Positions 1-64,000 of a stretch of DNA of 64,000 nt are shown here, one piece after another. The notes beneath the pieces were generated by a model, which was not told the origin of the DNA, ran no database searches, and saw only the letters and a list, made by a program, of their open reading frames with translations. The translations under genes were made by a program, and so were the position numbers. The DNA comes from Paenibacillus azoreducens (lineage in GTDB: Bacteria; Bacillota; Bacilli; Paenibacillales; Paenibacillaceae): assembly GCF_021654775.1 (NCBI RefSeq), contig NZ_AP025343.1, positions 1,240,001-1,304,000 on the forward strand, written 5' to 3'. Numbering within the stretch: position 1 is the first letter of the stretch; each line of letters begins with the position of its first letter.

Positions 1-516
1 ATTAACTTTGAAATAGTACCAGCATTCATTAACGATGATAATAGAAGTTATACATATCCCGATACTAATAACGGAGGAAGTTGGAAAACCACTGATCCAA
101 GAAAAGAAATTGATGCCATGAATGAAAGGAATAAGGATACTAATAAGAACTTGAAAAGGCTTTGCCGTATGGCACGTGCATGGAAAGGGTACTGTGATGT
201 ACCAATGAGCGGCATACTAATTGACACATTAGCGTATAAGTTCATAGGCCAGTGGGAGTATAAAGATAAGTCATATTTATATTATGACTACATGAGTAGA
301 GACTTTTTTAAATATCTCAAAGATACAGATACAGATCAAAACTATTGGCTGGCACCAGGAAGTGGTCGTTATGTTTGGAAAGATAAAAATTTTCAAAGTA
401 AGGCTGCAACAGCGTATAATAATTCTATAACTGCTATTGAGCACGAAAGTAAGAATCAGACTTCAACTGCGAAACTAACGTGGAGGAAAATTTATGGAAC
501 GAAGTTCCCGAGTTAG
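1..516 (+). CDS. CBASS CD-NTase (SMODS nucleotidyltransferase), C-terminal part
   Basis: The frame is open from base 1, so the start lies outside the window and only the last 171 residues are seen. They match the C-terminal half of CD-NTases, which make cyclic oligonucleotide alarms in CBASS anti-phage defence. Family-typical stretches are the FEIVPAF strand, the GGSWKTTDPRKEID segment, the helix with NLKRLCRMARAWK, and the YLKD/NYWLAPGSGRYVWKDK region near the end. The catalytic GS-DxD part would lie upstream. The gene overlaps the SLATT gene by 23 bp, which implies coupled translation of synthase and effector. The family call is by recognition of conserved motifs; the nucleotide product cannot be told. 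Confidence 0.85.
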   Translation: MNFEIVPAFINDDNRSYTYPDTNNGGSWKTTDPRKEIDAMNERNKDTNKNLKRLCRMARAWKGYCDVPMSGILIDTLAYKFIGQWEYKDKSYLYYDYMSRDFFKYLKDTDTDQNYWLAPGSGRYVWKDKNFQSKAATAYNNSITAIEHESKNQTSTAKLTWRKIYGTKFPS

Positions 517-1075
517 TCAGGGGTATAAATTGGAGTCGCAGATTAGAGAGGCATATGGTCGGGTAGTTTATACTTTTACTTGTCACAATAAAATTGCTCA
601 GAGAATGTTGACTAAAAACGAAAAAATTAAAATACTGCAGATAGTACTCTCTGCGCTAACTACAGGCGGGTTCATAGTTACAATTATCGCGGATGAGAAG
701 ATTGCCAGTATTTTAGGCGCTCTGGTTTCTATTTTTCTTTTAATTTTGAACGCTTACACAAAGAATTTTGATTTAGTTGAAACTGCTCAAAGTCATCAAA
801 AAGCTGCAGATGCACTTTGGATAATACGGGAAGAGTATGTATCTCTCTTAACCGACTTTGAGTCACTGGATGATACTATAGTAATGACCAAAAGAGATGA
901 ACTTCAGAATAGAACCGCAGAGGTATATGCCCAATCGCCAAGAACAGATGCTAGAAGCTATGCTGAAGCTCAAAAAGCATTGAAGACTGATGAAGAGCAG
1001 ACGTTCAGTGATGACGAGATTGATATTATGCTTCCCAATTCGATACGAAGGAAAAGTAGAAAGTGGGATGACTAA
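494..1075 (+). CDS. SLATT-domain two-TM membrane protein, CBASS effector
   Basis: This 193-residue protein has an N-terminal amphipathic helix (LESQIREAYGRVVY), two adjacent membrane helices at about 45-66 and 69-88, and a charged C-terminus with RDELQ, SPRTDARSY and EEQTFSDDEID segments typical of SLATT proteins. In CBASS, SLATT proteins are predicted to open or disrupt the membrane when the cyclic nucleotide is bound. The start is fixed by GGAGG at 482-486, inside the end of the synthase gene. No E1/E2/JAB or HORMA/TRIP13 accessory gene follows, so this looks like a minimal type I layout, although upstream genes may be cut off. Confidence 0.85.
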   Translation: MERSSRVSQGYKLESQIREAYGRVVYTFTCHNKIAQRMLTKNEKIKILQIVLSALTTGGFIVTIIADEKIASILGALVSIFLLILNAYTKNFDLVETAQSHQKAADALWIIREEYVSLLTDFESLDDTIVMTKRDELQNRTAEVYAQSPRTDARSYAEAQKALKTDEEQTFSDDEIDIMLPNSIRRKSRKWDD

Positions 1076-1818
1076 TTTTGCGCGATATCTTCTTGACAAT
1101 CAGAAATTCCCTGACAGTTTGTATGCAAAATTGGAGTAGGCACAATTGATTGTGTAAAGAGAAGTATTTTTATACAGTCTTGGCTTAAGCTTTAGTGCTT
1201 AAGCAGCTATCTTGCTTCTAATGGACTAATTTGAATAATTCAACGAAATTATTTTTTTAATCAATAAACATTTGTTACTACTGAGTATTTTCTTACATTT
1301 CAACACTACCCATTCCGCAGTTAAGAACAACAATAAAGATTAATGAACTAAAGGTAGTTTAGTACACTTGACATCACTTCATGTATTCACAGTAAAAAAG
1401 TGATTTTCACGAGGCTTTCTGCGTTAACCTGACAACCATTTTGACAACGTATTTATCACAATATAATAAAAAAATGTAATTAAGTAAAAAGCAAAGACTG
1501 AATGTATTATTGATTTTTAGTTGATTTCCCAATCATGTAAAACGGATGAAACATAGTGTACTGCGTATGCTAAGTATAGTGTATTGGTTGATAATAATGG
1601 AATAAGAGAAACTTTACCTGATATTTATTAATGACTCAAGTTGTAAAATACTTGAGTTTTTATGTTTGTTTTGTGGTTGTTGCTTATTTTTCCTGATTAT
1701 CGTTTACATACGAATTAAATGTTAATTTTTAGAAAATTATCCGATATAGTTTGTATGAATGATTAGAAACCTATATTAGCAGTTGAAAAATAAAAACATT
1801 ACGATAGGAGGAGAACCT
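1076..1818. other. AT-rich gene-free stretch with two hairpins
   Basis: About 740 bp without a convincing gene. It holds a perfect 8-bp hairpin (GCTTAAGC twice, six-base loop, 1183-1204) that may end the CBASS transcript despite lacking a T-run, and a second hairpin with a T-run at 1634-1661. Base composition is very AT-rich, matching the genes on both sides. Confidence 0.5.
1634..1661 (+). terminator. Rho-independent terminator-like hairpin
   Basis: ACTCAAG (1634-1640) pairs with CTTGAGT (1651-1657) and is followed by a short T-run. It lies about 160 bp before the nuclease-like gene and would isolate that gene from upstream transcription. Confidence 0.45.
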
Positions 1819-3465
1819 ATGGAGAATAAAAGAAAGTTATTTGAAGAGTTTTTTGAACTTGAAAATTATGATATTGAAGCTGAAATAGCAGAAATTATTG
1901 ATAGGTTTCGACAATATAGACCATATGAGGTTTTTTGGTTAATAAATAGTCTGATTATGGACAACACGAGATATGCTTTTGAAAACAGAGAAAAACGGGT
2001 TTCTCCAAAATTGGTAAATAGATTATTTTATTTGTATAAAAAGAATTCAGTTATAAGCAGCAAAATGAAAATTAAGAATAGACCCAGCGAAATAGAGTGG
2101 TTGAGAAAAAAGTTTATTAAAATAGTAAACTATTATTGTATGGAACAGTTTAATCAGAAAGAAGAACAAGAAGATATTCATATGTCTTTACGAAATTTCC
2201 ACTCCCAAAATTTTATAAATTACCATTTCGATTATCCTAATACCTCTTGGTTCCAATACTTGCGTGCTTTAGAAATCAACCGTAAAGTTATTGATGAAAT
2301 TTTTGAAAATGATAATCTGACAACACTAGAAATTGAAAAAGGTCTACTAATTTGCATTTTATATGATTTTATTTATCGAGTTTGTCAAAAAAATTTACTC
2401 AATGACTTATTGTACGAAAAAAAGAAATATAAATTCGAAAACTTTTTGACTAGCTTTTCCATTAAACAATTTTCGCAGATTTTAAGAAGATTTGGAATTA
2501 GGGACAAAGAGTTCATTGGTAGATTTTTCCCACTCCTAAGAAATGAAAAAGAGATAAAAGTGAGTTATCCAACTGATAAATATTATAAAGAAGAGTTCTC
2601 CGTAGGGATTTGTCATAATGAAAGAGTATTTTTCCCACGTACAAATTTTGTGCTTGATGAGTTCTGGAATTACATATTAGAACGTGAAGAAATGATTGGT
2701 AGGAAAGATGATTTTGTTGAAGATTACACTAATATGTTGTTGGTAAACTTTTTTGGAGTAGAGCATATATATAGAAATTTGTTCGATGAAAATGGTGCTG
2801 AACAAGATATTATTGTTCTCAGTGGAGAATATATATTGTGTTTTGAGTGTAAATCTGAAGTGTTAAAAGAGCCATTTAGAGATTCTAATAAATCTGAAAA
2901 AAGAATGCAACAAAATTTTAATCGAGTTATTCAAAAGGCCTATAAGCAAGGGTGGAGGGTTAAAAATAACATTAGAAATAAAATGTGTAAGTATTACGAC
3001 AATGATAAGAAAGATTCTCGAAAGATGGTATTGGATTTAAGTGAGTATGATTACACGAAGGTGATTATGGTATGTGTAACTATTAATAATTACTTAAACC
3101 TTTCTAATCGTGTTAATAAATACCTTAAATTTGAAGATGATGATAAAGCCTATCCCTGGGTTATTGATATATTTAGTTTGGAGCATATCTTTAATAAAAT
3201 AATCTCTAGTGATAGAGATGAGGGATACTTTATTAAATATGTTCGGGATAGAATCAAATCTTATCTAGGTGTTCAAGCTATGGGAGCTGAAGAGTTGGAG
3301 TGCTTTGGGTATTATTTGCGTTATGGGAAATTTGATAACTCTCTAGATGGTTCAGTAATTACAAATTTAGGGAATGGGTATGCTACATTTGTTCTAGATT
3401 ATATACCTAGGCCGGAGGTTGATTTAATGTATTTATATTTTTGGGAACTCGCATCCAATACTTAA
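1819..3465 (+). CDS. Large protein with PD-(D/E)XK nuclease-like core, unknown family
   Basis: 548 residues from the ATG at 1819, chosen because AGGAGG sits at 1806-1811; an in-frame ATG at 1783 has no such site. The first ~320 residues are helical and charged and are not recognised. Around residues 330-345 there is an acidic residue before a beta strand (EQDIIVL), then FECKS, the D...ExK arrangement of the PD-(D/E)XK nuclease fold. A Gln-containing helix (QNFNRVIQKAYKQG) follows, as often in this fold. The gene is a lone cistron, very AT-rich, next to CBASS, so a defence role is plausible but inferred. It could also be a repair or mobile-element nuclease. Confidence 0.6.
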   Translation: MENKRKLFEEFFELENYDIEAEIAEIIDRFRQYRPYEVFWLINSLIMDNTRYAFENREKRVSPKLVNRLFYLYKKNSVISSKMKIKNRPSEIEWLRKKFIKIVNYYCMEQFNQKEEQEDIHMSLRNFHSQNFINYHFDYPNTSWFQYLRALEINRKVIDEIFENDNLTTLEIEKGLLICILYDFIYRVCQKNLLNDLLYEKKKYKFENFLTSFSIKQFSQILRRFGIRDKEFIGRFFPLLRNEKEIKVSYPTDKYYKEEFSVGICHNERVFFPRTNFVLDEFWNYILEREEMIGRKDDFVEDYTNMLLVNFFGVEHIYRNLFDENGAEQDIIVLSGEYILCFECKSEVLKEPFRDSNKSEKRMQQNFNRVIQKAYKQGWRVKNNIRNKMCKYYDNDKKDSRKMVLDLSEYDYTKVIMVCVTINNYLNLSNRVNKYLKFEDDDKAYPWVIDIFSLEHIFNKIISSDRDEGYFIKYVRDRIKSYLGVQAMGAEELECFGYYLRYGKFDNSLDGSVITNLGNGYATFVLDYIPRPEVDLMYLYFWELASNT

Positions 3466-4106
3466 ACAAGATTACGTTGAGTAAATCTCATTCAAATTTT
3501 TAGATGTACTCATTGTATCTCAGCACATGTTGAGGCAGTAAAGTCAATAAATCGTATTGAAAAAAATCGGGAGCGCCTAAGCCCAATATTCTGGCTCAGT
3601 GAAAATGTTCGAAAATTATATTAAGGTTGGCATTCTTAAGTACTATGTTAGACATGATGGAAATAGAGTTTAAACAATTCGAGCAGGAGATAACTCGAGT
3701 ATCCATGTATTGAATAACATTGAAATTGAGGATATCGTTGTAAGGCTAAACGATCCCCTCAAGCCTATATTATTTATTTGATTATTGATTTGGTTTTTAG
3801 TTATTCGTATATTAATTTCGCAGAACCTGCTTCTGCCGCTTTTGCTTTTGCCCCCTCAAACTCTCCTAAACCTTTCTGGCCTGCTTGCATCGCTAGATTA
3901 CAGATTGTTTTCGGATAACGATATCAATGAACTATTAAAAGAATTTTTATCCAGTATAAGCAATAACCAAGATTCTGTTGATGAAGCTTTAATAAATTAC
4001 ATGATAAAGTATCTACTATCTAACAGTGGCAATACTCAGGGCGATTAGCAATCAATGAAAAATACATTATGTTCTTAATCATTTACATTTAGATACTCGT
4101 AAAAGT
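3466..4106 (+). pseudogene. Decayed coding remnants
   Basis: No intact gene is convincing here. A frame starting at 3605 reads MFENYIKVGILKYYV, meets a TAA at 3671, then continues in the same frame for 34 codons as TIRAGDNSSIHVLNN... before a second stop, which suggests a small gene broken by a nonsense change. A further open frame (3785-4048, 87 codons) has a hydrophobic start and an acidic C-terminus (LFSDNDINELLKEFL) but no good ribosome site. I do not recognise either. Confidence 0.3.
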
Positions 4107-4138
4107 AAAGGCTGATTAGAATTCCAATCAGCCTTTTT
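4107..4138. terminator. Bidirectional terminator
   Basis: AAAGGCTGATT (4107-4117) and AATCAGCCTTT (4126-4136) form an 11-bp stem with an 8-base loop. A T-run follows on the plus strand, and the leading A-run gives one on the minus strand. It lies just beyond the stop codon of the minus-strand XRE gene. Confidence 0.75.
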
Positions 4139-4154
4139 GCTATGTAAGAAATGT

Positions 4155-4499
4155 TCACTTATTATTAAAAATTGCTTTAAGCACATTCTTTGCCATAGCG
4201 ATTTGCTGAGGATTTTGTTGTTCGAGCATGTGCATTATTTCTTGAAGATCAGCTTCTGATTCTTCGTTACTCCCTACACTGGTATAGGTGAAGAGCTGGG
4301 ATATATCTACCTCTAATGCTTCAGCAATCTTCGCAAGATTTAACAGAGCAACGTTTTTTTCTCCTCGCTCGATTTGTCCGATATATGAAAAATGAAACCC
4401 GCCTTTTTCCCCGAGAGCTTCTTGCGTTAATCCTTTTTCTTTTCTCAAATCACGTAGACGAGCACCTATTCGAAGTAGGATCTCTTTATCCGTCATCAT
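4155..4499 (-). CDS. XRE-family (HTH_3) repressor, module copy A
   Basis: About 114 residues from the ATG at 4499, preceded by GAGGTG; an in-frame GTG at 4511 is the alternative. Residues ~8-65 form a cro/C1-type helix-turn-helix (LRDLRKEKGLTQEALGEK, SYIGQIERGEKN), followed by a short acidic tail that could mediate dimerisation. It is transcribed divergently from the HEPN-like gene at 4699, with a 16-bp perfect palindrome between them at 4571-4586. The same two-gene layout recurs at 12092-12977. It probably represses both directions. Confidence 0.85.
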   Translation of the reverse strand: MMTDKEILLRIGARLRDLRKEKGLTQEALGEKGGFHFSYIGQIERGEKNVALLNLAKIAEALEVDISQLFTYTSVGSNEESEADLQEIMHMLEQQNPQQIAMAKNVLKAIFNNK

Positions 4500-4570
4500 T
4501 CCACACCTCACTACTAAAAAGTGTAGATAAAATCACAACTGCTATACACTAGCGTTTAAATATCATAAAT

Positions 4571-4586
4571 AATATCTATAGATATT
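4571..4586. promoter_or_regulatory. Perfect palindrome, likely XRE operator (copy A)
   Basis: AATATCTATAGATATT is its own reverse complement. A TATAAT box lies at 4596-4601 on the plus strand, so the palindrome covers the position expected for the -35 box of the HEPN-like gene. This is a classic layout for repression by the adjacent XRE protein. Confidence 0.6.
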
Positions 4587-4698
4587 AATTTTGTGTATAA
4601 TGGTAAATATAAGTATTTCCACGATCCATAAATTCATAACAGTCGAGGCAATGTATTCAGTATGAGTCGTACAATAACTAAAGCGGGAGCTGAAGCAT

Positions 4699-5190
4699 GT
4701 GAATCATTCAACCTCCATCGACAAAGCCAGAGATAGTAGGAATAAGCCGTTAAAAATCCAGGAACGAAGTTTGGCTGAAGCCAAAGGCATGATCAAAATG
4801 CAACATCTCGCACAGAGCCACATGAACTCTGCCGCGCGGATGATGCATCCAACCTCTGCACATGTCTGTATCCTATTTAGTGACCGCGCTTTCGAGTACA
4901 TGCTTAAAGCATTGTATATGAAGAAGAACAACTGCATGTTTCCTCCGCCTTCATTTACGCTTCAGGATATCTTCCAGTTAACGGCGCAGGACGCAGTCCT
5001 GGATTTGGATAGAGTATTGTTCATGTGCACCATCCATTTTCTAGCCGGCTGCAATGACATTTCCTTTTTGCAAAATATAACCCCCTCGCAGCTTCAGAAA
5101 CTGCTGAACCAAGTGGACGATGTACTGCTTCACCTGTCAGCCAGGGTCGGATCTCATCCTTCCGAGTCGTATCGCTCTATCTTTCACTAA
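4699..5190 (+). CDS. HEPN-like small protein, module copy A
   Basis: 163 residues from a GTG at 4699 with GGGAGC at 4685-4690. The middle (about 62-95) reads like the second helix pair of a HEPN domain: DRAFEYMLKALYMKK, a short Pro-rich turn, then LQDIFQL. No clear RX4-6H ribonuclease motif is visible, so it may be a non-catalytic HEPN or a different four-helix bundle. It is clearly homologous to the protein at 12501: both have HV..L...RA.E.ML.ALY.K.N, both end Y.S.F plus a polar residue, and both share the leader GGGAGCTGAAGCA. Function unknown; paired with a divergent XRE regulator. Confidence 0.6.
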   Translation: MNHSTSIDKARDSRNKPLKIQERSLAEAKGMIKMQHLAQSHMNSAARMMHPTSAHVCILFSDRAFEYMLKALYMKKNNCMFPPPSFTLQDIFQLTAQDAVLDLDRVLFMCTIHFLAGCNDISFLQNITPSQLQKLLNQVDDVLLHLSARVGSHPSESYRSIFH

Positions 5191-5438
5191 TTAAAATGCA
5201 AGCTAGTCAGTGAAGCCGAGCAAGAGGGTATCGCGTCTGCGTGTTTGATTCTATGGGACAGCAGTATTTTCGACAGGGCCACGGAAATAGTAGAGCTCAA
5301 ATTGGTAACGGATGAGGATTTGCAAAAATAGCGGGAATAAAGATGTGCGGGTGCCTTTAGAGTGGAGCTGGATCATGAGCAGGTGGATTTGGCGAAGAGT
5401 GTGCTAGGAATTCGTAGAAAGTAGTAAGATCGACCTTT
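5191..5438 (+). pseudogene. Short coding remnant, unrecognised
   Basis: A frame without a start reads KLVSEAEQEGIASACLILWD and continues to a TAG at 5328-5330; the next ~100 bases have no usable frame. It looks like the tail of a lost gene left between the HEPN-like gene and the transporter remnant. Confidence 0.25.
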
Positions 5439-5962
5439 CTCAGTATTTACATCAAGGGCTTGGGCGGATCGGATACGGTCGTCGGTTGGTCTGCCTTTGC
5501 CACGGCCATTTTGGAAGTACCCGTTTTTTTATTGCTGGATCGGTATTTGAAGAAAAATTCGCGTACAATGCTGACCTGGCTGACCGTTATCTGCCTGCTC
5601 TTTTCGGCGCGCTGGTTATTGATGTCCGTAGCGGTTTCGGCCATACAGGTGATATTCATCTAATTGCTGCATTCCATTACATTCGGAGGTTATTACTACA
5701 TTGGCACACAGCTTACGTCGCATCTGGTGCCCGGCGAATATCGCTCCAGCGGGCAGGCCGTTTACGGTCTGACATGGGGAGTGTATCCGGCATTGTCGCA
5801 GGCGTACTCGGCGGCTGGATGTTCGAGAATCTGGATGCCTCCGTATTGTACCGGATTTGTTGCGGGGGAACGATCTGCGGATTTATCGGTTTCTTTTGGT
5901 TACGGCATTCGTTCCGGACGGCGGAGAAGCAGGTGAACACACAGATCGAACAATTTAATTAA
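5439..5962 (+). pseudogene. MFS transporter C-terminal half, broken
   Basis: Membrane-helix sequence typical of the C-terminal six helices of an MFS_1_like permease. It begins around IYIKGLGGSDTVVGWSAF with no start codon, is interrupted by TAA at 5661-5663, resumes as HSITFGGYYYIGTQLTSHLVPGEYRSSGQAVYGLTWG, then shifts frame near 5780 into GIVAGVLGGWMFENL and runs to 5962. A stop and a frameshift plus the missing N-terminal half make it a pseudogene. Parts of the same sequence recur at 7206-7388, beyond the flavoprotein gene. Confidence 0.75.
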
Positions 5963-6026
5963 GTCGTTGAAACAACGGGCTACAACAACAAATCAGTCAA
6001 CTGAAGACGAGTAATATAAATGCCGA

Positions 6027-6052
6027 AAAGTCCGCGAAGTTCGCGGACTTTT
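6027..6052. terminator. Intrinsic terminator, identical to one at 16706
   Basis: AAAGTCCGCG (6027-6036) pairs with CGCGGACTTT (6042-6051), 10 bp with an AAGTT loop. It sits between the MFS remnant and the convergent flavoprotein gene. The same 25-base hairpin is found at 16706-16730. Confidence 0.7.
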
Positions 6053-6164
6053 GTAAGCGACTTGATTAATTTCACCATCGGTGCATGGTCTACGTTTCCA
6101 AAATGCGCAGCCGTCAGCCGATTCACCGTCAGCACCTGGGCGCGCGGAAGAAAATTATTGGTGC

Positions 6165-7100
6165 CTATTCTTTCTTTTTCGGATTCAGGGATGTTTCAAG
6201 CAAATAGTCAACGACCCAAGGTCCAATATTAGCACCGGATGCAGCTGAATGAACGAGATGGGCAAGCTGATCAGTAGCATTCCCGATCGCCCATACTCCT
6301 GGTCGGCTCGTTCTTCCGTACGTATCGGTAACTGCGAAACCGGCTTCGTCTACTTCACAGAGAGAGGCAGCCAGTTCAGACGCGGCTTTGAATGGGGCCG
6401 CCACAAAAACTGCTTCACATGGCACTTCCGTGCCGCTCGCTGTGGCGATGGAGACGAGTTGGTCCCCTTCCGTTACCAGACCGGTCACCTCGTCTTGAAC
6501 GGTTTTAACTCCGAATCCATCAAGCCTTGTCAGCGTTTCGGAGTCGAACTCGTGAGGGCTTACGACCGTTACGGATGAAGACCACGCGGTCAGGAACTTT
6601 CCAAGCTGGGCAAGGCGCTCCGGTAGTCCAAAGGCTACGAAAGGTTTGTCCCGAACTTCATATCCGCTGAAGCATGGGCACAGATGAACGTACTTGCCCA
6701 ACCCCTCTTTTAAGCCAGGCACCATAGGGAGCACATCGACTAGCCCTGTGGCCAGCACTACGGCCCGAGCCGCGATCTTCATCTTACTGCCCCAGACATC
6801 AAAGAACCCATCGGGCCTTGCTTCGATCTTCAATACGGTCTCACTGCGAATTTCTCCGCCGTAGCTTAACACTTCGGAACGCCCACGTTCCAGGAATTCG
6901 GCCGGTGTACTTCCTTCATATCCAAGGTATTCATGAATCTTAAAGATCATTGAATTGCGAACGGGTCCTCCATCATAAACGACCGTTCGGCGACGGGCTC
7001 GAGTGAGAAACAATGCTGCACTTAGCCCTGCAGCTCCTGCCCCTACCACCGCGACATCGAAGATATCATCATGGTCTTTTGAAGTTTTGCGATTCATCAT
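6165..7100 (-). CDS. Thioredoxin-reductase-like NAD(P)/FAD flavoprotein
   Basis: 311 residues, normal length for the two-domain TrxR-like family. The FAD-binding GAGAAG motif is at about residues 20-25, the ATG segment before the NADPH domain near 117, and a second FAD motif near the end (GVWAIGNATD). In the redox-active position, CPYC-DGYE of thioredoxin reductases is replaced by CPCFSGYE, so the second cysteine is displaced by one and a normal CxxC disulfide cannot form. It may be an oxidase or dehydrogenase. The start has AAGGAGG seven bases upstream; a -35/-10 pair lies at 7168-7197. Confidence 0.85.
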   Translation of the reverse strand: MMNRKTSKDHDDIFDVAVVGAGAAGLSAALFLTRARRRTVVYDGGPVRNSMIFKIHEYLGYEGSTPAEFLERGRSEVLSYGGEIRSETVLKIEARPDGFFDVWGSKMKIAARAVVLATGLVDVLPMVPGLKEGLGKYVHLCPCFSGYEVRDKPFVAFGLPERLAQLGKFLTAWSSSVTVVSPHEFDSETLTRLDGFGVKTVQDEVTGLVTEGDQLVSIATASGTEVPCEAVFVAAPFKAASELAASLCEVDEAGFAVTDTYGRTSRPGVWAIGNATDQLAHLVHSAASGANIGPWVVDYLLETSLNPKKKE

Positions 7101-7167
7101 GTTCCTTCCTCCTTATAACGATCTCTTAGTAAAATGAGTACGCTTATATAAAAGATATTACGAGTCT

Positions 7168-7197
7168 ATAATAGCTATAATTAATGAAAGCTGTCAA
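7168..7197 (-). promoter_or_regulatory. Sigma-A-type promoter of the flavoprotein gene
   Basis: Read on the minus strand, TTGACA (7197-7192) and TATTAT (7173-7168) are 18 bp apart and about 70 bp before the start codon. Confidence 0.6.
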
Positions 7198-7205
7198 GTC
7201 TTCGT

Positions 7206-7388
7206 GACAATTGGGACACAGCTTACTTCGCATCTTGTGCCCGGCGAATCACTCAGCGGGCAAGCCGTTTATGGTCTGACGTGGGGAGGTATGGGGTCAC
7301 GATCTGCGGATTTATCGGTTTCTTCTTGTTACGGCATTCGTTCCGGACGACGAAGAGTCAAGTGAACACACAGAGCGAACAATTTAAT
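7206..7388 (+). pseudogene. Second MFS C-terminal fragment with internal deletion
   Basis: Closely similar to 5703-5962, with conserved pieces such as CTTGTGCCCGGCGAAT and the final GAACAATTTAAT. About 90 bp corresponding to the last membrane helices are missing. It has no start and no intact frame. Together with the fragment at 5439 it brackets the flavoprotein gene, which points to duplication followed by decay. Confidence 0.65.
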
Positions 7389-7473
7389 GCATAGTCCGCT
7401 TGGCAGCGCTGGTGCCACAACTGGGCAAGTATGATTCGGATAGAGTTGTCCATTTTTTTAAAGAATTCATGAA

Positions 7474-7522
7474 GCTGATCCAAAGGGTTATTCATCGCGA
7501 CCTTTCGGATCAGCGCTTTTTT
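7474..7522 (+). terminator. Rho-independent terminator
   Basis: GCTGATCC plus AAAGG pairs with CCTTT plus GGATCAGC (one bulge) and a T-run follows at 7517-7522. It probably ended the transporter gene now left as the fragment at 7206. Confidence 0.7.
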
Positions 7523-7612
7523 CGTTTGAGATTTTGCCGGTTCATTGTGAATCCAGAGTTGAGAAAAATTTAGTCGGATGAACTAATCGTGCATACGAGC
7601 ATGTATTTAGAG

Positions 7613-8207
7613 TTATTTGTCTTCGATAAGTTCAAAGTCAGGTTGCATTAAATAGCTCAATGGATAAAGCTCTGGATTCGCTGAAATAAGCCCCTTGATC
7701 AAAGCGATTTTCTTTTCTTCCGATGTGTAGAAGGTTACGCCGAGTGCCGTGGGTTCGACGAATTGAATAATGAGATAAGCGTCGTCCTTTTGGTTCATGG
7801 GACAAATCATATTATTTTCAGAAAATACCGAATCATATTCATCAAATAAGAAGATATGGTAGGTTTGATTCTTCCAAACCGATTCGTATAGCCTGTATGA
7901 CTGGCTTTCAATGAGTTTAATAAATTTCGTTGGAGACAACCCGATTTCATAGCCGGTAATATATCCGGAATGGTCAAAGTCGACCCTTTTCTTGTTCATA
8001 ACCGCTTCTAAACGAATAAGGGAGCATAGACATGTTGTCGAGGCAGGTTCCCAGTTCCGGTTTTCTTTCAAAAGGGATTTGGATCTGGGAAATATCAATG
8101 GATTGATTTAATTTGCAGTTGGTTTGGTGGGGGATATTCCTGGATGGTGGTTGTAGATACACATAACCAATATGAGCATAGTCCGACTCCATGCAAGTAA
8201 TCTTCAT
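7613..8207 (-). pseudogene. Frameshifted gene of unknown function (possible DUF2283-like start)
   Basis: Translation should start at ATG 8207 behind AAAGGAGG and reads MKITCMESDYAHIGYVYL in one frame. The natural continuation, VDFDHSGYITGYEIGLSPTKF to the stop at 7613, is in another frame. The switch is near 8000 and total length is 198 codons plus one base. The paired segments resemble the two halves of DUF2283 (a Y-strand, then a D-x-G-x-I-x-G-x-E strand), but the ~110 residues after that are not recognised. It could instead be two overlapping genes; a single-base indel is simpler. Confidence 0.5.
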
Positions 8208-8566
8208 AAGAGCCTCCTTTATGAACTTAAACTCGAATAAGGTATATTTAGTTTCTTTCAATATAAAAATAAAAAATTATACGGTCCAAAGCTGTCATCA
8301 AACATTAGTTTGCTTAAAATCAATTGCTTCTTCCAAGCATTAGATATAGATGGGCAGACGTATTTGCCAGCCCGTGTATCAAGCGACTGAAAAATAATAA
8401 CAGTTGAAGGCAAAGCATTAATATATTCGGCATCATCGCCTTTTAAGCTACGGGCAGGATTGTTGAATCGTTTCTCGAATATTTTCTGAGTTGGATAATT
8501 TTATGAAGTTTGTGAATATAACGTTATCTGAAAGATACGCAAATCTTATAGGTAAGGGTGATTCGT
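8208..8566. other. AT-rich spacer
   Basis: No gene is supported here. It is a divergent intergenic region that must hold promoters for the frameshifted gene (minus) and the CPT-like gene (plus); no strong -35/-10 pair stood out. Confidence 0.4.
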
Positions 8567-9157
8567 TTGAAGCAAGGACTTATTGTGTTCTTGAACGGAA
8601 CTTCAAGTGCAGGAAAGACTAGTATTTCTATAGAACTAAAAAATCAGAAAGAGATTCCTTTTCATCATTTATCCATAGATGCTTTTTTTCGTAATTACTT
8701 TGATTTTATTAATAATAAATTTCCAGATACCGAACCTACAAAAGAAGTGGATAATATCGGACAAATCATTTTTGATCCCATAGTCTCAGTGTACTATGCA
8801 ACAATTAAATTGTTTTCAGAAATGGGTCTGAATGTAATCGTCGATACCGTAATCGACAATGACAAGCGGTTTAATGATTATCTTGATGTACTTTTTGATT
8901 ATCCTACATTATTTGTAGGTGTAATATGCTCGAAGGAAGAACTCACAAGAAGAGAGCAAATCAGAGGAGATCGAGAGATTGGACTAGCAAATTCCCAGTA
9001 CGACAAAATATATTCTTTTAATGAATATGACCTTGAAGTAAATACTGAAGAGTTGAGTCCAACAGAGTGTGCCGAAAAAATATTAAGTTTTATTAAGTCC
9101 GATCAGGATTACTCGGCATTTAAGAAATTAAGTAAAAGAGAGATTAGTGTTTCATAG
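8567..9157 (+). CDS. Chloramphenicol phosphotransferase-like P-loop kinase
   Basis: About 197 residues. The Walker A motif is immediately N-terminal (IVFLNGTSSAGKTS), followed by HHLSIDAFF and, after the central strand NVIVDTVID, the C-terminal EELTRREQIRGDREIGLA segment characteristic of CPT and related small-molecule kinases. The family phosphorylates small hydroxylated compounds, but the substrate here cannot be told. TTG 8567 has AAGGGTGA at a good distance; GTG 8558 is the alternative. The gene is AT-rich and single. Confidence 0.7.
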   Translation: MKQGLIVFLNGTSSAGKTSISIELKNQKEIPFHHLSIDAFFRNYFDFINNKFPDTEPTKEVDNIGQIIFDPIVSVYYATIKLFSEMGLNVIVDTVIDNDKRFNDYLDVLFDYPTLFVGVICSKEELTRREQIRGDREIGLANSQYDKIYSFNEYDLEVNTEELSPTECAEKILSFIKSDQDYSAFKKLSKREISVS

Positions 9158-9291
9158 AAGGCGAATTCACCAGATAACAACAAAGCATTGAGCTATTGAT
9201 AAAAAACAACCAGGATAAAGCTGCCGGTGCCGATCAGCCGCTTCATGAAAATGATCGGGCAATAAATTTGTACACATAAGGAGATCAAACT

Positions 9292-9744
9292 ATGGAAAAC
9301 AACAAATTACTAAGAATGGACAATGTTGGCATCGTTGTAGAATCCCTTGATGACGCAATCTCTTTCTTTGGGGAGATCGGATTGAAGCTCGAAGGGCGAG
9401 CTACTGTCGAAGGTGAATGGGCTGGTCGCGTAACAGGGCTGGGTTCACAGTCTGTAGAGATTGCTATGATGGTTACCCCGGATGGCCACAGCCGACTCGA
9501 ACTTTCGCGATTTCTCACCCCACCTACCATATCAGATCACCGAACTGCTCCTGTAAATGCCCTCGGTTATCTACGCGTTATGTTCACCGTTGAAGACATT
9601 GACGAAATGGTATCCAGACTCGCTAAGCATGGTGCTCAGCTCGTAGGCGAAGTGGTTCAGTACGAGCACTCGTATCGGCTCTGCTACATTCGTAGCAATG
9701 AAGGACTTCTAATCGGTTTGGCGGAACAACTCGGCAATAAATAA
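9292..9744 (+). CDS. VOC (glyoxalase/bleomycin-resistance) family protein
   Basis: 150 residues with two beta-alpha-beta-beta-beta modules: NVGIVVESLDDAISFFGEIGLKLEG and, in the second half, VMFTVEDIDEMVSRLAKHGAQLVGE, then YIRSNEGLLIGLAEQLG. Candidate metal ligands are the Glu residues at the ends of each module, but the usual first His is absent (NVGIVV). It may be a metal-dependent lyase or dioxygenase-like enzyme or a binding protein. Good ribosome site AAGGAG before ATG 9292. Confidence 0.8.
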   Translation: MENNKLLRMDNVGIVVESLDDAISFFGEIGLKLEGRATVEGEWAGRVTGLGSQSVEIAMMVTPDGHSRLELSRFLTPPTISDHRTAPVNALGYLRVMFTVEDIDEMVSRLAKHGAQLVGEVVQYEHSYRLCYIRSNEGLLIGLAEQLGNK

Positions 9745-10026
9745 GTCACGTTTAAAAGAAGACTTAGTTAAAACACCGCATTTACGCTCCGGGTCTGGGC
9801 GACTCTCGGTACCGGAACAAGGAAGTTGCCGGGACAAATCCGCATCGACTAACCGCATCGCGGCCGGCAGCAAGCTCCCTTAACTCGGTGGGACTTGGAG
9901 ATGCATGAACTTTAACGGAAATCAATGCAAAACCAAATTAAAGGGACTCAACGACGGGACACGTTAGTTTACATGAACCAGCATAAAGCAACTGAAAAAG
10001 ACGCTAGGGAAGGTTAACTCAATAAA

Positions 10027-10915
10027 ATGAAAGCAAATATCGAAACGCTTCTACTTATACTGGGAGAGCATCATGAGGAGGCCCACGGCATTCCGGAGGC
10101 AGAAATCCGGGCTAAGGAACAAAGCCTGGGCATTCCGTTACCGGCTGCGCTGCGGGAATACTATAAGATTTTGGGACGATCACCGAATATTACCCAAAGA
10201 TGCAATAACCAATATGAACCCCTTCCGCTAGAGGAAATATTCATTCCCGATAATGATTTTTTTACGACGGATAAGGAATTCCTGGTTTTCTATCAGGTGG
10301 AGGAATCCGTGATCTATTGCGGGATTCGAATGCAGGATTTGCAGGAGGAAGACCCGCCGGTTTACTTATGCGCATGGAACTTGCCCGATTGGCAGCTGGA
10401 AAATCGATCGCTTCGGCGTTTTCTCGCCGGCAAGGCACTCATTCAGTTGGGCGTTGAGGATCGGCTTCCGTATTGGGCCAATTTCGATGAGAGCATGTGG
10501 AGTTTGTCTGATTATTGCAGATCTATGCATCTTGATCGGGAGTGTGAGATCGAAGAGGGTTCAGAACTGAACGCCTGGAAAATCTATGTGAAGGACGATA
10601 TATTGATCGTGTTTGAACTGGACGTATCCGAAGAGGGAACGGAGGAACCATTGGCCGTATTTTTGGCCTCATTTCAGCGGGCGAGCATCGAAAATCTGCT
10701 AAACGGAATGGGAAAGGACACCAGCCTACCCCCGTTTCGAACGAATCTATGAGAACTTTGATGAATTGATGGACGCGGCCAACTTGAGGAGCTTTTCTTT
10801 TACACTATGGGAATTGCAAGGCGTATCTCTAAAAGGGATTTTCACTACGGACGGGTATGTGGTGAAGCGGAAAAAAGTCATGAGAAAGTATGGGACTGAC
10901 GTGAGACAAAATTAA
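10027..10915 (+). pseudogene. SMI1/KNR4 (SUKH) family protein, frameshifted near the C-terminus
   Basis: The first frame gives 241 residues (stop 10752) with the SMI1/KNR4 signature near the start: EAEIRAKEQSLGIPLPAALREYYKILG. SUKH proteins often act as immunity proteins against polymorphic toxins. Near 10730 the coding signal moves by one base into another frame, which continues RIYENFDELMDAANLRSFSFTLWELQGV to a TAA at 10915, exactly where an IS end begins. So the natural C-terminus was probably about 50 residues longer and is lost by a single indel. The N-terminal SUKH domain is intact and may still work. Confidence 0.6.
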
Positions 10916-11160
10916 AACCCTTCAAGTGAAAGAAACCATGTCGTAAGATGTTGAGGACAACTTGAAGGTGTTTTTTCGTTGGCAACACGAGTTAGCTACC
11001 CCGTAGAAGTGAAAATGCAGGCAATCAAAATGAGGTTAGCTGGTATTCCAGTAAAGGAGGTCTTGGACCAACTAGGGATCAGAAATGTAACTCAACTTAA
11101 AGTTTGGATGTCGTGGTGTCGTAATGGGGAACTTCATCGTCCTGGTTCCCGTCATGACCT
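10901..11160 (+). mobile_element. IS3-family left end with truncated orfA
   Basis: Starts at about TGAGACAAA (10902). A hairpin (CCTTCAAG 10919-10926 with CTTGAAGG 10961-10968) followed by six T protects the element from outside transcription. The TTG-started orfA at 10979 (ATRVSYPVEVKMQAIKMRLAGIPVKEVLDQL) is a typical IS150-group helix-turn-helix N-terminus. The homology ends near NGELHRPGS; orfB and the right end are missing. A second solo left end is at 21481. Confidence 0.7.
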
Positions 11161-11345
11161 TACGCGAACTAGTTGCAGCAAAAAGAAATCATGATTGTAT
11201 TCTATCCCTGCTCGTCACCACCTCCGACTTGACTCCTCCTGAAAAGAAGGAAGCGGAACAGTTTAAAGTGGATTATTGGTATGGCGGTCTGAACCAGTTT
11301 ACTATTGAACGTCTTACGGAGCATTTTCAACTTGAAGAAGAATGA
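11147..11345 (+). pseudogene. Remnant of an Mrr/restriction-like C-terminus
   Basis: After the IS homology ends, the frame reads TLRELVAAKRNHDCILSLLVTTSDLTPPEKKEAEQF to a stop at 11345. LLVTTSDLTPPEKKEAE fits the last strand and helix of Mrr_cat-type nucleases (…VTTS-F-…AK-A…). The catalytic D...QxK part is missing. An IS-driven deletion probably removed the front of this gene. Confidence 0.35.
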
Positions 11346-11385
11346 TAGATTTGAAAGCTTAGAGGGAAGAGGGAAGTAATGAATA

Positions 11386-12066
11386 ATGGACATCAACAGC
11401 CAACTCGATGAATTGTTTCAACAGTGGAAGATGAACGAATCGTGTGCAGAGGGGATTTTTATCCCCGACGGTCATGTGGACGAGGAAGCGTGGTCCGGTT
11501 CTGGACTCAAACTGATGGTATTGCTGAAAGAAGTAAACTCCTCTGATGCTGGATGGAATCTGCAGCAGTTTGTTAGAGAGAAGGGATATCTCAAGGAAAG
11601 CAGCACATGGCCTGCACTCATTCGGTGGGCGTATGGGATTCTGCATGGTTATCCTGAATTCCAGGAAGTTGAAAATCGTTATGCGAATGTTAAGGAAGAG
11701 GCGGATCAATTCTTACGGCAGGTTTATTTTGCCAACGTGAAGAAGATTGCGGGTGGTTCGCAGGCGGTACACACGGATATTGAACGTCATATAAAGTCGA
11801 CCGGGCCGCTCCTCCTTCAACAAATCCGGATTCTGAATCCAAGTATGGTCCTATGCTGTGGAGATGTGATTTTCCATGGTGTCCAAAAGGTATTAAAAGA
11901 AACAGGATCTTCGAAATCCGAACGGAAGCAAACTTCCGGCGGATTGGATTATATTTGGTGGGATGACGCACAGACCTTTGTGATTCGTTATCATCACCCT
12001 AACGCTCATTTTCCAAGAGCGATGTCTTATACCTATCTGATGAAGGAAGTTCAGAAGATTCTTTGA
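11386..12066 (+). CDS. Hypothetical protein, possible uracil-DNA-glycosylase-like fold
   Basis: 226 residues from the first possible ATG. The layout vaguely resembles the UDG superfamily: an early strand (LKLMVLLKEVNSSDAGWN), FANVKKIAGG in the middle, then QIRILNPSMVLCCGD and a final FVIRYHHPNAHFP near the C-terminus, where UDGs have a His-Pro loop. These are weak similarities and the catalytic motif of known UDG families is not evident. Single gene, convergent with the XRE gene at 12092. Function not assigned. Confidence 0.6.
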   Translation: MDINSQLDELFQQWKMNESCAEGIFIPDGHVDEEAWSGSGLKLMVLLKEVNSSDAGWNLQQFVREKGYLKESSTWPALIRWAYGILHGYPEFQEVENRYANVKEEADQFLRQVYFANVKKIAGGSQAVHTDIERHIKSTGPLLLQQIRILNPSMVLCCGDVIFHGVQKVLKETGSSKSERKQTSGGLDYIWWDDAQTFVIRYHHPNAHFPRAMSYTYLMKEVQKIL

Positions 12067-12091
12067 ACCGGTAAAAATACGGAACAATCTA

Positions 12092-12340
12092 CTATTCATC
12101 TAGCTCATTCTCATAACTCATAATCAAAACCGAAGGCTTAACTTGAAGCGCCCTTGCTAATGCAGTGATCGTTAGCAGAGAGGGCGCTTTTTCGCCGTTC
12201 TCTAGTTCGCTAATATACGACCGATCGACGCGAGAATAAATGCTTAACTCATCTTGAGTAAACTTATTCTCCTTCCGTATTTTTCGCAAAGCTCTGCCGA
12301 AGGCAAGAAGTTCTATGGATTTTTCACTATGATTAGCCAC
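12092..12340 (-). CDS. XRE-family repressor, module copy B
   Basis: 82 residues, almost entirely one helix-turn-helix domain: ALRKIRKENKFTQDELSIYS, then RSYISELENGEKAPSLLTITALARAL. GTG start with AAGGGG upstream. It is shorter than copy A and lacks its acidic tail. Divergent from the HEPN-like gene at 12501, with a hyphenated palindrome at 12400-12415 between them. Confidence 0.85.
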   Translation of the reverse strand: MANHSEKSIELLAFGRALRKIRKENKFTQDELSIYSRVDRSYISELENGEKAPSLLTITALARALQVKPSVLIMSYENELDE

Positions 12341-12399
12341 GTTATAACCCCTTAATTGATAGTTAAAATAATCTTATGCGGTTCTATAAGGGAATTTCC

Positions 12400-12437
12400 G
12401 TAGGCTATTGCCTACAAAATGATTTGGGTGATACAAT
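12400..12437 (+). promoter_or_regulatory. Promoter with overlapping inverted repeat (copy B operator)
   Basis: TTGCCT (12408-12413) and TACAAT (12432-12437), 18 bp apart, make a good promoter for the HEPN-like gene. GTAGGC-TATT-GCCTAC (12400-12415) is a perfect inverted repeat overlapping the -35 box, equivalent in position to the palindrome of copy A. Confidence 0.6.
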
Positions 12438-12500
12438 ACAGATACTGGAAAATATATTAAATGGGTGTAAGTTTTTATTTGAATGGGAGCTGAAGCAATC

Positions 12501-12977
12501 ATGAAATCGATCGTGAAAAATGATTCTAATGTTACTAGGCACCCGTCACTCAAACAGAAGCAGCTAGGTTTCAGTTATCTTGATACGATCCATCGTTTGA
12601 ACAACTGTGTTCAAGAATACATGAGTTTATCTATTCACTTCTTGGAGAAAAATATGCTTCATGTAAGTCTATTATCCTGCAACAGAGCGCTAGAATGTAT
12701 GTTAAATGCCCTATACTTAAAGCAAAATAAAGGACTGTTCAGTTACAACATTGTACCAGATGACATGCTTCAATTGCTCTCTAAAGATTCAGGGATAAAG
12801 ATGGATTCATTGATCTTTATACAATCCTTATCCTATTTATGTCAGGAGAGGTCTCTGATCAGCAAAATGCAGTCTACACATTTAAAGAACCTAATTAAGA
12901 AAGCGGATGATCTGCTGCTTCAGTTCTCAAACCAACTCCCTATACCTACTGAAAAATACCATTCTGTTTTTGAATAA
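12501..12977 (+). CDS. HEPN-like small protein, module copy B
   Basis: 158 residues from ATG 12501. An upstream in-frame ATG (12483) overlaps the ribosome site GGGAGC, so it is rejected. It is homologous to the 4699 product: HVSLLSCNRALECMLNALYLKQN aligns with HVCILFSDRAFEYMLKALYMKKN, ADDLLLQFSNQL with VDDVLLHLSARV, and the C-terminus YHSVFE with YRSIFH. Identity is modest overall (visual estimate about one third), so the two are old paralogues or separate acquisitions. Neither shows a clear RNase HEPN motif. Regulated by the adjacent XRE protein, by inference. Confidence 0.6.
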   Translation: MKSIVKNDSNVTRHPSLKQKQLGFSYLDTIHRLNNCVQEYMSLSIHFLEKNMLHVSLLSCNRALECMLNALYLKQNKGLFSYNIVPDDMLQLLSKDSGIKMDSLIFIQSLSYLCQERSLISKMQSTHLKNLIKKADDLLLQFSNQLPIPTEKYHSVFE

Positions 12978-13856
12978 TTTTATTGATCGGCTCATAGCGG
13001 ACAGATAGGATCATGGCCGGAGGAGCTCGAAAATTACACATGTTCTGTTCTGGTGACCTCTCCCGTCATGACGCCTTAAAAAACCTATTTTAACTCGCGG
13101 CAACCGAGAGTCATGTTGCTTTTATCTTATACAGCCGAATAATAAAAGCGTGAATATAAGCTATACGCTATTAAATAACTAGAGGGCGCAAGAAGCAAAG
13201 AAATAGGGGACATGACAGTTGAAGAAGTGCTGGGGGAACGTAACATAAACTTGACGTAAGGAAAAGTCAACTGGGGTTGGAGAAATAAACAAGGATACCT
13301 ATCAATCTGGGGTAACTCTTCTACTCAGTTACGGTGATTCTTAGAGCACTGAGAGTACACGTTCATAGTCGAGCCGCCCCCTCCCTTTTCAAAAGAACAG
13401 GAGGTCTCTCATTCAAGGGATCTTTATGTTATTTGGGCGCTGTCATCAGGGGCTTGTCTTCAGACTTTATGCAGTCTTCAGGGGTTGCGCTTATTTGCGA
13501 AAATTTAGTTTGCTCAATCTCCGCATTTATCCCCAATTCATAACCAACAAAATCAACCTTTTACCCCGATAATAGAACATTTACCACAATCCCATTTTAA
13601 GCTCTTAAACCTCCCCTCCACCTCAGCAACTCCTTCCTACACTCGACCAGTTAACATAAGATCCCCTCTTCTTTAATAAAAGCACAAAGTGTACTTCGCA
13701 AATTCCTATCAGATCTATACGATAATCCATAAATATCAAAAAGATAATCTTGGGAAAAAAGATGAACAAGAGCATCTGGGGAGAAAGGAATAAGGGGGAG
13801 GTGACACATCCGGATTCTGGAATATGAGGCGTATTGCGCTAGGAGGTCAATGAAAG
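12978..13856. other. Long gene-free stretch
   Basis: About 880 bp with only short or poor reading frames. Purine-rich and pyrimidine-rich tracts alternate around 13560-13700 and no repeat or RNA gene was recognised. It is probably decayed sequence. Confidence 0.4.
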
Positions 13857-14069
13857 ATGAAATTCATACATCGGCTATCAAGCAAGTCGATCCGGTTCAA
13901 GTTGATTGCGGGTTTTCTTCTATTTGTCATCCCCCTGCAGCTTCTGCTTATCTTAGTTCTATCGAATTTCGTATATATGGGCCTCCAGCAATTTTTCCAT
14001 ATTTTCACTTTGAAAATGTCCAATCTACCAAGGTTAATTATAGGAATAAATGTATATTATTCTCATTAA
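13857..14069 (+). pseudogene. Histidine-kinase-like N-terminal stub
   Basis: A good ribosome site (AGGAGG) precedes MKFIHRLSSKSIRFKLIAGFLLFVIPLQLLLIL, which resembles the first membrane helix of YesM-type sensor kinases (SIRFKLI-GFLLF-PL). About 40 residues on, the similarity stops and the frame ends at 14069. No receiver, HAMP or kinase domain follows. It is likely the relic of a deleted two-component locus. Confidence 0.45.
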
Positions 14070-14133
14070 AGTAAGAAAAATGTTGAAATTCTAGCAAGAT
14101 TAATTATTATTAAATAAAAGGGAGGTGGATCCC

Positions 14134-14163
14134 ATGATTCCAGTATTGAAGCACAAACACTAG
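14134..14163 (+). CDS. Nine-codon upstream ORF with strong ribosome site
   Basis: GGAGGTGG lies five bases before ATG, and the frame reads MIPVLKHKH then stops. It sits 54 bp ahead of the S41 protease gene. It may be a leader peptide for translational control, or chance. Confidence 0.25.
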   Translation: MIPVLKHKH

Positions 14164-14217
14164 CTAGCGTAAACCCCAGAAATCACTGCCATAAGGCAAT
14201 CGGAGGGGAAATATAAT

Positions 14218-15492
14218 TTGGAATACGTAGATATATTTGCTGAGATAGTATCTATCATGCATCAGGATTATGCAGGATTTGAGGAAAAAAAAGGTTGGGA
14301 TAATCCTGATTATTTTACCCAAAAAATAGAGTGCCTTGAAACCAGTAAATTAATGACACCGCAACTGTTTACTGATATTGTGAATGAATATCTTATTTGT
14401 TTCAAAGATCGTCATATGTATTTTCTCTTACATAATTCAGAAAAGGTAGAACCGAAAACTTGTGGTTTTACCGTAAGGAACTACGAAGACACATTATACG
14501 TAACAGGGGTTTATGAAGAGAACAGATTTGGAAAAGGGGCAAAAATTGTTTCTATTGACGGACAATCCATTTCTTCGATAAGAAAAATGCACCGTGAAAT
14601 GCTTAGAGAATCTCACCCTGAGAGAGAAGAATGGGATGATATTATGAACAAAGCTAAGTATTTTGAGCTTATTAATGAGAATAAAGATTTAGTTAAGCTG
14701 GAATTAAGACTATACGGACGAACTTCTAAAAAGTCAACTTATGCTATTCATTTTATCAATGAAGATACGTTATTATTAACCTTTTCTGATTTTAGAGATC
14801 CCGATAGAATAATGAATCTAATTGAAAAACATAAGGATGACCTGCTCGAAAGTAAAAATTTAATTGTTGATGTCCGGAGGAATAGTGGAGGCAATGCTCA
14901 TGCTTTTTCTTCTTTATTAAGATATATCTTTAAAAAGGGAGAAAAACCAACTTCTGATCTTAAAGTACGAGAATTTAATTGTTCTGACCGTAATGTGGAA
15001 CTATTTTTAAAGCAGGCCAGGGAAGTTCGAAATTCAACAGATAATGGAGAAACTCTTAAAATGTTAGAGTTTGCTGAAAATCAATTTAAAAAATATCAAA
15101 ATCAAGGGTTTGTTGCTTTTGACTTTTCGGAATATATTGCAGAAGTAGAAAACAATTTTGAGGGGGAGGATAATCCAAAAAATGTAATTATATTATCAGA
15201 CTGCTATTGTGCAAGTGCCGGAGAGGAACTTGTGGAAATTAGTAAAGAATCATCCAAAGTAACAATAGTAGGACGTGCCACCATGGGACTAAATGATTAT
15301 AGCGACTTAGTTAGTGTCAATTGGGAAAATCAGTTTTCTCTATATTATCCAATATCAAGACTTAAACGTAAAACAGAAACAGACCCAATACACGGAAAAG
15401 GAATTCAACCTCATATGTATATAAAATGGACACCTAAACATATTGAAGAAGATATAGATTTAAATCAAGCATTGAAATTAATTAATAGCTAA
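14218..15492 (+). CDS. S41-family (C-terminal-processing-like) serine peptidase
   Basis: 424 residues, TTG start with GGAGGGG upstream. The middle carries a PDZ-like segment (GKGAKIVSIDGQSISSI), followed by the peptidase core: NLIVDVRRNSGGN, ILSDCYCASAGEELVE with the likely catalytic Ser at about 333, then GRATMGLNDYSD and GKGIQPHMYIKW. There is no signal peptide, so unlike CtpA it is probably cytoplasmic. Two redox membrane genes follow on the same strand, and two very short SD-preceded ORFs lie at 14134 and 15557. Such protease/MauE/TlpA groupings occur near secreted-peptide genes; the role here is open. Confidence 0.85.
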   Translation: MEYVDIFAEIVSIMHQDYAGFEEKKGWDNPDYFTQKIECLETSKLMTPQLFTDIVNEYLICFKDRHMYFLLHNSEKVEPKTCGFTVRNYEDTLYVTGVYEENRFGKGAKIVSIDGQSISSIRKMHREMLRESHPEREEWDDIMNKAKYFELINENKDLVKLELRLYGRTSKKSTYAIHFINEDTLLLTFSDFRDPDRIMNLIEKHKDDLLESKNLIVDVRRNSGGNAHAFSSLLRYIFKKGEKPTSDLKVREFNCSDRNVELFLKQAREVRNSTDNGETLKMLEFAENQFKKYQNQGFVAFDFSEYIAEVENNFEGEDNPKNVIILSDCYCASAGEELVEISKESSKVTIVGRATMGLNDYSDLVSVNWENQFSLYYPISRLKRKTETDPIHGKGIQPHMYIKWTPKHIEEDIDLNQALKLINS

Positions 15493-15556
15493 GGGCTATA
15501 GACTATCGAAATCTTGAGATAAAGCTGCGGGTTAGGTTCATGGGGAAGGGCACACT

Positions 15557-15619
15557 ATGAATACGGAAATAGCAATACCTTTATACTGGCAACAGAATAA
15601 TGTATTTATAATTTTTTAG
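15557..15619 (+). CDS. Twenty-codon ORF with good ribosome site
   Basis: GGGGAAGGG six bases upstream of ATG; the product would be MNTEIAIPLYWQQNNVFIIF. It lies between the S41 protease and the MauE-like gene. It could be a short peptide, a translational coupler or chance. Confidence 0.25.
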   Translation: MNTEIAIPLYWQQNNVFIIF

Positions 15620-15636
15620 AAAGAGGAGGGTTTTCT

Positions 15637-16158
15637 CTGTCCTTTGCTTCTTCCCTGCTGCTGGATTTGCTCAGTTGGTTTTTTATTGGGAGCGGAATAA
15701 TGAAGCTACTTTCCCACCGGCATTTTATACAACATGTCATTCATTTAAGGATAGTACCACCAAACGCCCTGGGCAAACTTTCAGTCATGCTTTTGATCGG
15801 TATAGAGTTGCTGCTGGGTATTCTGCTGAACGCCAGAATTTTAGTGTTCTACGTTCTTTTCAGTCTTCTTTTGCTCATGATAGGCCTGACCGTCTTGGTA
15901 GTCATACTAATCAAGAAGGGAAAATCCAGTGAAGACTGCGGATGTTACGGAAGGTTCTATAAAGAAAAACTAAATGCAAGCAAAGTGATTAGTAACTTAA
16001 TATGGATTTCCCTGATCCTCATTGCATTTTTTTTACCCAGGGACAATTCCTCTTTTTTCGCCAACTTCTTAGCGCTGCTATTCATGATCACTCGGTTTGC
16101 TATTTTAAGGCTCAACCAATTCTTTACATCGTTTTCACTATTTAAAGAAAGATTGTGA
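15637..16158 (+). CDS. MauE/DoxX-family redox membrane protein, probable CTG start
   Basis: Four membrane helices with a cysteine pair (EDCGCYG) in the loop after helix 3, as in MauE-type proteins that supply reducing or oxidising power to an extracytoplasmic thioredoxin partner. GAGGAGGG at 15623-15630 is six bases before CTG 15637, which gives LSFASSLLLDLLSWFFIGSGIMKLL, the expected first helix of the family. The next candidate, TTG 15667, has no ribosome site and would cut off the first third of that helix. The thioredoxin-like partner follows six bases after the stop. Confidence 0.75.
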   Translation: MSFASSLLLDLLSWFFIGSGIMKLLSHRHFIQHVIHLRIVPPNALGKLSVMLLIGIELLLGILLNARILVFYVLFSLLLLMIGLTVLVVILIKKGKSSEDCGCYGRFYKEKLNASKVISNLIWISLILIAFFLPRDNSSFFANFLALLFMITRFAILRLNQFFTSFSLFKERL

Positions 16159-16164
16159 GCGATT

Positions 16165-16665
16165 TTGTTCTTAAATGTTATTCTAGGTATTCTGATAATT
16201 GTCGTTATCTTTTTATGCTATGTCGTCTTCAAACTGGTAAAGCAACTCACCAGTTTTTATAATTTGATTTACTCTCGAACATCAGGAATATCAGTAGGAG
16301 AACCTATTCCTTTTACCGACTTTCTTCCCTCCGAGCCTTCCGGAGCACAAGTTCTTATATTCGGCAAACCAACTTGTTCCGCTTGTAGGAAGCTGCTTAT
16401 GCAGATACAAAAAGAGAAGTTGCACCAGAGTATAAATATTTCCGTACTATATCAAGATTCAGAATCTGAACAACAAGAATTTTCCCAACAGAAACATTTT
16501 TCCTTCCCAATAAAAACCATCACGAAAGAACAAAAATCACTCTTTAAGATTGAGGTCGCGCCGTATACATACGTCATCGACAAACAAGGCATTATCCGTT
16601 ACAAGGGTGTGCTGAGTAGCCGTGAAATTGTAAATGCATATAAATTTGTTCAAGCAACTACCTGA
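16165..16665 (+). CDS. Membrane-anchored thioredoxin-like protein (TlpA/MauD type)
   Basis: 166 residues: one N-terminal membrane helix (about 3-24), a short linker, then a thioredoxin fold with the active-site pair CSAC at 71-74 (GKPTCSACRK) and a cis-Pro region (VAPYTYVIDKQGIIRYKG). TTG start six bases after the MauE-like stop, with a weak own ribosome site, so probably coupled. With the MauE-like protein it should form a disulfide-making or disulfide-reducing system outside the membrane. Substrate unknown. Confidence 0.85.
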   Translation: MFLNVILGILIIVVIFLCYVVFKLVKQLTSFYNLIYSRTSGISVGEPIPFTDFLPSEPSGAQVLIFGKPTCSACRKLLMQIQKEKLHQSINISVLYQDSESEQQEFSQQKHFSFPIKTITKEQKSLFKIEVAPYTYVIDKQGIIRYKGVLSSREIVNAYKFVQATT

Positions 16666-16705
16666 ACAAAAGTACCGTTAAGCAAATATGAAATAGCACG
16701 TCTGT

Positions 16706-16731
16706 AAAGTCCGCGAAGTTCGCGGACTTTT
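16706..16731 (+). terminator. Intrinsic terminator, identical to 6027
   Basis: AAAGTCCGCG (16706-16715), AAGTT loop, CGCGGACTTT (16721-16730). It ends the S41/MauE/TlpA-like cluster. The same 25-base hairpin is used at 6027-6051. Confidence 0.75.
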
Positions 16732-17209
16732 GTATTGGCAGCGCGCCGACTAAGGAGTAAAAGTCTCCAGCATACCGCGAGGTGGCGGAAGTGCGTAGCT
16801 GATAGGCAGTGCGTAGTCCGTAGGATGCGTACGGAGGACATGAAAGCAAACCCCGGAAAGACCATGTTGGCCGGCGAGACCGGATAACCCTGCAAAAAGA
16901 AGGGAATGTCCAATACCACCGTAGATCTTGCAGGTTAGGAGGACTGGATTCGGAAGATCGTATCGCATATTCGTAATTGAGACGAAGAATTGCACGAGAG
17001 AGATTAAGGGAACGCGAGGGGATAAGCCATGGACGGTGAGCAACCATTTTCAGAATTCGTAGAAGGCAGTAATAGCGAACGTTTTGAATTGGACGAAATA
17101 TGTGATTGTTAATAAATCCGTTTTCATAGGATGTTATAATTTGGATAGTACATACACACCTTAAGTGAACAGTAGGTTGGTGCTACTGAGTCCGAAAAGG
17201 AGGGATATT
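16732..17209. other. GC-richer spacer without recognised gene
   Basis: Both strands have open frames here (long on the minus strand to about 17047), but the predicted proteins look like non-coding translations, rich in Ser/Arg/Leu without pattern, and no ribosome site supports them. The stretch 16740-17040 is GC-richer than its surroundings and purine-rich on the plus strand, so it could be a relic of a mobile element or structured RNA. I could not identify it. Confidence 0.3.
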
Positions 17210-17296
17210 ATGATCGCTGAAATCCACAGCAAAATCTCAAGCTCTGGCAGTAACTTGGGCATGTTACCGCAATCTGAAAAAGGGATTTATATATAA
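17210..17296 (+). pseudogene. 28-codon N-terminal stub of a nuclease-like gene
   Basis: GGAGGG precedes ATG. MIAEIHSKISSSGSNL resembles the N-terminus of a PD-(D/E)XK family seen as 'MIAEIH-KISSSGSNL-DR-ED' (recalled from memory). After SGSNLGM the similarity is lost and the frame stops at 17296. Likely a truncated remnant. Confidence 0.3.
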
Positions 17297-17391
17297 TTTA
17301 AGCATCAGAAAGAGACGCGATAGAAGAATACGCCCAGAGGTTGATGAGAATTCCATCGGATGCCGATATTAAAACAAAAGGAGGTGGTATA

Positions 17392-17568
17392 ATGGATATT
17401 GCGGCTTTGTCTACTTCCATGAGTCAGGCGGCATTGGCTCAACAGGTAAGCCTATCGGTGCTCCGCATGGCTAAAGGCCAGGTGGAATTGCAAGGACAGG
17501 ATCTGGTCCAGATGATGGAAAAGAGCATTGATCCCAACTTGGGAAAACATATTGACGTTTCGGTGTGA
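17392..17568 (+). CDS. yjfB: YjfB family protein (putative motility-associated)
   Basis: 58 residues from ATG 17392 behind AAAGGAGGTGG; an in-frame TTG at 17341 is discarded. MDIAALSTSMSQAALAQQVSLSVLRMAKGQ, then a Gln-rich helix and DPNLGKHIDVSV, match the small YjfB family of Bacilli, often annotated as putative motility protein because of co-regulation with flagellar genes. No flagellar gene is nearby, so the genomic context does not help. Confidence 0.85.
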   Translation: MDIAALSTSMSQAALAQQVSLSVLRMAKGQVELQGQDLVQMMEKSIDPNLGKHIDVSV

Positions 17569-17665
17569 CCTTACTAAGAAAAATGGATTAACAGAGCACG
17601 CAGCTACTGCGTGTTCTTTTTGATTTCCCTCATTTTTGAGCTGGATAGCCATCATGGGCAACTAT

Positions 17666-17700
17666 GTTACGAAGTGAGTAAATTGGTAATGTATCTAAGG
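17666..17700. repeat. 35-bp direct repeat, copy 1
   Basis: Matches 17995-18029 with three differences. The core GTTACGAAGTGAGTA contains TTAC...GTAA half-sites, as in regulator operators. This copy marks the truncation point of the MFS fragment. Confidence 0.6.
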
Positions 17701-17827
17701 AGATGAAAGTTCCACTGGCCATCAACATACCCATCTCCGCTTTATTCGGCCCGATCTCCTCGAAGTAGAGCGGAAAGTAAGAGGAAATGATTGCAATAGT
17801 TCCATATAAGAAAAAGTTAAAAAACAT
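17690..17827 (-). pseudogene. MFS transporter N-terminal fragment
   Basis: Reads MFFNFFLYGTIAIISSYFPLYFEEIGPNKAEMGMLMASG, the first two helices of an MFS_1_like permease, then runs into a 35-bp repeat at 17666-17700 and ends. The rest of the gene is absent. Two C-terminal fragments of the same kind of permease lie at 5439 and 7206, so this region carries at least three pieces of such transporters. Confidence 0.6.
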
Positions 17828-17881
17828 AACGAAAAATTATTACATATATATTTTTTGTATATTTAATTGCATATGTATATA

Positions 17882-17911
17882 TTTACATTATTGATTTAAA
17901 TGTGGTAGTAT
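17882..17911 (+). promoter_or_regulatory. Candidate promoter
   Basis: TTTACA (17882-17887) and TAGTAT (17906-17911), 18 bp apart, in very AT-rich sequence upstream of a 26-codon ORF at 17958. Confidence 0.35.
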
Positions 17912-17957
17912 TTGGGACATGGGATAAACGATATTATATCCGAGGAGTCCTAAGCAA

Positions 17958-18038
17958 ATGTTAATCCAGGAGTATTGCTATAGGAGCTTGGGAAGTTACG
18001 AAGTGAGTAGATTGGTAATGCATCTTAGGGGTGGGTAA
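17958..18038 (+). CDS. 26-codon ORF spanning repeat copy 2
   Basis: GAGGAG precedes ATG at a suitable distance; MLIQEYCYRSLGSYEVSRLVMHLRGG includes the second 35-bp repeat (17995-18029). It may be a leader peptide or the remains of a regulator gene. Confidence 0.25.
   Translation: MLIQEYCYRSLGSYEVSRLVMHLRGG
17995..18029. repeat. 35-bp direct repeat, copy 2
   Basis: See copy 1 at 17666; same orientation, 329 bp apart. The segment between the copies holds the MFS fragment and a promoter-like sequence. Confidence 0.6.
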
Positions 18039-18111
18039 ATTGTTTTTTTTTCTCTAAAAATAGTGAAAATAAACCCTCTCCTCTTTAAATTTATTTTATA
18101 TTGTTTATTCT

Positions 18112-18507
18112 ATGTTAATGTTGATATTGTATTATGGTTATGTATTGTTGGATCGTCATCGATTAATTAAATCGAAAATCTATATATCGAAACCTAGTTT
18201 GACACAGGAAGATTCTATTGCAATAGAGCGGCTTGGGAATTTGATATCAACGTTTGAATACAGTTTTCTACTTTTATTCATTATTGCGATACTTATCATT
18301 CATATTCTTTTTCGAAAAAATATTAAAGTCATTACACACTTCCAGATGTTGAATATGTCCCTATTCGTAGGGATAGTACTAATAAATTTTATTATTTTTC
18401 GGTTCACTCACTTACCTATAGGTAATCTTATGCAACCATTATCATACCCCTCGTACATATTAGTGGGAGAATTTATCTGTGTCTTATGTTTGTGGATTAA
18501 AAAGTGA
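18112..18507 (+). CDS. Small membrane protein, unknown
   Basis: 131 residues with about four hydrophobic helices (near 1-12, 49-68, 84-101 and 112-128). The ATG at 18112 has no clear ribosome site. Very AT-rich. Followed by a long hairpin (18598-18631) and another small membrane gene. Not recognised. Confidence 0.5.
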   Translation: MLMLILYYGYVLLDRHRLIKSKIYISKPSLTQEDSIAIERLGNLISTFEYSFLLLFIIAILIIHILFRKNIKVITHFQMLNMSLFVGIVLINFIIFRFTHLPIGNLMQPLSYPSYILVGEFICVLCLWIKK

Positions 18508-18597
18508 CCTATAGTCCATCCGGCAGTCATGTGATTGTAACAGTGATTTAAGTAAAGCATATGGATTGATAAGTCAAATGTAGTAAATCATAAAATT

Positions 18598-18631
18598 AAT
18601 GAGTCCAGATAAATATCTATCTGGACTCATT
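18598..18631 (+). terminator. 14-bp perfect hairpin
   Basis: AATGAGTCCAGATA pairs fully with TATCTGGACTCATT across a six-base loop. There is no T-run, but stem strength suggests transcript termination or processing between the two small membrane genes. Confidence 0.5.
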
Positions 18632-18652
18632 GTGTTAGATTGGGGGAGTAGA

Positions 18653-18883
18653 ATGTTCTTTACGATTGGGTATACCGTTATTACATTATTGTATATTGCG
18701 ATTTTTATTTATCGTATAAGAAGGAATACTTTCTCTTCCTACTTAAAGGAGGAGATAGGATTAATAGCTATTTTTTTTATAATAAGCCCGGGGTTAAAAG
18801 TTCCAGGAATTCTTAAAGCTATTTATCTTTCAATTACATTATTAGTTTTCATTTATGGATGCACAAAAAATTATAAAAAATAA
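18653..18883 (+). CDS. Small membrane protein, unknown
   Basis: 76 residues from ATG 18653 with GGGGGAG upstream; three hydrophobic segments (FFTIGYTVITLLYIAIFIY, IGLIAIFFIISPG, AIYLSITLLVFIYGC). An in-frame ATG at 18599 lies inside the hairpin and is unlikely. Not recognised. Confidence 0.55.
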   Translation: MFFTIGYTVITLLYIAIFIYRIRRNTFSSYLKEEIGLIAIFFIISPGLKVPGILKAIYLSITLLVFIYGCTKNYKK

Positions 18884-18905
18884 GCTATTTCGAAAACATC
18901 GGTAA

Positions 18906-18940
18906 AAATCCCCTGCGGGCTACATACTAGCAGGGGATTT
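18906..18940. terminator. Bidirectional terminator
   Basis: AAATCCCCTGC (18906-18916) and GCAGGGGATTT (18930-18940), 11-bp stem, between the small membrane gene (plus) and the serine hydrolase gene (minus), which converge here. Confidence 0.75.
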
Positions 18941-18994
18941 GTTGGCGTCAACCGACGGACATTATGCGTTAGCAGAAATAACAAGTTATTTCAT

Positions 18995-20497
18995 TCATTG
19001 CGAAACGCCCTTCACAAAGAATAGTTTACTCTTGCGAATAAGTAATACTACTTTAACAATACCAATGCATAACGATAACAAGCAAAGGGTAAACATCAGA
19101 TGTCCAATGCCTGGTAAAAACGAGAAGACCATACTCCATGGAGCTAAGTAATTCTCTATGATGATTAGGATTGCAGCAGGAATAATGATGTTAAAGATAA
19201 GAAGACAGGTTATAAAAACAAAGATCCGAAAAGGACTGGTCTTACCTTTTTTACTCCATTTAAAGAGGTTGTAAATTGATATGCCCATTAAAGTTATGAT
19301 GCCTGAACAAATAAGGTCGATCACAACGTAGGTTCCGGATATGTTGGAAATCCCCTCTTGTGATGGTTCTTGACCCTTCATAATTTCATTAATTCCTGAT
19401 GCAAACATGCCGAGGTGACGACCGCGAACGAGATAATCTTGGGAGTTAATCAATACCACGATGCCCGTATCCCCATCCAGTATCATATCAGAGTGGAAGC
19501 TCTCTATATCCCCACTGTGATGAATGGTGTTACCGCCAATTTCCCATCCCATGCCGTAATAACCACTCACTGACGGAGCGTATGGCTGGTGCATTTGCGA
19601 GATACTTTCGGCAGACGCTATGGATGTATGACGAAACCTTCCATTATTGAGTTGGGCGATCAAATAATTTGCCATATCCTCTGCACTGGAAATGAGGTAG
19701 CCGGATGCAAGCAGGGACGGATTATCCGGCTGCTTCATAGGAACCATAAAGCCAAAGATGGATTGATATCCTGTGGCTAACCCCTCATTTTTTGCCTTTT
19801 GCGTAGAAGTGAAGCTATTTCTCATCTCCAAGGGTTTGAAAATATGGTTTTGAATATACTCGGAATAGGACTCATTGGAGACAGATTGAACAATTCCGCC
19901 AAGTATATCGTAATTTAAATTGGAATATTGAAATGTGGAGCCTACAGGTTCGGTTAGGGATGTGTGTTTCAGATGAACGATAAGCTCATCAATAGATGGA
20001 ATAGTGTTCGAGAATACGCGTCGGCCATCATAGGTGGATAATCCACTGACCTGATGCAAAAGATCCTTGACTAAAATCTTCCTAGACGCATCCTGATCGG
20101 CTAATCTAAAGTTCGGTAAATAGTTCTGTACAGGTGCATCCAGGTTGATTTTTCCCTGTTCAACCAGTTGCATCGTGGCCAAAGCCGTAAATGATTTGCT
20201 GCTTGAGCCTATAATAAAAGGAGTTTGAGGAGTAATCGGTTGCTGATTGGGACCGGAGATCCCATACCCTTTTAAGTAGACCACTTGCTCTCCCTTCACA
20301 ATTCCTACAGCAACACCTGGAATTTGAAGCTTGTTCATCAGAGATTCTACATAAGTATCGATTTTTGCTGTATGGGCGATAGTTTGCGCCGGGTTCGCAT
20401 GAACGTTATGCGTTTGCAGAGGTGTTAAAACATCACCTGTGAACATGATGAGTAGGATCATTACCAGTCTAAACATTAGGCTTCTTTTTTGCTCCAT
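18995..20497 (-). CDS. Serine hydrolase (beta-lactamase/PBP4* family) with C-terminal membrane domain
   Basis: 500 residues. A signal peptide (about 1-34) is followed by a class C-like hydrolase: catalytic Ser in SSSK at 98-101, YSN near 190, HSG near 325. These families hydrolyse D-amino-acyl bonds or esters and only some act on beta-lactams. After residue ~385 there are three to four membrane helices in place of the usual lipocalin-like tail, so the enzyme is held in the membrane with its active site outside. Convergent with the small membrane genes. Confidence 0.85.
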   Translation of the reverse strand: MEQKRSLMFRLVMILLIMFTGDVLTPLQTHNVHANPAQTIAHTAKIDTYVESLMNKLQIPGVAVGIVKGEQVVYLKGYGISGPNQQPITPQTPFIIGSSSKSFTALATMQLVEQGKINLDAPVQNYLPNFRLADQDASRKILVKDLLHQVSGLSTYDGRRVFSNTIPSIDELIVHLKHTSLTEPVGSTFQYSNLNYDILGGIVQSVSNESYSEYIQNHIFKPLEMRNSFTSTQKAKNEGLATGYQSIFGFMVPMKQPDNPSLLASGYLISSAEDMANYLIAQLNNGRFRHTSIASAESISQMHQPYAPSVSGYYGMGWEIGGNTIHHSGDIESFHSDMILDGDTGIVVLINSQDYLVRGRHLGMFASGINEIMKGQEPSQEGISNISGTYVVIDLICSGIITLMGISIYNLFKWSKKGKTSPFRIFVFITCLLIFNIIIPAAILIIIENYLAPWSMVFSFLPGIGHLMFTLCLLSLCIGIVKVVLLIRKSKLFFVKGVSQ

Positions 20498-20771
20498 CTC
20501 TCTATTTACTCCTTTTCCCTGGGGTTGTTTCTCTTTGTGTAAATATGGATTTGTTTAACACCTCTTCATTTTAATGGACTTAGACATGTCGTAACACCGT
20601 CTTTAGGATGGTATACGAACTGGACCTTTGTCGAGATAATGCCCAAATATTGGATGAGGACTGTATATAAAATCTTGTGTTCCCGAGCCTTTGGAGAAGA
20701 ACAATTCATCGTTTTTTTGGAGCCGATCCAACCAAAATTCTCGTTCAGAAAATCGACCGAAGAGGGAATGA

Positions 20772-21047
20772 ATGAAAGGATTGATACACCATATGAATAG
20801 CTTGTTAATCAGCAGTTCGATATTTGTGCTATGTTGCATAATTTATCAGTTGTTTTATTTTAAATTTGAACAAAGAATTTCAAATACAGGACTAGCGATT
20901 ATGGGTACATCTCTTATATTCATTAAAGATAGTTTTAGAGAAGAATTCCGGATTTTATTCTTTATATTGTTATCAGCCTTTATTATATTAGGAGTTCTGC
21001 CCATTTTATTGTTCGGGACTAAATTAATTAAAAATTTGAGGAAATAA
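20772..21047 (+). CDS. Small membrane protein, unknown
   Basis: 91 residues, three hydrophobic helices (LISSSIFVLCCIIYQLFYF, GLAIMGTSLIFI, ILFFILLSAFIILGVLPILLFG). GAGGG lies seven bases before the ATG. A terminator follows at 21053. Resembles the immunity-type small membrane proteins common in Bacilli only in form. Confidence 0.55.
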   Translation: MKGLIHHMNSLLISSSIFVLCCIIYQLFYFKFEQRISNTGLAIMGTSLIFIKDSFREEFRILFFILLSAFIILGVLPILLFGTKLIKNLRK

Positions 21048-21052
21048 GAATT

Positions 21053-21108
21053 AAAACCTTTGAAACACTGCGGGATAAATTGCGTTGTTGTAGTGTTATG
21101 GTTTTTTT
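21053..21108 (+). terminator. Rho-independent terminator
   Basis: AAAACC and AACACT pair with AGTGTT and GGTTTT across a loop, followed by T-rich sequence. Confidence 0.55.
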
Positions 21109-21132
21109 GTTTCAGGATAAAGGAGTGCTAAA

Positions 21133-21417
21133 ATGTTGAAAAAATGGAGATTTTTAATATTATTGGTGGTTTTGGGTCTTACTGCAATGTATTATGTGTA
21201 TATCATGAGTGAGTCTAGTACAACAGCCGGAGTTACTATTGCTGAAGTTAATAAGAATAGTATTGTGGTAGTTAATGCTGTTGGAGAAAAAACGAAGTTA
21301 ATTGTTCCCAGAGGAATTGATACGAGCTGCCTAAACAAGAAAGATTTCTACTTTGTCGACTATTACTCTAACATTTTTAGGAAGAGCACATTAAGAGAAA
21401 TCCATAAAGCCTATTAG
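21133..21417 (+). CDS. Small exported or membrane-anchored protein, unknown
   Basis: 94 residues: Lys-rich start, one membrane helix (about 7-24), then a small beta-rich domain (GVTIAEVNKNSIVVVNAVGEKTKLIVPRG). AAAGGAG precedes ATG. It could be a DUF-type OB or SH3-like extracytoplasmic domain. Not recognised. Confidence 0.6.
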   Translation: MLKKWRFLILLVVLGLTAMYYVYIMSESSTTAGVTIAEVNKNSIVVVNAVGEKTKLIVPRGIDTSCLNKKDFYFVDYYSNIFRKSTLREIHKAY

Positions 21418-21480
21418 TTTGAACATAGATTATGTTTTCCTTAAAAACATTGCAAGCATAGTGGTCAAGACCCCATAGCG

Positions 21481-21565
21481 TGAGACAAATCAAAACACCT
21501 TCAAGTGAAATCTACTATGTCGTAAGATATAGGGACAATCTTGGAGGTGTTTTTTCAGTGTCCAC
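21481..21565 (+). mobile_element. Solo IS3-family left end (relic)
   Basis: About 80 bp closely matching the IS end at 10902: starts TGAGACAAA, carries the CACCTTCAAG...CTTGGAGGTG hairpin and the T-run. The orfA start is not preserved beyond this. It sits at the border between the decayed region and the LacI-controlled operon. Confidence 0.6.
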
Positions 21566-21619
21566 TAAATGGGGGCTTGACCATGGCCGCTTCGTTCGCT
21601 TTGCGTTTCGCTGCAGTTA

Positions 21620-22642
21620 TTACGTTGAACTGCGCACAACCAAACGGGTAGGCAAAATAACCTTCTTAGGCAGCAGCTGGTTTCCGTTTATTCTGTCTAT
21701 TAAGTTATCGACAGCGACCATACCAATTTCTTTGGTTGGCACATCGATCGTAGACAGCGGGGGGTTAGAATATTTGGATACCTCAATGTTGGACAGCCCT
21801 ATAACAGCCACTTCATTAGGAACGGAGATGTCGTTGTTATACAAGCCGTTGAGGGCAGCCATGGCCATTAAATCGCTGCCGACGAAGAAAGCGGTGGGAA
21901 GGTTCTTGGCTTGACATAAATGATTGATTTGTTCGATGCAGACCGTTTCATCCCACATGCAATCCATCACCCAATCGGGATTTACGGTTAATCCGGCAGC
22001 ATGCATGGTGGCATAGTAGCCTTGATAGCGGCGGCTGCCTTTCAAGTTGCCTCTTAATCCGCCTCCTCCGATATATCCAATATGGGTGTGCCCCTTTTCA
22101 ATGAGGTGGTTGACGGCCATCGAAGCAACATGGTAATGATCATAACCCACGTTATCGATATCCTCGCGTTCTGTATCAATCCCCACGATGTACGGCACCT
22201 GCTTGCGGATGTACTCATAGGTTTCGTTGTTCAAAGATTCCATGAGGATCAGACCGGTAATCGGTTCACTGAAGGTATTGAATAAGATTTTATTGTTATT
22301 CAGTTCAATACCGGTCCGAATAAAGTCAAGATTATACCCTGCGCTGAGCAAGCGTTCTTCCACGCCGGATAAGATCGACATGAAATAAGGATCATTGTAT
22401 TTATCTTTAGTCACGCTTAATACGCACCCGATTTTGATGTGTGACTTGCTTTTGGAATGATCTTTGGTTGAAACTTTTCGCTTGGGGCTTGAACTGATTT
22501 TATAGTTAAGCTGCGTAACGGCTTGCCACACTCTTTCCCTTGTTTCATCCGTGATTTTATATTTCGTATCATTGTTTAAAACTCTGGATACGGTGGCAGT
22601 GGATACATTGGCTAATTTGGCAACATCCCGAATCGTACTCAT
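21620..22642 (-). CDS. LacI-family transcriptional repressor
   Basis: 340 residues: N-terminal helix-turn-helix (STIRDVAKLANVSTATVSRVLNND, residues 2-25), hinge near 45-60, then a periplasmic-binding-protein-like sensor domain (IKIGCVLSVTKDKYNDPYFMSILSGVEE to the end). AAAGGAG before ATG. Divergent from the DUF4832 operon at 22990. The 347-bp gap holds two tandem pairs of GTTRCGT half-sites, so it most likely represses that operon and itself. The ligand is unknown but should be the sugar the operon handles. Confidence 0.92.
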   Translation of the reverse strand: MSTIRDVAKLANVSTATVSRVLNNDTKYKITDETRERVWQAVTQLNYKISSSPKRKVSTKDHSKSKSHIKIGCVLSVTKDKYNDPYFMSILSGVEERLLSAGYNLDFIRTGIELNNNKILFNTFSEPITGLILMESLNNETYEYIRKQVPYIVGIDTEREDIDNVGYDHYHVASMAVNHLIEKGHTHIGYIGGGGLRGNLKGSRRYQGYYATMHAAGLTVNPDWVMDCMWDETVCIEQINHLCQAKNLPTAFFVGSDLMAMAALNGLYNNDISVPNEVAVIGLSNIEVSKYSNPPLSTIDVPTKEIGMVAVDNLIDRINGNQLLPKKVILPTRLVVRSST

Positions 22643-22730
22643 CTATTGCACAATCTCCTTTTAGGTTACTAATTTAGAGTTTATAGGAATGTTACACTTC
22701 AAACAATAATTATCCTGCTTGTTATTTATT

Positions 22731-22752
22731 TGTTGCGTGAAATGTTGCGTGA
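22731..22752. promoter_or_regulatory. Tandem half-sites near lacI
   Basis: TGTTGCGTGA occurs twice, 12 bp apart (22731-22740, 22743-22752). With the pair at 22923 it suggests operator half-sites of the LacI-family protein. Confidence 0.4.
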
Positions 22753-22858
22753 TATTGTTTCGTTCTTACAGCTTACATGTGTTTACGGTTAAAATCAACC
22801 ATATCTTGTCCGTGTCGCGGAATGTAACATGAAATTTTACAATATTTTAAAATTAATG

Positions 22859-22886
22859 TTGCAAGATTGCGTACGTATGATATAAC
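22859..22886 (+). promoter_or_regulatory. Operon promoter candidate
   Basis: TTGCAA (22859-22864) and TATAAC (22881-22886), 16 bp apart, about 100 bp before the first operon gene. Confidence 0.45.
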
Positions 22887-22922
22887 ATGAAATCACTAAA
22901 CAAAATATTTGTTTTCGCGACT

Positions 22923-22944
22923 AATAACGTAACAATAACGTAAC
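22923..22944. promoter_or_regulatory. Perfect 11-bp tandem repeat, likely operator
   Basis: AATAACGTAAC twice in a row, directly downstream of the promoter candidate; its complement contains GTTACGT, related to the GTTGCGT pair at 22731 in opposite orientation. Confidence 0.5.
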
Positions 22945-22989
22945 AAAATACAATCTCTGATTCGTACATGGCAGGGAGCTGAAAAGAAC

Positions 22990-24354
22990 GTGAACAAAGC
23001 AGTGACGGTTTACCCATTGATATTAGACGACATGATTAGCAACCCAGGCATTGGTTTTACGGCAGCACCGGGGTTAATGGGGGACCCGGAGCGTATTTAT
23101 GACAATCGGGGGGAAGAGCAGGGAAAATATAAGTTCACGGAAGACAGCAAAACCTGCAACCATCCTGACAGCAAAGTGTATTTCTGCAACGTGCGCTGGC
23201 GGGACGTGGAGACGGCTCAAGGGGTGTACAACTGGGAAGTGCTGGAGGAAAAGCTGGACTACCCCAAATCGATCGGATGTACGGCAGTGGTTCGTTGTTC
23301 GCCCTATGCTTTAAGCGAAGAGGATGATATACCGGCATGGTTTCGGGCGGAATATCCGGAGGAACCCGACTTTCCCTTCTGGAGAGTAGACCCGAAGGAA
23401 ACGCCGTATGTGGCGTATTGGTCTGAATTTATTAGGGCATTTGCCGCACGGTTTGACGGGCACCCGGTCATCAGTTCGGTGGATTTGACGATTGTAGGGG
23501 CCTGGGGGGAAGGCGGGGGAACCGAGTTTTTAGACCCGGAGGCGATTCAGCAAATTACGGATGCCTACTTCGACGGGTTTAAAATCACGCCTCTTCAGGC
23601 GCTACTGCATGACTCGATGTCGATCCGGATCATCAAGGACCGTAAAGCCAAAGTGGGCTTTCGCGTCGATTGCTTGGGGGATATGGGAGGATTTCATGGC
23701 AAAGCGTGGTCGCATATGACCGATTTCTACCCCCAGAATATTCAGAATTTTAACATGGGCGATGCTTGGGAGAAGGCTCCGGTGCTGTTTGAAGCATGCT
23801 GGCATATGAATGACTGGTATCTGCAGGGCTGGGATATCGATTATATCATTCAAGAAACGTTGAAGTGGCATATTACCTCCTTTAACAACAAAGGGACGAT
23901 TGTTCCGGAACCGTGGAAAGAGAAAGTCAAGGCTTGGCTGAACAAGATGGGATACCGCTTCGAACTAAGGAAGTTTACGTATGACTCTGTCGTGAAGGCG
24001 GGGGGAGAGCTGGAAATCCGTGCTTTGTGGGCCAACGTGGGAGTGGCTCCGATCTATCATCGTTATCCGCTTGTGGTAAGGCTTATCGGCCATGATCAAA
24101 CGTATACGCTGCATAGCAGAGAAGATATTCGGGAATGGCTGCCGGACGAAGACATTGCCTGGGAGGAAAGCTTCGCTCTGCCGGGCGGAATGTCCGAAGG
24201 AGAGTATCGTTTGGAAATCGGCATCGAAACCGGCGTGAAAGAAATCGGAAATATCCGATTGGCGATCGAGGGATACACGCAAGGCTATTACCCGATGGGT
24301 AAGATCTTAGTTGAACGGAGGGAAGAAGGGAATGGAGAGGCAGCTAGATTTTAA
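22990..24354 (+). CDS. DUF4832 glycoside-hydrolase-like protein
   Basis: About 454 residues, cytoplasmic (no signal). The N-terminal ~320 residues look like a TIM barrel of the beta-galactosidase/GH-A type: VYFCNVRWRDVETAQGVYNWEVLEEKL, VVRCSPYAL, then IVGAWGEGGGTEF with a strand-end Glu suitable as acid/base. The C-terminal ~110 residues (FELRKFTYDSVVKAGGELEIRALWANVGVAPIY) are the beta-sandwich named DUF4832. GTG start behind GGGAGC. It is the first gene of the operon and its end overlaps the acyltransferase gene by 23 bp. The substrate is unknown; activity as a glycosidase is inferred from fold. Confidence 0.75.
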   Translation: MNKAVTVYPLILDDMISNPGIGFTAAPGLMGDPERIYDNRGEEQGKYKFTEDSKTCNHPDSKVYFCNVRWRDVETAQGVYNWEVLEEKLDYPKSIGCTAVVRCSPYALSEEDDIPAWFRAEYPEEPDFPFWRVDPKETPYVAYWSEFIRAFAARFDGHPVISSVDLTIVGAWGEGGGTEFLDPEAIQQITDAYFDGFKITPLQALLHDSMSIRIIKDRKAKVGFRVDCLGDMGGFHGKAWSHMTDFYPQNIQNFNMGDAWEKAPVLFEACWHMNDWYLQGWDIDYIIQETLKWHITSFNNKGTIVPEPWKEKVKAWLNKMGYRFELRKFTYDSVVKAGGELEIRALWANVGVAPIYHRYPLVVRLIGHDQTYTLHSREDIREWLPDEDIAWEESFALPGGMSEGEYRLEIGIETGVKEIGNIRLAIEGYTQGYYPMGKILVERREEGNGEAARF

Positions 24355-25639
24355 CGAGTGTATGGCCATCTGTAATTTTGATTATTTGCCTGAAGGGTTG
24401 GAAGCCAAATATAACCGCTATCATCCGGATGACAAGTCCCATCTCATTCCGCGCGATTTCCTGTCCGAACTCTTCGAGCAATACCAAATTCCCGAACATA
24501 CCCGGCAATGGATCATTCGTGGGATTGAGGAGATAGAAACTCATACCGTATTATTTCATTTCACCAAATTTTTAGTGGAGGACATGTGCTCTGCGCGCAA
24601 TCGCTGTGATGAGACCCACTATACCAATATGACTCCGGAATGCATGAACCAACACGGAGATTTATATTCATTTCTTTTGCTGCTGGCCTGTGTTGTCCCT
24701 TCCATGGAAATGCTGCAAAAACGTTCCGTACCCCAAGCGTACTATAAGCAAATCCCTCATCAGCCCCTGAAGCTTCAGTTGGAAAGAATGGTATCGCACG
24801 GCGATGCCAAGGTTCATGATTTTCCATGGGCGATGAATTTTTATACTTGCTCCATCTTTTTGTTGGACCGGTTTTATTTTATTCCATACCGGTTTGGGGA
24901 TCCATTTACCATGTTCCGCCATGTAAATACGCAAGAAGTGATTGCCCTTCGGCACGCGGGTGAAGAATTTCGCAGCGATGGACAACGAAATGGAATCAAT
25001 GATGTGTATGACCCGCATGGATGCTTCACTTCAGAATGGCTGGAGAACAGTGAATCGATCAGAGCCAACCGGATCAATCCGATGGGGTTCGTAGAAAGAG
25101 AAACAACGTCGATCTTAAAAAAGGAATGGGAACCGGCACTTCGGGAAGGGGATATGCTTTTAGCGCTGCACATTCCATCCGGGCCCGGATATACGCCGGA
25201 ACGGCTGAAGAATTCCATGTCCATGGCCATTGAATTCTATGATAAATATTTTCCGGAGTTGCCCATCAAAGGTTTCTGGAGCGCAAGCTGGCTTTATGAT
25301 ACCCGGTTATCGCTCATTTTGGACAACGAAAAAAGCAATATCGTCTGCGTTCAACGACAGTTCTATAATTATCCGACTCTGGAAGGGGACGGGATGCTGC
25401 GCTATGAAGTCTTTGGAGACCGAAACATCGATCCGGTCCGCATCCCCGGCGGATTTACAACCTCGCTGCAAAAAGCGGCTGCAGCCTATATGCAGACAGG
25501 CGCACGCTTTAACACGTTAAGCATGATTGTATTGAAGGAAGACATCGAACGGATCGGCAGCATGCCTTATATTACAGACGCAGATATGGAGCAATTCCAC
25601 AAGACCGTTGACAGCCATCTAAGGGAGGTAAGTGGATGA
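24332..25639 (+). CDS. NAT_N/GNAT_C acyltransferase-domain protein
   Basis: 435 residues from ATG 24332 (GGAGGG upstream). It resembles proteins annotated 'acyltransferase domain-containing', with an N-terminal helical NAT_N-like part (about 1-130) and a C-terminal GNAT-like part (ALREGDMLLALHIPSGPGYTPERLKNSMSMA, IKGFWSASWLYD, LEGDGMLRYEVFG). This family is known from natural-product N-acylation. In sugar operons its acceptor may be an amino or hydroxyl group of the imported sugar; this is inference. It overlaps both neighbours (23 bp and 4 bp), so translation is coupled with the two DUF4832 genes. Confidence 0.7.
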   Translation: MERQLDFNECMAICNFDYLPEGLEAKYNRYHPDDKSHLIPRDFLSELFEQYQIPEHTRQWIIRGIEEIETHTVLFHFTKFLVEDMCSARNRCDETHYTNMTPECMNQHGDLYSFLLLLACVVPSMEMLQKRSVPQAYYKQIPHQPLKLQLERMVSHGDAKVHDFPWAMNFYTCSIFLLDRFYFIPYRFGDPFTMFRHVNTQEVIALRHAGEEFRSDGQRNGINDVYDPHGCFTSEWLENSESIRANRINPMGFVERETTSILKKEWEPALREGDMLLALHIPSGPGYTPERLKNSMSMAIEFYDKYFPELPIKGFWSASWLYDTRLSLILDNEKSNIVCVQRQFYNYPTLEGDGMLRYEVFGDRNIDPVRIPGGFTTSLQKAAAAYMQTGARFNTLSMIVLKEDIERIGSMPYITDADMEQFHKTVDSHLREVSG

Positions 25640-26727
25640 GCCGATATTCGCTCGAAAACTACGAGAAGTATAAAACCGTAAAAATCCGGCCGGAGCCCTT
25701 ATCCCAAAAAAGTGATGTTTCAAACCACGGCCTATTCGAATATGTTGCCTTTTCGTGGAAAGAACTAGAGCCGGACCGAGGAGAATATAGGCTTGAAGGG
25801 ATTCAAGAAGCACTTAATACCGCAAACAATCCTACTCTAGTCCTGACACCGGACTTGCCTCGATGGGTCAAGGATGACGCCGATGATTGTTTTGCGGCTT
25901 TGGTCCGAAAAGTCGGGAGTTATATCGACGCGGACAGACGCCTTGCAGCCGTCGTGATTTCGACCTTGGCTGACAGCAAGGAAGAATGGAACGCTTATAT
26001 CGATTCTTTCGAAACGCAGACGCTGCTTGCCGACTTGCAGAACGATAGACTCATTCGGCATTTAAGAGAACGCAGCCGTGGATTCGGCCTGCTGGTCAAA
26101 TGCAGCGAGGAGAATTGGATCGAATGCTGCGAGGCTTTTGCCAGAAACCATCTGCAGAAGGTATGGAAGAGTTATCCTGTTGTCCTCCATGTGACTGATG
26201 ACGCTTGCGGTCCTCATAGCAGACGCGAGGCATATCGCTGGCATGCTGGCCTCTCCAACGTGAATATAGGGCTTGGATATAACCTGACTTTGCGCAGATT
26301 GACTTATCCGGAAACCGTATCCAGCCGCGGGAGTTTACCGCTGCGATTTTGGTTTGTCAACACGGGCAGTTCGAGAATTTATCGGAAATTTCAATTATGG
26401 GTGCAGCTAAAGCAGGGCGAGGTTTCCTATGAGCTTCCGCTGCTTGGGGGAACGGATTCATGGTTAACCGGGGATCTTGTTCATAACGAAATGATACCTT
26501 TGCAGGATATGCCGGCGGGTGAATATACGCTCAGTGTGGGACTCTTTTTCGAAGACCGTTCTTACATCCCGCTGAATATACGGAATCAACAACAAGATGG
26601 ATATTATGAGATGGGTACGATCCAAGTCGAAATCACCGATGAAGATCCGCTGATGAATATATGGGATTCGTACGATCCGGAAGGGTATTATCCATTGGAA
26701 GACCCTAAGCTTCCGGAAGCAGACTAG
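25636..26727 (+). CDS. Second, shorter DUF4832 protein
   Basis: 363 residues, ATGA overlap with the acyltransferase gene. It has the same C-terminal sandwich as the first operon protein (NLTLRRLTYPETVSSRGSLPLRFWFVNTGSSRIYRKF aligns with FELRKFTYDSVVKAGG...). The N-terminal barrel is reduced: FSWKELEPDRGEYRLEGIQEAL is kept, but the GAWGEGGG-like catalytic segment is not seen. It may be a non-catalytic partner or an enzyme with different residues. A 58-bp repeat (26735) follows. Confidence 0.7.
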   Translation: MSRYSLENYEKYKTVKIRPEPLSQKSDVSNHGLFEYVAFSWKELEPDRGEYRLEGIQEALNTANNPTLVLTPDLPRWVKDDADDCFAALVRKVGSYIDADRRLAAVVISTLADSKEEWNAYIDSFETQTLLADLQNDRLIRHLRERSRGFGLLVKCSEENWIECCEAFARNHLQKVWKSYPVVLHVTDDACGPHSRREAYRWHAGLSNVNIGLGYNLTLRRLTYPETVSSRGSLPLRFWFVNTGSSRIYRKFQLWVQLKQGEVSYELPLLGGTDSWLTGDLVHNEMIPLQDMPAGEYTLSVGLFFEDRSYIPLNIRNQQQDGYYEMGTIQVEITDEDPLMNIWDSYDPEGYYPLEDPKLPEAD

Positions 26728-26734
26728 TGGAAAT

Positions 26735-26792
26735 GAAAGAACATTTCACCCGGCTGCCCCCATCCGTATAAATGTTGGTTCAACTTATATAG
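26735..26792. repeat. 58-bp intergenic repeat, copy 1
   Basis: Begins GAAAGAACATTTCACCCGGC and ends TTGGTTCAACTTATATAG. A near-identical copy is at 48056-48114. Here it lies just upstream of the dehydrogenase gene. Confidence 0.65.
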
Positions 26793-26823
26793 GACAAATA
26801 CAAGTTCACTGGAGGTAATGGAT

Positions 26824-28083
26824 TTGAAATTAGCATTAATCGGCGCAGGACAACGAGGCATGATCTATACAAGACATGCTTACCAAAGCGAGGAGATTGT
26901 CGCGGTCGTTGAACCGGATGAAGGCAGAAGAAAGGCGGCGGCGGACGAGTTTCAGATTCCTCTGGAGAGACAATTCGAATCCGTAGACGAATTTTACCGG
27001 CTTGGTAAAATTTGCGATGCCGTTATTATTTCTTCCATGGATCGGGACCATTATGCGCAAACAATGGAAGCGCTTCATATCGGTTATGATATTTTGCTTG
27101 AAAAACCCATTTCGCCAAGTCCCGAAGAATGCTTGAAAATACAACAAAGAGCCAATGAAAAAGGCCGCAAAGTGATTGTATGCCATGTACTCAGATACAC
27201 GAATTTTTTTGCGGAGATCAAGAAAATCATCGATAGCGGCGAGCTCGGCAAAATCATCACCATTCAGCATAACGAGAACATCGGCAATTTCCACATGGCC
27301 CATTCCTTTGTAAGGGGCAATTGGAGAAGAAGCGATCTGGCGAGTCCGATCATGATGCAGAAGTCCTGCCATGACATGGATATTCTAGCCTGGCTGGTGG
27401 ATAGCGGGGCCAAACGAATCTCTTCCTATGGCAGCCTCGCTTATTTTAAAGAGGAAAACGCGCCGGCCGGCAGCGCCGAGCGATGCCTGGACTGCAAGGT
27501 GGCTGCGGACTGCCGTTTCGATGCCAGAAAAGCATATCTGCCTGTACGAGGGCAATGGCCGGCTACGGTCGTTTCGGCGGATCCGACGGAAGAAGGATTG
27601 CTTCAGGCGCTGGAAACGAGTCCGTACGGACGCTGCGTTTACCGGATGGACAATGATGTGTGCGATCATCAGGTGACCGTCATCGAGTTTAAAAACGGGG
27701 TCACGGCAACGTTTAATTTAAGCGGGTTTACCAATAAAATGCACCGCACGCTCAAAATCATGTGCGAACATGGAGAAATTCGCGCGGATGATTACTCGAA
27801 TATCATTGAAGTCACAAGGTTTAACTCCAATATGGCTGAGGCCAGCCAGCAAACGATCATTCGGCCGGCAGCCATGGGCGGCGGGCATCATGGCGGCGAT
27901 ACCGGTCTGATGAACGACTTTTTGGAAAATTTGGAGAAGGCCGATTTCAACAGCAGATCCTCCATTGACATGTCCGTCGAAAGTCATCTGATGGCTTATG
28001 CAGCGGAAGAGGCAAGGGTGACCGGCACGGTTATTGATCTTGATCTTCTCAAGGAGCAGCTTGAACATAGTGTTACGGCATAA
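26824..28083 (+). CDS. Gfo/Idh/MocA-family sugar dehydrogenase
   Basis: About 419 residues. GGAGGT at 26811-26816 leaves only one base before ATG 26818 but seven before TTG 26824, so TTG is the start. N-terminal Rossmann fold with ALIGAGQRG (NAD(P) binding), the family's EKPIS motif near residue 95, and a substrate domain with the conserved SCHDMDILAWL helix. An unusual insertion carries four cysteines (RCLDCKVAADCRFDARK plus a later GRCVY), suggesting a metal-binding site as in some family members with a ferredoxin-like insert. It probably oxidises the imported or de-acylated sugar. Confidence 0.88.
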   Translation: MKLALIGAGQRGMIYTRHAYQSEEIVAVVEPDEGRRKAAADEFQIPLERQFESVDEFYRLGKICDAVIISSMDRDHYAQTMEALHIGYDILLEKPISPSPEECLKIQQRANEKGRKVIVCHVLRYTNFFAEIKKIIDSGELGKIITIQHNENIGNFHMAHSFVRGNWRRSDLASPIMMQKSCHDMDILAWLVDSGAKRISSYGSLAYFKEENAPAGSAERCLDCKVAADCRFDARKAYLPVRGQWPATVVSADPTEEGLLQALETSPYGRCVYRMDNDVCDHQVTVIEFKNGVTATFNLSGFTNKMHRTLKIMCEHGEIRADDYSNIIEVTRFNSNMAEASQQTIIRPAAMGGGHHGGDTGLMNDFLENLEKADFNSRSSIDMSVESHLMAYAAEEARVTGTVIDLDLLKEQLEHSVTA

Positions 28084-28094
28084 TCGTTTAATTC

Positions 28095-28210
28095 AGGATT
28101 TTGCAAAATTCGATTCCGGCCGCTCCCGGGTCCAATATATAGACGAACTAAACCGTTTCATCCTATATATTGCTGATTGATAGCCGCTCTTTGGATTCTT
28201 GCAAAATCCT
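28095..28210 (+). promoter_or_regulatory. Nested inverted repeats between dehydrogenase and permease
   Basis: Outer arms AGGATTTTGCAA (28095-28106) and TTGCAAAATCCT (28199-28210) are perfect 12-bp complements; inner arms CAATATATAG (28133-28142) and CTATATATTG (28163-28172) are perfect 10-bp complements. A 116-nt two-level stem in the middle of an operon could stop, process or protect mRNA. Confidence 0.55.
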
Positions 28211-28238
28211 CAATTCACAATGCAAAGGTAGTGATGGA

Positions 28239-29165
28239 ATGAATCCAGTGGGTAAGGGGTTCCTATATGAAATAAAGAAAAACAGAATCTTGTATCTCAT
28301 GTGCGTGCCTGCTCTTATTATTCTGATCATGTTCTCCTATATCCCTTTTGCAGGCGTATGGATGGCATTTACCGATTTTAATGTCGTTGACGGCATCTTT
28401 GGCAGTAAATTTGTCGGTCTGGACAATTTTAAATACTTTTTTTCGGCGAACAGCATGGGCTGGAAGGTTACTTACAACACGTTATATATTAACTTTTTCA
28501 GCCTCATCTTAGGCATTATCATTCCGGTCAGCATCGCTATTTTCATCAATGAGATCCGGCATAAAGCCTACAAAAAGATTGCTCAAAGCATGATGTTTTT
28601 TCCCTATTTCATATCGTGGGTTGTCGTGGGAGCGATCCTGTACGGCATTTTCTCCACGGATGTGGGTGTTGCCAATCAAATTCTGAAGTTCTTTGGAGCG
28701 GATCCGATCAGTTGGTACTCGGAGCCGAAGTATTGGAAATGGATCATTATCTTGTCGAGCGTGTGGAAATGGAGTGGGTACAGTTCCATCATTTATATGG
28801 CGGCGATGGCTAACTTTGACGCGAGCTTATATGAAGCGGCCAAAGTCGACGGCGCCAGCAAACTCCAGCAAATCCTGCATTTAACCGTGCCCATGCTGAA
28901 ACCGACGATCATCGTCTTAAGCTTGCTGAGCATCGGACGGATCTTCTATGGCGACTTCGGCATGATTTACGGCATCGTCGGCAACAATCCGGTCCTGGTG
29001 GATGAGGTAACGGTCATCGATACGTATGTTTATCAGTCGATGCGTACGCTGGGATTTTCCTACTCTACGGCCATCGGGCTATTTCAGTCTTTGATGGGAT
29101 TGATCCTGATTACGGCTGCGAACCAATCTGCTAAGAAAATAAATGACGGAGAGGGTCTATTTTAA
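28239..29165 (+). CDS. ABC transporter permease, LplB type
   Basis: 308 residues from ATG 28239. Six membrane helices, starting with LMCVPALIILIMFSYIPFAGVWMAF, and the EAAKVDGASKLQQILHLTVPML loop that docks onto the ATPase (EAA motif). LplB/YtcP-type permeases import complex oligosaccharides and use a shared ATPase such as MsmX, which fits the absence of an ATPase gene here. Its stop overlaps the next start (TAATG). Confidence 0.93.
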   Translation: MNPVGKGFLYEIKKNRILYLMCVPALIILIMFSYIPFAGVWMAFTDFNVVDGIFGSKFVGLDNFKYFFSANSMGWKVTYNTLYINFFSLILGIIIPVSIAIFINEIRHKAYKKIAQSMMFFPYFISWVVVGAILYGIFSTDVGVANQILKFFGADPISWYSEPKYWKWIIILSSVWKWSGYSSIIYMAAMANFDASLYEAAKVDGASKLQQILHLTVPMLKPTIIVLSLLSIGRIFYGDFGMIYGIVGNNPVLVDEVTVIDTYVYQSMRTLGFSYSTAIGLFQSLMGLILITAANQSAKKINDGEGLF

Positions 29166-30061
29166 TGATGAAAAAAAATAGGTTGCTTGGCGATAGATTG
29201 GTGATCGGCGTAGCTTATGTTTTCATTGGCTTATTTGCGCTTATCTGTCTGTACCCTCTAATTTTAACCCTAAGCGTATCCTTTTCTTCAGAACAGGCGA
29301 TTGCGAGGAACGGATATTCGATTTTTCCTCTTAGCCCCAGCGTGGATACCTATAAATATATCTTTGTGAACAGCGGTATGAAAATATTGAAATCCTACGG
29401 GGTGACCATTTTTGTGACTGTTGTGGGAACGGCAGGCGCTTTGCTGATTACAAGCATGATTGCATTTTCTCTATCCATCAAAAAGCTGAGATACCGTAAC
29501 ACACTTGCCTTTATTTGTAACTTTACGATTATCTTTTCGGCTGGCTTAATCCCGTGGTACATCGTGAGCGTCAATTATTATGGACTGAAGAACAGTATTT
29601 TGGCCTTAATTCTTCCTTCCATATTTAGCGTGTGGAATATGTTTCTGCTGCGCACGTATTTTGCAAGCGTTTCCCCCGCTTTATATGAAGCTGCTGAGAT
29701 CGACGGGGCCAATTATTTTACGATTTATGTTAAGGTAGCGCTTCCATTAAGCAAGACCGCGCTGCTTACGGTTGGTTTGATGTATGCACTGCAATACTGG
29801 AATGATTGGTGGCATGCTCTGATCTTTGTGAATGATCGCGATTTATTTCCGCTGCAATATTATCTCTATAACATTTTGTCCAACGTCAATGCCATTAGTT
29901 CCGGACGCATTCCATCAGGGGCTTCAGGCAATATCACCTTGCCCGCTGAAACGGTGAAGATGGCGATTACGGTGATTACGATCGGACCGATCATTTTCCT
30001 TTTCCCTTACATTCAAAAATACTTCGTGCACGGGATCATGACCGGCGCAGTCAAGGAATAA
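29165..30061 (+). CDS. Carbohydrate ABC transporter permease, YtcP type
   Basis: 298 residues, six membrane helices, EAA motif YEAAEIDGANYFTIYVKVALPL. Starts with the A of the preceding stop codon, so translation is coupled. It forms the heterodimeric channel with the LplB-type protein. Confidence 0.93.
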   Translation: MMKKNRLLGDRLVIGVAYVFIGLFALICLYPLILTLSVSFSSEQAIARNGYSIFPLSPSVDTYKYIFVNSGMKILKSYGVTIFVTVVGTAGALLITSMIAFSLSIKKLRYRNTLAFICNFTIIFSAGLIPWYIVSVNYYGLKNSILALILPSIFSVWNMFLLRTYFASVSPALYEAAEIDGANYFTIYVKVALPLSKTALLTVGLMYALQYWNDWWHALIFVNDRDLFPLQYYLYNILSNVNAISSGRIPSGASGNITLPAETVKMAITVITIGPIIFLFPYIQKYFVHGIMTGAVKE

Positions 30062-30133
30062 ACGGTGTATGGTTACTGGCCGATCCAGGCTTTTAACATA
30101 GATTAACCATTTTATTAGGGAGGGTCATCATTC

Positions 30134-31603
30134 ATGAAAGCAAGGAAAATGCTTATCTTTTTGGTTTTATTGATTGCGTCCGTTTCGGTGATGGCAGGTT
30201 GCGGCAGCGACAAAAAGGAAGGAACAGAGAATGCCGCACTCAAAACCATCCGGATTTTGTACCCTGGTGAGGAAACGGATCGGATGAGCGAATTTCTAAA
30301 AAATGAATTTGCGGAAAAAATGGCTGCCGATCTTGGTTTGAAGGTAGAGGTTGTGTTTGTGCCGTGGGCCCAATATTGGGAGCAAAAAGATATTATGCTG
30401 GCCGCCAATGAACCGATCGATCTGTATTGGGATGGTCTCCCGGATCTTTCTACGATCGTGAACAAGAAGCAAGCGATGGCATTGGATGATTTAATCGAGA
30501 AATATGGTCAGGATATGTTAAAAGTGTTGCCGAAGGAACAGCTTCAAGGCGCAACGATTGACGGCAAGGTTTATGGCATTCCATCGGCGTACGCACCTTC
30601 CTCCGCCATGTATCAGCTGGTCGCCGTTCGTCAGGATATCCTCGAAGCCGTAGGGATGACCGACATCAAAACCGCCGATGATCTGAAAGAATTTGCAACC
30701 AAGGCGAAAGCCAAGTTCCCTGAAATGAAAGGGCCAGCCGACATTATTTTTAAACCGTTAACAAGGTATTTTGGCGATGAACAATATAACTGGATCGCCT
30801 CCGAGGATTTGGTCGTATTCGGGGAAGACAGCAAAAAAGCATATAGTTATTATGAATCAGAGGCTTTCCAGAAAGTAGCGAAGTTTAACCGTGAAATGTA
30901 TAAAGCCGGATTATACACGGAGGATCTGACCATTAAATACAATGAAAGAGACTCCCGCATGCAGACAGGTTTGTATTTATGGGTTGAAGGATCCGTGGGC
31001 AAGGAAATGGAAATCATTAATGCACTCAAAGCCAATGCACCGAACGCCAAAGTTAAAACGTACCTGTTAGCGGAGGATAAACCGCGTTATATTACGGCCA
31101 CGGGCGGAGAGGTTCTGGGCATACCCGTAAACGCTCCAAATCCTGAAGGTGCGATGAAGTTTATAAACTGGATTTATAAGTCCAAGGAAAATTATTTGTT
31201 TGCTCTCTATGGCGTCGAAGGCAAGGACTACGAAATTGTGGATGGAAGAATCAAAAAACTGACCTCTAACGAATTTTTCTATGAATGGATGTTTAGAAAC
31301 CAAAATTACCAAATGTTCGGGCCGGATGTGTCGCAAGAGTCCATCGATAAGTATAAGAGCTGGGATGACAAAGCTATACGATCCGCTTCACTCGGCTTCC
31401 GATTTAATAACGAGAAAGTCAAATCGATCGAAACGGCTCTGAAAGAAGTTACGGGCAAAGACTTGGCCGCTATACGTTCCGGTTTTGTGGACTTTGAAAC
31501 AGGGTATCCCAAGGCCATTGAGAAGCTGAAGAAAGCAGGCATTGATGAATATGTAGCCGAGGTGCAGCGTCAGTTGGACGAGTTTTTGGCTGGTAAAAAA
31601 TAA
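30134..31603 (+). CDS. Lipoprotein solute-binding protein of the ABC transporter
   Basis: 489 residues. Signal peptide ending in the lipobox VMAGC (Cys ~22), then a bilobal family 1-type sugar receptor. The length near 490 is typical of LipO-like receptors that bind oligosaccharides or uronates. GGGAGG precedes ATG. It is the last gene of the LacI-controlled operon. Confidence 0.92.
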   Translation: MKARKMLIFLVLLIASVSVMAGCGSDKKEGTENAALKTIRILYPGEETDRMSEFLKNEFAEKMAADLGLKVEVVFVPWAQYWEQKDIMLAANEPIDLYWDGLPDLSTIVNKKQAMALDDLIEKYGQDMLKVLPKEQLQGATIDGKVYGIPSAYAPSSAMYQLVAVRQDILEAVGMTDIKTADDLKEFATKAKAKFPEMKGPADIIFKPLTRYFGDEQYNWIASEDLVVFGEDSKKAYSYYESEAFQKVAKFNREMYKAGLYTEDLTIKYNERDSRMQTGLYLWVEGSVGKEMEIINALKANAPNAKVKTYLLAEDKPRYITATGGEVLGIPVNAPNPEGAMKFINWIYKSKENYLFALYGVEGKDYEIVDGRIKKLTSNEFFYEWMFRNQNYQMFGPDVSQESIDKYKSWDDKAIRSASLGFRFNNEKVKSIETALKEVTGKDLAAIRSGFVDFETGYPKAIEKLKKAGIDEYVAEVQRQLDEFLAGKK

Positions 31604-31621
31604 GAGTCCGCTATAGCGATC

Positions 31622-31669
31622 AAAAAAAGAGGCCGTCCCCAAAGATTGTAGATCTTGAGGGCGGCCCCA
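31622..31669 (-). terminator. Strong terminator (minus strand)
   Basis: GGCCG.CCCC...AAGAT pairs with ATCTT...GGGCGGCC across a short loop; on the minus strand it is followed by seven T. It ends the GDP-mannose/glycosyltransferase operon and may also stop read-through from the plus strand. Confidence 0.75.
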
Positions 31670-31676
31670 TACCTTC

Positions 31677-33017
31677 CTACCACTCCATCGCAACACGATG
31701 AACATCCCCTTGAGCCAGATCCTTCCCCAACACGACTTCCATCAGTTCAAGATCAGTAATTGCTTTTATTCCATGCTTGAATCCAGCTGTGATTTGTAAA
31801 ACATCGCCCGCCTGCAGTTTATATAGCCTACCTTCCATTAGGATCTCCGCGCTGCCCGTTACAATCGTCACGATTTCCTGCCGCTTCAGATGCCGGTGAT
31901 AGCTCGTATATTTTCCTTGGGTGAGTTTAACCCTCTTGATCATGACTTCCATTCCCGTTTCATCTTTCCAATAATTCAAGACCCGATAGGATCCCCATCT
32001 TTTCTCTTCATACATTGGAATCTGCGGTACATGTTCGAGCCTTTCCTTGATTTGATTGGCTTTATCCTTGTTAGCGATCAGGATGCCATCAGAACTTGCC
32101 GCAACGATGAGATCAGAGACGCCGATAATTTCAATAGGATAGGGAAGTTCGTTAATGAGATGGGTATTCGAGGAGTCATCCGAAATTCGCCCCGATCCAA
32201 TCACTTTGTTCTCGAAATGACCGCTGAGCGCCATCCAACTCCCCAAATCATTCCAATAGCCGTCATATCTCATGACAACAGCAGGCAGTGTGTGTTCCAC
32301 GACTTCCCGGTCGAAACTGGTATTGGCAAGATGTTCGTAATTAGCCAGCCAATGCTCAACTTGGGTCGGATGCCCCTTGTCCTTCAAATACGCCAGCATG
32401 AACTTCAAGGGGAATGCAAATATGCCGCAGTTCCACATCGCGTGATGCCCGATTAAGCGAGAGGCCGTTTGTTCGTTAGGCTTTTCTATGAATTGGCGGA
32501 TGAAAAAATATTCGTCATTCTCCTTGGGCAGAATTGGAACGATATAGCCGAACTGATCGGAAGGATGGGTAGGTTTTGTTCCGAGGAGAGCAAGATCTGC
32601 TTTAGAATGCAAAAGAACATCGGGAAAGCGAAGGAGCAGCCGGAAAAACGCGGTATCTGCGAAAGTGTCTACCGGAAGAATACAAACCGTTTCATTTGGA
32701 TCTGCTTGCAGTTTCTCATGAAGATAACTTACGGCATAGGCGACAGCTGTGAAGGTTCCTCTTTTATAGGGTTCGGCCAGGATCGGGATATGCTCGCCAA
32801 CATAGTTGCGCGTAATTTCCACTTGACTGTGATGGGTGACGATACATGTGGATTGAAGCAACCCCGCCTCATCCAATTGTCGGCATATCCGTTCGATCAT
32901 CGATTCTCTGACCCCTGCTTCGGATTTCAAAAGCTTAAGAAACACCTTGGAGCGAACCTCGTTGGATAAAGGCCACAGCCTTTTTCCGGATCCCCCGCAC
33001 AATAGTACAATGCGCAA
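31677..33017 (-). CDS. Mannose-1-phosphate guanylyltransferase-like, with C-terminal cupin
   Basis: 446 residues. Nucleotidyltransferase core: LLCGGSGKRLWPLS at the N-terminus, AEPYKRGTFTAVAYA, FGYIVPI, IEKPN and NCGIFAF. C-terminal cupin (from ~340, SYHRHLKRQEIVTIVTGSAEIL, LQAGDVLQITAGFKHGI) as in bifunctional ManC/AlgA proteins, but with substitutions in the usual isomerase metal site, so likely only GDP-mannose synthesis. Last of three minus-strand genes; it supplies the sugar donor for the glycosyltransferases upstream. Confidence 0.85.
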   Translation of the reverse strand: MRIVLLCGGSGKRLWPLSNEVRSKVFLKLLKSEAGVRESMIERICRQLDEAGLLQSTCIVTHHSQVEITRNYVGEHIPILAEPYKRGTFTAVAYAVSYLHEKLQADPNETVCILPVDTFADTAFFRLLLRFPDVLLHSKADLALLGTKPTHPSDQFGYIVPILPKENDEYFFIRQFIEKPNEQTASRLIGHHAMWNCGIFAFPLKFMLAYLKDKGHPTQVEHWLANYEHLANTSFDREVVEHTLPAVVMRYDGYWNDLGSWMALSGHFENKVIGSGRISDDSSNTHLINELPYPIEIIGVSDLIVAASSDGILIANKDKANQIKERLEHVPQIPMYEEKRWGSYRVLNYWKDETGMEVMIKRVKLTQGKYTSYHRHLKRQEIVTIVTGSAEILMEGRLYKLQAGDVLQITAGFKHGIKAITDLELMEVVLGKDLAQGDVHRVAMEW

Positions 33018-33057
33018 GCTGATTCCTCCTTTCTTGGGGGAACATCACCCTCCATTC

Positions 33058-34167
33058 TCATTTCTTGGATCGAATGACTTCTTCAATCGCATGTTTCATG
33101 AATGCCCCGGCCCGATCCCAGGATAAATGAAACATATCCTTTCTGCCTTGGCGTCCTTTTTGTTTGCAAAGCCCGGGATTCTGGTACGCTTTCCTCATTG
33201 TTTTTTTCAAGCTGCCCAGATCCGGTTCCGCCCATAGTTGTCCCTTTTGCACAAACAGGTTGCTGAATTTTTTCGAAATGGCTCTGTTCATGCTGCTTGA
33301 CGGGCTCCTTAGCTGATACGGAATGAGGAATGAGTTGCTGTGCGTAAGAAAATCCATTTGCCCGCCCCAACTTGTGGTGATGACCGGTACGCCGCTCGCC
33401 AGCGCTTCCAGAAAAGGCAGCCCAACCCCCTCGCCACGAGTGGGGAGGACGAAAACATTGCCAAGCGTATACAAACCCTTAAGCTGGTTTTCACTGAGCC
33501 GGCGGCCGATAATGACAACGGGGGCTGTATCCTTTTGAATGCCCAATCTTTTTTTGTATTGCAGTATTTTTTGCTGAATCCATTTTTCGTTCTCATGTGC
33601 CGCATATCCGTTCGTTTTGATCACAAGCATGACGTTATCTTTAGAGGAAAACTCTTCCCAATATGCCCTTAAGAGGCCCTCCGGATTTTTGCGATGCTGG
33701 AAGCCAAATACGGACACGAATGTAAACCTGCCTGCCGCACCCGGCACAGACATCTTCTTATTGTTCGGATGAAACTCCTTGGTGTTTACGCCATGGGGAA
33801 CGACAAAAATCGGGACTTTCACGCCGCTGTTCCTTAGCGTTCCTTTATTCTGCCGGGAGGGGACGCAAACCGCGTCAAATTTGTTCATATGGGGAAGCCA
33901 GCCCTTGGGGATCCTGCTTGTTTCCCAAACGGTGTTCAAAATAATGAAATCATATACGCTGCGCTCTTTTTGCCATTGAATGCTGCTGGGAATATGGTGA
34001 TAAATCAGCACCTTTTTGCCTTGGACGCCGTTTTTGCGGTGGTTTGACGCTCCGATGCTAACGGCCACTCCCTGCCGCTTTAGTGCTTGCGCATACGCTC
34101 TGCTGGCACGGCCAAGCCCGCTTGCTTTGTGTACGGGTCCCTTCCAGTAGACATGATAGGGCTTCAT
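33058..34167 (-). CDS. Glycosyltransferase family 4 protein
   Basis: 369 residues of GT-B fold. The N-terminal acceptor domain has GLGRASRAYAQAL. The C-terminal donor domain has FTFVSVFGFQHRKNPEGLLRA, VVIIGRRLSENQLKGLY and VLPTRGEGVGLPFLEALASGVPVI, which contains the E-x7-E motif. It overlaps the preceding DUF6492 gene by 4 bp. GDP-mannose is a likely donor, given the next gene. Confidence 0.88.
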   Translation of the reverse strand: MKPYHVYWKGPVHKASGLGRASRAYAQALKRQGVAVSIGASNHRKNGVQGKKVLIYHHIPSSIQWQKERSVYDFIILNTVWETSRIPKGWLPHMNKFDAVCVPSRQNKGTLRNSGVKVPIFVVPHGVNTKEFHPNNKKMSVPGAAGRFTFVSVFGFQHRKNPEGLLRAYWEEFSSKDNVMLVIKTNGYAAHENEKWIQQKILQYKKRLGIQKDTAPVVIIGRRLSENQLKGLYTLGNVFVLPTRGEGVGLPFLEALASGVPVITTSWGGQMDFLTHSNSFLIPYQLRSPSSSMNRAISKKFSNLFVQKGQLWAEPDLGSLKKTMRKAYQNPGLCKQKGRQGRKDMFHLSWDRAGAFMKHAIEEVIRSKK

Positions 34168-34958
34168 TTGGCTCCCTTCTTCGAAGATTTAACATATTCT
34201 TTGCGTTGGTGAAAAGAAATGGAGCGATATGACTTGGTCAGGGAAGACATCTTGGAAGGGGATATTTGCGAAAAACTCGAATGCAAGCTTTTATTGTTTG
34301 CAGGCTTTAAGATCATCTTTTCAGGCTCAGACGAGTATAGGAAGTTCCCATACGTTTCAAATTCCGAAAAAGCGAATTGTTTGGATTTATTCATGCTTTT
34401 CATAATCGCCGAGTACCAGCTGCTGTGATGTTTAGATTCAATCGCTTGTTTTAGCTGCTTTACTTTTGATTTATTGAACAGCATGTAATGGGTCACGAAG
34501 GAGGACCGGGAGGAGCGGCTTTTTCCCATCAATTTTTTATACGTCTTGAAGTATTCGTCCTGGCTCCAGTTTCTGCAGTAAAACACCGTTTTGTTGCCCA
34601 CCTTGAAGACATGCGGGCGAATAAGCACGGTATCGGCATCGATGACCAAATAGTGCTTGGATGAGCACACCTTATCACCGCCCAGCTTAAGCAGCTGCTG
34701 ATAAAGCCATCCGGACCGATCCCACCTTTTGGATTGATAATGGATGTTCTTTTTCGTTATGGGCAGAACTGTATCTTCATGAACGAATCTACACCCCTTC
34801 TTCGCACAAAGATCAAGAATTCTTTGCTTCCGGGGAGCTACAATCATGATTTCGCGGATAGGATGCTTCACATATTTTCTTACTGAATCAATAACATGGG
34901 GGAGTGTAGCCAGATCTTTCTCAATCGCTGGGATTAACACATCAATTGGGGTTGTCAT
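34164..34958 (-). CDS. DUF6492 glycosyltransferase-like protein
   Basis: 264 residues of GT-A look: IDVLIPAIEKDLATLPHVIDSVRKY at the start, then HYLVIDADTVLIRP with the DxD metal motif near residue 109, and FSEFETYGNFLY. The C-terminal ~50 residues are basic and serine-rich. First gene of the three-gene operon; GGAGATGAG before ATG. Probable sugar transfer to a surface or spore glycan, by inference. Confidence 0.75.
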   Translation of the reverse strand: MTTPIDVLIPAIEKDLATLPHVIDSVRKYVKHPIREIMIVAPRKQRILDLCAKKGCRFVHEDTVLPITKKNIHYQSKRWDRSGWLYQQLLKLGGDKVCSSKHYLVIDADTVLIRPHVFKVGNKTVFYCRNWSQDEYFKTYKKLMGKSRSSRSSFVTHYMLFNKSKVKQLKQAIESKHHSSWYSAIMKSMNKSKQFAFSEFETYGNFLYSSEPEKMILKPANNKSLHSSFSQISPSKMSSLTKSYRSISFHQRKEYVKSSKKGAK

Positions 34959-35332
34959 TTGCTCATCTCCATATGTCTAATATATGGATTATCATATGCC
35001 GGAGGAATGAAACGGGATGGGTGTAGTGAGCGTGAAAAACACACAAAAGTAAGGGTTTGAAAAATTTATTAATGTTGTTCTTCTAATCCATTACAGGACT
35101 TATGTCAAAGCGTGAACAACTGGCGTTAGATCCGCATACATTGTTAGACTTCGCCATGACAAGTTGAGAAGGATTATTTCCTTGCAACCCCAAACATTCT
35201 TCCTCGTATAAAGGTATGAACTTGAATGGAAGAAGCAGGCGCGACAAGCATTCCTCCTTTTAAATTATCATGAATTCCTGGGTTATGAATCGGATATGGC
35301 TCTAACTCTTTTAGAAACCGAGGGAACATCAT
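34959..35332. other. Divergent intergenic region with one peptide ORF
   Basis: Separates the minus-strand glycan operon from the plus-strand isoprenoid synthase. It contains the 54-codon minus-strand ORF listed separately. No obvious hairpin terminator was found. Confidence 0.4.
35083..35247 (-). CDS. 54-residue peptide ORF beside the isoprenoid synthase
   Basis: TTG start at 35247 with a near-ideal ribosome site (AAAGGAGG, five-base spacing); no longer version is possible because a stop precedes. The predicted peptide starts hydrophobic (LLLPFKFIPLYEEE) and ends with a Cys/Asn/Ser segment (SNNVCGSNASCSRFD). Another open frame (35174-35356) overlaps it but has no ribosome site. Whether it is made is unknown. 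The position, divergent from a prenyl-synthase gene, recalls ComX/ComQ pairs, but there is no Trp, so a ComX-type pheromone is not supported. Confidence 0.3.
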   Translation of the reverse strand: MSRLLLPFKFIPLYEEECLGLQGNNPSQLVMAKSNNVCGSNASCSRFDISPVMD

Positions 35333-37723
35333 ATGAATGCACATTATATATATCATGCCGAACCCGAAACCAGTTATCGTCTAGCGGAGGAGAAGGCAGC
35401 TCAATATTTTTCGACTCTTGATGCTCAGGTTAAGAATCAATCTTTCCTGCCCATCTTGACCCATGACATTCAGCTCTGGAAAAGAAGTCATATTACTCAG
35501 CCATCGCTGTTATCCCTGTTTTCCAAAAAAAAGAAACGGCCTGATTCGCGAGATTATGGGCGATACATTCAATGGCTGAATTACACAGGCAAACTGGAAG
35601 ATTATCTCGATCGAAGCGTCTCATACATTTACATGAGAGATCTAGGTAAAGCTTTGGATTCGCTTGAGACGAAGACCCGTATACAAAGAATTGTTGCCGA
35701 TGTAAAAAGGTACGTTCTTCAATTGACTACCGGAGACGGCGATAAACCTCCAGCGATGGTGGACTTGGCTGAGCTGTATCGCTGGTCGCAGAAACTGGGC
35801 ATTGAAGCATCTACGATCTGGCTTATCGACAAACTCAAGGGAGTGGCCGCCCATATTCCAGAGGGGATGAACGCCGAACATGCGCAGCGAAAGCTGATCA
35901 AGATCGTCATCGGCGTCATGATGCATGTATACGAAGAATTGGATGTAGATGTATCCCATGCTGTAAGGGCACAGAAACTCAGTGAAGCGATCCGGCTTGG
36001 CTACTCCTATGGCCTAACTTATCCCTTCATCGACGATCTGTTGGATTCCTATGTATTAACTCCGCAAGAGAAAGAGCAGTATTCGCACATGATCCGCAGC
36101 GCGCTGCTTACAGGGATTGTTCCGGAGATCGGATTATGGACGGGAAGCAATCATGAGCTCATTCAATATATCCATGCAGAGCTTAAAGAGGCATTTGAAA
36201 CGATCGCGAATATTCAAAATGAAGAGTCCAAGCAGATCTTCTTCGAGCAATCCTATGTCTTTTTTCAAGCTCAAGAACAGGATCGTGCAAAAAACCTTGC
36301 TTACCCAAGCTACACCAATGAAGATCTCTATATTCCGGTGATCCTGAAGTCTTCTTCATCACGGCAAATTATTCGATCCGTCATTGCTGCTTCGGTGGAT
36401 GATGGCTTCGATCATCGTACTTTCTGCTATGGCATTTACAATCAATTGGCGGATGATTTTGCCGATATGTTTGACGATATGGACAACGGTGCGGTCACTC
36501 CGTACACCTATTATTTAAAATACCGCCACCAGCGTCCTGATCTCATCAATCCATTTGAATTATACTGGGCGGTTATTCATCACCTGATTCATGGCGTGCA
36601 TCATTCCGATTCCAGCACAAGAGAGGTTATTCTGGATCGTGCCATTAATGGCCTGAAGCGCTGCAAGGAGCGCTTAGGAACGGAGAAATACAACGAGATC
36701 ATGGATATCTTTGCTTCCGGAATTCCTGCATTGAACAAGCTCGTTCAGCAAATGGTGCAGAAAGCGGATGATGTGGACTTCCTTGATAAGCTGCTCCGGG
36801 ACCAGCTTGTTACAGCCCTTCGTCATGATCAGAAGGAGAAGGATGAATTCCTGGACACCGTTCATAAAGCCCGCGATCAGATCAACAGCGTCTTAAAGAT
36901 AGCAAAGGAAGACGATATCTCTCCGATGAAAGAGCCGCTTATTGATGCGGCAAATTACTGCCTGGAGGGTGACGGCAAACGGCTGCGTCCGATTCTGTCT
37001 TGGGCTATAGCCGTGAACGCATACGGTCTGAATGCGTCCGAGATTATACCTCTTCTGCGATCTATTGAGTATATGCATACGGCTTCTTTAATCTTTGATG
37101 ATCTGCCTTCACAGGATAATGCCTCTATCCGGCGCGGCCGTCCAACTTTGCATCAGGTGCATAATATTGCGACAGCCGAATTGACAGGACTATTCCTCAT
37201 TCAAAAGGCGATTAAAGAGCAGTCGTCGCTTAAGTCTTTTGATCCGAAGGCTGTACTTGACCTGATGCAATATTCCGCGCATAAGACGGAGGAGATGTGC
37301 ATGGGGCAAGCGATGGACCTTGATTCCAAGGGGAAGGCGCTGAATCTCGACCAACTGAACATGATTTGCTTTTATAAGACGGGAATCGCCTTTGAAGCCT
37401 CTCTTGTCATGCCGGCTATTCTCGCTCAGATCTCTGGGGAAGAGATCGAAACGCTAAAGAAATATGCCTATCATGCCGGGATTGCCTTTCAGATTAAAGA
37501 TGACTTGCTAGATCTGGAGGGGGATACGCATGTACTTGGAAAGCCTGTTGGTCAGGATGCTCATAACAACAATTCGAACTTTGTATCCATCCTTGGCCGG
37601 GAGGGCGCCAGAAAAGAGATGTGGGAGCACTACTGTCTGGCGATGGAAGCATTGAAGGGCATGCCGCGCAATATTGCGTTCCTCCGTCACCTGCTGAATT
37701 ACTTCGTCAATCGCGATCGCTGA
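35333..37723 (+). CDS. Two-domain class I isoprenoid synthase (polyprenyl synthetase family)
   Basis: 796 residues, more than twice the usual ~300-350. The C-terminal part (~535-796) is a canonical trans-prenyltransferase: GDGKRLRPILSWA, first Asp-rich motif DDLPSQD at ~588-594, CMGQAMDLDSKG, and the second motif DDLLDLEGD at ~723-731. The N-terminal ~500 residues are all-helical with their own acidic clusters, IDDLLDSY (~233-240) and LADDFADMFDDMDNG (~372-386), which look like a second, diverged isoprenoid-synthase domain. It could make a prenyl diphosphate and pass it to a terpene cyclase in the same chain; this is inference. GAGGG precedes ATG. Confidence 0.75.
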   Translation: MNAHYIYHAEPETSYRLAEEKAAQYFSTLDAQVKNQSFLPILTHDIQLWKRSHITQPSLLSLFSKKKKRPDSRDYGRYIQWLNYTGKLEDYLDRSVSYIYMRDLGKALDSLETKTRIQRIVADVKRYVLQLTTGDGDKPPAMVDLAELYRWSQKLGIEASTIWLIDKLKGVAAHIPEGMNAEHAQRKLIKIVIGVMMHVYEELDVDVSHAVRAQKLSEAIRLGYSYGLTYPFIDDLLDSYVLTPQEKEQYSHMIRSALLTGIVPEIGLWTGSNHELIQYIHAELKEAFETIANIQNEESKQIFFEQSYVFFQAQEQDRAKNLAYPSYTNEDLYIPVILKSSSSRQIIRSVIAASVDDGFDHRTFCYGIYNQLADDFADMFDDMDNGAVTPYTYYLKYRHQRPDLINPFELYWAVIHHLIHGVHHSDSSTREVILDRAINGLKRCKERLGTEKYNEIMDIFASGIPALNKLVQQMVQKADDVDFLDKLLRDQLVTALRHDQKEKDEFLDTVHKARDQINSVLKIAKEDDISPMKEPLIDAANYCLEGDGKRLRPILSWAIAVNAYGLNASEIIPLLRSIEYMHTASLIFDDLPSQDNASIRRGRPTLHQVHNIATAELTGLFLIQKAIKEQSSLKSFDPKAVLDLMQYSAHKTEEMCMGQAMDLDSKGKALNLDQLNMICFYKTGIAFEASLVMPAILAQISGEEIETLKKYAYHAGIAFQIKDDLLDLEGDTHVLGKPVGQDAHNNNSNFVSILGREGARKEMWEHYCLAMEALKGMPRNIAFLRHLLNYFVNRDR

Positions 37724-37808
37724 TAGAGCTAGCAAAAGATAAGGACACTGCTTCCGATGCTTAAAAGCGATTCACCAGGTGGCAGACAGCCCCCCCTTTT
37801 TTCAGCAG

Positions 37809-37888
37809 TATAGAATTTATAAGTTTTTTTGGGGGTCCCCGCAAAGTATTTGGAATAAGCATCGAAGCATAGGCTCCACTTTGTGGGG
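37809..37888. repeat. Composite repeat: head of the 118-bp element plus hairpin element
   Basis: Begins with TATAGAATTTATAAG, the head of the element found at 44681, then carries the hairpin element (37837-37888): CCCCGCAAAGT pairs with ACTTTGTGGGG around a loop with GGAATAAGCATCGAAGCATA. The hairpin element recurs at 56486 directly after a full 118-bp element. Confidence 0.6.
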
Positions 37889-37979
37889 TTATTTCACATA
37901 CTTCTCTGCATGTATTGTCCACGATCCGAATAGGCTTAAAAAGTAGGACAGGACAGACAGTAGGGTGGGGATGCGACTA

Positions 37980-39536
37980 ATGGGAATGAATAAACAAAGT
38001 TTTATGCGCGGGACGTTCATTTTGACCGTGTCGTCGTTTTTTACCAAAGGGCTCGGGTTTGTGAACGGAATATTGCTGGCACGTTTTTTGGGAGCTGAAG
38101 GGGTAGGTCTCTTGATGATTGCTCATCCGCTGCTTCCGTTGTTTATTACGCTGACGGAGCTGGGGCTGCCAGTTGCGATCTCGAAGCTGGTCTCAGAGGC
38201 CGAGGCAAGGGGCGATCAAGCCAGGGTCAAGCGGATTCTTGCCGTATCTTTAAGCGTGACGGGGACACTCAGTATTGTATTGACCTCGGCAGCTCTTTTT
38301 GGCTCCAAATGGATCGCTTCGCTTGTATTAGCCGATCAGCGGGCGTTTTATGCGATGGTTGCCATAACGCCGATCATTCCGATTGTTGCGGTGTCAGCTG
38401 TGCTCAAGGGATACTTCCGCGGCAGGCAGAACATGAATCCGCTCGCGATCTCTGACATTGTTGAGAATCTGGCGCAGATCATCGTCATTATCGGCGTGGT
38501 TAACATTTTGCTGCCTTACGGCATCGCTTACGCCGCTGCGGGGGCAATGGCCGCTTCCGTGATCGGGGAAGGATTTGGTTTACTCTATTTGTTCTCCATG
38601 TTCAAATGGTCCAATCGGGGAAGAGCCAAGGCAAACCCGCAACTTGCGGAAGGAGTTTCAACTAAAAAGGATCACACGCTTAGAGACCTGCTGCGCATCG
38701 GCTTGCCGATGACAGGCAGCGGTTTAATCCATTCCGTATACCGTGCGTTTCTGCCGCTGCTCATAACGAAAAGCCTGGTGCTGTACGGCATCGGCGTTGA
38801 GATGGCAACCAAAGAGTTTGGTCTGCTCGCCGGGTACGCGATTCCGCTGTTGTTTCTTCCGAGCTTTTTTACGCAGTCGCTGTCGACAGCGTTAATTCCG
38901 GCGATCAGCGAAGCGAGCGTGGACAATAACAGCCAGCTCATGCACAAGCATATGGATATGGCGCTGCGGATTGCGCTGCTTGCCGGTCTGCCCTGCACCG
39001 TCATCTTGTATTTATGGGCCGAACCGCTGACGGGTATTATTTATCACGCGCCGGAAGCGGGAGCGCTGCTCAAAATCGTGGCCCCGCTGTTCTTTTTCTT
39101 TTATTTTGAAGCGCCGCTGCAAGCCATTTTGCTTGGTTTGGGCAAAGCTTCAACAGTGATGTGGAACCATATCATGACGAATATTTTTGAAGTGAGCATG
39201 ATTTTTGTGCTTGGTTCCAACTTCGGGACCAAAGGAGTTGCGCTTGGATTCGGGCTTGGCATGGTGCTTGCGACATTGCTTAATTTTTTCTCCGTGGCCA
39301 GCACGATCGGCATTTATTTCGACTTCCGCATATTTTTTAAGGTGGGGGCAGGGGTCGTGGTCATGACATTTTGCGGTCTGGGAGCTCATAGCTTTTTTAC
39401 GCGGATGCATGTGGGGCAGGCGATTGAACTGCTTGGGTCTCTGCTTATTTCGCTGCTCGCCTATGCCGCAACTTTGCAGCTAACCCGCGCTTTGCACGGC
39501 GGTCCCAAGACGCCGACGATGACGCCGGTTTCTTGA
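37980..39536 (+). CDS. spoVB: SpoVB/MurJ-like polysaccharide flippase
   Basis: About 518 residues with 12-14 membrane helices of the MVF/MATE flippase superfamily: TFILTVSSFFTKGLGFVNGILLARFLGAEGVGL, YFRGRQNM, GLPMTGSGLIHSVYRAF and FLPSFFTQSLSTALIPAISEA are close to stage V sporulation protein B. SpoVB is needed for spore cortex assembly, flipping lipid-linked precursors. ATG 37980 has GGTGGGG nine bases upstream; GTG 37965 and ATG 37971 are alternatives. Paenibacilli carry several paralogues, so the exact role is not certain. A terminator follows at 39660. Confidence 0.8.
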   Translation: MGMNKQSFMRGTFILTVSSFFTKGLGFVNGILLARFLGAEGVGLLMIAHPLLPLFITLTELGLPVAISKLVSEAEARGDQARVKRILAVSLSVTGTLSIVLTSAALFGSKWIASLVLADQRAFYAMVAITPIIPIVAVSAVLKGYFRGRQNMNPLAISDIVENLAQIIVIIGVVNILLPYGIAYAAAGAMAASVIGEGFGLLYLFSMFKWSNRGRAKANPQLAEGVSTKKDHTLRDLLRIGLPMTGSGLIHSVYRAFLPLLITKSLVLYGIGVEMATKEFGLLAGYAIPLLFLPSFFTQSLSTALIPAISEASVDNNSQLMHKHMDMALRIALLAGLPCTVILYLWAEPLTGIIYHAPEAGALLKIVAPLFFFFYFEAPLQAILLGLGKASTVMWNHIMTNIFEVSMIFVLGSNFGTKGVALGFGLGMVLATLLNFFSVASTIGIYFDFRIFFKVGAGVVVMTFCGLGAHSFFTRMHVGQAIELLGSLLISLLAYAATLQLTRALHGGPKTPTMTPVS

Positions 39537-39659
39537 ATGGGAATATCATGATCGGAAACCGGATTCGAGCGGAGCAGCCAGGTAAGGCATGAAGCGAATC
39601 GGACATTTAAACAGCTCAGAGAAATAAAAAAGAAATGATTCTGAATATGAAACTGATCT

Positions 39660-39690
39660 CTTCACGCCGATAAGGTGTGAAGTTTTTTTA
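39660..39690 (+). terminator. Rho-independent terminator
   Basis: CTTCACGCC and GGTGTGAAG pair around GATAA, followed by seven T. It ends the flippase transcript. Confidence 0.85.
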
Positions 39691-39852
39691 TTTATTTGCT
39701 GACAAGCAAACAGCAGCTGCCGAATTGAAGTATGGTAACCCAACACAATTCCTAATACCAATCTAATCTCGATGAAGGAAAAAAATGAAAATTGTCGAAT
39801 GAACAATATGCAAAACAAAGCAGATCTGATTTCTATTTAAAGAGGGGATACA

Positions 39853-42363
39853 ATGGGCAAACAGAAGCAGTTCAATGCAGGCAAGAAAAACGTTCGCCGC
39901 TTGCAGACGTCTTTGCTTACCGGAGCTTTGATTGTCGGCTCTATTCCGGGACTGGCATATGCAGAGGGATCGACTGCGAATGAGCAGTTCAAGGCAAACG
40001 ATCACTTGTCTTCGGGGTTGACTGGCACGAGAGAGAAGCCGCTTACTAATCGGGCTTTGCCAGCGGGATTTTCCGATTTGAACGGATTGACATCGTCCGA
40101 ACAAGACATCATTCAGAAGGCAGTGAACATGGGTTTGCTGGAAGGAGACTCTTCAGGACATTTCCGTCCTAATGAGGTTTTAACCCGTCAAGAATTAGCT
40201 GTTTTGTTGGCACGGGCGCTGCATTTGCCTTTATCGGATGCACCCGCTCCGGCGTTTGCCGACGTGACGGAATCTAACTGGAGCGCTTCTTACATAGAGG
40301 CCGTGAAACGAGCCGGGTTGATGGCAGGAGAAGGATCGGAATTGTTCCACCCGCATGATCCCGTTACCCGCGAAGAGTTGGCCGCCGTCTTCGTAAGGGC
40401 AGTGAATGGAACGGACGCGCGCGGAGGACAAATCCCCCGGATACAGGATAGTGGACAGGTTTCCTCATGGGCGGCAAGTTTAGTTGATACGGCACTGCGT
40501 TTAGGATTAATAGATGCGACCGATGAAAAATTGCACCCGCAGAGTTCCGTTTCACGTAAGGACATTGCATCGTTTTTACTGGATGTTTTTCATACTGAAG
40601 AACAGACGACAGCAATCACCAAAGTGGATGGCGACCTGATTTTTGTTGACGGGAGCCCATATTTGGTAGCTGGAAAGTTGAAGCAGCTTCTTGGCGAACG
40701 GAATCGTGAGGCGCTGGAAGGGGCTGTGTTGAAATATAAGTCGGCCAACCATAACTTAAACGATCTGTCCGAACTGGAAATCGTCAAGGACGGTGTTGTG
40801 CTGGATGCGAGCGGTACTTCATACGGAGGAAGCGTGAAGATTTCCGGGGAAGGCGTCACGGTTAGAGGCGACGCCCTGGGTCAAGTGCTTTTGACGAAAG
40901 GACTTACCAATTTTGAGGCTAACGCCAAGATCAAGATGTTGATCGTGGACGGCGGACAAGCCGTTCAGTTGAAAGGGAAAGCTCAAATCGAAACCCTGCA
41001 GATAACGAATTCGCAAACGAAGCTGACGATCGGCAGCAGCGTAGGAATCAATGAAGTGCAGTTGCCTAAGGATGTCAAATTGTCACAGGTAATTAAAAAC
41101 CTGGACCAGGTGCGCGGACAGATCAAACATGTGCAAATCGGCATTGATGATCGGTATCCTCCGAACCCGGTGCCGTCAACTTCCGCTTCAAATCCAAGTC
41201 AAAATCCAAGCCCAAGCCCAAATCCGACTCCAACCCCAACTCCATCCAATCATGCTCCAACCGTGAAAACAGCAATTTCTCCTGTGACCACAGGAGTAAC
41301 GGACGGTGTTCAGTCGGTGAGCCTTGTGGATGTATTTGCAGATGAGGACCAAGACGCTCTGACTTATTCGGCTGTATCCTCGAACACTGGTGTTGCCGCA
41401 GTTGGCGTCAACGGAGCAAGCTTGTCCATTACCTCTGTTAACGCCGGAACGGCGACGATCACCGTCACGGCAAATGATGGCAAGGGAGGCAGGGTACAGA
41501 CGCAGTTCATCGTAACTGTCAAGGCCTCGCCTCCGCATGGTTCCGGAATTCCGGATCAGAGGAAAGAGATTGGTACAGGCGATGTTTTCCTTTCGCTGAA
41601 CTCCTTTTTTACCGCTGCCGACAATGACCTGCTTACTTATGAAATCAGTGTCGGAGACCCCAGCATCACCGCATTTACTCTCAATGCAGATCAGCTAGTG
41701 CTGAGTCCTTTACAAGTCGGCAGCACGACGGTAACGGTCAAAGCATCTGATGGACGCGGCGGCACGCAGACTCAATCGTTCCAATTGTATGTAACAGGAG
41801 CGGCAAACCGGAATCCGGTGGTGAAGCAAACGCCAAACAACCGAACGATCACCGTTGGGGAGGATGACTACATCATCGATTTGTCGACAGTGTTTGACGA
41901 TCCGGACCAAGACACGCTAACTTACGAAGCGATCTCGCTGGACCCAAGTCTCGCAGCGGTCTCGGTTAACGGAACGCAGGCGGCGGTACACGCTCTTGCG
42001 TCCGGCATGACGACAATTCAGCTGAAAGCCCAGGACGGCAATGGCGGTGAAGCGACGACCGAGTTCCAAGTCACAGTTAATAAACCGCTTGCGATCGGGA
42101 CGCTCCCCGCCCAAACACTGCAAGTGGGCGATGCGCCGATAACTTTAGATCTCAGCCCGTATCTTACCGATCCGGATCAAGGCATTTTGACCGTCACGGC
42201 AACGTCTGCAGCGGCAAACATTGCAACGATTTACGTCTCGGGACAAAAGGTGACGTTGACCCCGGTTGCTGCAGGTTCTACAACCGTGACGATCACGGTA
42301 ACAGATGGACGAGGAGGCACAGCAACTTCAGCGTTTGCGGTGACGGTCAAAGTCAAGGAATAA
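39853..42363 (+). CDS. SLH-domain surface protein with cadherin/Ig-like repeats
   Basis: 836 residues. Signal peptide (~1-37), then three S-layer homology domains (~68-250: FSDLNGLTSSEQDIIQKAVNMGLLEG, FADVTESNWSASYIEAVKRAGLMAG, WAASLVDTALRLGLID) that bind pyruvylated cell-wall polymer. A beta-helix-like middle is followed by a Pro/Ser/Thr linker (~437-468) and four tandem beta-sandwich repeats of ~90-100 residues, each with a D-x-D-x-LTY motif and an ending like TVTVKASDGRGG, similar to cadherin-like or Ig domains. It is a non-covalently wall-anchored protein, perhaps for adhesion or biofilm. GAGGGG before ATG. Confidence 0.88.
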   Translation: MGKQKQFNAGKKNVRRLQTSLLTGALIVGSIPGLAYAEGSTANEQFKANDHLSSGLTGTREKPLTNRALPAGFSDLNGLTSSEQDIIQKAVNMGLLEGDSSGHFRPNEVLTRQELAVLLARALHLPLSDAPAPAFADVTESNWSASYIEAVKRAGLMAGEGSELFHPHDPVTREELAAVFVRAVNGTDARGGQIPRIQDSGQVSSWAASLVDTALRLGLIDATDEKLHPQSSVSRKDIASFLLDVFHTEEQTTAITKVDGDLIFVDGSPYLVAGKLKQLLGERNREALEGAVLKYKSANHNLNDLSELEIVKDGVVLDASGTSYGGSVKISGEGVTVRGDALGQVLLTKGLTNFEANAKIKMLIVDGGQAVQLKGKAQIETLQITNSQTKLTIGSSVGINEVQLPKDVKLSQVIKNLDQVRGQIKHVQIGIDDRYPPNPVPSTSASNPSQNPSPSPNPTPTPTPSNHAPTVKTAISPVTTGVTDGVQSVSLVDVFADEDQDALTYSAVSSNTGVAAVGVNGASLSITSVNAGTATITVTANDGKGGRVQTQFIVTVKASPPHGSGIPDQRKEIGTGDVFLSLNSFFTAADNDLLTYEISVGDPSITAFTLNADQLVLSPLQVGSTTVTVKASDGRGGTQTQSFQLYVTGAANRNPVVKQTPNNRTITVGEDDYIIDLSTVFDDPDQDTLTYEAISLDPSLAAVSVNGTQAAVHALASGMTTIQLKAQDGNGGEATTEFQVTVNKPLAIGTLPAQTLQVGDAPITLDLSPYLTDPDQGILTVTATSAAANIATIYVSGQKVTLTPVAAGSTTVTITVTDGRGGTATSAFAVTVKVKE

Positions 42364-42554
42364 GATCCGGATGCTCTCGCAAATGCAGTTTCTTGGAGAA
42401 TGTCATTTAGAAATTTGAAGTTCTCCCCTAAAAGGAGATTCAAGAAGGCGGGTTGTTCGTGCAATAAAAAAATTTTTTCCATCACATCTCTTTTGCCAAA
42501 AGCATGCTATAATACGATGTACACTTTAAACTTCAATGAAAAAGAGATGATATC

Positions 42555-43949
42555 TTGGGTTCGCCAGCTCCATATTATAAACAGAAAACCAATGTATTCC
42601 TGAATAAGTACTTTACTGGAACCAAGCTTGATTACAAGCAAATTATCGCGATCATTATTCCGATATTTGTGGATCAAGCTTTTATTATTTTGATGAGTTT
42701 GATGAACACGGCGATGATTGCTTCCTCGGGCGTGGCTGCCGTAAGTGCGGTCAGCATGGTGGATTCGCTGAACATTTTCCTCGTTAACGTCTTTATTGCC
42801 GTGGCAACGGGGGGAACCGTCATCGTGGCGCAGTATAAAGGCAGCGGGAATGACAAGATGGTATCCAGGGCAGCCGCGCAGGCCATTTCGGCAGTTGCGG
42901 TGATATCCATTTTTTTATGCGTGATCGTGATCGCTTTTCACACTCCGGTGCTGAATTTGCTGTTCGGCCAGGCGGAAGCGGATGTATTCCAGAATGCCCG
43001 GATTTACCTGATCGGAAGCTGTATTTCGTATCCGTTTATTGCTGTTTTTCAGGCGGTGACGGGGGCGCTTCGAGGCGTAGCGGAGACGAAGGCTTGTCTG
43101 GGGCTTTCCCTTATTTTGAACTTATCTTATCTGCTGCTTAATATTTTATTTATTACCGTCCTTGATATGGGCGTGATCGGGCTCATCATTTCATTGATTA
43201 CGGCAAGGGTGCTCGGAATGGGCATTTCGCTGTTTTACTTGATCAAAATGAACCATACGCTCCGGTACCGCCTCAAGGATGCGCTGAAGATCGATTTTTC
43301 TTTGCTCAAAAAGATTATGATCATCGGGGTGCCTTTTGCTGCGGAGCAAATGTTTTTTAATGGCGGCAAGCTGCTTACGCAAACTTTTATTGTGCAGCTG
43401 GGTACGCTTGCGATTACGGTCAATGCGATCAGCGGCTCGATTTCGATGTTGTTCCAGATCGGGGGAAGTGCGCTGAGTATCGCCGTCGTCACGGTGGTGG
43501 GCCAATGTATCGGGAATGGAAGCATTCCGGACGCGAGAAAGTTTATTAAGTCCTTTATCGGGCTGTCGACCGTCCTTTTTATCGTGATTTCAGCGATTAT
43601 TCTGCCGTTATTCCCGTGGATTGTGAGACTGTTCTCCCCGCCGGCCGAGATTATCCCGGATATATTTAAGCTTACTCTTCTCATCACCATAACGCAGCCG
43701 ATTTTCTGGTCCGCCAGCTTCATTATGCCTTCGGCTTTACGCGCGGCAGGGGATTCGAACTTCACTTCGATTACGTCGCTGCTGTCGATGTGGGTATTGC
43801 GGGTTATTCTGGGTTATGTGCTCGCGATCACCTTCAAGTTCGGCATTATGGGCGTTTGGATTGCGATGGTAACCGAATGGAGCGTACGCGGGGCCATTTT
43901 CTGGTGGCGGTTCAGGGGCGATAAGTGGTATAGACGGAAGCTGATATAG
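42555..43949 (+). CDS. MATE-family efflux transporter
   Basis: 464 residues, twelve membrane helices in two similar halves, typical MATE length. IIAIIIPIFVDQAFIILMSLMNTAMIASSG in the first helix and FQAVTGALRGVAETKACL between helices fit the NorM/DinF superfamily, which uses Na+ or H+ to export cationic drugs or metabolites. TTG start with only a weak ribosome site; the first ~20 residues are uncertain. A terminator follows at 43955. Confidence 0.88.
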   Translation: MGSPAPYYKQKTNVFLNKYFTGTKLDYKQIIAIIIPIFVDQAFIILMSLMNTAMIASSGVAAVSAVSMVDSLNIFLVNVFIAVATGGTVIVAQYKGSGNDKMVSRAAAQAISAVAVISIFLCVIVIAFHTPVLNLLFGQAEADVFQNARIYLIGSCISYPFIAVFQAVTGALRGVAETKACLGLSLILNLSYLLLNILFITVLDMGVIGLIISLITARVLGMGISLFYLIKMNHTLRYRLKDALKIDFSLLKKIMIIGVPFAAEQMFFNGGKLLTQTFIVQLGTLAITVNAISGSISMLFQIGGSALSIAVVTVVGQCIGNGSIPDARKFIKSFIGLSTVLFIVISAIILPLFPWIVRLFSPPAEIIPDIFKLTLLITITQPIFWSASFIMPSALRAAGDSNFTSITSLLSMWVLRVILGYVLAITFKFGIMGVWIAMVTEWSVRGAIFWWRFRGDKWYRRKLI

Positions 43950-43954
43950 GATAG

Positions 43955-43997
43955 AACACCCTTTACATCAGTTAGGATGGGGAGGGTGTTTGTTTTT
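43955..43997 (+). terminator. Rho-independent terminator
   Basis: AACACCCT (43955-43962) and AGGGTGTT (43983-43990) with T-rich tail, just after the MATE gene. Confidence 0.7.
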
Positions 43998-44297
43998 GTG
44001 AGCGGCTTAAGCGCATGATATAAGTATGTCATAAACGCTGCTCAAAGTAAGGATTGGGTTTGTTCGGTGTGCGGCAAGTCAAAGATCATTTTGCCAAAGG
44101 TAACAGAATAACTAAGGAACTTCCCCGTAACCTGTAACCGCCGCATCTTTGCATCATGTGCATATGGATACGGATTACAAATTGTTGCGTTTGTGCACTC
44201 TTTTCTGGCATTGTAGGAGTTAAAACGCAAAATTGTTGCGATTGTGCATCAATTTGACCATGAATCGTGTAAAAACGCTCAAAAGGCGGAAAAAGCC

Positions 44298-44420
44298 TGC
44301 ACTTTTGCAAGCATTTCAACGATAACGGAGCTGACTGACGAAAACAGATGCACTTTTGCAAGTTTTTTAACGATACGGAGCTGCCTGCCGAGAACAGATG
44401 CACTTTTGCAAGTTTTTCAG
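44298..44420. repeat. Imperfect ~50-bp tandem repeat, about 2.5 units
   Basis: Each unit begins TGCACTTTTGCAAG (44298, 44349, 44399), continues with TTTTTnAACGATA and CGGAGCTG, and ends GAAAACAGA. TGCACTTTTGCAAG resembles a hyphenated palindrome. A related TTGTGCA motif occurs just upstream (44157, 44193, 44242). The gap 43998-44636 holds nothing else recognisable. Confidence 0.6.
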
Positions 44421-44636
44421 CGAGACTGGTCTGTTCAAGCTTGAAGAAGCGGTAGGTGGTTCATCTGCTTTGAGTGAGTCTTTTGTGCGGGAGGTCGTGC
44501 TTAAAAACACAATGTTTCGCAGACTCTGAGGTTCGTGTAGCATATATGCTTTTGGAATTCTGCCGAAAGTGTGGCAGTAAGCATCCTGAAGGTATTCTAA
44601 TTCAATTGCCATTAAGTTTCGCACTCGCCGTGATGC

Positions 44637-44680
44637 GCCCCCCTAAGGGAATTCTTTATTCCAGGGGGGGGGCATTTTTT
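44637..44680 (+). terminator. GC-rich terminator
   Basis: GCCCCCCTaaGGGAAT pairs with ATTCCaggGGGGGGGC and is followed by a T-run, immediately before the 118-bp element. Confidence 0.6.
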
Positions 44681-44798
44681 TAAGATTATAGAATTTATAA
44701 ATTTTAAGCGGAGCTTAAGAAATCCTATAATCGCAAGAAAAACATCCGCTAAATGCGGTCTGTCTTCCTAGAAAGTACGTCGATAGTCGTTTTTCTTA
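44681..44798. repeat. 118-bp structured repeat, copy 1
   Basis: Ends TAAGA...TCTTA are inverted. Inside are ATTATAGAAT with a near-complement ATCCTATAAT, a hairpin TTAAGC-GGA-GCTTAA, CCGC-TAAAT-GCGG, and AAGAAAAAC pairing with GTTTTTCTT. Two more full copies are at 56239 and 56355. It is non-coding. Confidence 0.7.
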
Positions 44799-44824
44799 TG
44801 GCGGTCTACCGAATGTCGCTCCCG

Positions 44825-45190
44825 TTAATAAATCTTCTTTAACAGCTCAATAACTTCATCTAGAGTCAGGCCAAAGGATTTGTAGTATGAAGTGTCACTT
44901 TCCATTTGCTTCAGGATCATTTCGTTGCGTATTCGAAGCATCTCATCGGAAGAGAATTCGGCCACAAAACACCCTTTACCTGTGACTGTATTGATCAAAC
45001 CGCTTCGTTCGAGTTCTTCCCAAGCTTTTTTGACGGTGATGACACTAACACGAAGCTCCAGGGCTGCTTGTCGAATGGGTGGTAAACAATAGCCGCTTTC
45101 AAGCTCTCCTTTCAAAATTTGGGCGCTGATTTGTTCGAAAAGCTGCTGATAAATCGGTTTTTCAGATGTGTTCGAAATTGCTATGTTCAT
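44825..45190 (-). CDS. GntR-family (YtrA-like) regulator
   Basis: 121 residues: winged helix at the N-terminus (PIYQQLFEQISAQILKGELESGYCLPPIRQAALELRVSVITVKKAWEELERSGLI) and only a short helical tail, as in the YtrA subfamily that controls ABC operons. Last gene of a three-gene minus-strand operon, overlapping the permease gene by 4 bp. It probably autoregulates through the palindrome at 46715-46736. Confidence 0.9.
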   Translation of the reverse strand: MNIAISNTSEKPIYQQLFEQISAQILKGELESGYCLPPIRQAALELRVSVITVKKAWEELERSGLINTVTGKGCFVAEFSSDEMLRIRNEMILKQMESDTSYYKSFGLTLDEVIELLKKIY

Positions 45191-45843
45191 TGTATCTCCA
45201 CTTGCAGGAATCGTTTAACCCCAATTCGATAAGCAATCATCGTGAATGCAATGAAAATAATGATTCCTGCGACCAGAATAGATGTTTGAAGCGCCATATT
45301 GTCAGCACCGGACCCATTGAAAATGTCAAACAAATAAGAACTCTGGATTCCCAGCCATTGGGCAACACCGGCAAAAATCATAGCGGCCACTATAGATACA
45401 AGCTGCGCCGTACCATATTTATACGCCGTCTTGTAATACATGGGTATCAAGATAATGTTATAGATCGCAAACATGGCAAAGTTTAGCCCCCAGAAACCCA
45501 TGTGCGGCGCGAAGAAATGGTACGTCAGATTCGGGTATAGGTGAATCGTGAACAAACCGTAGATCATAGCAAACACAATATGCATTAATTCCAGGATAAC
45601 AAAAACGGACACCCTTGCCTTCACCATGTCTTTCTTGGTTACAGGCATCATCGCGGTAAAGAGTAAATCGTTCGAGCTTCTGAATTGGGCGAACAAATTC
45701 GGTGCCGTTACCCAGAAAAAATACATAACCACAATAAAATACAACCAACCCGGAATGAGCATTAAGGCGCCCATCAAAATAGGAAATACAAAAAACAACG
45801 GATTTACGCCTAATTTCAAATCTTTTATCAATAAGTTAAACAT
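45187..45843 (-). CDS. ABC-2 type permease, six helices
   Basis: 218 residues from ATG 45843, chosen because AAAGGAGG is six bases upstream; an ATG two codons earlier touches that site. Six hydrophobic segments (PLFFVFPILMGALMLIPGWLYFIVVMYFF, VFVILELMHIVFAMIYGLF and others), DLLFTAMMPVTKKDMVKARV cytoplasmic loop. Matches the ABC2_membrane_5-type permeases paired with GntR/YtrA regulators. Overlaps the ATPase gene by 8 bp. Confidence 0.82.
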   Translation of the reverse strand: MFNLLIKDLKLGVNPLFFVFPILMGALMLIPGWLYFIVVMYFFWVTAPNLFAQFRSSNDLLFTAMMPVTKKDMVKARVSVFVILELMHIVFAMIYGLFTIHLYPNLTYHFFAPHMGFWGLNFAMFAIYNIILIPMYYKTAYKYGTAQLVSIVAAMIFAGVAQWLGIQSSYLFDIFNGSGADNMALQTSILVAGIIIFIAFTMIAYRIGVKRFLQVEIQ

Positions 45844-46690
45844 ACGCATCCTCCTTTTTCGCGAAATAGATCATGATTTCCTCGAGACTCGGCGTGGTTG
45901 CTTTAATATCGGAAGATGGATCGAAGTCTTTGGAGTGGATCAATCCTGTAAAGCCGAATGAATTTAGTTTGTAGGAAATCAACTTTTCTTTCACCTGGTT
46001 TAGCTGGTCTTCGTTGCCGTTCAACAAGCGATAGGACTCCTTAAATTCTTCTTTGTCGGCACTTTTGATAATTTGTCCGTTTTCGATATAGGTAATAAAA
46101 TCCGCGCATTTTTCCAAGTCAGTTGTAATGTGGGTGGAAAAAAGAATGCTGATTTCGCCATCGACTACGAGCTCTTGAAAAATATCGAGCAGATCATCTC
46201 TTGAGACCGGATCGAGTCCGCTTGTTGGTTCATCGAGGATGAGAAGCTTTGCACCATGGGATAAGGCCAGGGCCAAACTGTACTTTACTTTCATTCCCGT
46301 CGACAAATCGACGATTTTTTTGTTTTCATCCAATTTGAATCTTCTCAAATAGCTGTAATAGGTTTCATCATCCCAATTCGTATAGAATCTTTTAATCACA
46401 CTAGTCAATGTTTTCATTTTGCTCCGAGTATAAAAATCGATGCCGCCAAACGCATATCCGAGTTCTTGTTTCAATTCGACTTCGTGTTCGGCAATGTTTT
46501 TACCTAAAATGTGTATCTCGCCGCTATCAAGATGAATCATATTGAGGATCGATTTGATTGTGGTTGTTTTTCCTGCGCCATTGGCGCCGATAAATCCCAT
46601 AATATAACCTTTTTCCAGTTGAAACGATATATCTTTTAACTGAAAATTCGGATATGTTTTGTTTAAATTTCTAACGTCTAATGCTAGCAT
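45836..46690 (-). CDS. ABC transporter ATP-binding protein
   Basis: 284 residues from ATG 46690 (GAGGAGG upstream). Walker A GANGAGKTT (~38-46), signature LSTGMKVKYSLALAL, where LSGGQ is replaced by LSTGM as in bacitracin/YtrB-like exporters, Walker B LLILDEPTSGLDP and H-loop FSTHI. First gene of the ABC-permease-GntR operon. Probably exports or senses a cell-envelope-active compound, by analogy with ytr-type operons. Confidence 0.9.
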   Translation of the reverse strand: MLALDVRNLNKTYPNFQLKDISFQLEKGYIMGFIGANGAGKTTTIKSILNMIHLDSGEIHILGKNIAEHEVELKQELGYAFGGIDFYTRSKMKTLTSVIKRFYTNWDDETYYSYLRRFKLDENKKIVDLSTGMKVKYSLALALSHGAKLLILDEPTSGLDPVSRDDLLDIFQELVVDGEISILFSTHITTDLEKCADFITYIENGQIIKSADKEEFKESYRLLNGNEDQLNQVKEKLISYKLNSFGFTGLIHSKDFDPSSDIKATTPSLEEIMIYFAKKEDAYV

Positions 46691-46714
46691 AAAGTTCCTC
46701 CTCTTTAAATTGTG

Positions 46715-46736
46715 TATATCGTGTATGCACAATATA
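46715..46736 (-). promoter_or_regulatory. Palindromic operator, likely for the GntR protein
   Basis: TATAT-C-GTG-TATG-CAC-A-ATATA is an almost perfect inverted repeat 25 bp upstream of the ATPase start codon, in the position for autoregulation. Confidence 0.6.
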
Positions 46737-46858
46737 GCATGAGGAAATTATGAAGTCAATTGTTTTATGACTTAATTTTGGAATATGGTAATCTAACATT
46801 GTGGCTTTATACATCAAATACATAGACAAGAAATTTCCATTACAGGAGGTGACCCCTT

Positions 46859-47926
46859 GTGATCCAAGTAGCTGCAGCAATCATCGAAAACGAGCAAGGG
46901 CGGATTTTAATCGCCAGAAAACGAACGGGGAAACCGCAAGCTGATATGTGGGAGTTTCCAGGGGGCAAGCTGGAGGCTGGCGAAACCCCTCAAGAGTGTT
47001 TAAAGCGTGAATTGCGTGAAGAAATGCAAATCAACATCGAGCCGTATGCATGGTTTGGAACAAACGACCATCATTATGGGGAAAAGCACATCCGGCTGAT
47101 TGCATACAAAGCTCGCTTTATCGGCGGTGCAATCAAACTTACTGATCATGACGAGTTCCGTTGGGTGGATCTGCATGAGCTTGGCGAGTATACTTTTGCA
47201 CCAGCTGATGTTAAATTCGTCGAAATGCTAATGGCAGACAAGAGAGCGATGAAAGGGGATGAACCGTTGGGGGAAGTCGTTGCTGAGACTGAGGAGAATA
47301 ACGAGGAACTCTTGGACGTTAAATCAACCCTTCGACAGGCCTACGACAATCATGCTGATCTCAGAAACTCAGCGGAACTGGAAGGCTGGAAAGCAGACGA
47401 AAGGGATCATGTGCTTGATGTATTCCGATCCCATCATGTGCGAAGCATTTTAGAAATCGGCGCGGGTCCGGGTCGGGACAGTTTGTTTTTTAAGGAACAT
47501 GGCTTTGATATAACGGCTGTAGATTTGTCGGAAGAGATGGTCCGTTTATGCAAGGAAAAGGGGCTGCGCGCAAGGGTGATGGATTTTTACCATTTGGATT
47601 TTGCGGATTGCTCCTTTGATGCGGTGTACGCCATGAATTGCTTGCTGCATGTTCCGAAAGCTCAGCTGCATGTTGTGCTCACGGAAATCAAACGGATTTT
47701 GAAGCCTAGCGGTATATTTTATTTGGGACTTTATGGAGGGATGTCCACGGACGGCATTTGGGAGCAGGATTCATATAAGCCAAAGCGTTATTTTGCCATG
47801 TACCCCGATGAGGAGATCGAGCGGATCATCAAAGGTTATTTTCAAATCGAAGACTTTCACACCCGTTTTATGGGCGAGGGAAATCCCCATTTTCAAGCGA
47901 TACTGCTCAGAAACTATATAAGTTGA
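46859..47926 (+). CDS. Fusion of Nudix hydrolase and class I SAM methyltransferase
   Basis: 355 residues. N-terminal ~130: MutT-like Nudix domain with the complete box GGKLEAGETPQECLKRELREEM at ~35-56. After a ~35-residue acidic linker comes a methyltransferase domain (from ~170) with ILEIGAGPGRDSLFF (SAM motif I, ~197-211), FDITAVDLSEEM and CSFDAVYAMNCLLHVP. Nudix-MutT proteins usually cleanse oxidised nucleotides, and the methyltransferase resembles small-molecule enzymes. Fusion in one frame, no stop or shift between domains. GTG start behind AGGAGGTGA. The last codons lie inside an intergenic-type repeat (47918). Confidence 0.88.
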   Translation: MIQVAAAIIENEQGRILIARKRTGKPQADMWEFPGGKLEAGETPQECLKRELREEMQINIEPYAWFGTNDHHYGEKHIRLIAYKARFIGGAIKLTDHDEFRWVDLHELGEYTFAPADVKFVEMLMADKRAMKGDEPLGEVVAETEENNEELLDVKSTLRQAYDNHADLRNSAELEGWKADERDHVLDVFRSHHVRSILEIGAGPGRDSLFFKEHGFDITAVDLSEEMVRLCKEKGLRARVMDFYHLDFADCSFDAVYAMNCLLHVPKAQLHVVLTEIKRILKPSGIFYLGLYGGMSTDGIWEQDSYKPKRYFAMYPDEEIERIIKGYFQIEDFHTRFMGEGNPHFQAILLRNYIS

Positions 47927-47955
47927 ACTAAAGAAAAGCATAAGGAATAGGCAAG
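47918..47955. repeat. 38-bp repeat, copy 1
   Basis: ATAAGTTGAACTAAAGAAAA... spans the stop codon of the Nudix-methyltransferase gene. A copy with about four changes is at 53511-53548, five bases after the cupin gene. Confidence 0.6.
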
Positions 47956-48330
47956 AGGGAGAAAGATTTACGGAGAAGCGAAGCGTTCGCCTTTGTGATC
48001 GGATTTCAACCATGAATTTAGTATAAATCAAAGAAATCCGGGAGCAACAGCGATCGAAAGAACATTTCACCCGGCTGCCTACATCCGTGCAAATCATTGG
48101 TTCAACTTATATAGCATGGTTTCTTGCTCTAAATGGCTGCCTCATTACAATCATCGGGACATTTACGATATGGATTTGCGTTACCCACCCAGATTGCGCC
48201 ATCAATTACTTGGCAGATAAAAGGCATCATCATATTAAAGGGGGTCAGGTTGTTTATGCGCTGAAACTTCTTACCCTTTCCTGCGTCTATCATTACAACC
48301 CAATATATAACCTCAGAGGAGCGCCTGTTT
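47956..48330. other. Repeat-mosaic intergenic region
   Basis: Contains GGAGAAGCGAAGCGTTCGCC (a foldable GC-rich stretch near 47973) and the second copy of the 58-bp repeat at 48056. No gene is supported between 48115 and 48330, although frames are open. Confidence 0.4.
48056..48114. repeat. 58-bp intergenic repeat, copy 2
   Basis: Near-identical to 26735-26792; same orientation relative to the plus strand. Confidence 0.65.
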
Positions 48331-49839
48331 ATGAATATTCGGAAATGGATGTTGAGCTTTAGCATAGCAGCCTTAGCTATATCAGCAGCAATGCCGGCAT
48401 ATGCCGCTGAAACGAAAAGCAATTCGAATGTGACCAGCTTCAAGGCTGCATCGTTAGTGAAGAAGGATGGCTCCTATTGGATCTGGGGAGATACAAGGGC
48501 AGTACCAACTCAGGTTGTAGCACTAACCGAAGTTGAGCGGATCATTAATGATCAGTTCATTCAAAAGAAAGATCAAACGGTTTGGTATTATAAGCCGGAA
48601 TATAGCTGGAGTCCTGGGGAAGAGAAACTGCTTCAGGTTAAGGGTCTTCGTGATGTGGTTGACGTAGCTGACGGGATAGGTACATATGTGGCGTTGGATA
48701 AAGAAGGACATTTATATGAATTTACTATTCAATCTTTAAAGAATGAAGTAGTTAAACCAAGTAATGTGTTAGATCATGTAGTTGCCGTCAGCAGCTACAA
48801 TCGAACCATTCCAAGGCAGAAGCCGCCGTTTGAAGATTACTCCACGGAGGGAAAGTGGCTGCTTCTTCGGCAAGATGGAACGCTATGGCAGAATGAAGGT
48901 GGAAAACCGGATAAAGTGAAGCCCGTTGCTGGTTTGCCGAAGGTCAACATGCTGGCTAATAACGTAGCTTTGGCAGTTGACGGAACCGTTTGGAGGTTCC
49001 CCACCCGGGTTGCTGCTGGTCAATCGGCTGCACCTAGCCAGTGGAAAGGAATAGCCAAGATGCAGAAGATCTACTCCAATAATCAGACAACGCTTGCGAT
49101 TGATGCGAATGCAAAGCTATGGTTTTTAGGTTCAACTGTGCCGTACGGATCGGATGGATCGGAGTATCATGTCGGGAAGCCTGTACAGGTCAAGACAATC
49201 AATAAGGTAAAAGAGGCTTATGTCGTCGAACGCAGCTTGATTGTGTTGACTGAGGATCACAAGGTATACCGCACATCGATTGAAAATGACAATATATCCG
49301 CAAATCCGAAATTTGAGCTGCTTGCTTCGGATGTGATGCAGATCGAGCCTGCCATGCGCCATTTCATCATGGAGAAGAAAGACGGTTCCCTATGGGGATG
49401 GGGGATTAATAAGCAGGGCGAGCTTGGGTATGGCGATTATAAATTTATGTATGACAGGCCGGTTCTGATGCAAAAGGCGATTACGGTCCGCTTGAATGGA
49501 AAGGCGCCTCAGCTATCCAACGGTGCGCTCGTTCGCAATGGGCAGGCATTCGTACCGCTGCGTTCGATTTTCAGCGATCTAGGCGCTGAGGTAGGATGGG
49601 ATGCAAACACGAAGATGGCAACTGTGGTGCAGAAGAAGGATGGCAAGGACAGCTTGAAGATTACGATCGATATGAATACGGGTGCAACAAAGCTGAATGA
49701 TAAGCCAATTGAGCTTCAAAATAAACCGTTCACTGTAGGTGGAACCGCCTATTTGCCGCTTCGCTTGATTAGCGAGTCGTTAGGGGCGAAGGTTGATTGG
49801 CAGCCCCAAGGACTCCTCATTTCGATAATAATGAATTAA
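48331..49839 (+). CDS. Exported RCC1-like protein with copper-amine-oxidase-N domain
   Basis: 502 residues. Signal peptide (~1-26, ending AYAAE), then a propeller-like region with repeating short blades such as SYWIWGDT, GKWLLLRQDGTLWQNEGG, DGTVWRF and SLWGWGINKQGELGYGD, the last typical of RCC1 repeats. The C-terminal ~120 residues hold two copies of the copper-amine-oxidase N-terminal-like repeat (FVPLRSIFSDLGAEVGWD, YLPLRLISESLGAKVDW), a common wall-associated domain in Paenibacillus. No enzyme motif. GAGGAG before ATG. Confidence 0.88.
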   Translation: MNIRKWMLSFSIAALAISAAMPAYAAETKSNSNVTSFKAASLVKKDGSYWIWGDTRAVPTQVVALTEVERIINDQFIQKKDQTVWYYKPEYSWSPGEEKLLQVKGLRDVVDVADGIGTYVALDKEGHLYEFTIQSLKNEVVKPSNVLDHVVAVSSYNRTIPRQKPPFEDYSTEGKWLLLRQDGTLWQNEGGKPDKVKPVAGLPKVNMLANNVALAVDGTVWRFPTRVAAGQSAAPSQWKGIAKMQKIYSNNQTTLAIDANAKLWFLGSTVPYGSDGSEYHVGKPVQVKTINKVKEAYVVERSLIVLTEDHKVYRTSIENDNISANPKFELLASDVMQIEPAMRHFIMEKKDGSLWGWGINKQGELGYGDYKFMYDRPVLMQKAITVRLNGKAPQLSNGALVRNGQAFVPLRSIFSDLGAEVGWDANTKMATVVQKKDGKDSLKITIDMNTGATKLNDKPIELQNKPFTVGGTAYLPLRLISESLGAKVDWQPQGLLISIIMN

Positions 49840-49916
49840 TCGCTTTATAACTGTATAAGCAAACAGTCACCATATTCAAGATAGCAGATCGAATACCGGA
49901 TAGATAAAAGTTATAA

Positions 49917-49956
49917 AAAACCCACAAGATGGATGAAATCATTTTGCGGGCTTTAT
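49917..49956. terminator. Imperfect terminator hairpin
   Basis: AAACCCACAA pairs imperfectly with TTGCGGGCTTT, with A/T-runs on both sides. It lies between the RCC1-like gene and the convergent pyrD. Confidence 0.5.
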
Positions 49957-50036
49957 CTTTTATGATTCATAATTACTAGGTCTACTGAACACAGCAATCC
50001 ACTTTATACATTATAGGGATTAAGCACTCCTTATTC

Positions 50037-50972
50037 TTAACGAATAATCCCCCGAATCTCGTCCAAGCTCTTGATGTTTTCTTTTTGCATAAAACGGTTC
50101 AGTCCGGCAAGCAGCTCTTCGCCAGCTCGCAGATTCATGAAGTTGTAAGTACCGACCTGAACGACTTCAGCGCCGGCCATTATAAATTCGATAATATCTT
50201 CTGCTGTCGTGATGCCGCCCATGCCCATGACCGGAATAGTGAGCTCGCGGGCCACTTGGTGGACCATGCGCAGGGCAATCGGTTTAATGGCCGGGCCGGA
50301 CAAGCCGGCGTACAGATTCGAGAATACGCTGCGGCGTTCATGAATATCGATTTTCATGCCCGAAAAGGTATTCACTAGTGAGACGCAATCCGCACCTTCT
50401 TCCTCGCACATGACCGCCATTTCAACGATGTTCTCCGCATTGGGTGACAGCTTGATCGCAAGCGGGAGAGATGTGGCTTGACGTACTTCCCTGACAACTT
50501 CCCTGGCCACGTCTGTTTTGATGCCGAAGGCCATGCCGCCTTCTTTAACGTTCGGGCAGGAGATGTTGAGTTCGATCATATCGACGCTGTGCAGGAAGGC
50601 TTTACGGCGTTCCCCGGTATCTTTGGTGATTTTTAAGGCGCCAAGCACATAATCTTCGATGTTGCTTCCGCCAAGGTTAACGATTTTAACGGGTTCGATT
50701 TTTTCCCAAAACTTCATTTCCTCATCGAGGAAGGCATCGATGCCGGGATTCTCCAGACCAACGCTGTTCATCATGCCGCCGGCCGTCTCCCAGACGCGGA
50801 TTCCGCGGTTGCCAGGGCGAGGTTCAAGGGTCAACCCCTTGGAACAGATTCCCCCAAGTTTGTTGATGTTGTAATGCTTGGCGTATTCCTGGCCGAATCC
50901 GAAGGTGCCGGAAGCCATTACGATCGGATTCGCAAATGGAATGCCGGCGATATTACAAGCTAAGTTCCGCAT
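50037..50972 (-). CDS. pyrD: Dihydroorotate dehydrogenase, catalytic subunit (PyrDB type)
   Basis: 311 residues. Class 1B features: [28 protein letters not shown] with the catalytic Cys, IKLSPN, and FMN-phosphate loop [26 protein letters not shown]. It oxidises dihydroorotate to orotate in pyrimidine synthesis and passes electrons to PyrK and NAD+. Overlaps pyrK by 20 bp. GGAGGTG before ATG. In Bacilli these genes usually sit inside the long pyr operon in the order pyrK-pyrD; here only this pair is present, with no other pyr gene in the window. Confidence 0.93.
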
Positions 50973-51654
50973 CCCATTTCACCTCCTCCGCCAAAAATAC
51001 CGGGCCATCCGTACACACCTTGCGGTTGCCGTCGGTGTTGGTTATGGAGCATACATAACAGGCGCCGATGCCGCATGCCATCCGTTTCTCCAAAGAGACG
51101 TATACTTTGGTATCAAGCCCCTCAGCCATCCGCGCAGCTGCCTTCATCATCCCGAGCGGACCGCATACAAATACGTTTTCGTACCGACTTAAATCCAGAT
51201 CGTCCAGCACGCTGCCGCCGATCCGCACGACAAGTTCATTCGCATATGGTTCAAAGGCTTGGGTCAGATAAGATTCTTGTTGAAAACCAAGATAAATATC
51301 CGGTTTATCCAACTGCTTGGCGGTATAGAACAGGGGAGCGATACCGATCCCGCCTCCAATCAGGGCAGTTCGTCCCATCACATCCGGGAAACCATTGCCG
51401 AGCGGTCCTTCCAGCTGGATGCTGTCCCCTGGGCGAAGTGCTGCCAATAAACGCGTGCCTTCACCGGCAATTTTGTACAGAAATTGAATATGGTTATGTT
51501 CCTTATTAAAAATACTGATTGGACGCGATAACAGAGGGGCATCCTGCCAAGCGCGCAGCATAAAAAATTGCCCCATGCGTGCTTCTTGAAATGCTCCCTC
51601 CACCGTCATGAGGTAAATGCCTTCACAGATGCGTTCGTTGGAAAGAATGTTGTA
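50953..51654 (-). CDS. pyrK: Dihydroorotate dehydrogenase electron-transfer subunit
   Basis: About 233 residues. FAD domain ([27 protein letters not shown]), NAD domain ([22 protein letters not shown]) and the C-terminal [2Fe-2S] site with Cys spacing C-x4-C-x2-C-x(n)-C ([22 protein letters not shown]). AGGAG lies seven bases before GTG 51654 but only one before ATG 51660, so GTG is preferred. A hairpin at 51685-51703 sits just upstream and may control expression. Confidence 0.92.
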
Positions 51655-51684
51655 CACAGGCATGCTCCTTTTTTTTGCGACATA

Positions 51685-51703
51685 AGGATTTTGCAAAAAT
51701 CCT
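51685..51703 (-). promoter_or_regulatory. Hairpin in the pyrK leader
   Basis: AGGATTTT-GCA-AAAATCCT, 8-bp perfect stem, about 30 bases before the start codon. No classic PyrR anti-antiterminator loop was recognised. Confidence 0.4.
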
Positions 51704-51912
51704 GGACATAGGAAAAATCTGAAAGATGAAAAGAAAATAAATATCTTTATTTTCACACATCTTTACTATGCCTGCTTTGTCAACCATTCGGCCGTGATAC
51801 GCGTCACAATCCATGCATAAATGTACTGTAAGCGCGAGCATGATGAGTCATGTGGAGGGCATATTTTTTCTATGGTTATCCATGAAGGTAAAGCGTACGT
51901 CCGCCCATATCC

Positions 51913-52908
51913 TTATGAATTGGACCATGCCGCCAATAATTCCATCGCCTTGACCCGCTGGGGCCAGGTTTGTTTCGTCAAACGCAGCAGTTCCCGGCTC
52001 CTTGGGCGGCCTGGGAAGCGGTAAGCGGACCAGGCTTCCCGGGGCAATCCATATAACGCGGCAATTAATTTGCGCTCAGCCTGAATTAACGGCCTGCCAG
52101 CTTCGTAACCCTTCAAGAGCGACTGGATGAAATCGGGATTGAATTGGGTAGTGTTCATGATCGCGTTGGCTGTATCGATGTAGGTGGATCCGATCCGGAT
52201 ACGGTCCCAGTCGATCATAAACAGACGGCCATCTTCGGAAACAATGACGTTTGGCGAGGTTACATCGCCGTGAATCAGTGATGGGTGCATCATCTCATTT
52301 TTCATCAGCTGCACGATGTCCGGGTTGGCAAGAGAGGTCCATGCCCGGTCCGAAAGAGCACTGCAGGCTTCCCCATGTTTACAGACCTTTCGTCTGTTCC
52401 CACCCTTAAAAGACCGGGGCATGTGCTTTCGGGCGAGACGATCATGGTTTTTCCATAACAGGATTTTCTCATAGGTAGGGGACTGATTTCCGCTGTTGAT
52501 CCCGGTGGGGGTTGTATGAAGCGCGGCGAGGGCCATGCCCAGTTGCTCAAAGTCTCCGGTCGTTTCCAGGCCGCGGCCCGGTATCCATTCCGTCAAATAA
52601 AACGGCCTGCCCCTGCTTAATATCCATAGCGCACCGGAACGGGCCGGAAGCCATTCTGGCATGTAACGGTACCCGCTGTTCATTAACAGCTGGACGTAAC
52701 GCGCGGCTGCACTCATTTGCTTAACTGTGCTTGAGTGAAGAAGATCGCTTCGGAAAAAGGGTTTTAATGCATAGACTCCGGCGCTTGTTTGTACTTGAAT
52801 GACGGCGTTTATACGGTAAAGGGATGCGACCTTGGACGATTTCAGCATGTTTAGACCGAAACGACGGGTGATATCGCGAATCTGTATGTCTTGGTATGTG
52901 TCAGTCAT
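51913..52908 (-). CDS. CotS-like aminoglycoside-phosphotransferase-fold kinase
   Basis: 331 residues of APH fold. LIHGDVTSPNVIV holds the catalytic Asp, FMIDWDRIRIGSTYIDTANAI the metal-binding Asp; the N-lobe strand AGVYALKPF holds the ATP-contacting Lys. Similar to spore-coat CotS/YutH-type proteins, which are often pseudo- or small-molecule kinases on the coat. AAAGGAG before ATG. Single gene divergent from the cupin gene. Confidence 0.8.
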   Translation of the reverse strand: MTDTYQDIQIRDITRRFGLNMLKSSKVASLYRINAVIQVQTSAGVYALKPFFRSDLLHSSTVKQMSAAARYVQLLMNSGYRYMPEWLPARSGALWILSRGRPFYLTEWIPGRGLETTGDFEQLGMALAALHTTPTGINSGNQSPTYEKILLWKNHDRLARKHMPRSFKGGNRRKVCKHGEACSALSDRAWTSLANPDIVQLMKNEMMHPSLIHGDVTSPNVIVSEDGRLFMIDWDRIRIGSTYIDTANAIMNTTQFNPDFIQSLLKGYEAGRPLIQAERKLIAALYGLPREAWSAYRFPGRPRSRELLRLTKQTWPQRVKAMELLAAWSNS

Positions 52909-53164
52909 GCGAAGGCTCTCCTTTCAACGCAAATGCGGCTGGTATGTAGAGATGCAACTTGGCCGTTGTCATATTATATTCGTCCTCATAAGGTATGTAT
53001 GGATGAATACCGTGTCCATCATGGTTTATACCTGGTACGTTAGTTTTCAGACATGTCAAAATGCAAGTGCCTTCAATCACAATCCATGAATTGCTTAAGA
53101 CCTACAATGAATAAAGAGACAGGGAAGGACAAAAACAATCCAAAAGATGGGGGAGAAAGCAGCC

Positions 53165-53506
53165 ATGGAGAAAATTTCGTTAAACGAACGTATCGAATAT
53201 AAAGAAGAGAAATTCACAAAAAGAATTGTATTCAAGGATGAACAAAGCGTTGTATTCGTACTTAATTTCATGCCTGGTCAAGAGCTGCCGACTCATCGGC
53301 ATCCGGGGGCCATGCTGTATCTGACGGTTCTCCAAGGAGAGGGCATCATCACGGCAGATGGCAAAGATACGGGAGTCTCCGCGGGTGATGCAGTCCGGTG
53401 CGAAGGAGACGAAGTTTTCTCTTTCCGCTGCACGGGTACCCAGCCTGCAAGCATATACGTCATGCTTACCTCGATTCCGGACGAAAGATACTCGGCAGAA
53501 GTATGA
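53165..53506 (+). CDS. Small cupin-domain protein
   Basis: 113 residues from ATG 53165 (GGGGGAG upstream; the in-frame ATG at 53147 lies within that site). One cupin: LPTHRHPGAMLYLTVLQGEGIITADGK and, later, GDAVRCEGDEVFSFRCTG. The first motif keeps two His; the third usual ligand is replaced. It could bind a metal or small molecule; function is not assigned. Confidence 0.8.
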   Translation: MEKISLNERIEYKEEKFTKRIVFKDEQSVVFVLNFMPGQELPTHRHPGAMLYLTVLQGEGIITADGKDTGVSAGDAVRCEGDEVFSFRCTGTQPASIYVMLTSIPDERYSAEV

Positions 53507-53510
53507 CTGG

Positions 53511-53548
53511 ATAAGTTGGACTAAAGAAAAGTATAAGGAACACGCAAG
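53511..53548. repeat. 38-bp repeat, copy 2
   Basis: Counterpart of 47918-47955. The rest of the gap to 53765 contains no recognised gene. Confidence 0.6.
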
Positions 53549-53765
53549 GGGATCTAATTCTTTTCAGCAGATCCATTTAGGAAATTGAAATAGCGATGTC
53601 ACGTTTCGTTAGAGATGAACCAGCTATAGTTCAAAGGCAGCCAGCCCTTTTGTTGTTCTAATCGCATGGTTATCCCCATCAAATATTCCGAAGAATAACC
53701 CCCATCCGGTAAGGACAATCTATACAGGATGGGTTTACATTTCTTTGCGAAAGGGGATATTTACC

Positions 53766-55061
53766 ATGGCAGAAGAACGTACGCCGACCAAAACTATTGT
53801 GGCAATCGGATCGATCCCATTGATTATGACGCTGGGCAACTCCATTCTCATTCCGATCCTGCCCAAAATGAAAGCGGAACTTCATCTTTCTTCTTTTCAG
53901 GTCAGTTTGCCGATCACGGTGTTTTCGCTGGTGGCTGCATTTGCGATTCCGTTTCTGGGATATTTGTCCGACCGCTTGTCCCGCAAGGCAATCATTATTC
54001 CGGCGCTGCTGCTTTACGGCATTGGCGGCGTTCTTTCGGGAATGGCCGTTGCGTGGTTTTCCAATCCGTTTATATGGATTATGGTGGGGCGAACCCTGCA
54101 GGGGATTGGGGCGGCAGGAACGACGCCAATCGCCATGGCGCTTGCCGGGGATCTATTCAAAGGTGCGGAAGCAAACCGCGTCCTCGGATTGGTTGAGGCA
54201 TCCAATGGCTTCGGCAAGGTTATTTCGCCGATTCTCGGGTCGTTGATTGCGCTGATCATCTGGTATGGCGTCTTTTTTACGTTTCCGGTCGTGATGCTGG
54301 TTTCGCTGATCCTGACATGGATATTCATCAAAGAGAAAAAGACGGCGAAGGAACCGCCGCCATTCAAACAATACATTCGCGGATTAGCCAGCGTTTTTAA
54401 ACATGAAGGCAGATGGCTGTTTACGGCTTACTTGGCCGGAGCCACTTGCCTGTTTACGCTGTTTGGCATTTTGTTTTTCCTGTCGGATGTGCTGGAGAAA
54501 CCTCATAACATTGTCGGCGTGGTCAAAGGGTTGGTCCTGGCTATTCCGCTGCTGGTGATGTGTACCACTTCCTACATTACGGGCAGTAAAATCGGCGAAA
54601 ATAAAAAGCTGATGAAAAGACTGATCGTGCTCGGGTTTGTTTTCATGACGATCTCTTACGCATTGCTGTCTTTTATCGGGCATTTAACGTTGTTTATTGC
54701 CGTGTTGGCGGTCAGCAGTTTGGGGACCGGATTGATTTTGCCTTGCATCAACAGCTTTATCACGAAGGCGGTCGGCAAGGAAAGACGGGGGTTCGTGACT
54801 TCGCTGTACGGCTCGGTCCGTTTCTTCGGGGTGGCCATCGGCCCGCCGCTGTTCGGATGGATGATGGGCTGGTCGCGCCTCGGGATGTTCCTGTCCATCG
54901 CAGGGCTTACGTTGGTCGTCGGCGCGCTGGCATTTTTTATGATTCGGGTCGATCAAGGCGACAAAGAAGAGGAACAGTCCGGGGGCAGTCAGAGTCATTA
55001 CGAACTGAAGCGAAAAAAGCCTGTTGGTCTCATGAACCCTATCCGCGGCCGCGTGCGGTAA
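53766..55061 (+). CDS. MFS efflux transporter (Bcr/TetA-like DHA1 family)
   Basis: 431 residues from ATG 53766 (AAAGGGG nine bases upstream). Twelve helices; motif [19 protein letters not shown] between helices 2 and 3, motif C-like [22 protein letters not shown] in helix 5, characteristic of proton-driven drug exporters. Large charged C-terminal tail ([18 protein letters not shown]). Substrate unknown. Confidence 0.88.
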
Positions 55062-55298
55062 TTTGGAAGCGGTCAGCGACCTTTAAATTCCACCTTGGTT
55101 TTATTCCAATCAAGAAACTGGCGGGCAACAGAGCACATAGCACGAAACTTGAGCGAACATGGTTAAACTACCAAGAGCACACGGAGGATACCTAGGCGCT
55201 AGGAGCCGATGAAGGACGTGGCGAACAACGATACTGCCTCGGGGCGCGTGTGCGGCCAAGGACTAATTTCAGCATCGAGCCTTACAAATATCGCGAAT

Positions 55299-55967
55299 TT
55301 ACTTCTTGCCGCTTCTCCAGGCAAAACCAAACCCTGGCCTTGCTTTCGGTCTTGTGGAGCGCAGCAGCCAATTGATGATCCGCGTCGATATCAGTTGGCA
55401 TCCGATGGCCAAAATGATGATTTTCCAGTCGATCACAATCGCGGTCAGAGAAAAAATAAAACCGTTCATCCAAAACAAAGATGTGCCGGGTTTGATTTTT
55501 TTGTATTTGTAAAGGGCCAGGGCGGCAAAACCGATCCCTCCGTTGGACACTCGCTGCCTCATCAGCATGGCTACGCCCGTTCCTAAAAATACGGAGCCGA
55601 TGAGCAGATCGATCCACACATTCGGAAAAGGGTGCTTGATATATACTTCAAAGAAATTCACGGATACGGACGTAACCGTAATGACATATATCGTTCCGAT
55701 GGTGCTCGCGTTGCCAAGATACGGGGCGGTAAAGATCAGAAAAACAAAATTCGCAAACCAAAACCCCAAGCTCATCGGGAGGCCAAAGAAATGATGCAGA
55801 AGCACTGCAATCCCTGAGCCGCCCCCGGAAGGAATGTCATGGGGAAACAGAAAAACGGCCATGGCAAGACCCTGGATCACGGCACCTGCAGTAATCAGCG
55901 AAATTTTACGGTATAGGCGGCGGTAAAAATAGAACTTGTTCCGGCCGGGAACCATCAGAATTTTCAC
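55299..55967 (-). CDS. YitT-family membrane protein
   Basis: About 222 residues, five to six helices: AGAVIQGLAMAVFLFPHDIPSGGGSGIAVLLHH contains the hallmark PSGG-GI segment, with VSNGGIGFAALALYKYKKIKPG in the second half. Usual YitT proteins end in a ~90-residue DUF2179 domain; this one lacks it and has a basic tail, so it is the short form. GTG 55967 follows AAGGATG at six bases; ATG 55976 is the alternative. Confidence 0.85.
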   Translation of the reverse strand: MKILMVPGRNKFYFYRRLYRKISLITAGAVIQGLAMAVFLFPHDIPSGGGSGIAVLLHHFFGLPMSLGFWFANFVFLIFTAPYLGNASTIGTIYVITVTSVSVNFFEVYIKHPFPNVWIDLLIGSVFLGTGVAMLMRQRVSNGGIGFAALALYKYKKIKPGTSLFWMNGFIFSLTAIVIDWKIIILAIGCQLISTRIINWLLRSTRPKARPGFGFAWRSGKK

Positions 55968-56238
55968 GCGAATCATCCTTCGAATAATAATTGGATTGGG
56001 ATGCTAGTCCTGTTTGGTACAGTGTATGCTTGTCTTCTGGACAGGATGCCCGGAACTTTTATATAAGGCCGATCATTCTTGCAAAAGGATTACTTTTGCC
56101 GGAGAAAGTGCAATCGAAAAACCGCGTTATATACCCCTGATCAATCCTGACAATGGCCATGTGCGGGGTTTGGTGTGGGGAAGATAAAAGAAGGAGTCCC
56201 TCTTGAGGAAGGCTGTTCAACGCGAACGGTCTTTTTTT

Positions 56239-56356
56239 GAAGATTATAGAATTTATAAATTTTCTTGCTACGCTGAACAATTCTATAATCGCAAGAAAAA
56301 CTATCTCTAAGCGCGGTCTGTCTTCTATGAAAATACGTCGATAGACGTTTTTCTTA
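56239..56356. repeat. 118-bp structured repeat, copy 2
   Basis: Same length and design as 44681. ATTATAGAAT and ATTCTATAAT are perfect complements here. The central small hairpin differs (CTTGCTACGCTGAACAA), while ACGTC-GATA-GACGT and GTTTTTCTT are kept. Confidence 0.7.
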
Positions 56357-56472
56357 AGATTATAGAATGTATAAGTTTTAAGCAGTGCTTAAGTCATTCT
56401 ATAATCGCAAGAAAAACATCCGCTAAAAGCGGTCTGTCTTCTATGAAAATACGTCGATAGACGTTTTTCTTA
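56355..56472. repeat. 118-bp structured repeat, copy 3
   Basis: Directly abuts copy 2 (shared TA). Contains TTAAGC-AGT-GCTTAA, CCGC-TAAAA-GCGG, ACGTC-GATA-GACGT and the AAGAAAAAC/GTTTTTCTT stem. Compensatory-looking loop and stem variation relative to copies 1 and 2. Confidence 0.7.
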
Positions 56473-56531
56473 TAAGTTTTTTGGTCCCCGCAAAGTATTT
56501 GGAATAAGCATCGAAGCATAGGCTTGTGGGG
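56473..56531. repeat. Hairpin element, copy 2
   Basis: Shares GCAAAGTATTTGGAATAAGC and ATCGAAGCATAGGCT with 37837-37888, minus six bases in the right arm. It follows 118-bp copy 3 without a gap. Confidence 0.6.
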
Positions 56532-56667
56532 GTATTTGCACAATCCTTGTTGTTGGTTCGTTTGCAGGATTTCTTTCGGACCGGTTCTCGGGTAGGCTTA
56601 AAGATATCAGCTTTTGAGTCGGACAAGGAATGTTGGAATCATACCCCAAGCTATCGAAGGAACGGAT

Positions 56668-56873
56668 ATGACGGATAAAATAGAGGCGTTATTAACGAAA
56701 CAAGGAAAGAAATTTAAAGATTACCGACATCTGATTATCAGGGAAACTAGGGCGCCGATATATTGGCAGCGGGCCTCCCGATGATTTACCACGTGGAAGA
56801 CACCCTCGAGAAATACCGGAAGATCGAACCGGTGATCACGGAACGTTACCGTAATTGGAAGGCTTCGCATTGA
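56668..56873 (+). pseudogene. Small frameshifted gene, unrecognised
   Basis: ATG 56668 reads MTDKIEALLTKQGKKFKDYRHLIIRET; near 56755 the sensible continuation moves frame to DILAAGLPMIYHVEDTLEKYRKIEPVITERYRNWKASH with a stop at 56871. Length is 68 codons plus two bases. Both halves have natural-looking composition, so one indel has probably broken a ~70-residue gene. Confidence 0.4.
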
Positions 56874-56916
56874 GGACATTGAGGATATTAGGATATGAAC
56901 CTGAAAGGAGTGAGGA

Positions 56917-57429
56917 ATGTCGATGAAGCTTGAAACCAACCGGTTGATCCTGCAAACACTCGATCTCGACCTTATGGATGCTGCAGCCAAACGCGATGCA
57001 CGGGCGATTGAAGCGCTAGGGTACAAAACAAACGGCGAGTGGCCGGGTCAGGACTTTTACGAAGCTCTGCCTTTTTTTCGGGAACTGCTTGTCAAAAATA
57101 ACGGAACCCGAGGGTTTGATTCATGGATCATCGTGACGAAAACGGATAGGGAAATTGTGGGCGGAATTGGCTTCTTGGGCGAACCGGAAGAAGGCGGCAT
57201 GATTGAAATCGGTTTTGCGACAAACGAAAGCCAACAGCGGAAGGGTTACTGCTACGAAGCCGCAACGGAATTGCTGGCATGGGCGACAGGACAAAACGAG
57301 GTCAAAAAAGTAACCGCCAGATGCGAGCCGGGCAATACCGCGTCCCAAAAGGTGTTGGAAAAGCTGGGATTCAGTATCGACCGCAGGGACGATGATTTCA
57401 TTTATTGGACGTATCGTGGCGGGCAGTAA
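56917..57429 (+). CDS. GNAT-family N-acetyltransferase (RimJ/RimL type)
   Basis: 170 residues. LETNRLILQTLDLDLMDAA at the start, IEIGFATNESQQRKGYCYEAATELLAWA with the acetyl-CoA-binding Q/R-x-x-G-x-A loop at ~107-112, and ARCEPGNTASQKVLEKLGF, the RimJ/RimL signature. AAAGGAG before ATG. The substrate could be a protein N-terminus or a small amine. Confidence 0.88.
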   Translation: MSMKLETNRLILQTLDLDLMDAAAKRDARAIEALGYKTNGEWPGQDFYEALPFFRELLVKNNGTRGFDSWIIVTKTDREIVGGIGFLGEPEEGGMIEIGFATNESQQRKGYCYEAATELLAWATGQNEVKKVTARCEPGNTASQKVLEKLGFSIDRRDDDFIYWTYRGGQ

Positions 57430-57430
57430 T

Positions 57431-57621
57431 ATGAATCCTAACGAAAGTACGAATTGTTATGAAGACAAAATAGAGCCTTTATGAATCCTAACGAAACTAC
57501 GAATCGCTATTGAGCTAAAGAGACGGTCATAACGCTCTTTTTTGCCCGAATAGCGACCTGTAGTTTCGTTACATTTATTTTGTTATCGTTTTGGCCAGTA
57601 TAACGCTTCCCAGTTTCGTTA
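57431..57621. repeat. Direct and inverted TAACGAAACTAC repeats
   Basis: ATGAATCCTAACGAAA occurs at 57431 and 57481 (50-bp period). TAACGAAACTAC...CGCTATT (57489-57511) is matched by AATAGCG...GTAGTTTCGTTA (57550-57571) in reverse, and a further AGTTTCGTTAG lies at 57612. It may form a long imperfect stem; no gene here. Confidence 0.5.
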
Positions 57622-57692
57622 GCGGCAGCTTGCCAGGCGAATGTCCCCCGATCGCTGCTGTGATAACAAAGAACGCTGCCCTGATAACCTGG

Positions 57693-58436
57693 TTATTTCA
57701 ATAATTTAGGCGAGATGATATTCATCAGGTTTTCCGGAATCTTAAATTGCTGGTTATCGATCAGAAACTGGAAATCCCCTTTGGAATCGGCTTGATTGGC
57801 CCGTTTGATCTCTTCCATCTCATGGTGAAGCTGCTCCATCGTCGTGTCCAGTTCATAGGCGGTGTCCGCGGCTTTTTTCAGATCGTCGATTAACCGCTGC
57901 GGTACGGTTTCATAGTATTTATAAAAGATTTTATGTTCCAAGCTGGCCCAGAAGTCCATGGCGATGGTCCGGATTTGAATTTCAACGCATATCGATTCCT
58001 CATGGTCGGACATGAATACAGGGACTTCAACGATCATATGAAGGCTTTTGTAGCCGTTGGGTTTCGGGTTTTTAATATAGTCTTTGATGGAAATGGTCTT
58101 CAAATCATTTTGGCTTTGCAGCATTTCGCTGATTCTGTAAATGTCCGAAATAAAAGAGCAAGTAATCCGGATACCCGCGATATCATGGATCGTTTCTTTA
58201 ATTTCTTCGAGTGAGTTTGCCCCGCCTTTGCGCATCATTTTTTTCAAAATGCTCTCCGGCGATTTCAAACGGGACTTGGTATGTTCAATCGGATTGTAAT
58301 CATGCAGCATTTGGAATTCTTCCTGCAGGATTTTGATTTTGGTCTCCACTTCCTGCAAAGCAAACTTATATTTCATCATAAAACGTTTAAGCTCTTTTTG
58401 GATGACTTTCACTTGTTCAATAGGATTATCTGACAT
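57693..58436 (-). CDS. relP: Small alarmone synthetase, YwaC/RelP type
   Basis: 247 residues. Synthetase-only RelA/SpoT domain: HTKSRLKSPESILKKMMRKG (ATP-binding and G-loop region), IHDIAGIRITCSFISDIY with the catalytic region, PKPNGYKSLHMIVEVPVF with the GTP-stacking Tyr, and VEIQIRTIAMDFWASLEHKIFYK. The arrangement is that of B. subtilis YwaC, here with a ~35-residue C-terminal extension ending KIPENLMNIISPKLLK. Makes (p)ppGpp or pGpp under envelope stress in relatives. AAGGATGG before ATG. Confidence 0.9.
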   Translation of the reverse strand: MSDNPIEQVKVIQKELKRFMMKYKFALQEVETKIKILQEEFQMLHDYNPIEHTKSRLKSPESILKKMMRKGGANSLEEIKETIHDIAGIRITCSFISDIYRISEMLQSQNDLKTISIKDYIKNPKPNGYKSLHMIVEVPVFMSDHEESICVEIQIRTIAMDFWASLEHKIFYKYYETVPQRLIDDLKKAADTAYELDTTMEQLHHEMEEIKRANQADSKGDFQFLIDNQQFKIPENLMNIISPKLLK

Positions 58437-58629
58437 GGTACAACCATCCTTCTGTACATATATTCGTATAAGAATAGTATGAAGCTTTTAGGAGAAGTCT
58501 GTCAAATGATTGATGTCGAGAAGGGGCAGAAAGAAGAAGCGGACAGGCAAGAAGGAATTAACATAACTTTTACAGCTTAATGATGAGGGGCACATATATG
58601 GTTGATACACTGGGGAGCAAGGGGTGGTA

Positions 58630-59478
58630 ATGATGGAAAAATCGTCCTCGGCTGCTTTCCAGCCTATGCTTACGAGCGATCGCTTTGGTTGGGATAAGCT
58701 GCGCGTATCGCAATGGGGCAGTCCGGAACAAGCTTTAGATCCTTCGACTGAGCCCAGGTACATCGTTGGGATTCACTGCACGGCCTACTATGAAAATTAT
58801 TATACGATTCATATGACCCCATGCAACGAAAGCATTTTTTGCCCTTGGGGGAGAACCTCGCTCTATTTTCTGAAAATTGAAATTACGCCTTCTGTCATTG
58901 AACAAGTTGCCCGTGAAGCGGGGTTTTTGACGGAAGGCCATATTCAGTTGGAACGCAAGTTCCATGTCAAAGATTCCAAGCTGCTGCAGCTGGGGCTTTG
59001 GATGCTTGAGGAGCTGCAGAATGGGGGAAAGAAGGGGAAAATATACAGCGATTCATTGGCCAATATGATGATTATCTATTTATTGCAGCACTACTCTATC
59101 GTCATTCCCAGACATTCCACAGGCGGATCATCGGCAAACCAGGAGATTGCTGAGGTCATCCAGTATATGCGCGAGAATTTGGAAGAGGAGATTCAGCTGG
59201 CCGAACTGGCTTCGAAAGCGAACATGAGTCAATCCCACTTGATTCGCGTGTTCAAACAGCAGACAGGCTTTACTCCGCATCATTATTTGATTCGCCTGCG
59301 CATCGAGCGGTCGAAATTCCTGATCCGTTCGGGGAAAATCGGCTTGAAGGAAATTGCCGCCCAGGTCGGTTTTGCCGATCAAGGTCATTTCACAAGAGTG
59401 TTCAAGCGCGAAACAGGACTTACCCCAAAGTTATTCGCACAACAATTTTCCTCAAAATCAAACCACGCGCTGTATTAA
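58630..59478 (+). CDS. AraC-family regulator
   Basis: About 282 residues. N-terminal cupin-like sensor (Y-x-x-HMTPCNESIFCPWG), C-terminal double helix-turn-helix from ~185 (EIQLAELASKANMSQSHLIRVFKQQTGFTPHHYLIRLRIERS and IGLKEIAAQVGFADQGHFTRVFKRETGLTP). ATG 58630 has AAGGGG upstream. It lies directly before the sugar-uptake genes on the same strand and is the likely activator acting at the repeats at 59498-59530. Confidence 0.92.
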   Translation: MMEKSSSAAFQPMLTSDRFGWDKLRVSQWGSPEQALDPSTEPRYIVGIHCTAYYENYYTIHMTPCNESIFCPWGRTSLYFLKIEITPSVIEQVAREAGFLTEGHIQLERKFHVKDSKLLQLGLWMLEELQNGGKKGKIYSDSLANMMIIYLLQHYSIVIPRHSTGGSSANQEIAEVIQYMRENLEEEIQLAELASKANMSQSHLIRVFKQQTGFTPHHYLIRLRIERSKFLIRSGKIGLKEIAAQVGFADQGHFTRVFKRETGLTPKLFAQQFSSKSNHALY

Positions 59479-59497
59479 ATGAATGTTCGCAAATGAG

Positions 59498-59557
59498 AGT
59501 TTTGTTCAAGGAATGGAGTGTTTTGTTCAATAGGGGAAGAGGGCTCTACTCTACAAT
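59498..59557 (+). promoter_or_regulatory. AraC-type tandem operator and promoter
   Basis: TTTTGTTCAA occurs at 59500-59509 and 59521-59530, exactly 21 bp (two helical turns) apart, just upstream of a TACAAT box at 59552-59557. The layout is typical for AraC-family activation. Confidence 0.6.
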
Positions 59558-59614
59558 AAAATCAAGCAAGGCGATAAGGCGCCTGGCCGAGATTTTAGGA
59601 GGAGGAGAGAAAAT

Positions 59615-60490
59615 ATGAAATGTTTAAGATTGGCGGGTCTGGTTTGCGCGGGAGTCATTGCAGCCGGATCCTTGTCTTCGATGGCATTTGCCGCGCCTGC
59701 CGAAATGTTGGAGCCTGAAAGCGGGGCAGACGAAACCGTTGCAACCGCCGCGGCAGCCGAGTCCTGGCATGAAATATCCAAGCAAACCTTCTGGCTGCTG
59801 GATGCCCTCGAACGGGGACAAGGCGTAACGACGGACGGAAGCGCCTGGATTTTCAATTCCAATTTGGGACTTCTGCGTACGGAACTGGACGGCAAAACCG
59901 TAAAGGCACGGAATGCGGTGGCGATTCCGCCCGAGATCTCGGCCCAGGGCGGAGACCACATCGGCGATATTTCCTATAACAATGGCATCATCTATGCTCC
60001 GATCGAAGACGGCAAGAACTATCAACATCCCTATATCGCTCTCTTTGACGCCAATACCTTAAAGTATACGGGAACTTCATACGCATTGCCTTTGCAACTC
60101 CATCCCGGGGGCGTGCCTTGGGTTGCGGTCGATGCCGCGCGCGGACAAGTGTATACGGCCCAGTGGAGCAATGCCCCTGTACTTAACGTGTTTAGCCTTG
60201 ACGATATGCATCTGATCAAAACGGTTCCCCTTACCCAGAGCATCGACCGGATTCAAGGCGCCGAAATGTATAACGGTTATCTGTACGCCTCGACCGATAA
60301 CAAAACCCAGACCGTCTACCGAATCGATCCGGATACCGGCAGCGTATCCACAGCCTTCGACCGCAATTTGCCAAAAGGTACCGAGGCGCAGGGCATCGCG
60401 GTTCTGCCGACTGCAAACGGCGCTGTTCTCCACATTCTTGACGTAGATCCGAACCGCATCAGTCAAAACTTCCGCCATTATGGACTCTAA
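59615..60490 (+). CDS. Exported beta-propeller-like protein, unknown
   Basis: 291 residues. Signal peptide (~1-27, AFAAPA), then blade-like repeats (GQGVTTDGSAWIFNSNLGL, HIGDISYNNGIIYAPIEDG, WVAVDAARGQVYTAQWSNAP, GAEMYNGYLYASTDNKTQTVYRIDPDTGSV) like SMP-30/NHL or quinoprotein propellers. No catalytic motif identified. First gene after the AraC operator, 34 bp before the solute-receptor gene. It may bind or cleave the operon's substrate at the wall. Confidence 0.75.
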   Translation: MKCLRLAGLVCAGVIAAGSLSSMAFAAPAEMLEPESGADETVATAAAAESWHEISKQTFWLLDALERGQGVTTDGSAWIFNSNLGLLRTELDGKTVKARNAVAIPPEISAQGGDHIGDISYNNGIIYAPIEDGKNYQHPYIALFDANTLKYTGTSYALPLQLHPGGVPWVAVDAARGQVYTAQWSNAPVLNVFSLDDMHLIKTVPLTQSIDRIQGAEMYNGYLYASTDNKTQTVYRIDPDTGSVSTAFDRNLPKGTEAQGIAVLPTANGAVLHILDVDPNRISQNFRHYGL

Positions 60491-60524
60491 TCATTGAACG
60501 AAGCGAAAAGAGGGACTAACGGAT

Positions 60525-61886
60525 ATGATCAAGCGATCCAAATCGTTGCTGCTGCTGCTCGCCGCTTGTTTCTTGGCGATTGCGGGCTGCGGCCAAAGCA
60601 ATAACCAAACGGCGGGAACGGATGGCGGTGCCGCCAAGCCGCAGACAAACGCAAGCGCGCCGGAACCGAAAGAAACGAAGCCGGTCGAAATCACCTTTTA
60701 TTATCCGGTAAACGTCGGCGGGCCGCTGACGAAAGTGATTGACAATATGGCAGGCACATTTATGGAAAAACACCCGGATATTAAGGTGAATCCCGTGTAT
60801 ACCGGAAATTACGGCGACAATACGGTGAAGATCCAGGCAGGCATTCAGGCCAAGCAGCCGCCGGATGTGGCGGTCATGATGTCGACGGAGCTATACGGCA
60901 TGCTGGATATGAACGCAATCATTCCGCTGGACGATTTGATCGCCAAAGATGCGGATATCCAGATGGCGGATTTCTACCCCGCTTTTATGGAAGATACGCA
61001 GTCCGAAGGCAAAACATACAGCATTCCGTTTCAGCGGAGCACGATTGTTATGTACTATAACAAGGAAATGTTCAAAGCCGCAGGACTGGATCCGGAAAAA
61101 CCGCCAGCCACATGGGATGAGCTCGTGAGCTATGCCCAGAAGCTGAATAAAGACGGCCACGCGGGCCTGGAAATTCCGGGTAATGACGATTCCTACTGGA
61201 TGTTTCAAATGCTGGCAAGGCAAAACGCTTCCGATCCCAAACAAAACATCATGTCCTCCGACGGGAAAAAGGTGATGTTCGATACTCCGGAGAATGTTCA
61301 GGCGCTGCAATTTTGGCTGGACTTGTCCCATAAGCATAAGGCGATGCCGGAAGGCGTCATCGATTGGGCTGCGGTGCCGACCGATTTCATCGAAGGCAAA
61401 ACCGCGATGATGATGCATACGAGCGGCAATTTGACGAACGTAAAAAATAACGCAAAATTCGATTTCGGCGTGGCGTTCCCGCCTGCGCAAAAGCAGTTCG
61501 GCTCACCTACCGGCGGCGGAAACTTGTATATCTTCAAGGATACGACGCCAGAGAAACAAGCAGCGGCTTGGGAATTCGTCAAATACATGACCTCTCCGGA
61601 GCAAGCCGCGCTGTTCAGCAGCTCATCGGGATATGTGGGAGTCCGTAAATCCGCATACGATACCGAAGCGATGAAAAAGTATACGGCGGATTTCCCGCAA
61701 GCTCTTGTTGCCCGCGATCAGCTGCAATATGCGTTCCGGGAATTGTCGACCCATAATCATGGCAAAGTATCGACGGCGATCACGAACCAGATTCAAGCCG
61801 CCTTGGCCGGAAAGACCGATGCGGCAGGGGCGCTGAAGAAAGCACAGGAAGAAGCGGATCAGGCGCTTGCGCCATTCAACAAGTAA
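60525..61886 (+). CDS. Lipoprotein solute-binding protein (UgpB/MalE-like)
   Basis: 453 residues. Lipobox AIAGC with Cys ~22, Ala/Pro linker, then a bilobal receptor: EITFYYPVNVGGPLTKVIDNMAGTF, GKTYSIPFQRSTIVMYYNKEMF, PTGGGNLYIFKDT and AAWEFVKYMTSPEQAALF. These are typical of the glycerol-3-phosphate/sugar receptor family. Second gene of the AraC-controlled set. Confidence 0.92.
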   Translation: MIKRSKSLLLLLAACFLAIAGCGQSNNQTAGTDGGAAKPQTNASAPEPKETKPVEITFYYPVNVGGPLTKVIDNMAGTFMEKHPDIKVNPVYTGNYGDNTVKIQAGIQAKQPPDVAVMMSTELYGMLDMNAIIPLDDLIAKDADIQMADFYPAFMEDTQSEGKTYSIPFQRSTIVMYYNKEMFKAAGLDPEKPPATWDELVSYAQKLNKDGHAGLEIPGNDDSYWMFQMLARQNASDPKQNIMSSDGKKVMFDTPENVQALQFWLDLSHKHKAMPEGVIDWAAVPTDFIEGKTAMMMHTSGNLTNVKNNAKFDFGVAFPPAQKQFGSPTGGGNLYIFKDTTPEKQAAAWEFVKYMTSPEQAALFSSSSGYVGVRKSAYDTEAMKKYTADFPQALVARDQLQYAFRELSTHNHGKVSTAITNQIQAALAGKTDAAGALKKAQEEADQALAPFNK

Positions 61887-61999
61887 ACAGGGTTTTGGAG
61901 CGGTGTGCGTCAGGGAGTTTTGCCTTAGGCCTGATGCATGCCGCGTCCATGTCGTTTATTCGATGATCTGACTTTTATAGAAGGAAGGACGAAAATGTC

Positions 62000-62890
62000 A
62001 TGGGTGCCGGATGGACCGGGAAGCTGAAACGAAACGGATTCGGCTGGGGGCTTATTCTGCCGTCCCTTCTGTTTCTATGTTTATTTACTTATTATCCGAT
62101 GCTGAAAGCGGCTTGGCTCAGCCTTTACGAGCAAAATTTGGCCACGCCAGAGCCTGTTTTCGTCGGTTTGGGCAATTACGCCAATCTGCTGAAAGACCCC
62201 GTCTTTTTGAAAGTGTTCGGCAACAATATCTGGTTTGCGGTCGGAACCGTACCCGCCTCGTTAGGTCTGGCTTTCTTGATGGCACTGTTTGCCGATAAGG
62301 CGATAAAGGGACGGGCGATCGCGCGTCTCGCTTTCTTTTATCCGAACATGATACCGATGATCGCGGTGGCCAATATTTGGTTGTTTTTGTATACGCCGCA
62401 TTTCGGTTTATTTGCCAGACTGGCTGCATGGATTGCGGACCAGCCGGTGAATCTGCTCGGAACGCCCGATACGGTCATGGGCGCCCTCATTGTCATGATG
62501 ATCTGGAAGGAAGCCGGTTACTTCATGATTTTTTATCTGGCCGGGATGCAGCAGATTCCGAAAGATTTGTATGAAGCGGCTGCCGTGCATGGCGTCGGAA
62601 CATGGGCATCGATCCGGCGGATTACCATTCCGCTTACGATGCCGACCACTTTGTTCGTCGCGGTGATCGCCGTAACGAATTCCTTTAAGCTCGTCGATCA
62701 TCTCTGGATTATGACGAAGGGCGGGCCGAACCATGCGAGCAACCTGCTGCTGTACTATATCTACGAAACGAGCTTTAACTTCTACGATCAAGGAATGGCC
62801 GCCGCGATGACCGTGGTGATGATCGCGCTCCTGCTTCTGATTTCTTCCCTGCAGTTTTTCGGCTGGGACCGCAAAATCCATTACGAATAG
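62000..62890 (+). CDS. Sugar ABC transporter permease, UgpA/MalF type
   Basis: 296 residues, six membrane helices, EAA motif YEAAAVHGVGTWASIRRITIPL and the following WIMTKGGPNHASNLLLYYIYE segment typical of MalF/UgpA. The next gene starts two bases after its stop. Confidence 0.93.
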   Translation: MGAGWTGKLKRNGFGWGLILPSLLFLCLFTYYPMLKAAWLSLYEQNLATPEPVFVGLGNYANLLKDPVFLKVFGNNIWFAVGTVPASLGLAFLMALFADKAIKGRAIARLAFFYPNMIPMIAVANIWLFLYTPHFGLFARLAAWIADQPVNLLGTPDTVMGALIVMMIWKEAGYFMIFYLAGMQQIPKDLYEAAAVHGVGTWASIRRITIPLTMPTTLFVAVIAVTNSFKLVDHLWIMTKGGPNHASNLLLYYIYETSFNFYDQGMAAAMTVVMIALLLLISSLQFFGWDRKIHYE

Positions 62891-62891
62891 G

Positions 62892-63806
62892 ATGGAACGT
62901 ATGAACAATCCATTAAAGATGTCGTTGCCGCTCAAACCGAACACGATCAGGCCAGCCCGGAAAAACCGCGTTCTGCGCTCCGCGAGCCTGAAAGTTCGTA
63001 CCCTGCAAATGTTGTGGCATGGAATGGGCTTCGCCTTTGCCGCCCTATGGATCATCCCTTTCGTGTGGGTCGCCAGAACCGCCTTTCTCCCCAAGGAATC
63101 CGCCATAACTTCGGGATGGTTTCAGGGCTGGACATTCGATAATCTCATCAACGTGTGGCACGCAGCTCCGTTCGGGCAATATTTTTTGAATACTTTGCTT
63201 GTATGCGGCGTCGTTCTTGCCGTCCAATTCGTCACGCTGACGATGGCGGCTTATGCGTTTGCGCGGGTTCGTTTCGCCGGCAGAGACTTGATATTCCTGC
63301 TGTTTCTGGTGCAAATCATGGTTCCGCCCGACATTCTCATATTTTCGAATTATCAAGTGCTGAACGAAATGGGATTACTGGATACGAAGCTTGCGATTAT
63401 GCTGCCGTATTTCGCATCCTCGTTCGGCATCTTCCTGCTGAGGCAGTCCTTCAAGCAGCTGCCTTACGAGCTGGAGGAAGCCGCATGCGTCGAAGGCGCC
63501 TCGCGTTTGCATATTTTGTCGCGAATTTATGTTCCATTGTCGCGCCCGGTGTATGTATCGTTTGCGATCGTATCCGTCAGCTTCCACTGGAACGACTTTT
63601 TATGGCCGCTGATCGTAACCAATTCGGATAGCAACAGGCTATTGACCGTAGGTTTGGCCATGTTCGCGAAATCCACCGAGTCGGGCGCGCAGTGGTCCGA
63701 CGTGAGTGCGGCGACGCTGATTGTTGCGGCACCGCTCATGGTCGGCTTTTTATTGTTTCAGCGCCAGGTGATCGGCAGTTTTATGCATTCCGGCATTAAA
63801 GGGTAG
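62892..63806 (+). CDS. Carbohydrate ABC transporter permease, UgpE/MalG type
   Basis: About 304 residues (a start at ATG 62901 is equally possible). Six helices, EAA motif LEEAACVEGASRLHILSRIYVPLSRP, the FHWNDFLWPLIV segment characteristic of MalG/UgpE. N-terminal ~35 residues basic. No ATPase gene is in the window, so a shared MsmX-like ATPase is expected. Confidence 0.93.
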   Translation: MERMNNPLKMSLPLKPNTIRPARKNRVLRSASLKVRTLQMLWHGMGFAFAALWIIPFVWVARTAFLPKESAITSGWFQGWTFDNLINVWHAAPFGQYFLNTLLVCGVVLAVQFVTLTMAAYAFARVRFAGRDLIFLLFLVQIMVPPDILIFSNYQVLNEMGLLDTKLAIMLPYFASSFGIFLLRQSFKQLPYELEEAACVEGASRLHILSRIYVPLSRPVYVSFAIVSVSFHWNDFLWPLIVTNSDSNRLLTVGLAMFAKSTESGAQWSDVSAATLIVAAPLMVGFLLFQRQVIGSFMHSGIKG

Positions 63807-63848
63807 GGGAAGGTTTATGAAGTTACACGGAAATCGGGAGGGGCAAAA

Positions 63849-64000
63849 ATGATGAACCGGCCTATACGGTTAGCCATCGTTGGCGGTAACAGGGGAGCAA
63901 GCTTTATAAACGCGTTATATTCGCTTACGGACCGGATCCAGCTTACTGCGACCTGCGATTTGAACGAATGGGTGCTTAAGTTTTGGAAAGAGAAATTTCC
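63849..64000 (+). CDS. Gfo/Idh/MocA-family oxidoreductase, N-terminus (cut by window end)
   Basis: GGGAGGGG precedes ATG; 50 codons are visible. IRLAIVGGNRGASFINALYSL is the dinucleotide-binding start (GxxG) of this family, followed by a second strand LTATCDLNE. It parallels the dehydrogenase of the LacI-controlled operon. Confidence 0.75.
   Translation, partial: MMNRPIRLAIVGGNRGASFINALYSLTDRIQLTATCDLNEWVLKFWKEKF

Follow-up and report, generated by a model that had tools for sequence, protein, structure and literature searches.

The acyltransferases Tcp24 and Dbv8 of the glycopeptide antibiotic clusters acylate a sugar amine on these antibiotics, and the NahK pathway of the Bifidobacteria handles lacto-/galacto-N-biose. 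NahK is reported to accept both GlcNAc and GalNAc (PMC6264712), and the human lysosome acetylates the alpha-glucosamine ends of heparan during its breakdown (PMC11357348). According to PMC12345266, Streptococcus intermedius SIR_1591, in which a TIM barrel is combined with a DUF4832 domain, dissolves aggregates of Pel, and Pel is an alpha-1,4-linked GalNAc/GalN polymer. These are the described systems nearest to an operon of the 64,000-nucleotide stretch of DNA analysed here (the window), on which no paper was found in the open-access literature. In our main reading, to which we assign a probability of about 0.47, this is a LacI-controlled Gram-positive locus that acetylates and then cleaves amino-sugar oligosaccharides, most likely those of alpha-linked galactosamine.

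The operon, its control region and its conservation

The divergent LacI gene and the seven same-strand genes of the preliminary description are all present, the first three of the seven overlapping by 23 bp (24332-24354) and 4 bp (25636-25639).

21620..22642, minus strand: LacI-family regulator (Pfam LacI and Peripla_BP_3)
22859..22886, plus strand: putative operon promoter, TTGCAA-16 nt-TATAAC (read in the sequence and in a 16-way intergenic alignment)
22893..22904, plus strand: putative LacI operator TCACTAAACAAA, directly 3' of the promoter (aligned across relatives)
22927..22945, plus strand: putative tandem operator half-sites, ACGTAACA-3 nt-ACGTAACA (alignment and word counts)
22990..24354, plus strand: D1, DUF4832 glycosidase candidate (GTG start; Pfam DUF4832, 58.6 bits, cut-off 29.2)
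24332..25639, plus strand: AT, NAT_N/GNAT_C acyltransferase (ATG start, with TTG at 24311 as the alternative; Pfam NAT_N, 39.7 bits, cut-off 27.8; GNAT_C, 67.0 bits, cut-off 22.8)
25636..26727, plus strand: D2, putative DUF4832 pseudo-glycosidase (Pfam DUF4832, 33.4 bits, cut-off 29.2; invariant C-terminal tail)
26818..28083, plus strand: Gfo, Gfo/Idh/MocA-type NAD(P) enzyme (Pfam PF01408, 69.1 bits, cut-off 24; PF02894, 44.8 bits, cut-off 22.9; invariant Cys insert)
28170..29165, plus strand: LplB-like importer permease (Pfam BPD_transp_1)
29165..30061, plus strand: YtcP-like importer permease (BPD_transp_1, 23.9 bits, below the cut-off of 26.4)
30134..31603, plus strand: sugar-binding receptor lipoprotein (Pfam SBP_bac_8 and DUF3502)

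As also described before, members of GH, PL or CE families are missing, since none of these families reaches its Pfam cut-off in the eight proteins; Glyco_hydro_42 scores 15.7 bits on D1 (E 0.01, cut-off 21). D1 and D2 are the sole DUF4832 matches in the 7.3 Mb genome to which the window belongs.

The putative promoter is not among the sites of a consensus promoter scan, and a promoter/terminator scan shows no excess over shuffled sequences (20 promoter-like sites against 18.5 expected). The putative operator TCACTAAACAAA resembles the palindrome TTGTTTAGTAAACAA (or TTGTTTACTAAACAA) of the clostridial loci, and a search of the 7.3 Mb genome for the pattern ACGTAACAN{1,5}ACGTAACA gave a single match, at the tandem site 22927..22945. 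A plain scan of the intergenic regions for 16-bp palindromes found little; the putative operator emerged only from the alignment and the word counts.

The operon is genuine and has been conserved: AT has close relatives in 18 of 100 genomes of the genus and at 61 named loci, and the arrangement is more than chance because the gene set recurs across these 61 loci. AT is usually accompanied by a Gfo/Idh/MocA enzyme, an importer for sugars and a regulator, which is of the LacI or, in some cases, the AraC type. When D1, Gfo, the LplB-like permease and the receptor are counted at ≥50% identity, Gfo and the permease are each present in 57 of the 61 loci and the receptor in 54, the absences being at contig ends except for Gfo in L085, the permease in L092 and the receptor in L100. 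The YtcP-like permease is present in all 17 genus relatives, as is LacI, which at ≥40% identity is also found in 47 of the 61 wider loci.

D1 and D2 form a pair that can be detached from the rest. They are present in the same 34 of the 61 loci, being gained and lost jointly, and the AT tree shows five or more switches in the state of the pair; this tree has 61 rows (60 loci and the window; L112, where AT is cut by the contig end, is left out, and the better of the two ATs of L082 is used). The pair is missing from 27 of the 61 loci, several of which are short contigs where its absence is not firm, and from 4 of the 17 genus relatives, where AT, Gfo, the importer and the regulator are still present. 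The order D1-AT-D2 is preserved in 30 of the 34 loci bearing the pair. In the clostridial loci L090, L093, L103 and L105, D1 and D2 lie together downstream and AT adjoins Gfo, the two genes overlapping by 4 bp in two of these loci and being separated by 5 bp in the other two. The spacing varies from -23 to +53 bp between D1 and AT and from -38 to +16 bp between AT and D2, and overlaps of 23 and 4 bp are particular to the lineage. Distant DUF4832 genes (20-24%) are found in six loci, in L093 and L105 beside a close D1.

The DUF4832 proteins and the link with Pel

Residues E174 and E268 of D1 are kept in all 34 D1 sequences compared (33 loci and the window; the 187-residue D1 of L074, at a contig edge, is left out). 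Both positions are also common to the 18 other DUF4832 proteins in an alignment of 5 D1, these 18 proteins (one per locus, 7 of them Pel-linked) and 3 D2, outside which stands the DUF4832 protein of L138, which the query did not match. By this conservation, the two glutamates are the catalytic candidates of D1. A signal peptide is not visible when reading the sequence of D1, and its N-terminal part has the predicted TIM-barrel-like fold by which SIR_1591-like DUF4832 glycoside hydrolases are recognized. The predicted model is weak around both glutamates (pLDDT <55). Foldseek gives low TM-scores for it, with endoglycoceramidase and GH35 enzymes ranked first; in the VIA re-ranking of Foldseek's own list, the model is nearest to beta-amylases (first) and GH42. 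A comparison of the D1 profile with the sequences of the PDB gave no significant match.

For D2, the suggestion made earlier that its active-site segment is missing is borne out by the comparison of the D1 and D2 profiles (E 6e-36), in which D2 is gapped over the GAWGEGGGTEF segment of D1. The position of E174 is a gap in 35 of 35 D2 sequences and that of E268 is a glutamate in only one of the 35, and D2 is filed, on these grounds, as a non-catalytic DUF4832 relative. The tail motif YYPLxDP is found in all 33 D2 copies longer than 320 residues (of the 35 copies, those of L060 and L076, of ≤320 residues, are skipped) and in none of the 34 D1 sequences; a hand-picked alignment covers 19 of the 35 D2. 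The tail has a pLDDT of ~40 in the predicted model, for which Foldseek gives low TM-scores, with GH158 and GH3 ranked first.

A class sample of 299 genomes contains 16 other genomes that bear DUF4832; seven of them have a DUF4832 gene adjoining pelA/F/G, and in the remaining nine no pel genes were found nearby. Within the genus, PelG is above its cut-off in 10 of 100 genomes, and in 7 of these 10 a DUF4832 gene lies within 10 kb of it; two genomes belong to both counts. A Pel-linked protein can be aligned with D1 over its length, with 26% identity (E 5e-31) and with both glutamates in register. Recycling of self-made Pel is nevertheless ruled out, because none of the 18 operon genomes has PelG, and a GH114 depolymerase was rejected as a partner, GH114 being found in 0 of the 100 genus genomes. 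In 12 of the 18 operon genomes, as placed by coordinates, a gene next to lacI encodes a secreted-looking DUF4832 protein, and a long ORF lies directly beyond lacI in seven named loci (five scanned, one read fully). In the genome of the window this secreted gene is absent from a whole-genome DUF4832 search.

Amino-sugar genes of relatives and the proposed pathway

The motif of Gfo/Idh/MocA enzymes consists of the lysine of EKP and a D-x3-H pair. In a hand-picked alignment of 17 Gfo sequences, K96 and H185 are invariant, and all 17 have Gln instead of Asp at position 181; C223, C226, C232, C273 and C282 are equally invariant. In AT, H280 and P282 are invariant among 20 hand-picked sequences (the window and 19 of 120 listed relatives); literature on the catalytic residues of glycopeptide acyltransferases was not found.

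A homologue of the N-acetylhexosamine kinase NahK is present in 18 of the 38 clostridial or unclassified loci (18 of 61 overall) and in 0 of the 23 Paenibacillus/Cohnella/Bacillus loci; that of L088 scores 337 bits to a solved NahK. The operon of L108 continues into NahK, a ROK kinase, nagB and nagA, the latter two above their NCBIfam cut-offs, and has a GH3 gene beyond lacI. The operon of L110 continues into NahK, ROK, a nucleotidyltransferase, a Glucosamine_iso gene and an amidohydrolase gene. The core can do without D1, because operons such as these two have Gfo and AT with no DUF4832, GH31 or GH36 gene alongside. GalE is found in three loci and a GlmM-like mutase, below its cut-off, in three. 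GH31 is found in seven loci, that of L088 scoring 425 bits to a solved GH31 alpha-galactosidase, and a GH36 alpha-galactosidase in one, none of these being among the 34 loci with D1 and D2; neutral alpha-galactosides are also substrates of GH31 and GH36 members. A second nagA/nagB-like pair in the genome of the window lies among genes for GH38, Gfo and an importer (L163), and no tie to the operon was made.

An amino sugar as the substrate class is well supported by the gene context in Clostridia, and galactosamine is likely to be this amino sugar. It is more likely that the sugar is acylated here than that it arrives acylated. We infer each reaction of the pathway that follows, its substrate and the contact between D1 and D2. 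The substrate would be an alpha-1,4-galactosaminan that has lost part of its N-acetyl groups, Pel being an example, or else the galactosaminogalactan of fungi, from which an oligosaccharide with a free amino sugar would be imported by the lipoprotein and the two permeases. AT would transfer an acyl group from acyl-CoA, probably acetyl-CoA, onto the free amine, after which D1, as a cytosolic DUF4832 glycosidase, would cut the N-acetylated sugar. D2, a presumed dead copy, may bind D1 via its conserved tail and either help D1 to fold or hold the substrate. Gfo would oxidize or isomerize the released sugar, or may itself be an NAD-dependent glycosidase. The final steps in Clostridia could be made by N-acetylhexosamine 1-kinase, a nucleotidyltransferase, GalE, a GlmM-like mutase, NagA and NagB, which are not all in one locus; in Paenibacillus they would have to come from elsewhere. 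A more far-reaching version, which we hold as tentative and rather doubtful, is a bacterial acetylate-to-degrade pathway for alpha-galactosaminan, in which a cytosolic AT of the glycopeptide-antibiotic family would re-acetylate imported galactosamine oligosaccharides for cleavage by a DUF4832 glycosidase of a new family, itself an obligate heterodimer with its tail-docked dead paralogue, as the counterpart of the human HGSNAT step.

The NagA, NagB and GlmM-like genes of the relatives are GlcNAc-type enzymes, and this favours glycosides of the glucosamine type (resembling chitosan or heparan, or with 3-amino sugars), of which AT would re-acetylate the amine and NahK, NagA and NagB take the GlcNAc. 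The reported acceptance of GlcNAc by NahK (PMC6264712) and the same acetylation step on heparan in the human lysosome (PMC11357348) agree with this. We regard it as unlikely, since GalE and alpha-galactosidase-type GH31 and GH36 genes are found in sister operons and DUF4832 enzymes are tied to Pel.

The core could also handle a small aminated glycoside with no hydrolase, by 3-keto oxidation by Gfo or as an NAD-dependent glycosidase, with AT blocking the amine and D1 and D2 as add-ons for longer chains. Gfo and AT are adjacent in most loci that lack D1 and D2, with a 4-bp overlap in ten, the operons of L108 and L110 have no other glycosidase candidate, and a distant AT occurs with two Gfo genes and a xylose-isomerase-like gene. 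However, neither GH109 nor any other NAD-dependent (redox) glycosidase is named among the matches listed for Gfo, which leaves room for a distant relation, and the type of importer points to oligosaccharides. We consider this reading improbable.

In the preliminary description, AT and the two DUF4832 proteins act as a single unit. Its catabolic-looking unit, oligosaccharide import and DUF4832 glycosidase candidates are retained here, and, having been open to refutation if AT were never linked to DUF4832 genes, it survives because the two are linked in 34 of the 61 loci. A locked unit is not supported. As an obligate enzyme for a naturally acylated sugar it would suit the D1-AT-D2 order of 30 of the 34 pair-bearing loci and the overlaps in the window, but the AT operon occurs intact without the pair in 4 of 17 genus relatives and D1-D2 lie apart from AT in L090, L093, L103 and L105, which makes it highly improbable. 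Detoxification of an imported amino-sugar antibiotic by AT, which is kin of antibiotic acyltransferases and would act as amino sugars are commonly disarmed, by N-acylation, is the least probable of all, since the sugar-kinase, NagA/NagB and alpha-galactosidase-type partners and the LacI control point to catabolism.

If the acetylate-then-cleave reading is true, it gives a function to four orphan parts, namely a catabolic NAT_N/GNAT_C branch, cytosolic DUF4832 enzymes, a conserved pair of an enzyme and a dead enzyme and a Cys-rich Gfo subfamily. It would also be a route by which bacteria of soil and gut feed on the cationic polysaccharides of biofilms (Pel, and galactosaminogalactan of fungi), and a possible source of enzymes for taking such matrices apart. 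A thin search of the open-access literature gave no uptake pathway for Pel or galactosaminogalactan among the matches listed, and nothing relevant was found there for Paenibacillus with galactosaminogalactan.

Comparison with described systems

The operon resembles the Bifidobacterial NahK pathway in that its clostridial versions carry a NahK homologue, a nucleotidyltransferase-like gene and GalE, whereas the genome of the window gave no NahK match (one clostridial NahK query, in a search without a positive control); AT, Gfo and DUF4832 proteins are not known to take part in that pathway. AT shares with Tcp24 and Dbv8 the GNAT_C domain, by a 36-bit profile match over only ~120 C-terminal residues, and an LxLHxP segment. 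It differs from them in being ~90 residues longer than their solved chains and in belonging to a catabolic-looking sugar operon.

If our reading is right, the AT step would be analogous to that of HGSNAT (PMC11357348), in that a free sugar amine is acetylated so that degradation can continue; HGSNAT, however, is membrane-bound and belongs to another enzyme family, and homology is not claimed.

D1 is similar to the SIR_1591 type, when compared via the Pel-linked Paenibacillus counterparts rather than the sequence of SIR_1591 itself, in the order of a TIM barrel followed by DUF4832 (PMC12345266) and in a predicted beta-amylase/beta-galactosidase-like fold, and it shares both glutamate positions with the Pel-linked Paenibacillus proteins of L135/L136. 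SIR_1591 is extracellular and encoded in a biosynthesis cluster, whereas D1 has no visible signal peptide and has extra conserved segments and D2 as a partner.

Operon and module

Gene finding on the window (1,240,001-1,304,000 of a genome of 7,316,152 bases) recovers all eight genes of the operon with the coordinates and overlaps of the preliminary description. Profile searches assign the encoded proteins to LacI, DUF4832 (D1, the glycosidase candidate), NAT_N plus GNAT_C (AT, the predicted acyltransferase), DUF4832 (D2, the predicted pseudo-glycosidase), Gfo/Idh/MocA (Gfo), two permeases and a receptor with SBP_bac_8 and DUF3502 domains. Against NCBIfam models, all eight remain under the cut-off. 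A whole-genome search for DUF4832 finds D1 and D2 alone.

Relatives of AT with 74-91% identity are present in 17 of the other 99 genus genomes searched (18 of 100 when counting the window's own), and each is accompanied by LacI, Gfo, both permeases and the receptor. Any AT match is found in 35 of the 100, those beyond the 18 having at most 35% identity to part of AT. AT is located between D1 and D2 in 13 of the 17 relatives; the other four loci (L045, L047, L048 and L049) have neither D1 nor D2, with the remainder intact. In the draft locus L043 (same genome as L060), the D2, LplB and YtcP matches are in fragments, reflecting either assembly errors or decay.

Scanning named genomes with an AT alignment generates a wider set of 61 loci, of which Clostridia or unclassified Bacillota contribute 38 and records under the names Paenibacillus, Cohnella or Bacillus contribute 23. 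Gfo and LplB are each found in 57 of these and the receptor in 54 (each with at least 50% identity), LacI in 47 (at least 40% identity) and an AraC-type gene in seven, the gaps in partner genes being mostly at contig ends. D1 (at least 50% identity) and D2 co-occur in the same 34 loci, flanking AT in 30 of them and adjoining each other downstream of the receptor in L090, L093, L103 and L105. On the AT tree, the state of the pair requires six changes, at least five being forced by well-supported branches, and D1 and D2 have therefore been gained or lost together several times. D1 and D2 are a module, and AT, Gfo, the importer and the regulator are the core. The operon is a real, widespread and uncharacterised glycan-utilisation unit, of which no description was found in the open-access literature, covered mostly through listings. 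Its unusual traits are the predicted acylation step and the predicted pairing of an enzyme with a dead enzyme.

Putative operators and genes outside the operon

Past the putative promoter TTGCAA-16-TATAAC, the window has the following elements.

22893-22904: TYACTAAACA-type putative operator, just past the promoter
22927-22945: tandem ACGTAACA putative half-sites

LacI would bind at these putative sites, as suggested by their conservation, TYACTAAACA followed by ACGTAACA repeats being found in most Paenibacillus loci. In the intergenic alignment, two loci without D1/D2 (L063 and L066) retain the ACTAAACA site as well as the promoter, and their tandem half-sites are partly altered. Searching the genome finds the tandem pattern a single time, and the regulator thus appears to be local. 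On the lacI side, two TGTTGCGT half-sites (22731-22738 and 22743-22750) lie 12 bp apart, inverted relative to the tandem operator; these may serve lacI's own promoter. The palindrome TTGTTTAGTAAACAA or near forms precede the first gene in ten clostridial loci (TTGTTTACTAAACAA in L103), and in L108-L110 the comparison of intergenic regions reveals neither this palindrome nor the Paenibacillus motif.

The window also contains the following genes outside the operon, of which the ManC-like gene adjoins the operon in only one of the 17 genus relatives (L033, same genome as L053).

18995-20497 (-): serine hydrolase of the beta-lactamase fold, with hydrophobic stretches at its C-terminal end (class C profile 111.5 bits, far under the 415 cut-off)
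31677-33017 (-): gene for a ManC-like mannose-1-phosphate guanylyltransferase, transcribed towards the operon
33058-34167 (-): glycosyltransferase-like ORF behind the ManC-like gene

Substrate clues and other DUF4832 proteins

Of the 38 clostridial or unclassified loci, 18 encode a homologue of NahK (N-acetylhexosamine 1-kinase), and none of the 23 Paenibacillus, Cohnella or Bacillus loci does; the L088 homologue matches solved NahK with 337 bits, and NahK occurs together with D1/D2 in L077, L087 and L093. In the Butyrivibrio locus L108, the gene order is Gfo, AT, importer, NahK, ROK kinase, NagB and NagA, the latter two both above NCBIfam cut-offs. In L110 it is Gfo, AT, importer, NahK, ROK, a nucleotidyltransferase-like gene (also in L077, L087 and L102; the solved protein nearest to the L110 product carries no named function), Glucosamine_iso and amidohydrolase. 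GalE is present in L077, L079 and L082 (the L082 copy above cut-off), and a GlmM-like mutase, below its cut-off, in L089, L096 and L097. Such NahK/NagA/NagB-type partners point to an amino sugar as the substrate class. Clostridia supply the strongest evidence on the substrate, and NahK is missing from the Paenibacillus version. GH31 is found in seven loci, all without D1/D2, and GH36 in one; the one GH31 checked has its closest solved relatives among GH31 alpha-galactosidases (425 bits versus 218 for the next, MYORG). These partners, assigned like NahK by nearest relatives, may point to an alpha-galacto configuration.

A further DUF4832 protein is encoded, judged from coordinates, in 12 of the 18 operon genomes, including all four without D1/D2; the whole-genome DUF4832 search finds no such gene in the window's genome. 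As seen from AT, its gene sits past lacI, at a distance of 3-4 kb, and shares the lacI strand; the open frames span 664-726 residues. Secreted-looking examples (about 660 residues, directly beyond lacI) are:

L053:5037-7001 (-)
L055:5146-7161 (-)
L061:5102-7087 (-)
L063:6367-8346 (-)
L066:6491-8491 (-)

The single one translated in full has a signal-peptide-like N-terminal stretch and a Glu within HWAEFHTWP and SGGEF. These properties fit an outside depolymerase supplying the importer. Other gene sets observed are the following.

L137:4998-11435 (-), with 14914-17767 (+), another Paenibacillus: 2145-residue DUF4832 protein with SLH (S-layer), CBM_11 and Big_2, next to GH31 and a 43% Gfo relative
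L050:9469-13616 (-) and L051:9533-13687 (-): distant AT relative (about 27%) and two Gfo-like genes, plus, in L050, a xylose-isomerase-like TIM barrel gene
L163:773-9828, own genome at about 544-553 kb: row of GH38 alpha-mannosidase, two Gfo-like, isomerase-like, Glucosamine_iso and amidohydrolase genes

L137 probably encodes a similar type of system at the cell surface, and L163 is a second amino-sugar-like locus of the window's genome. L050 and L051 may encode another route for aminated sugars.

Proposed pathway and known systems

The oligosaccharide would be imported, N-acylated by AT and cleaved by D1 together with D2, after which the Gfo reaction and amino-sugar catabolism would follow. 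In the window's genome, nagA and nagB are outside the operon, at 1.80 Mb, and searching with one clostridial NahK gives no match. The weakest link in this mechanism is the reaction of Gfo. The closest solved relatives of Gfo among the matches listed are oxidoreductases, such as inositol dehydrogenases; five invariant cysteines are located in one insert region, and it has a Gln at the position where an Asp would be expected in this family. The 43% relative in L137 is encoded together with a GH31 and DUF4832 proteins.

A third clue to the substrate is the association of DUF4832 with Pel. DUF4832 is present in 17 genomes of a 299-genome Bacilli sample. When excluding the window's genome, pelA/F/G adjoin the DUF4832 gene in seven of 16, and the fetched stretch around it contains no pel genes in nine. 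In the genus, seven of the ten genomes with PelG have DUF4832 no more than 10 kb away from it, G039 and G097 being counted in both tallies. D1 aligns over its full length with a Pel-linked Paenibacillus protein (26% identity; profile E 7e-37). As described in PMC12345266, SIR_1591, a DUF4832 enzyme of the Streptococcus intermedius Pel operon, breaks up Pel aggregates, and the polymer is rich in GalNAc; DUF4832 adjoining pel genes is an earlier observation, according to PMC7112168. The proposed AT step, acetylating before degradation, would also resemble heparan breakdown in the human lysosome, where alpha-glucosamine ends need acetylation prior to breakdown, as stated in PMC11357348.
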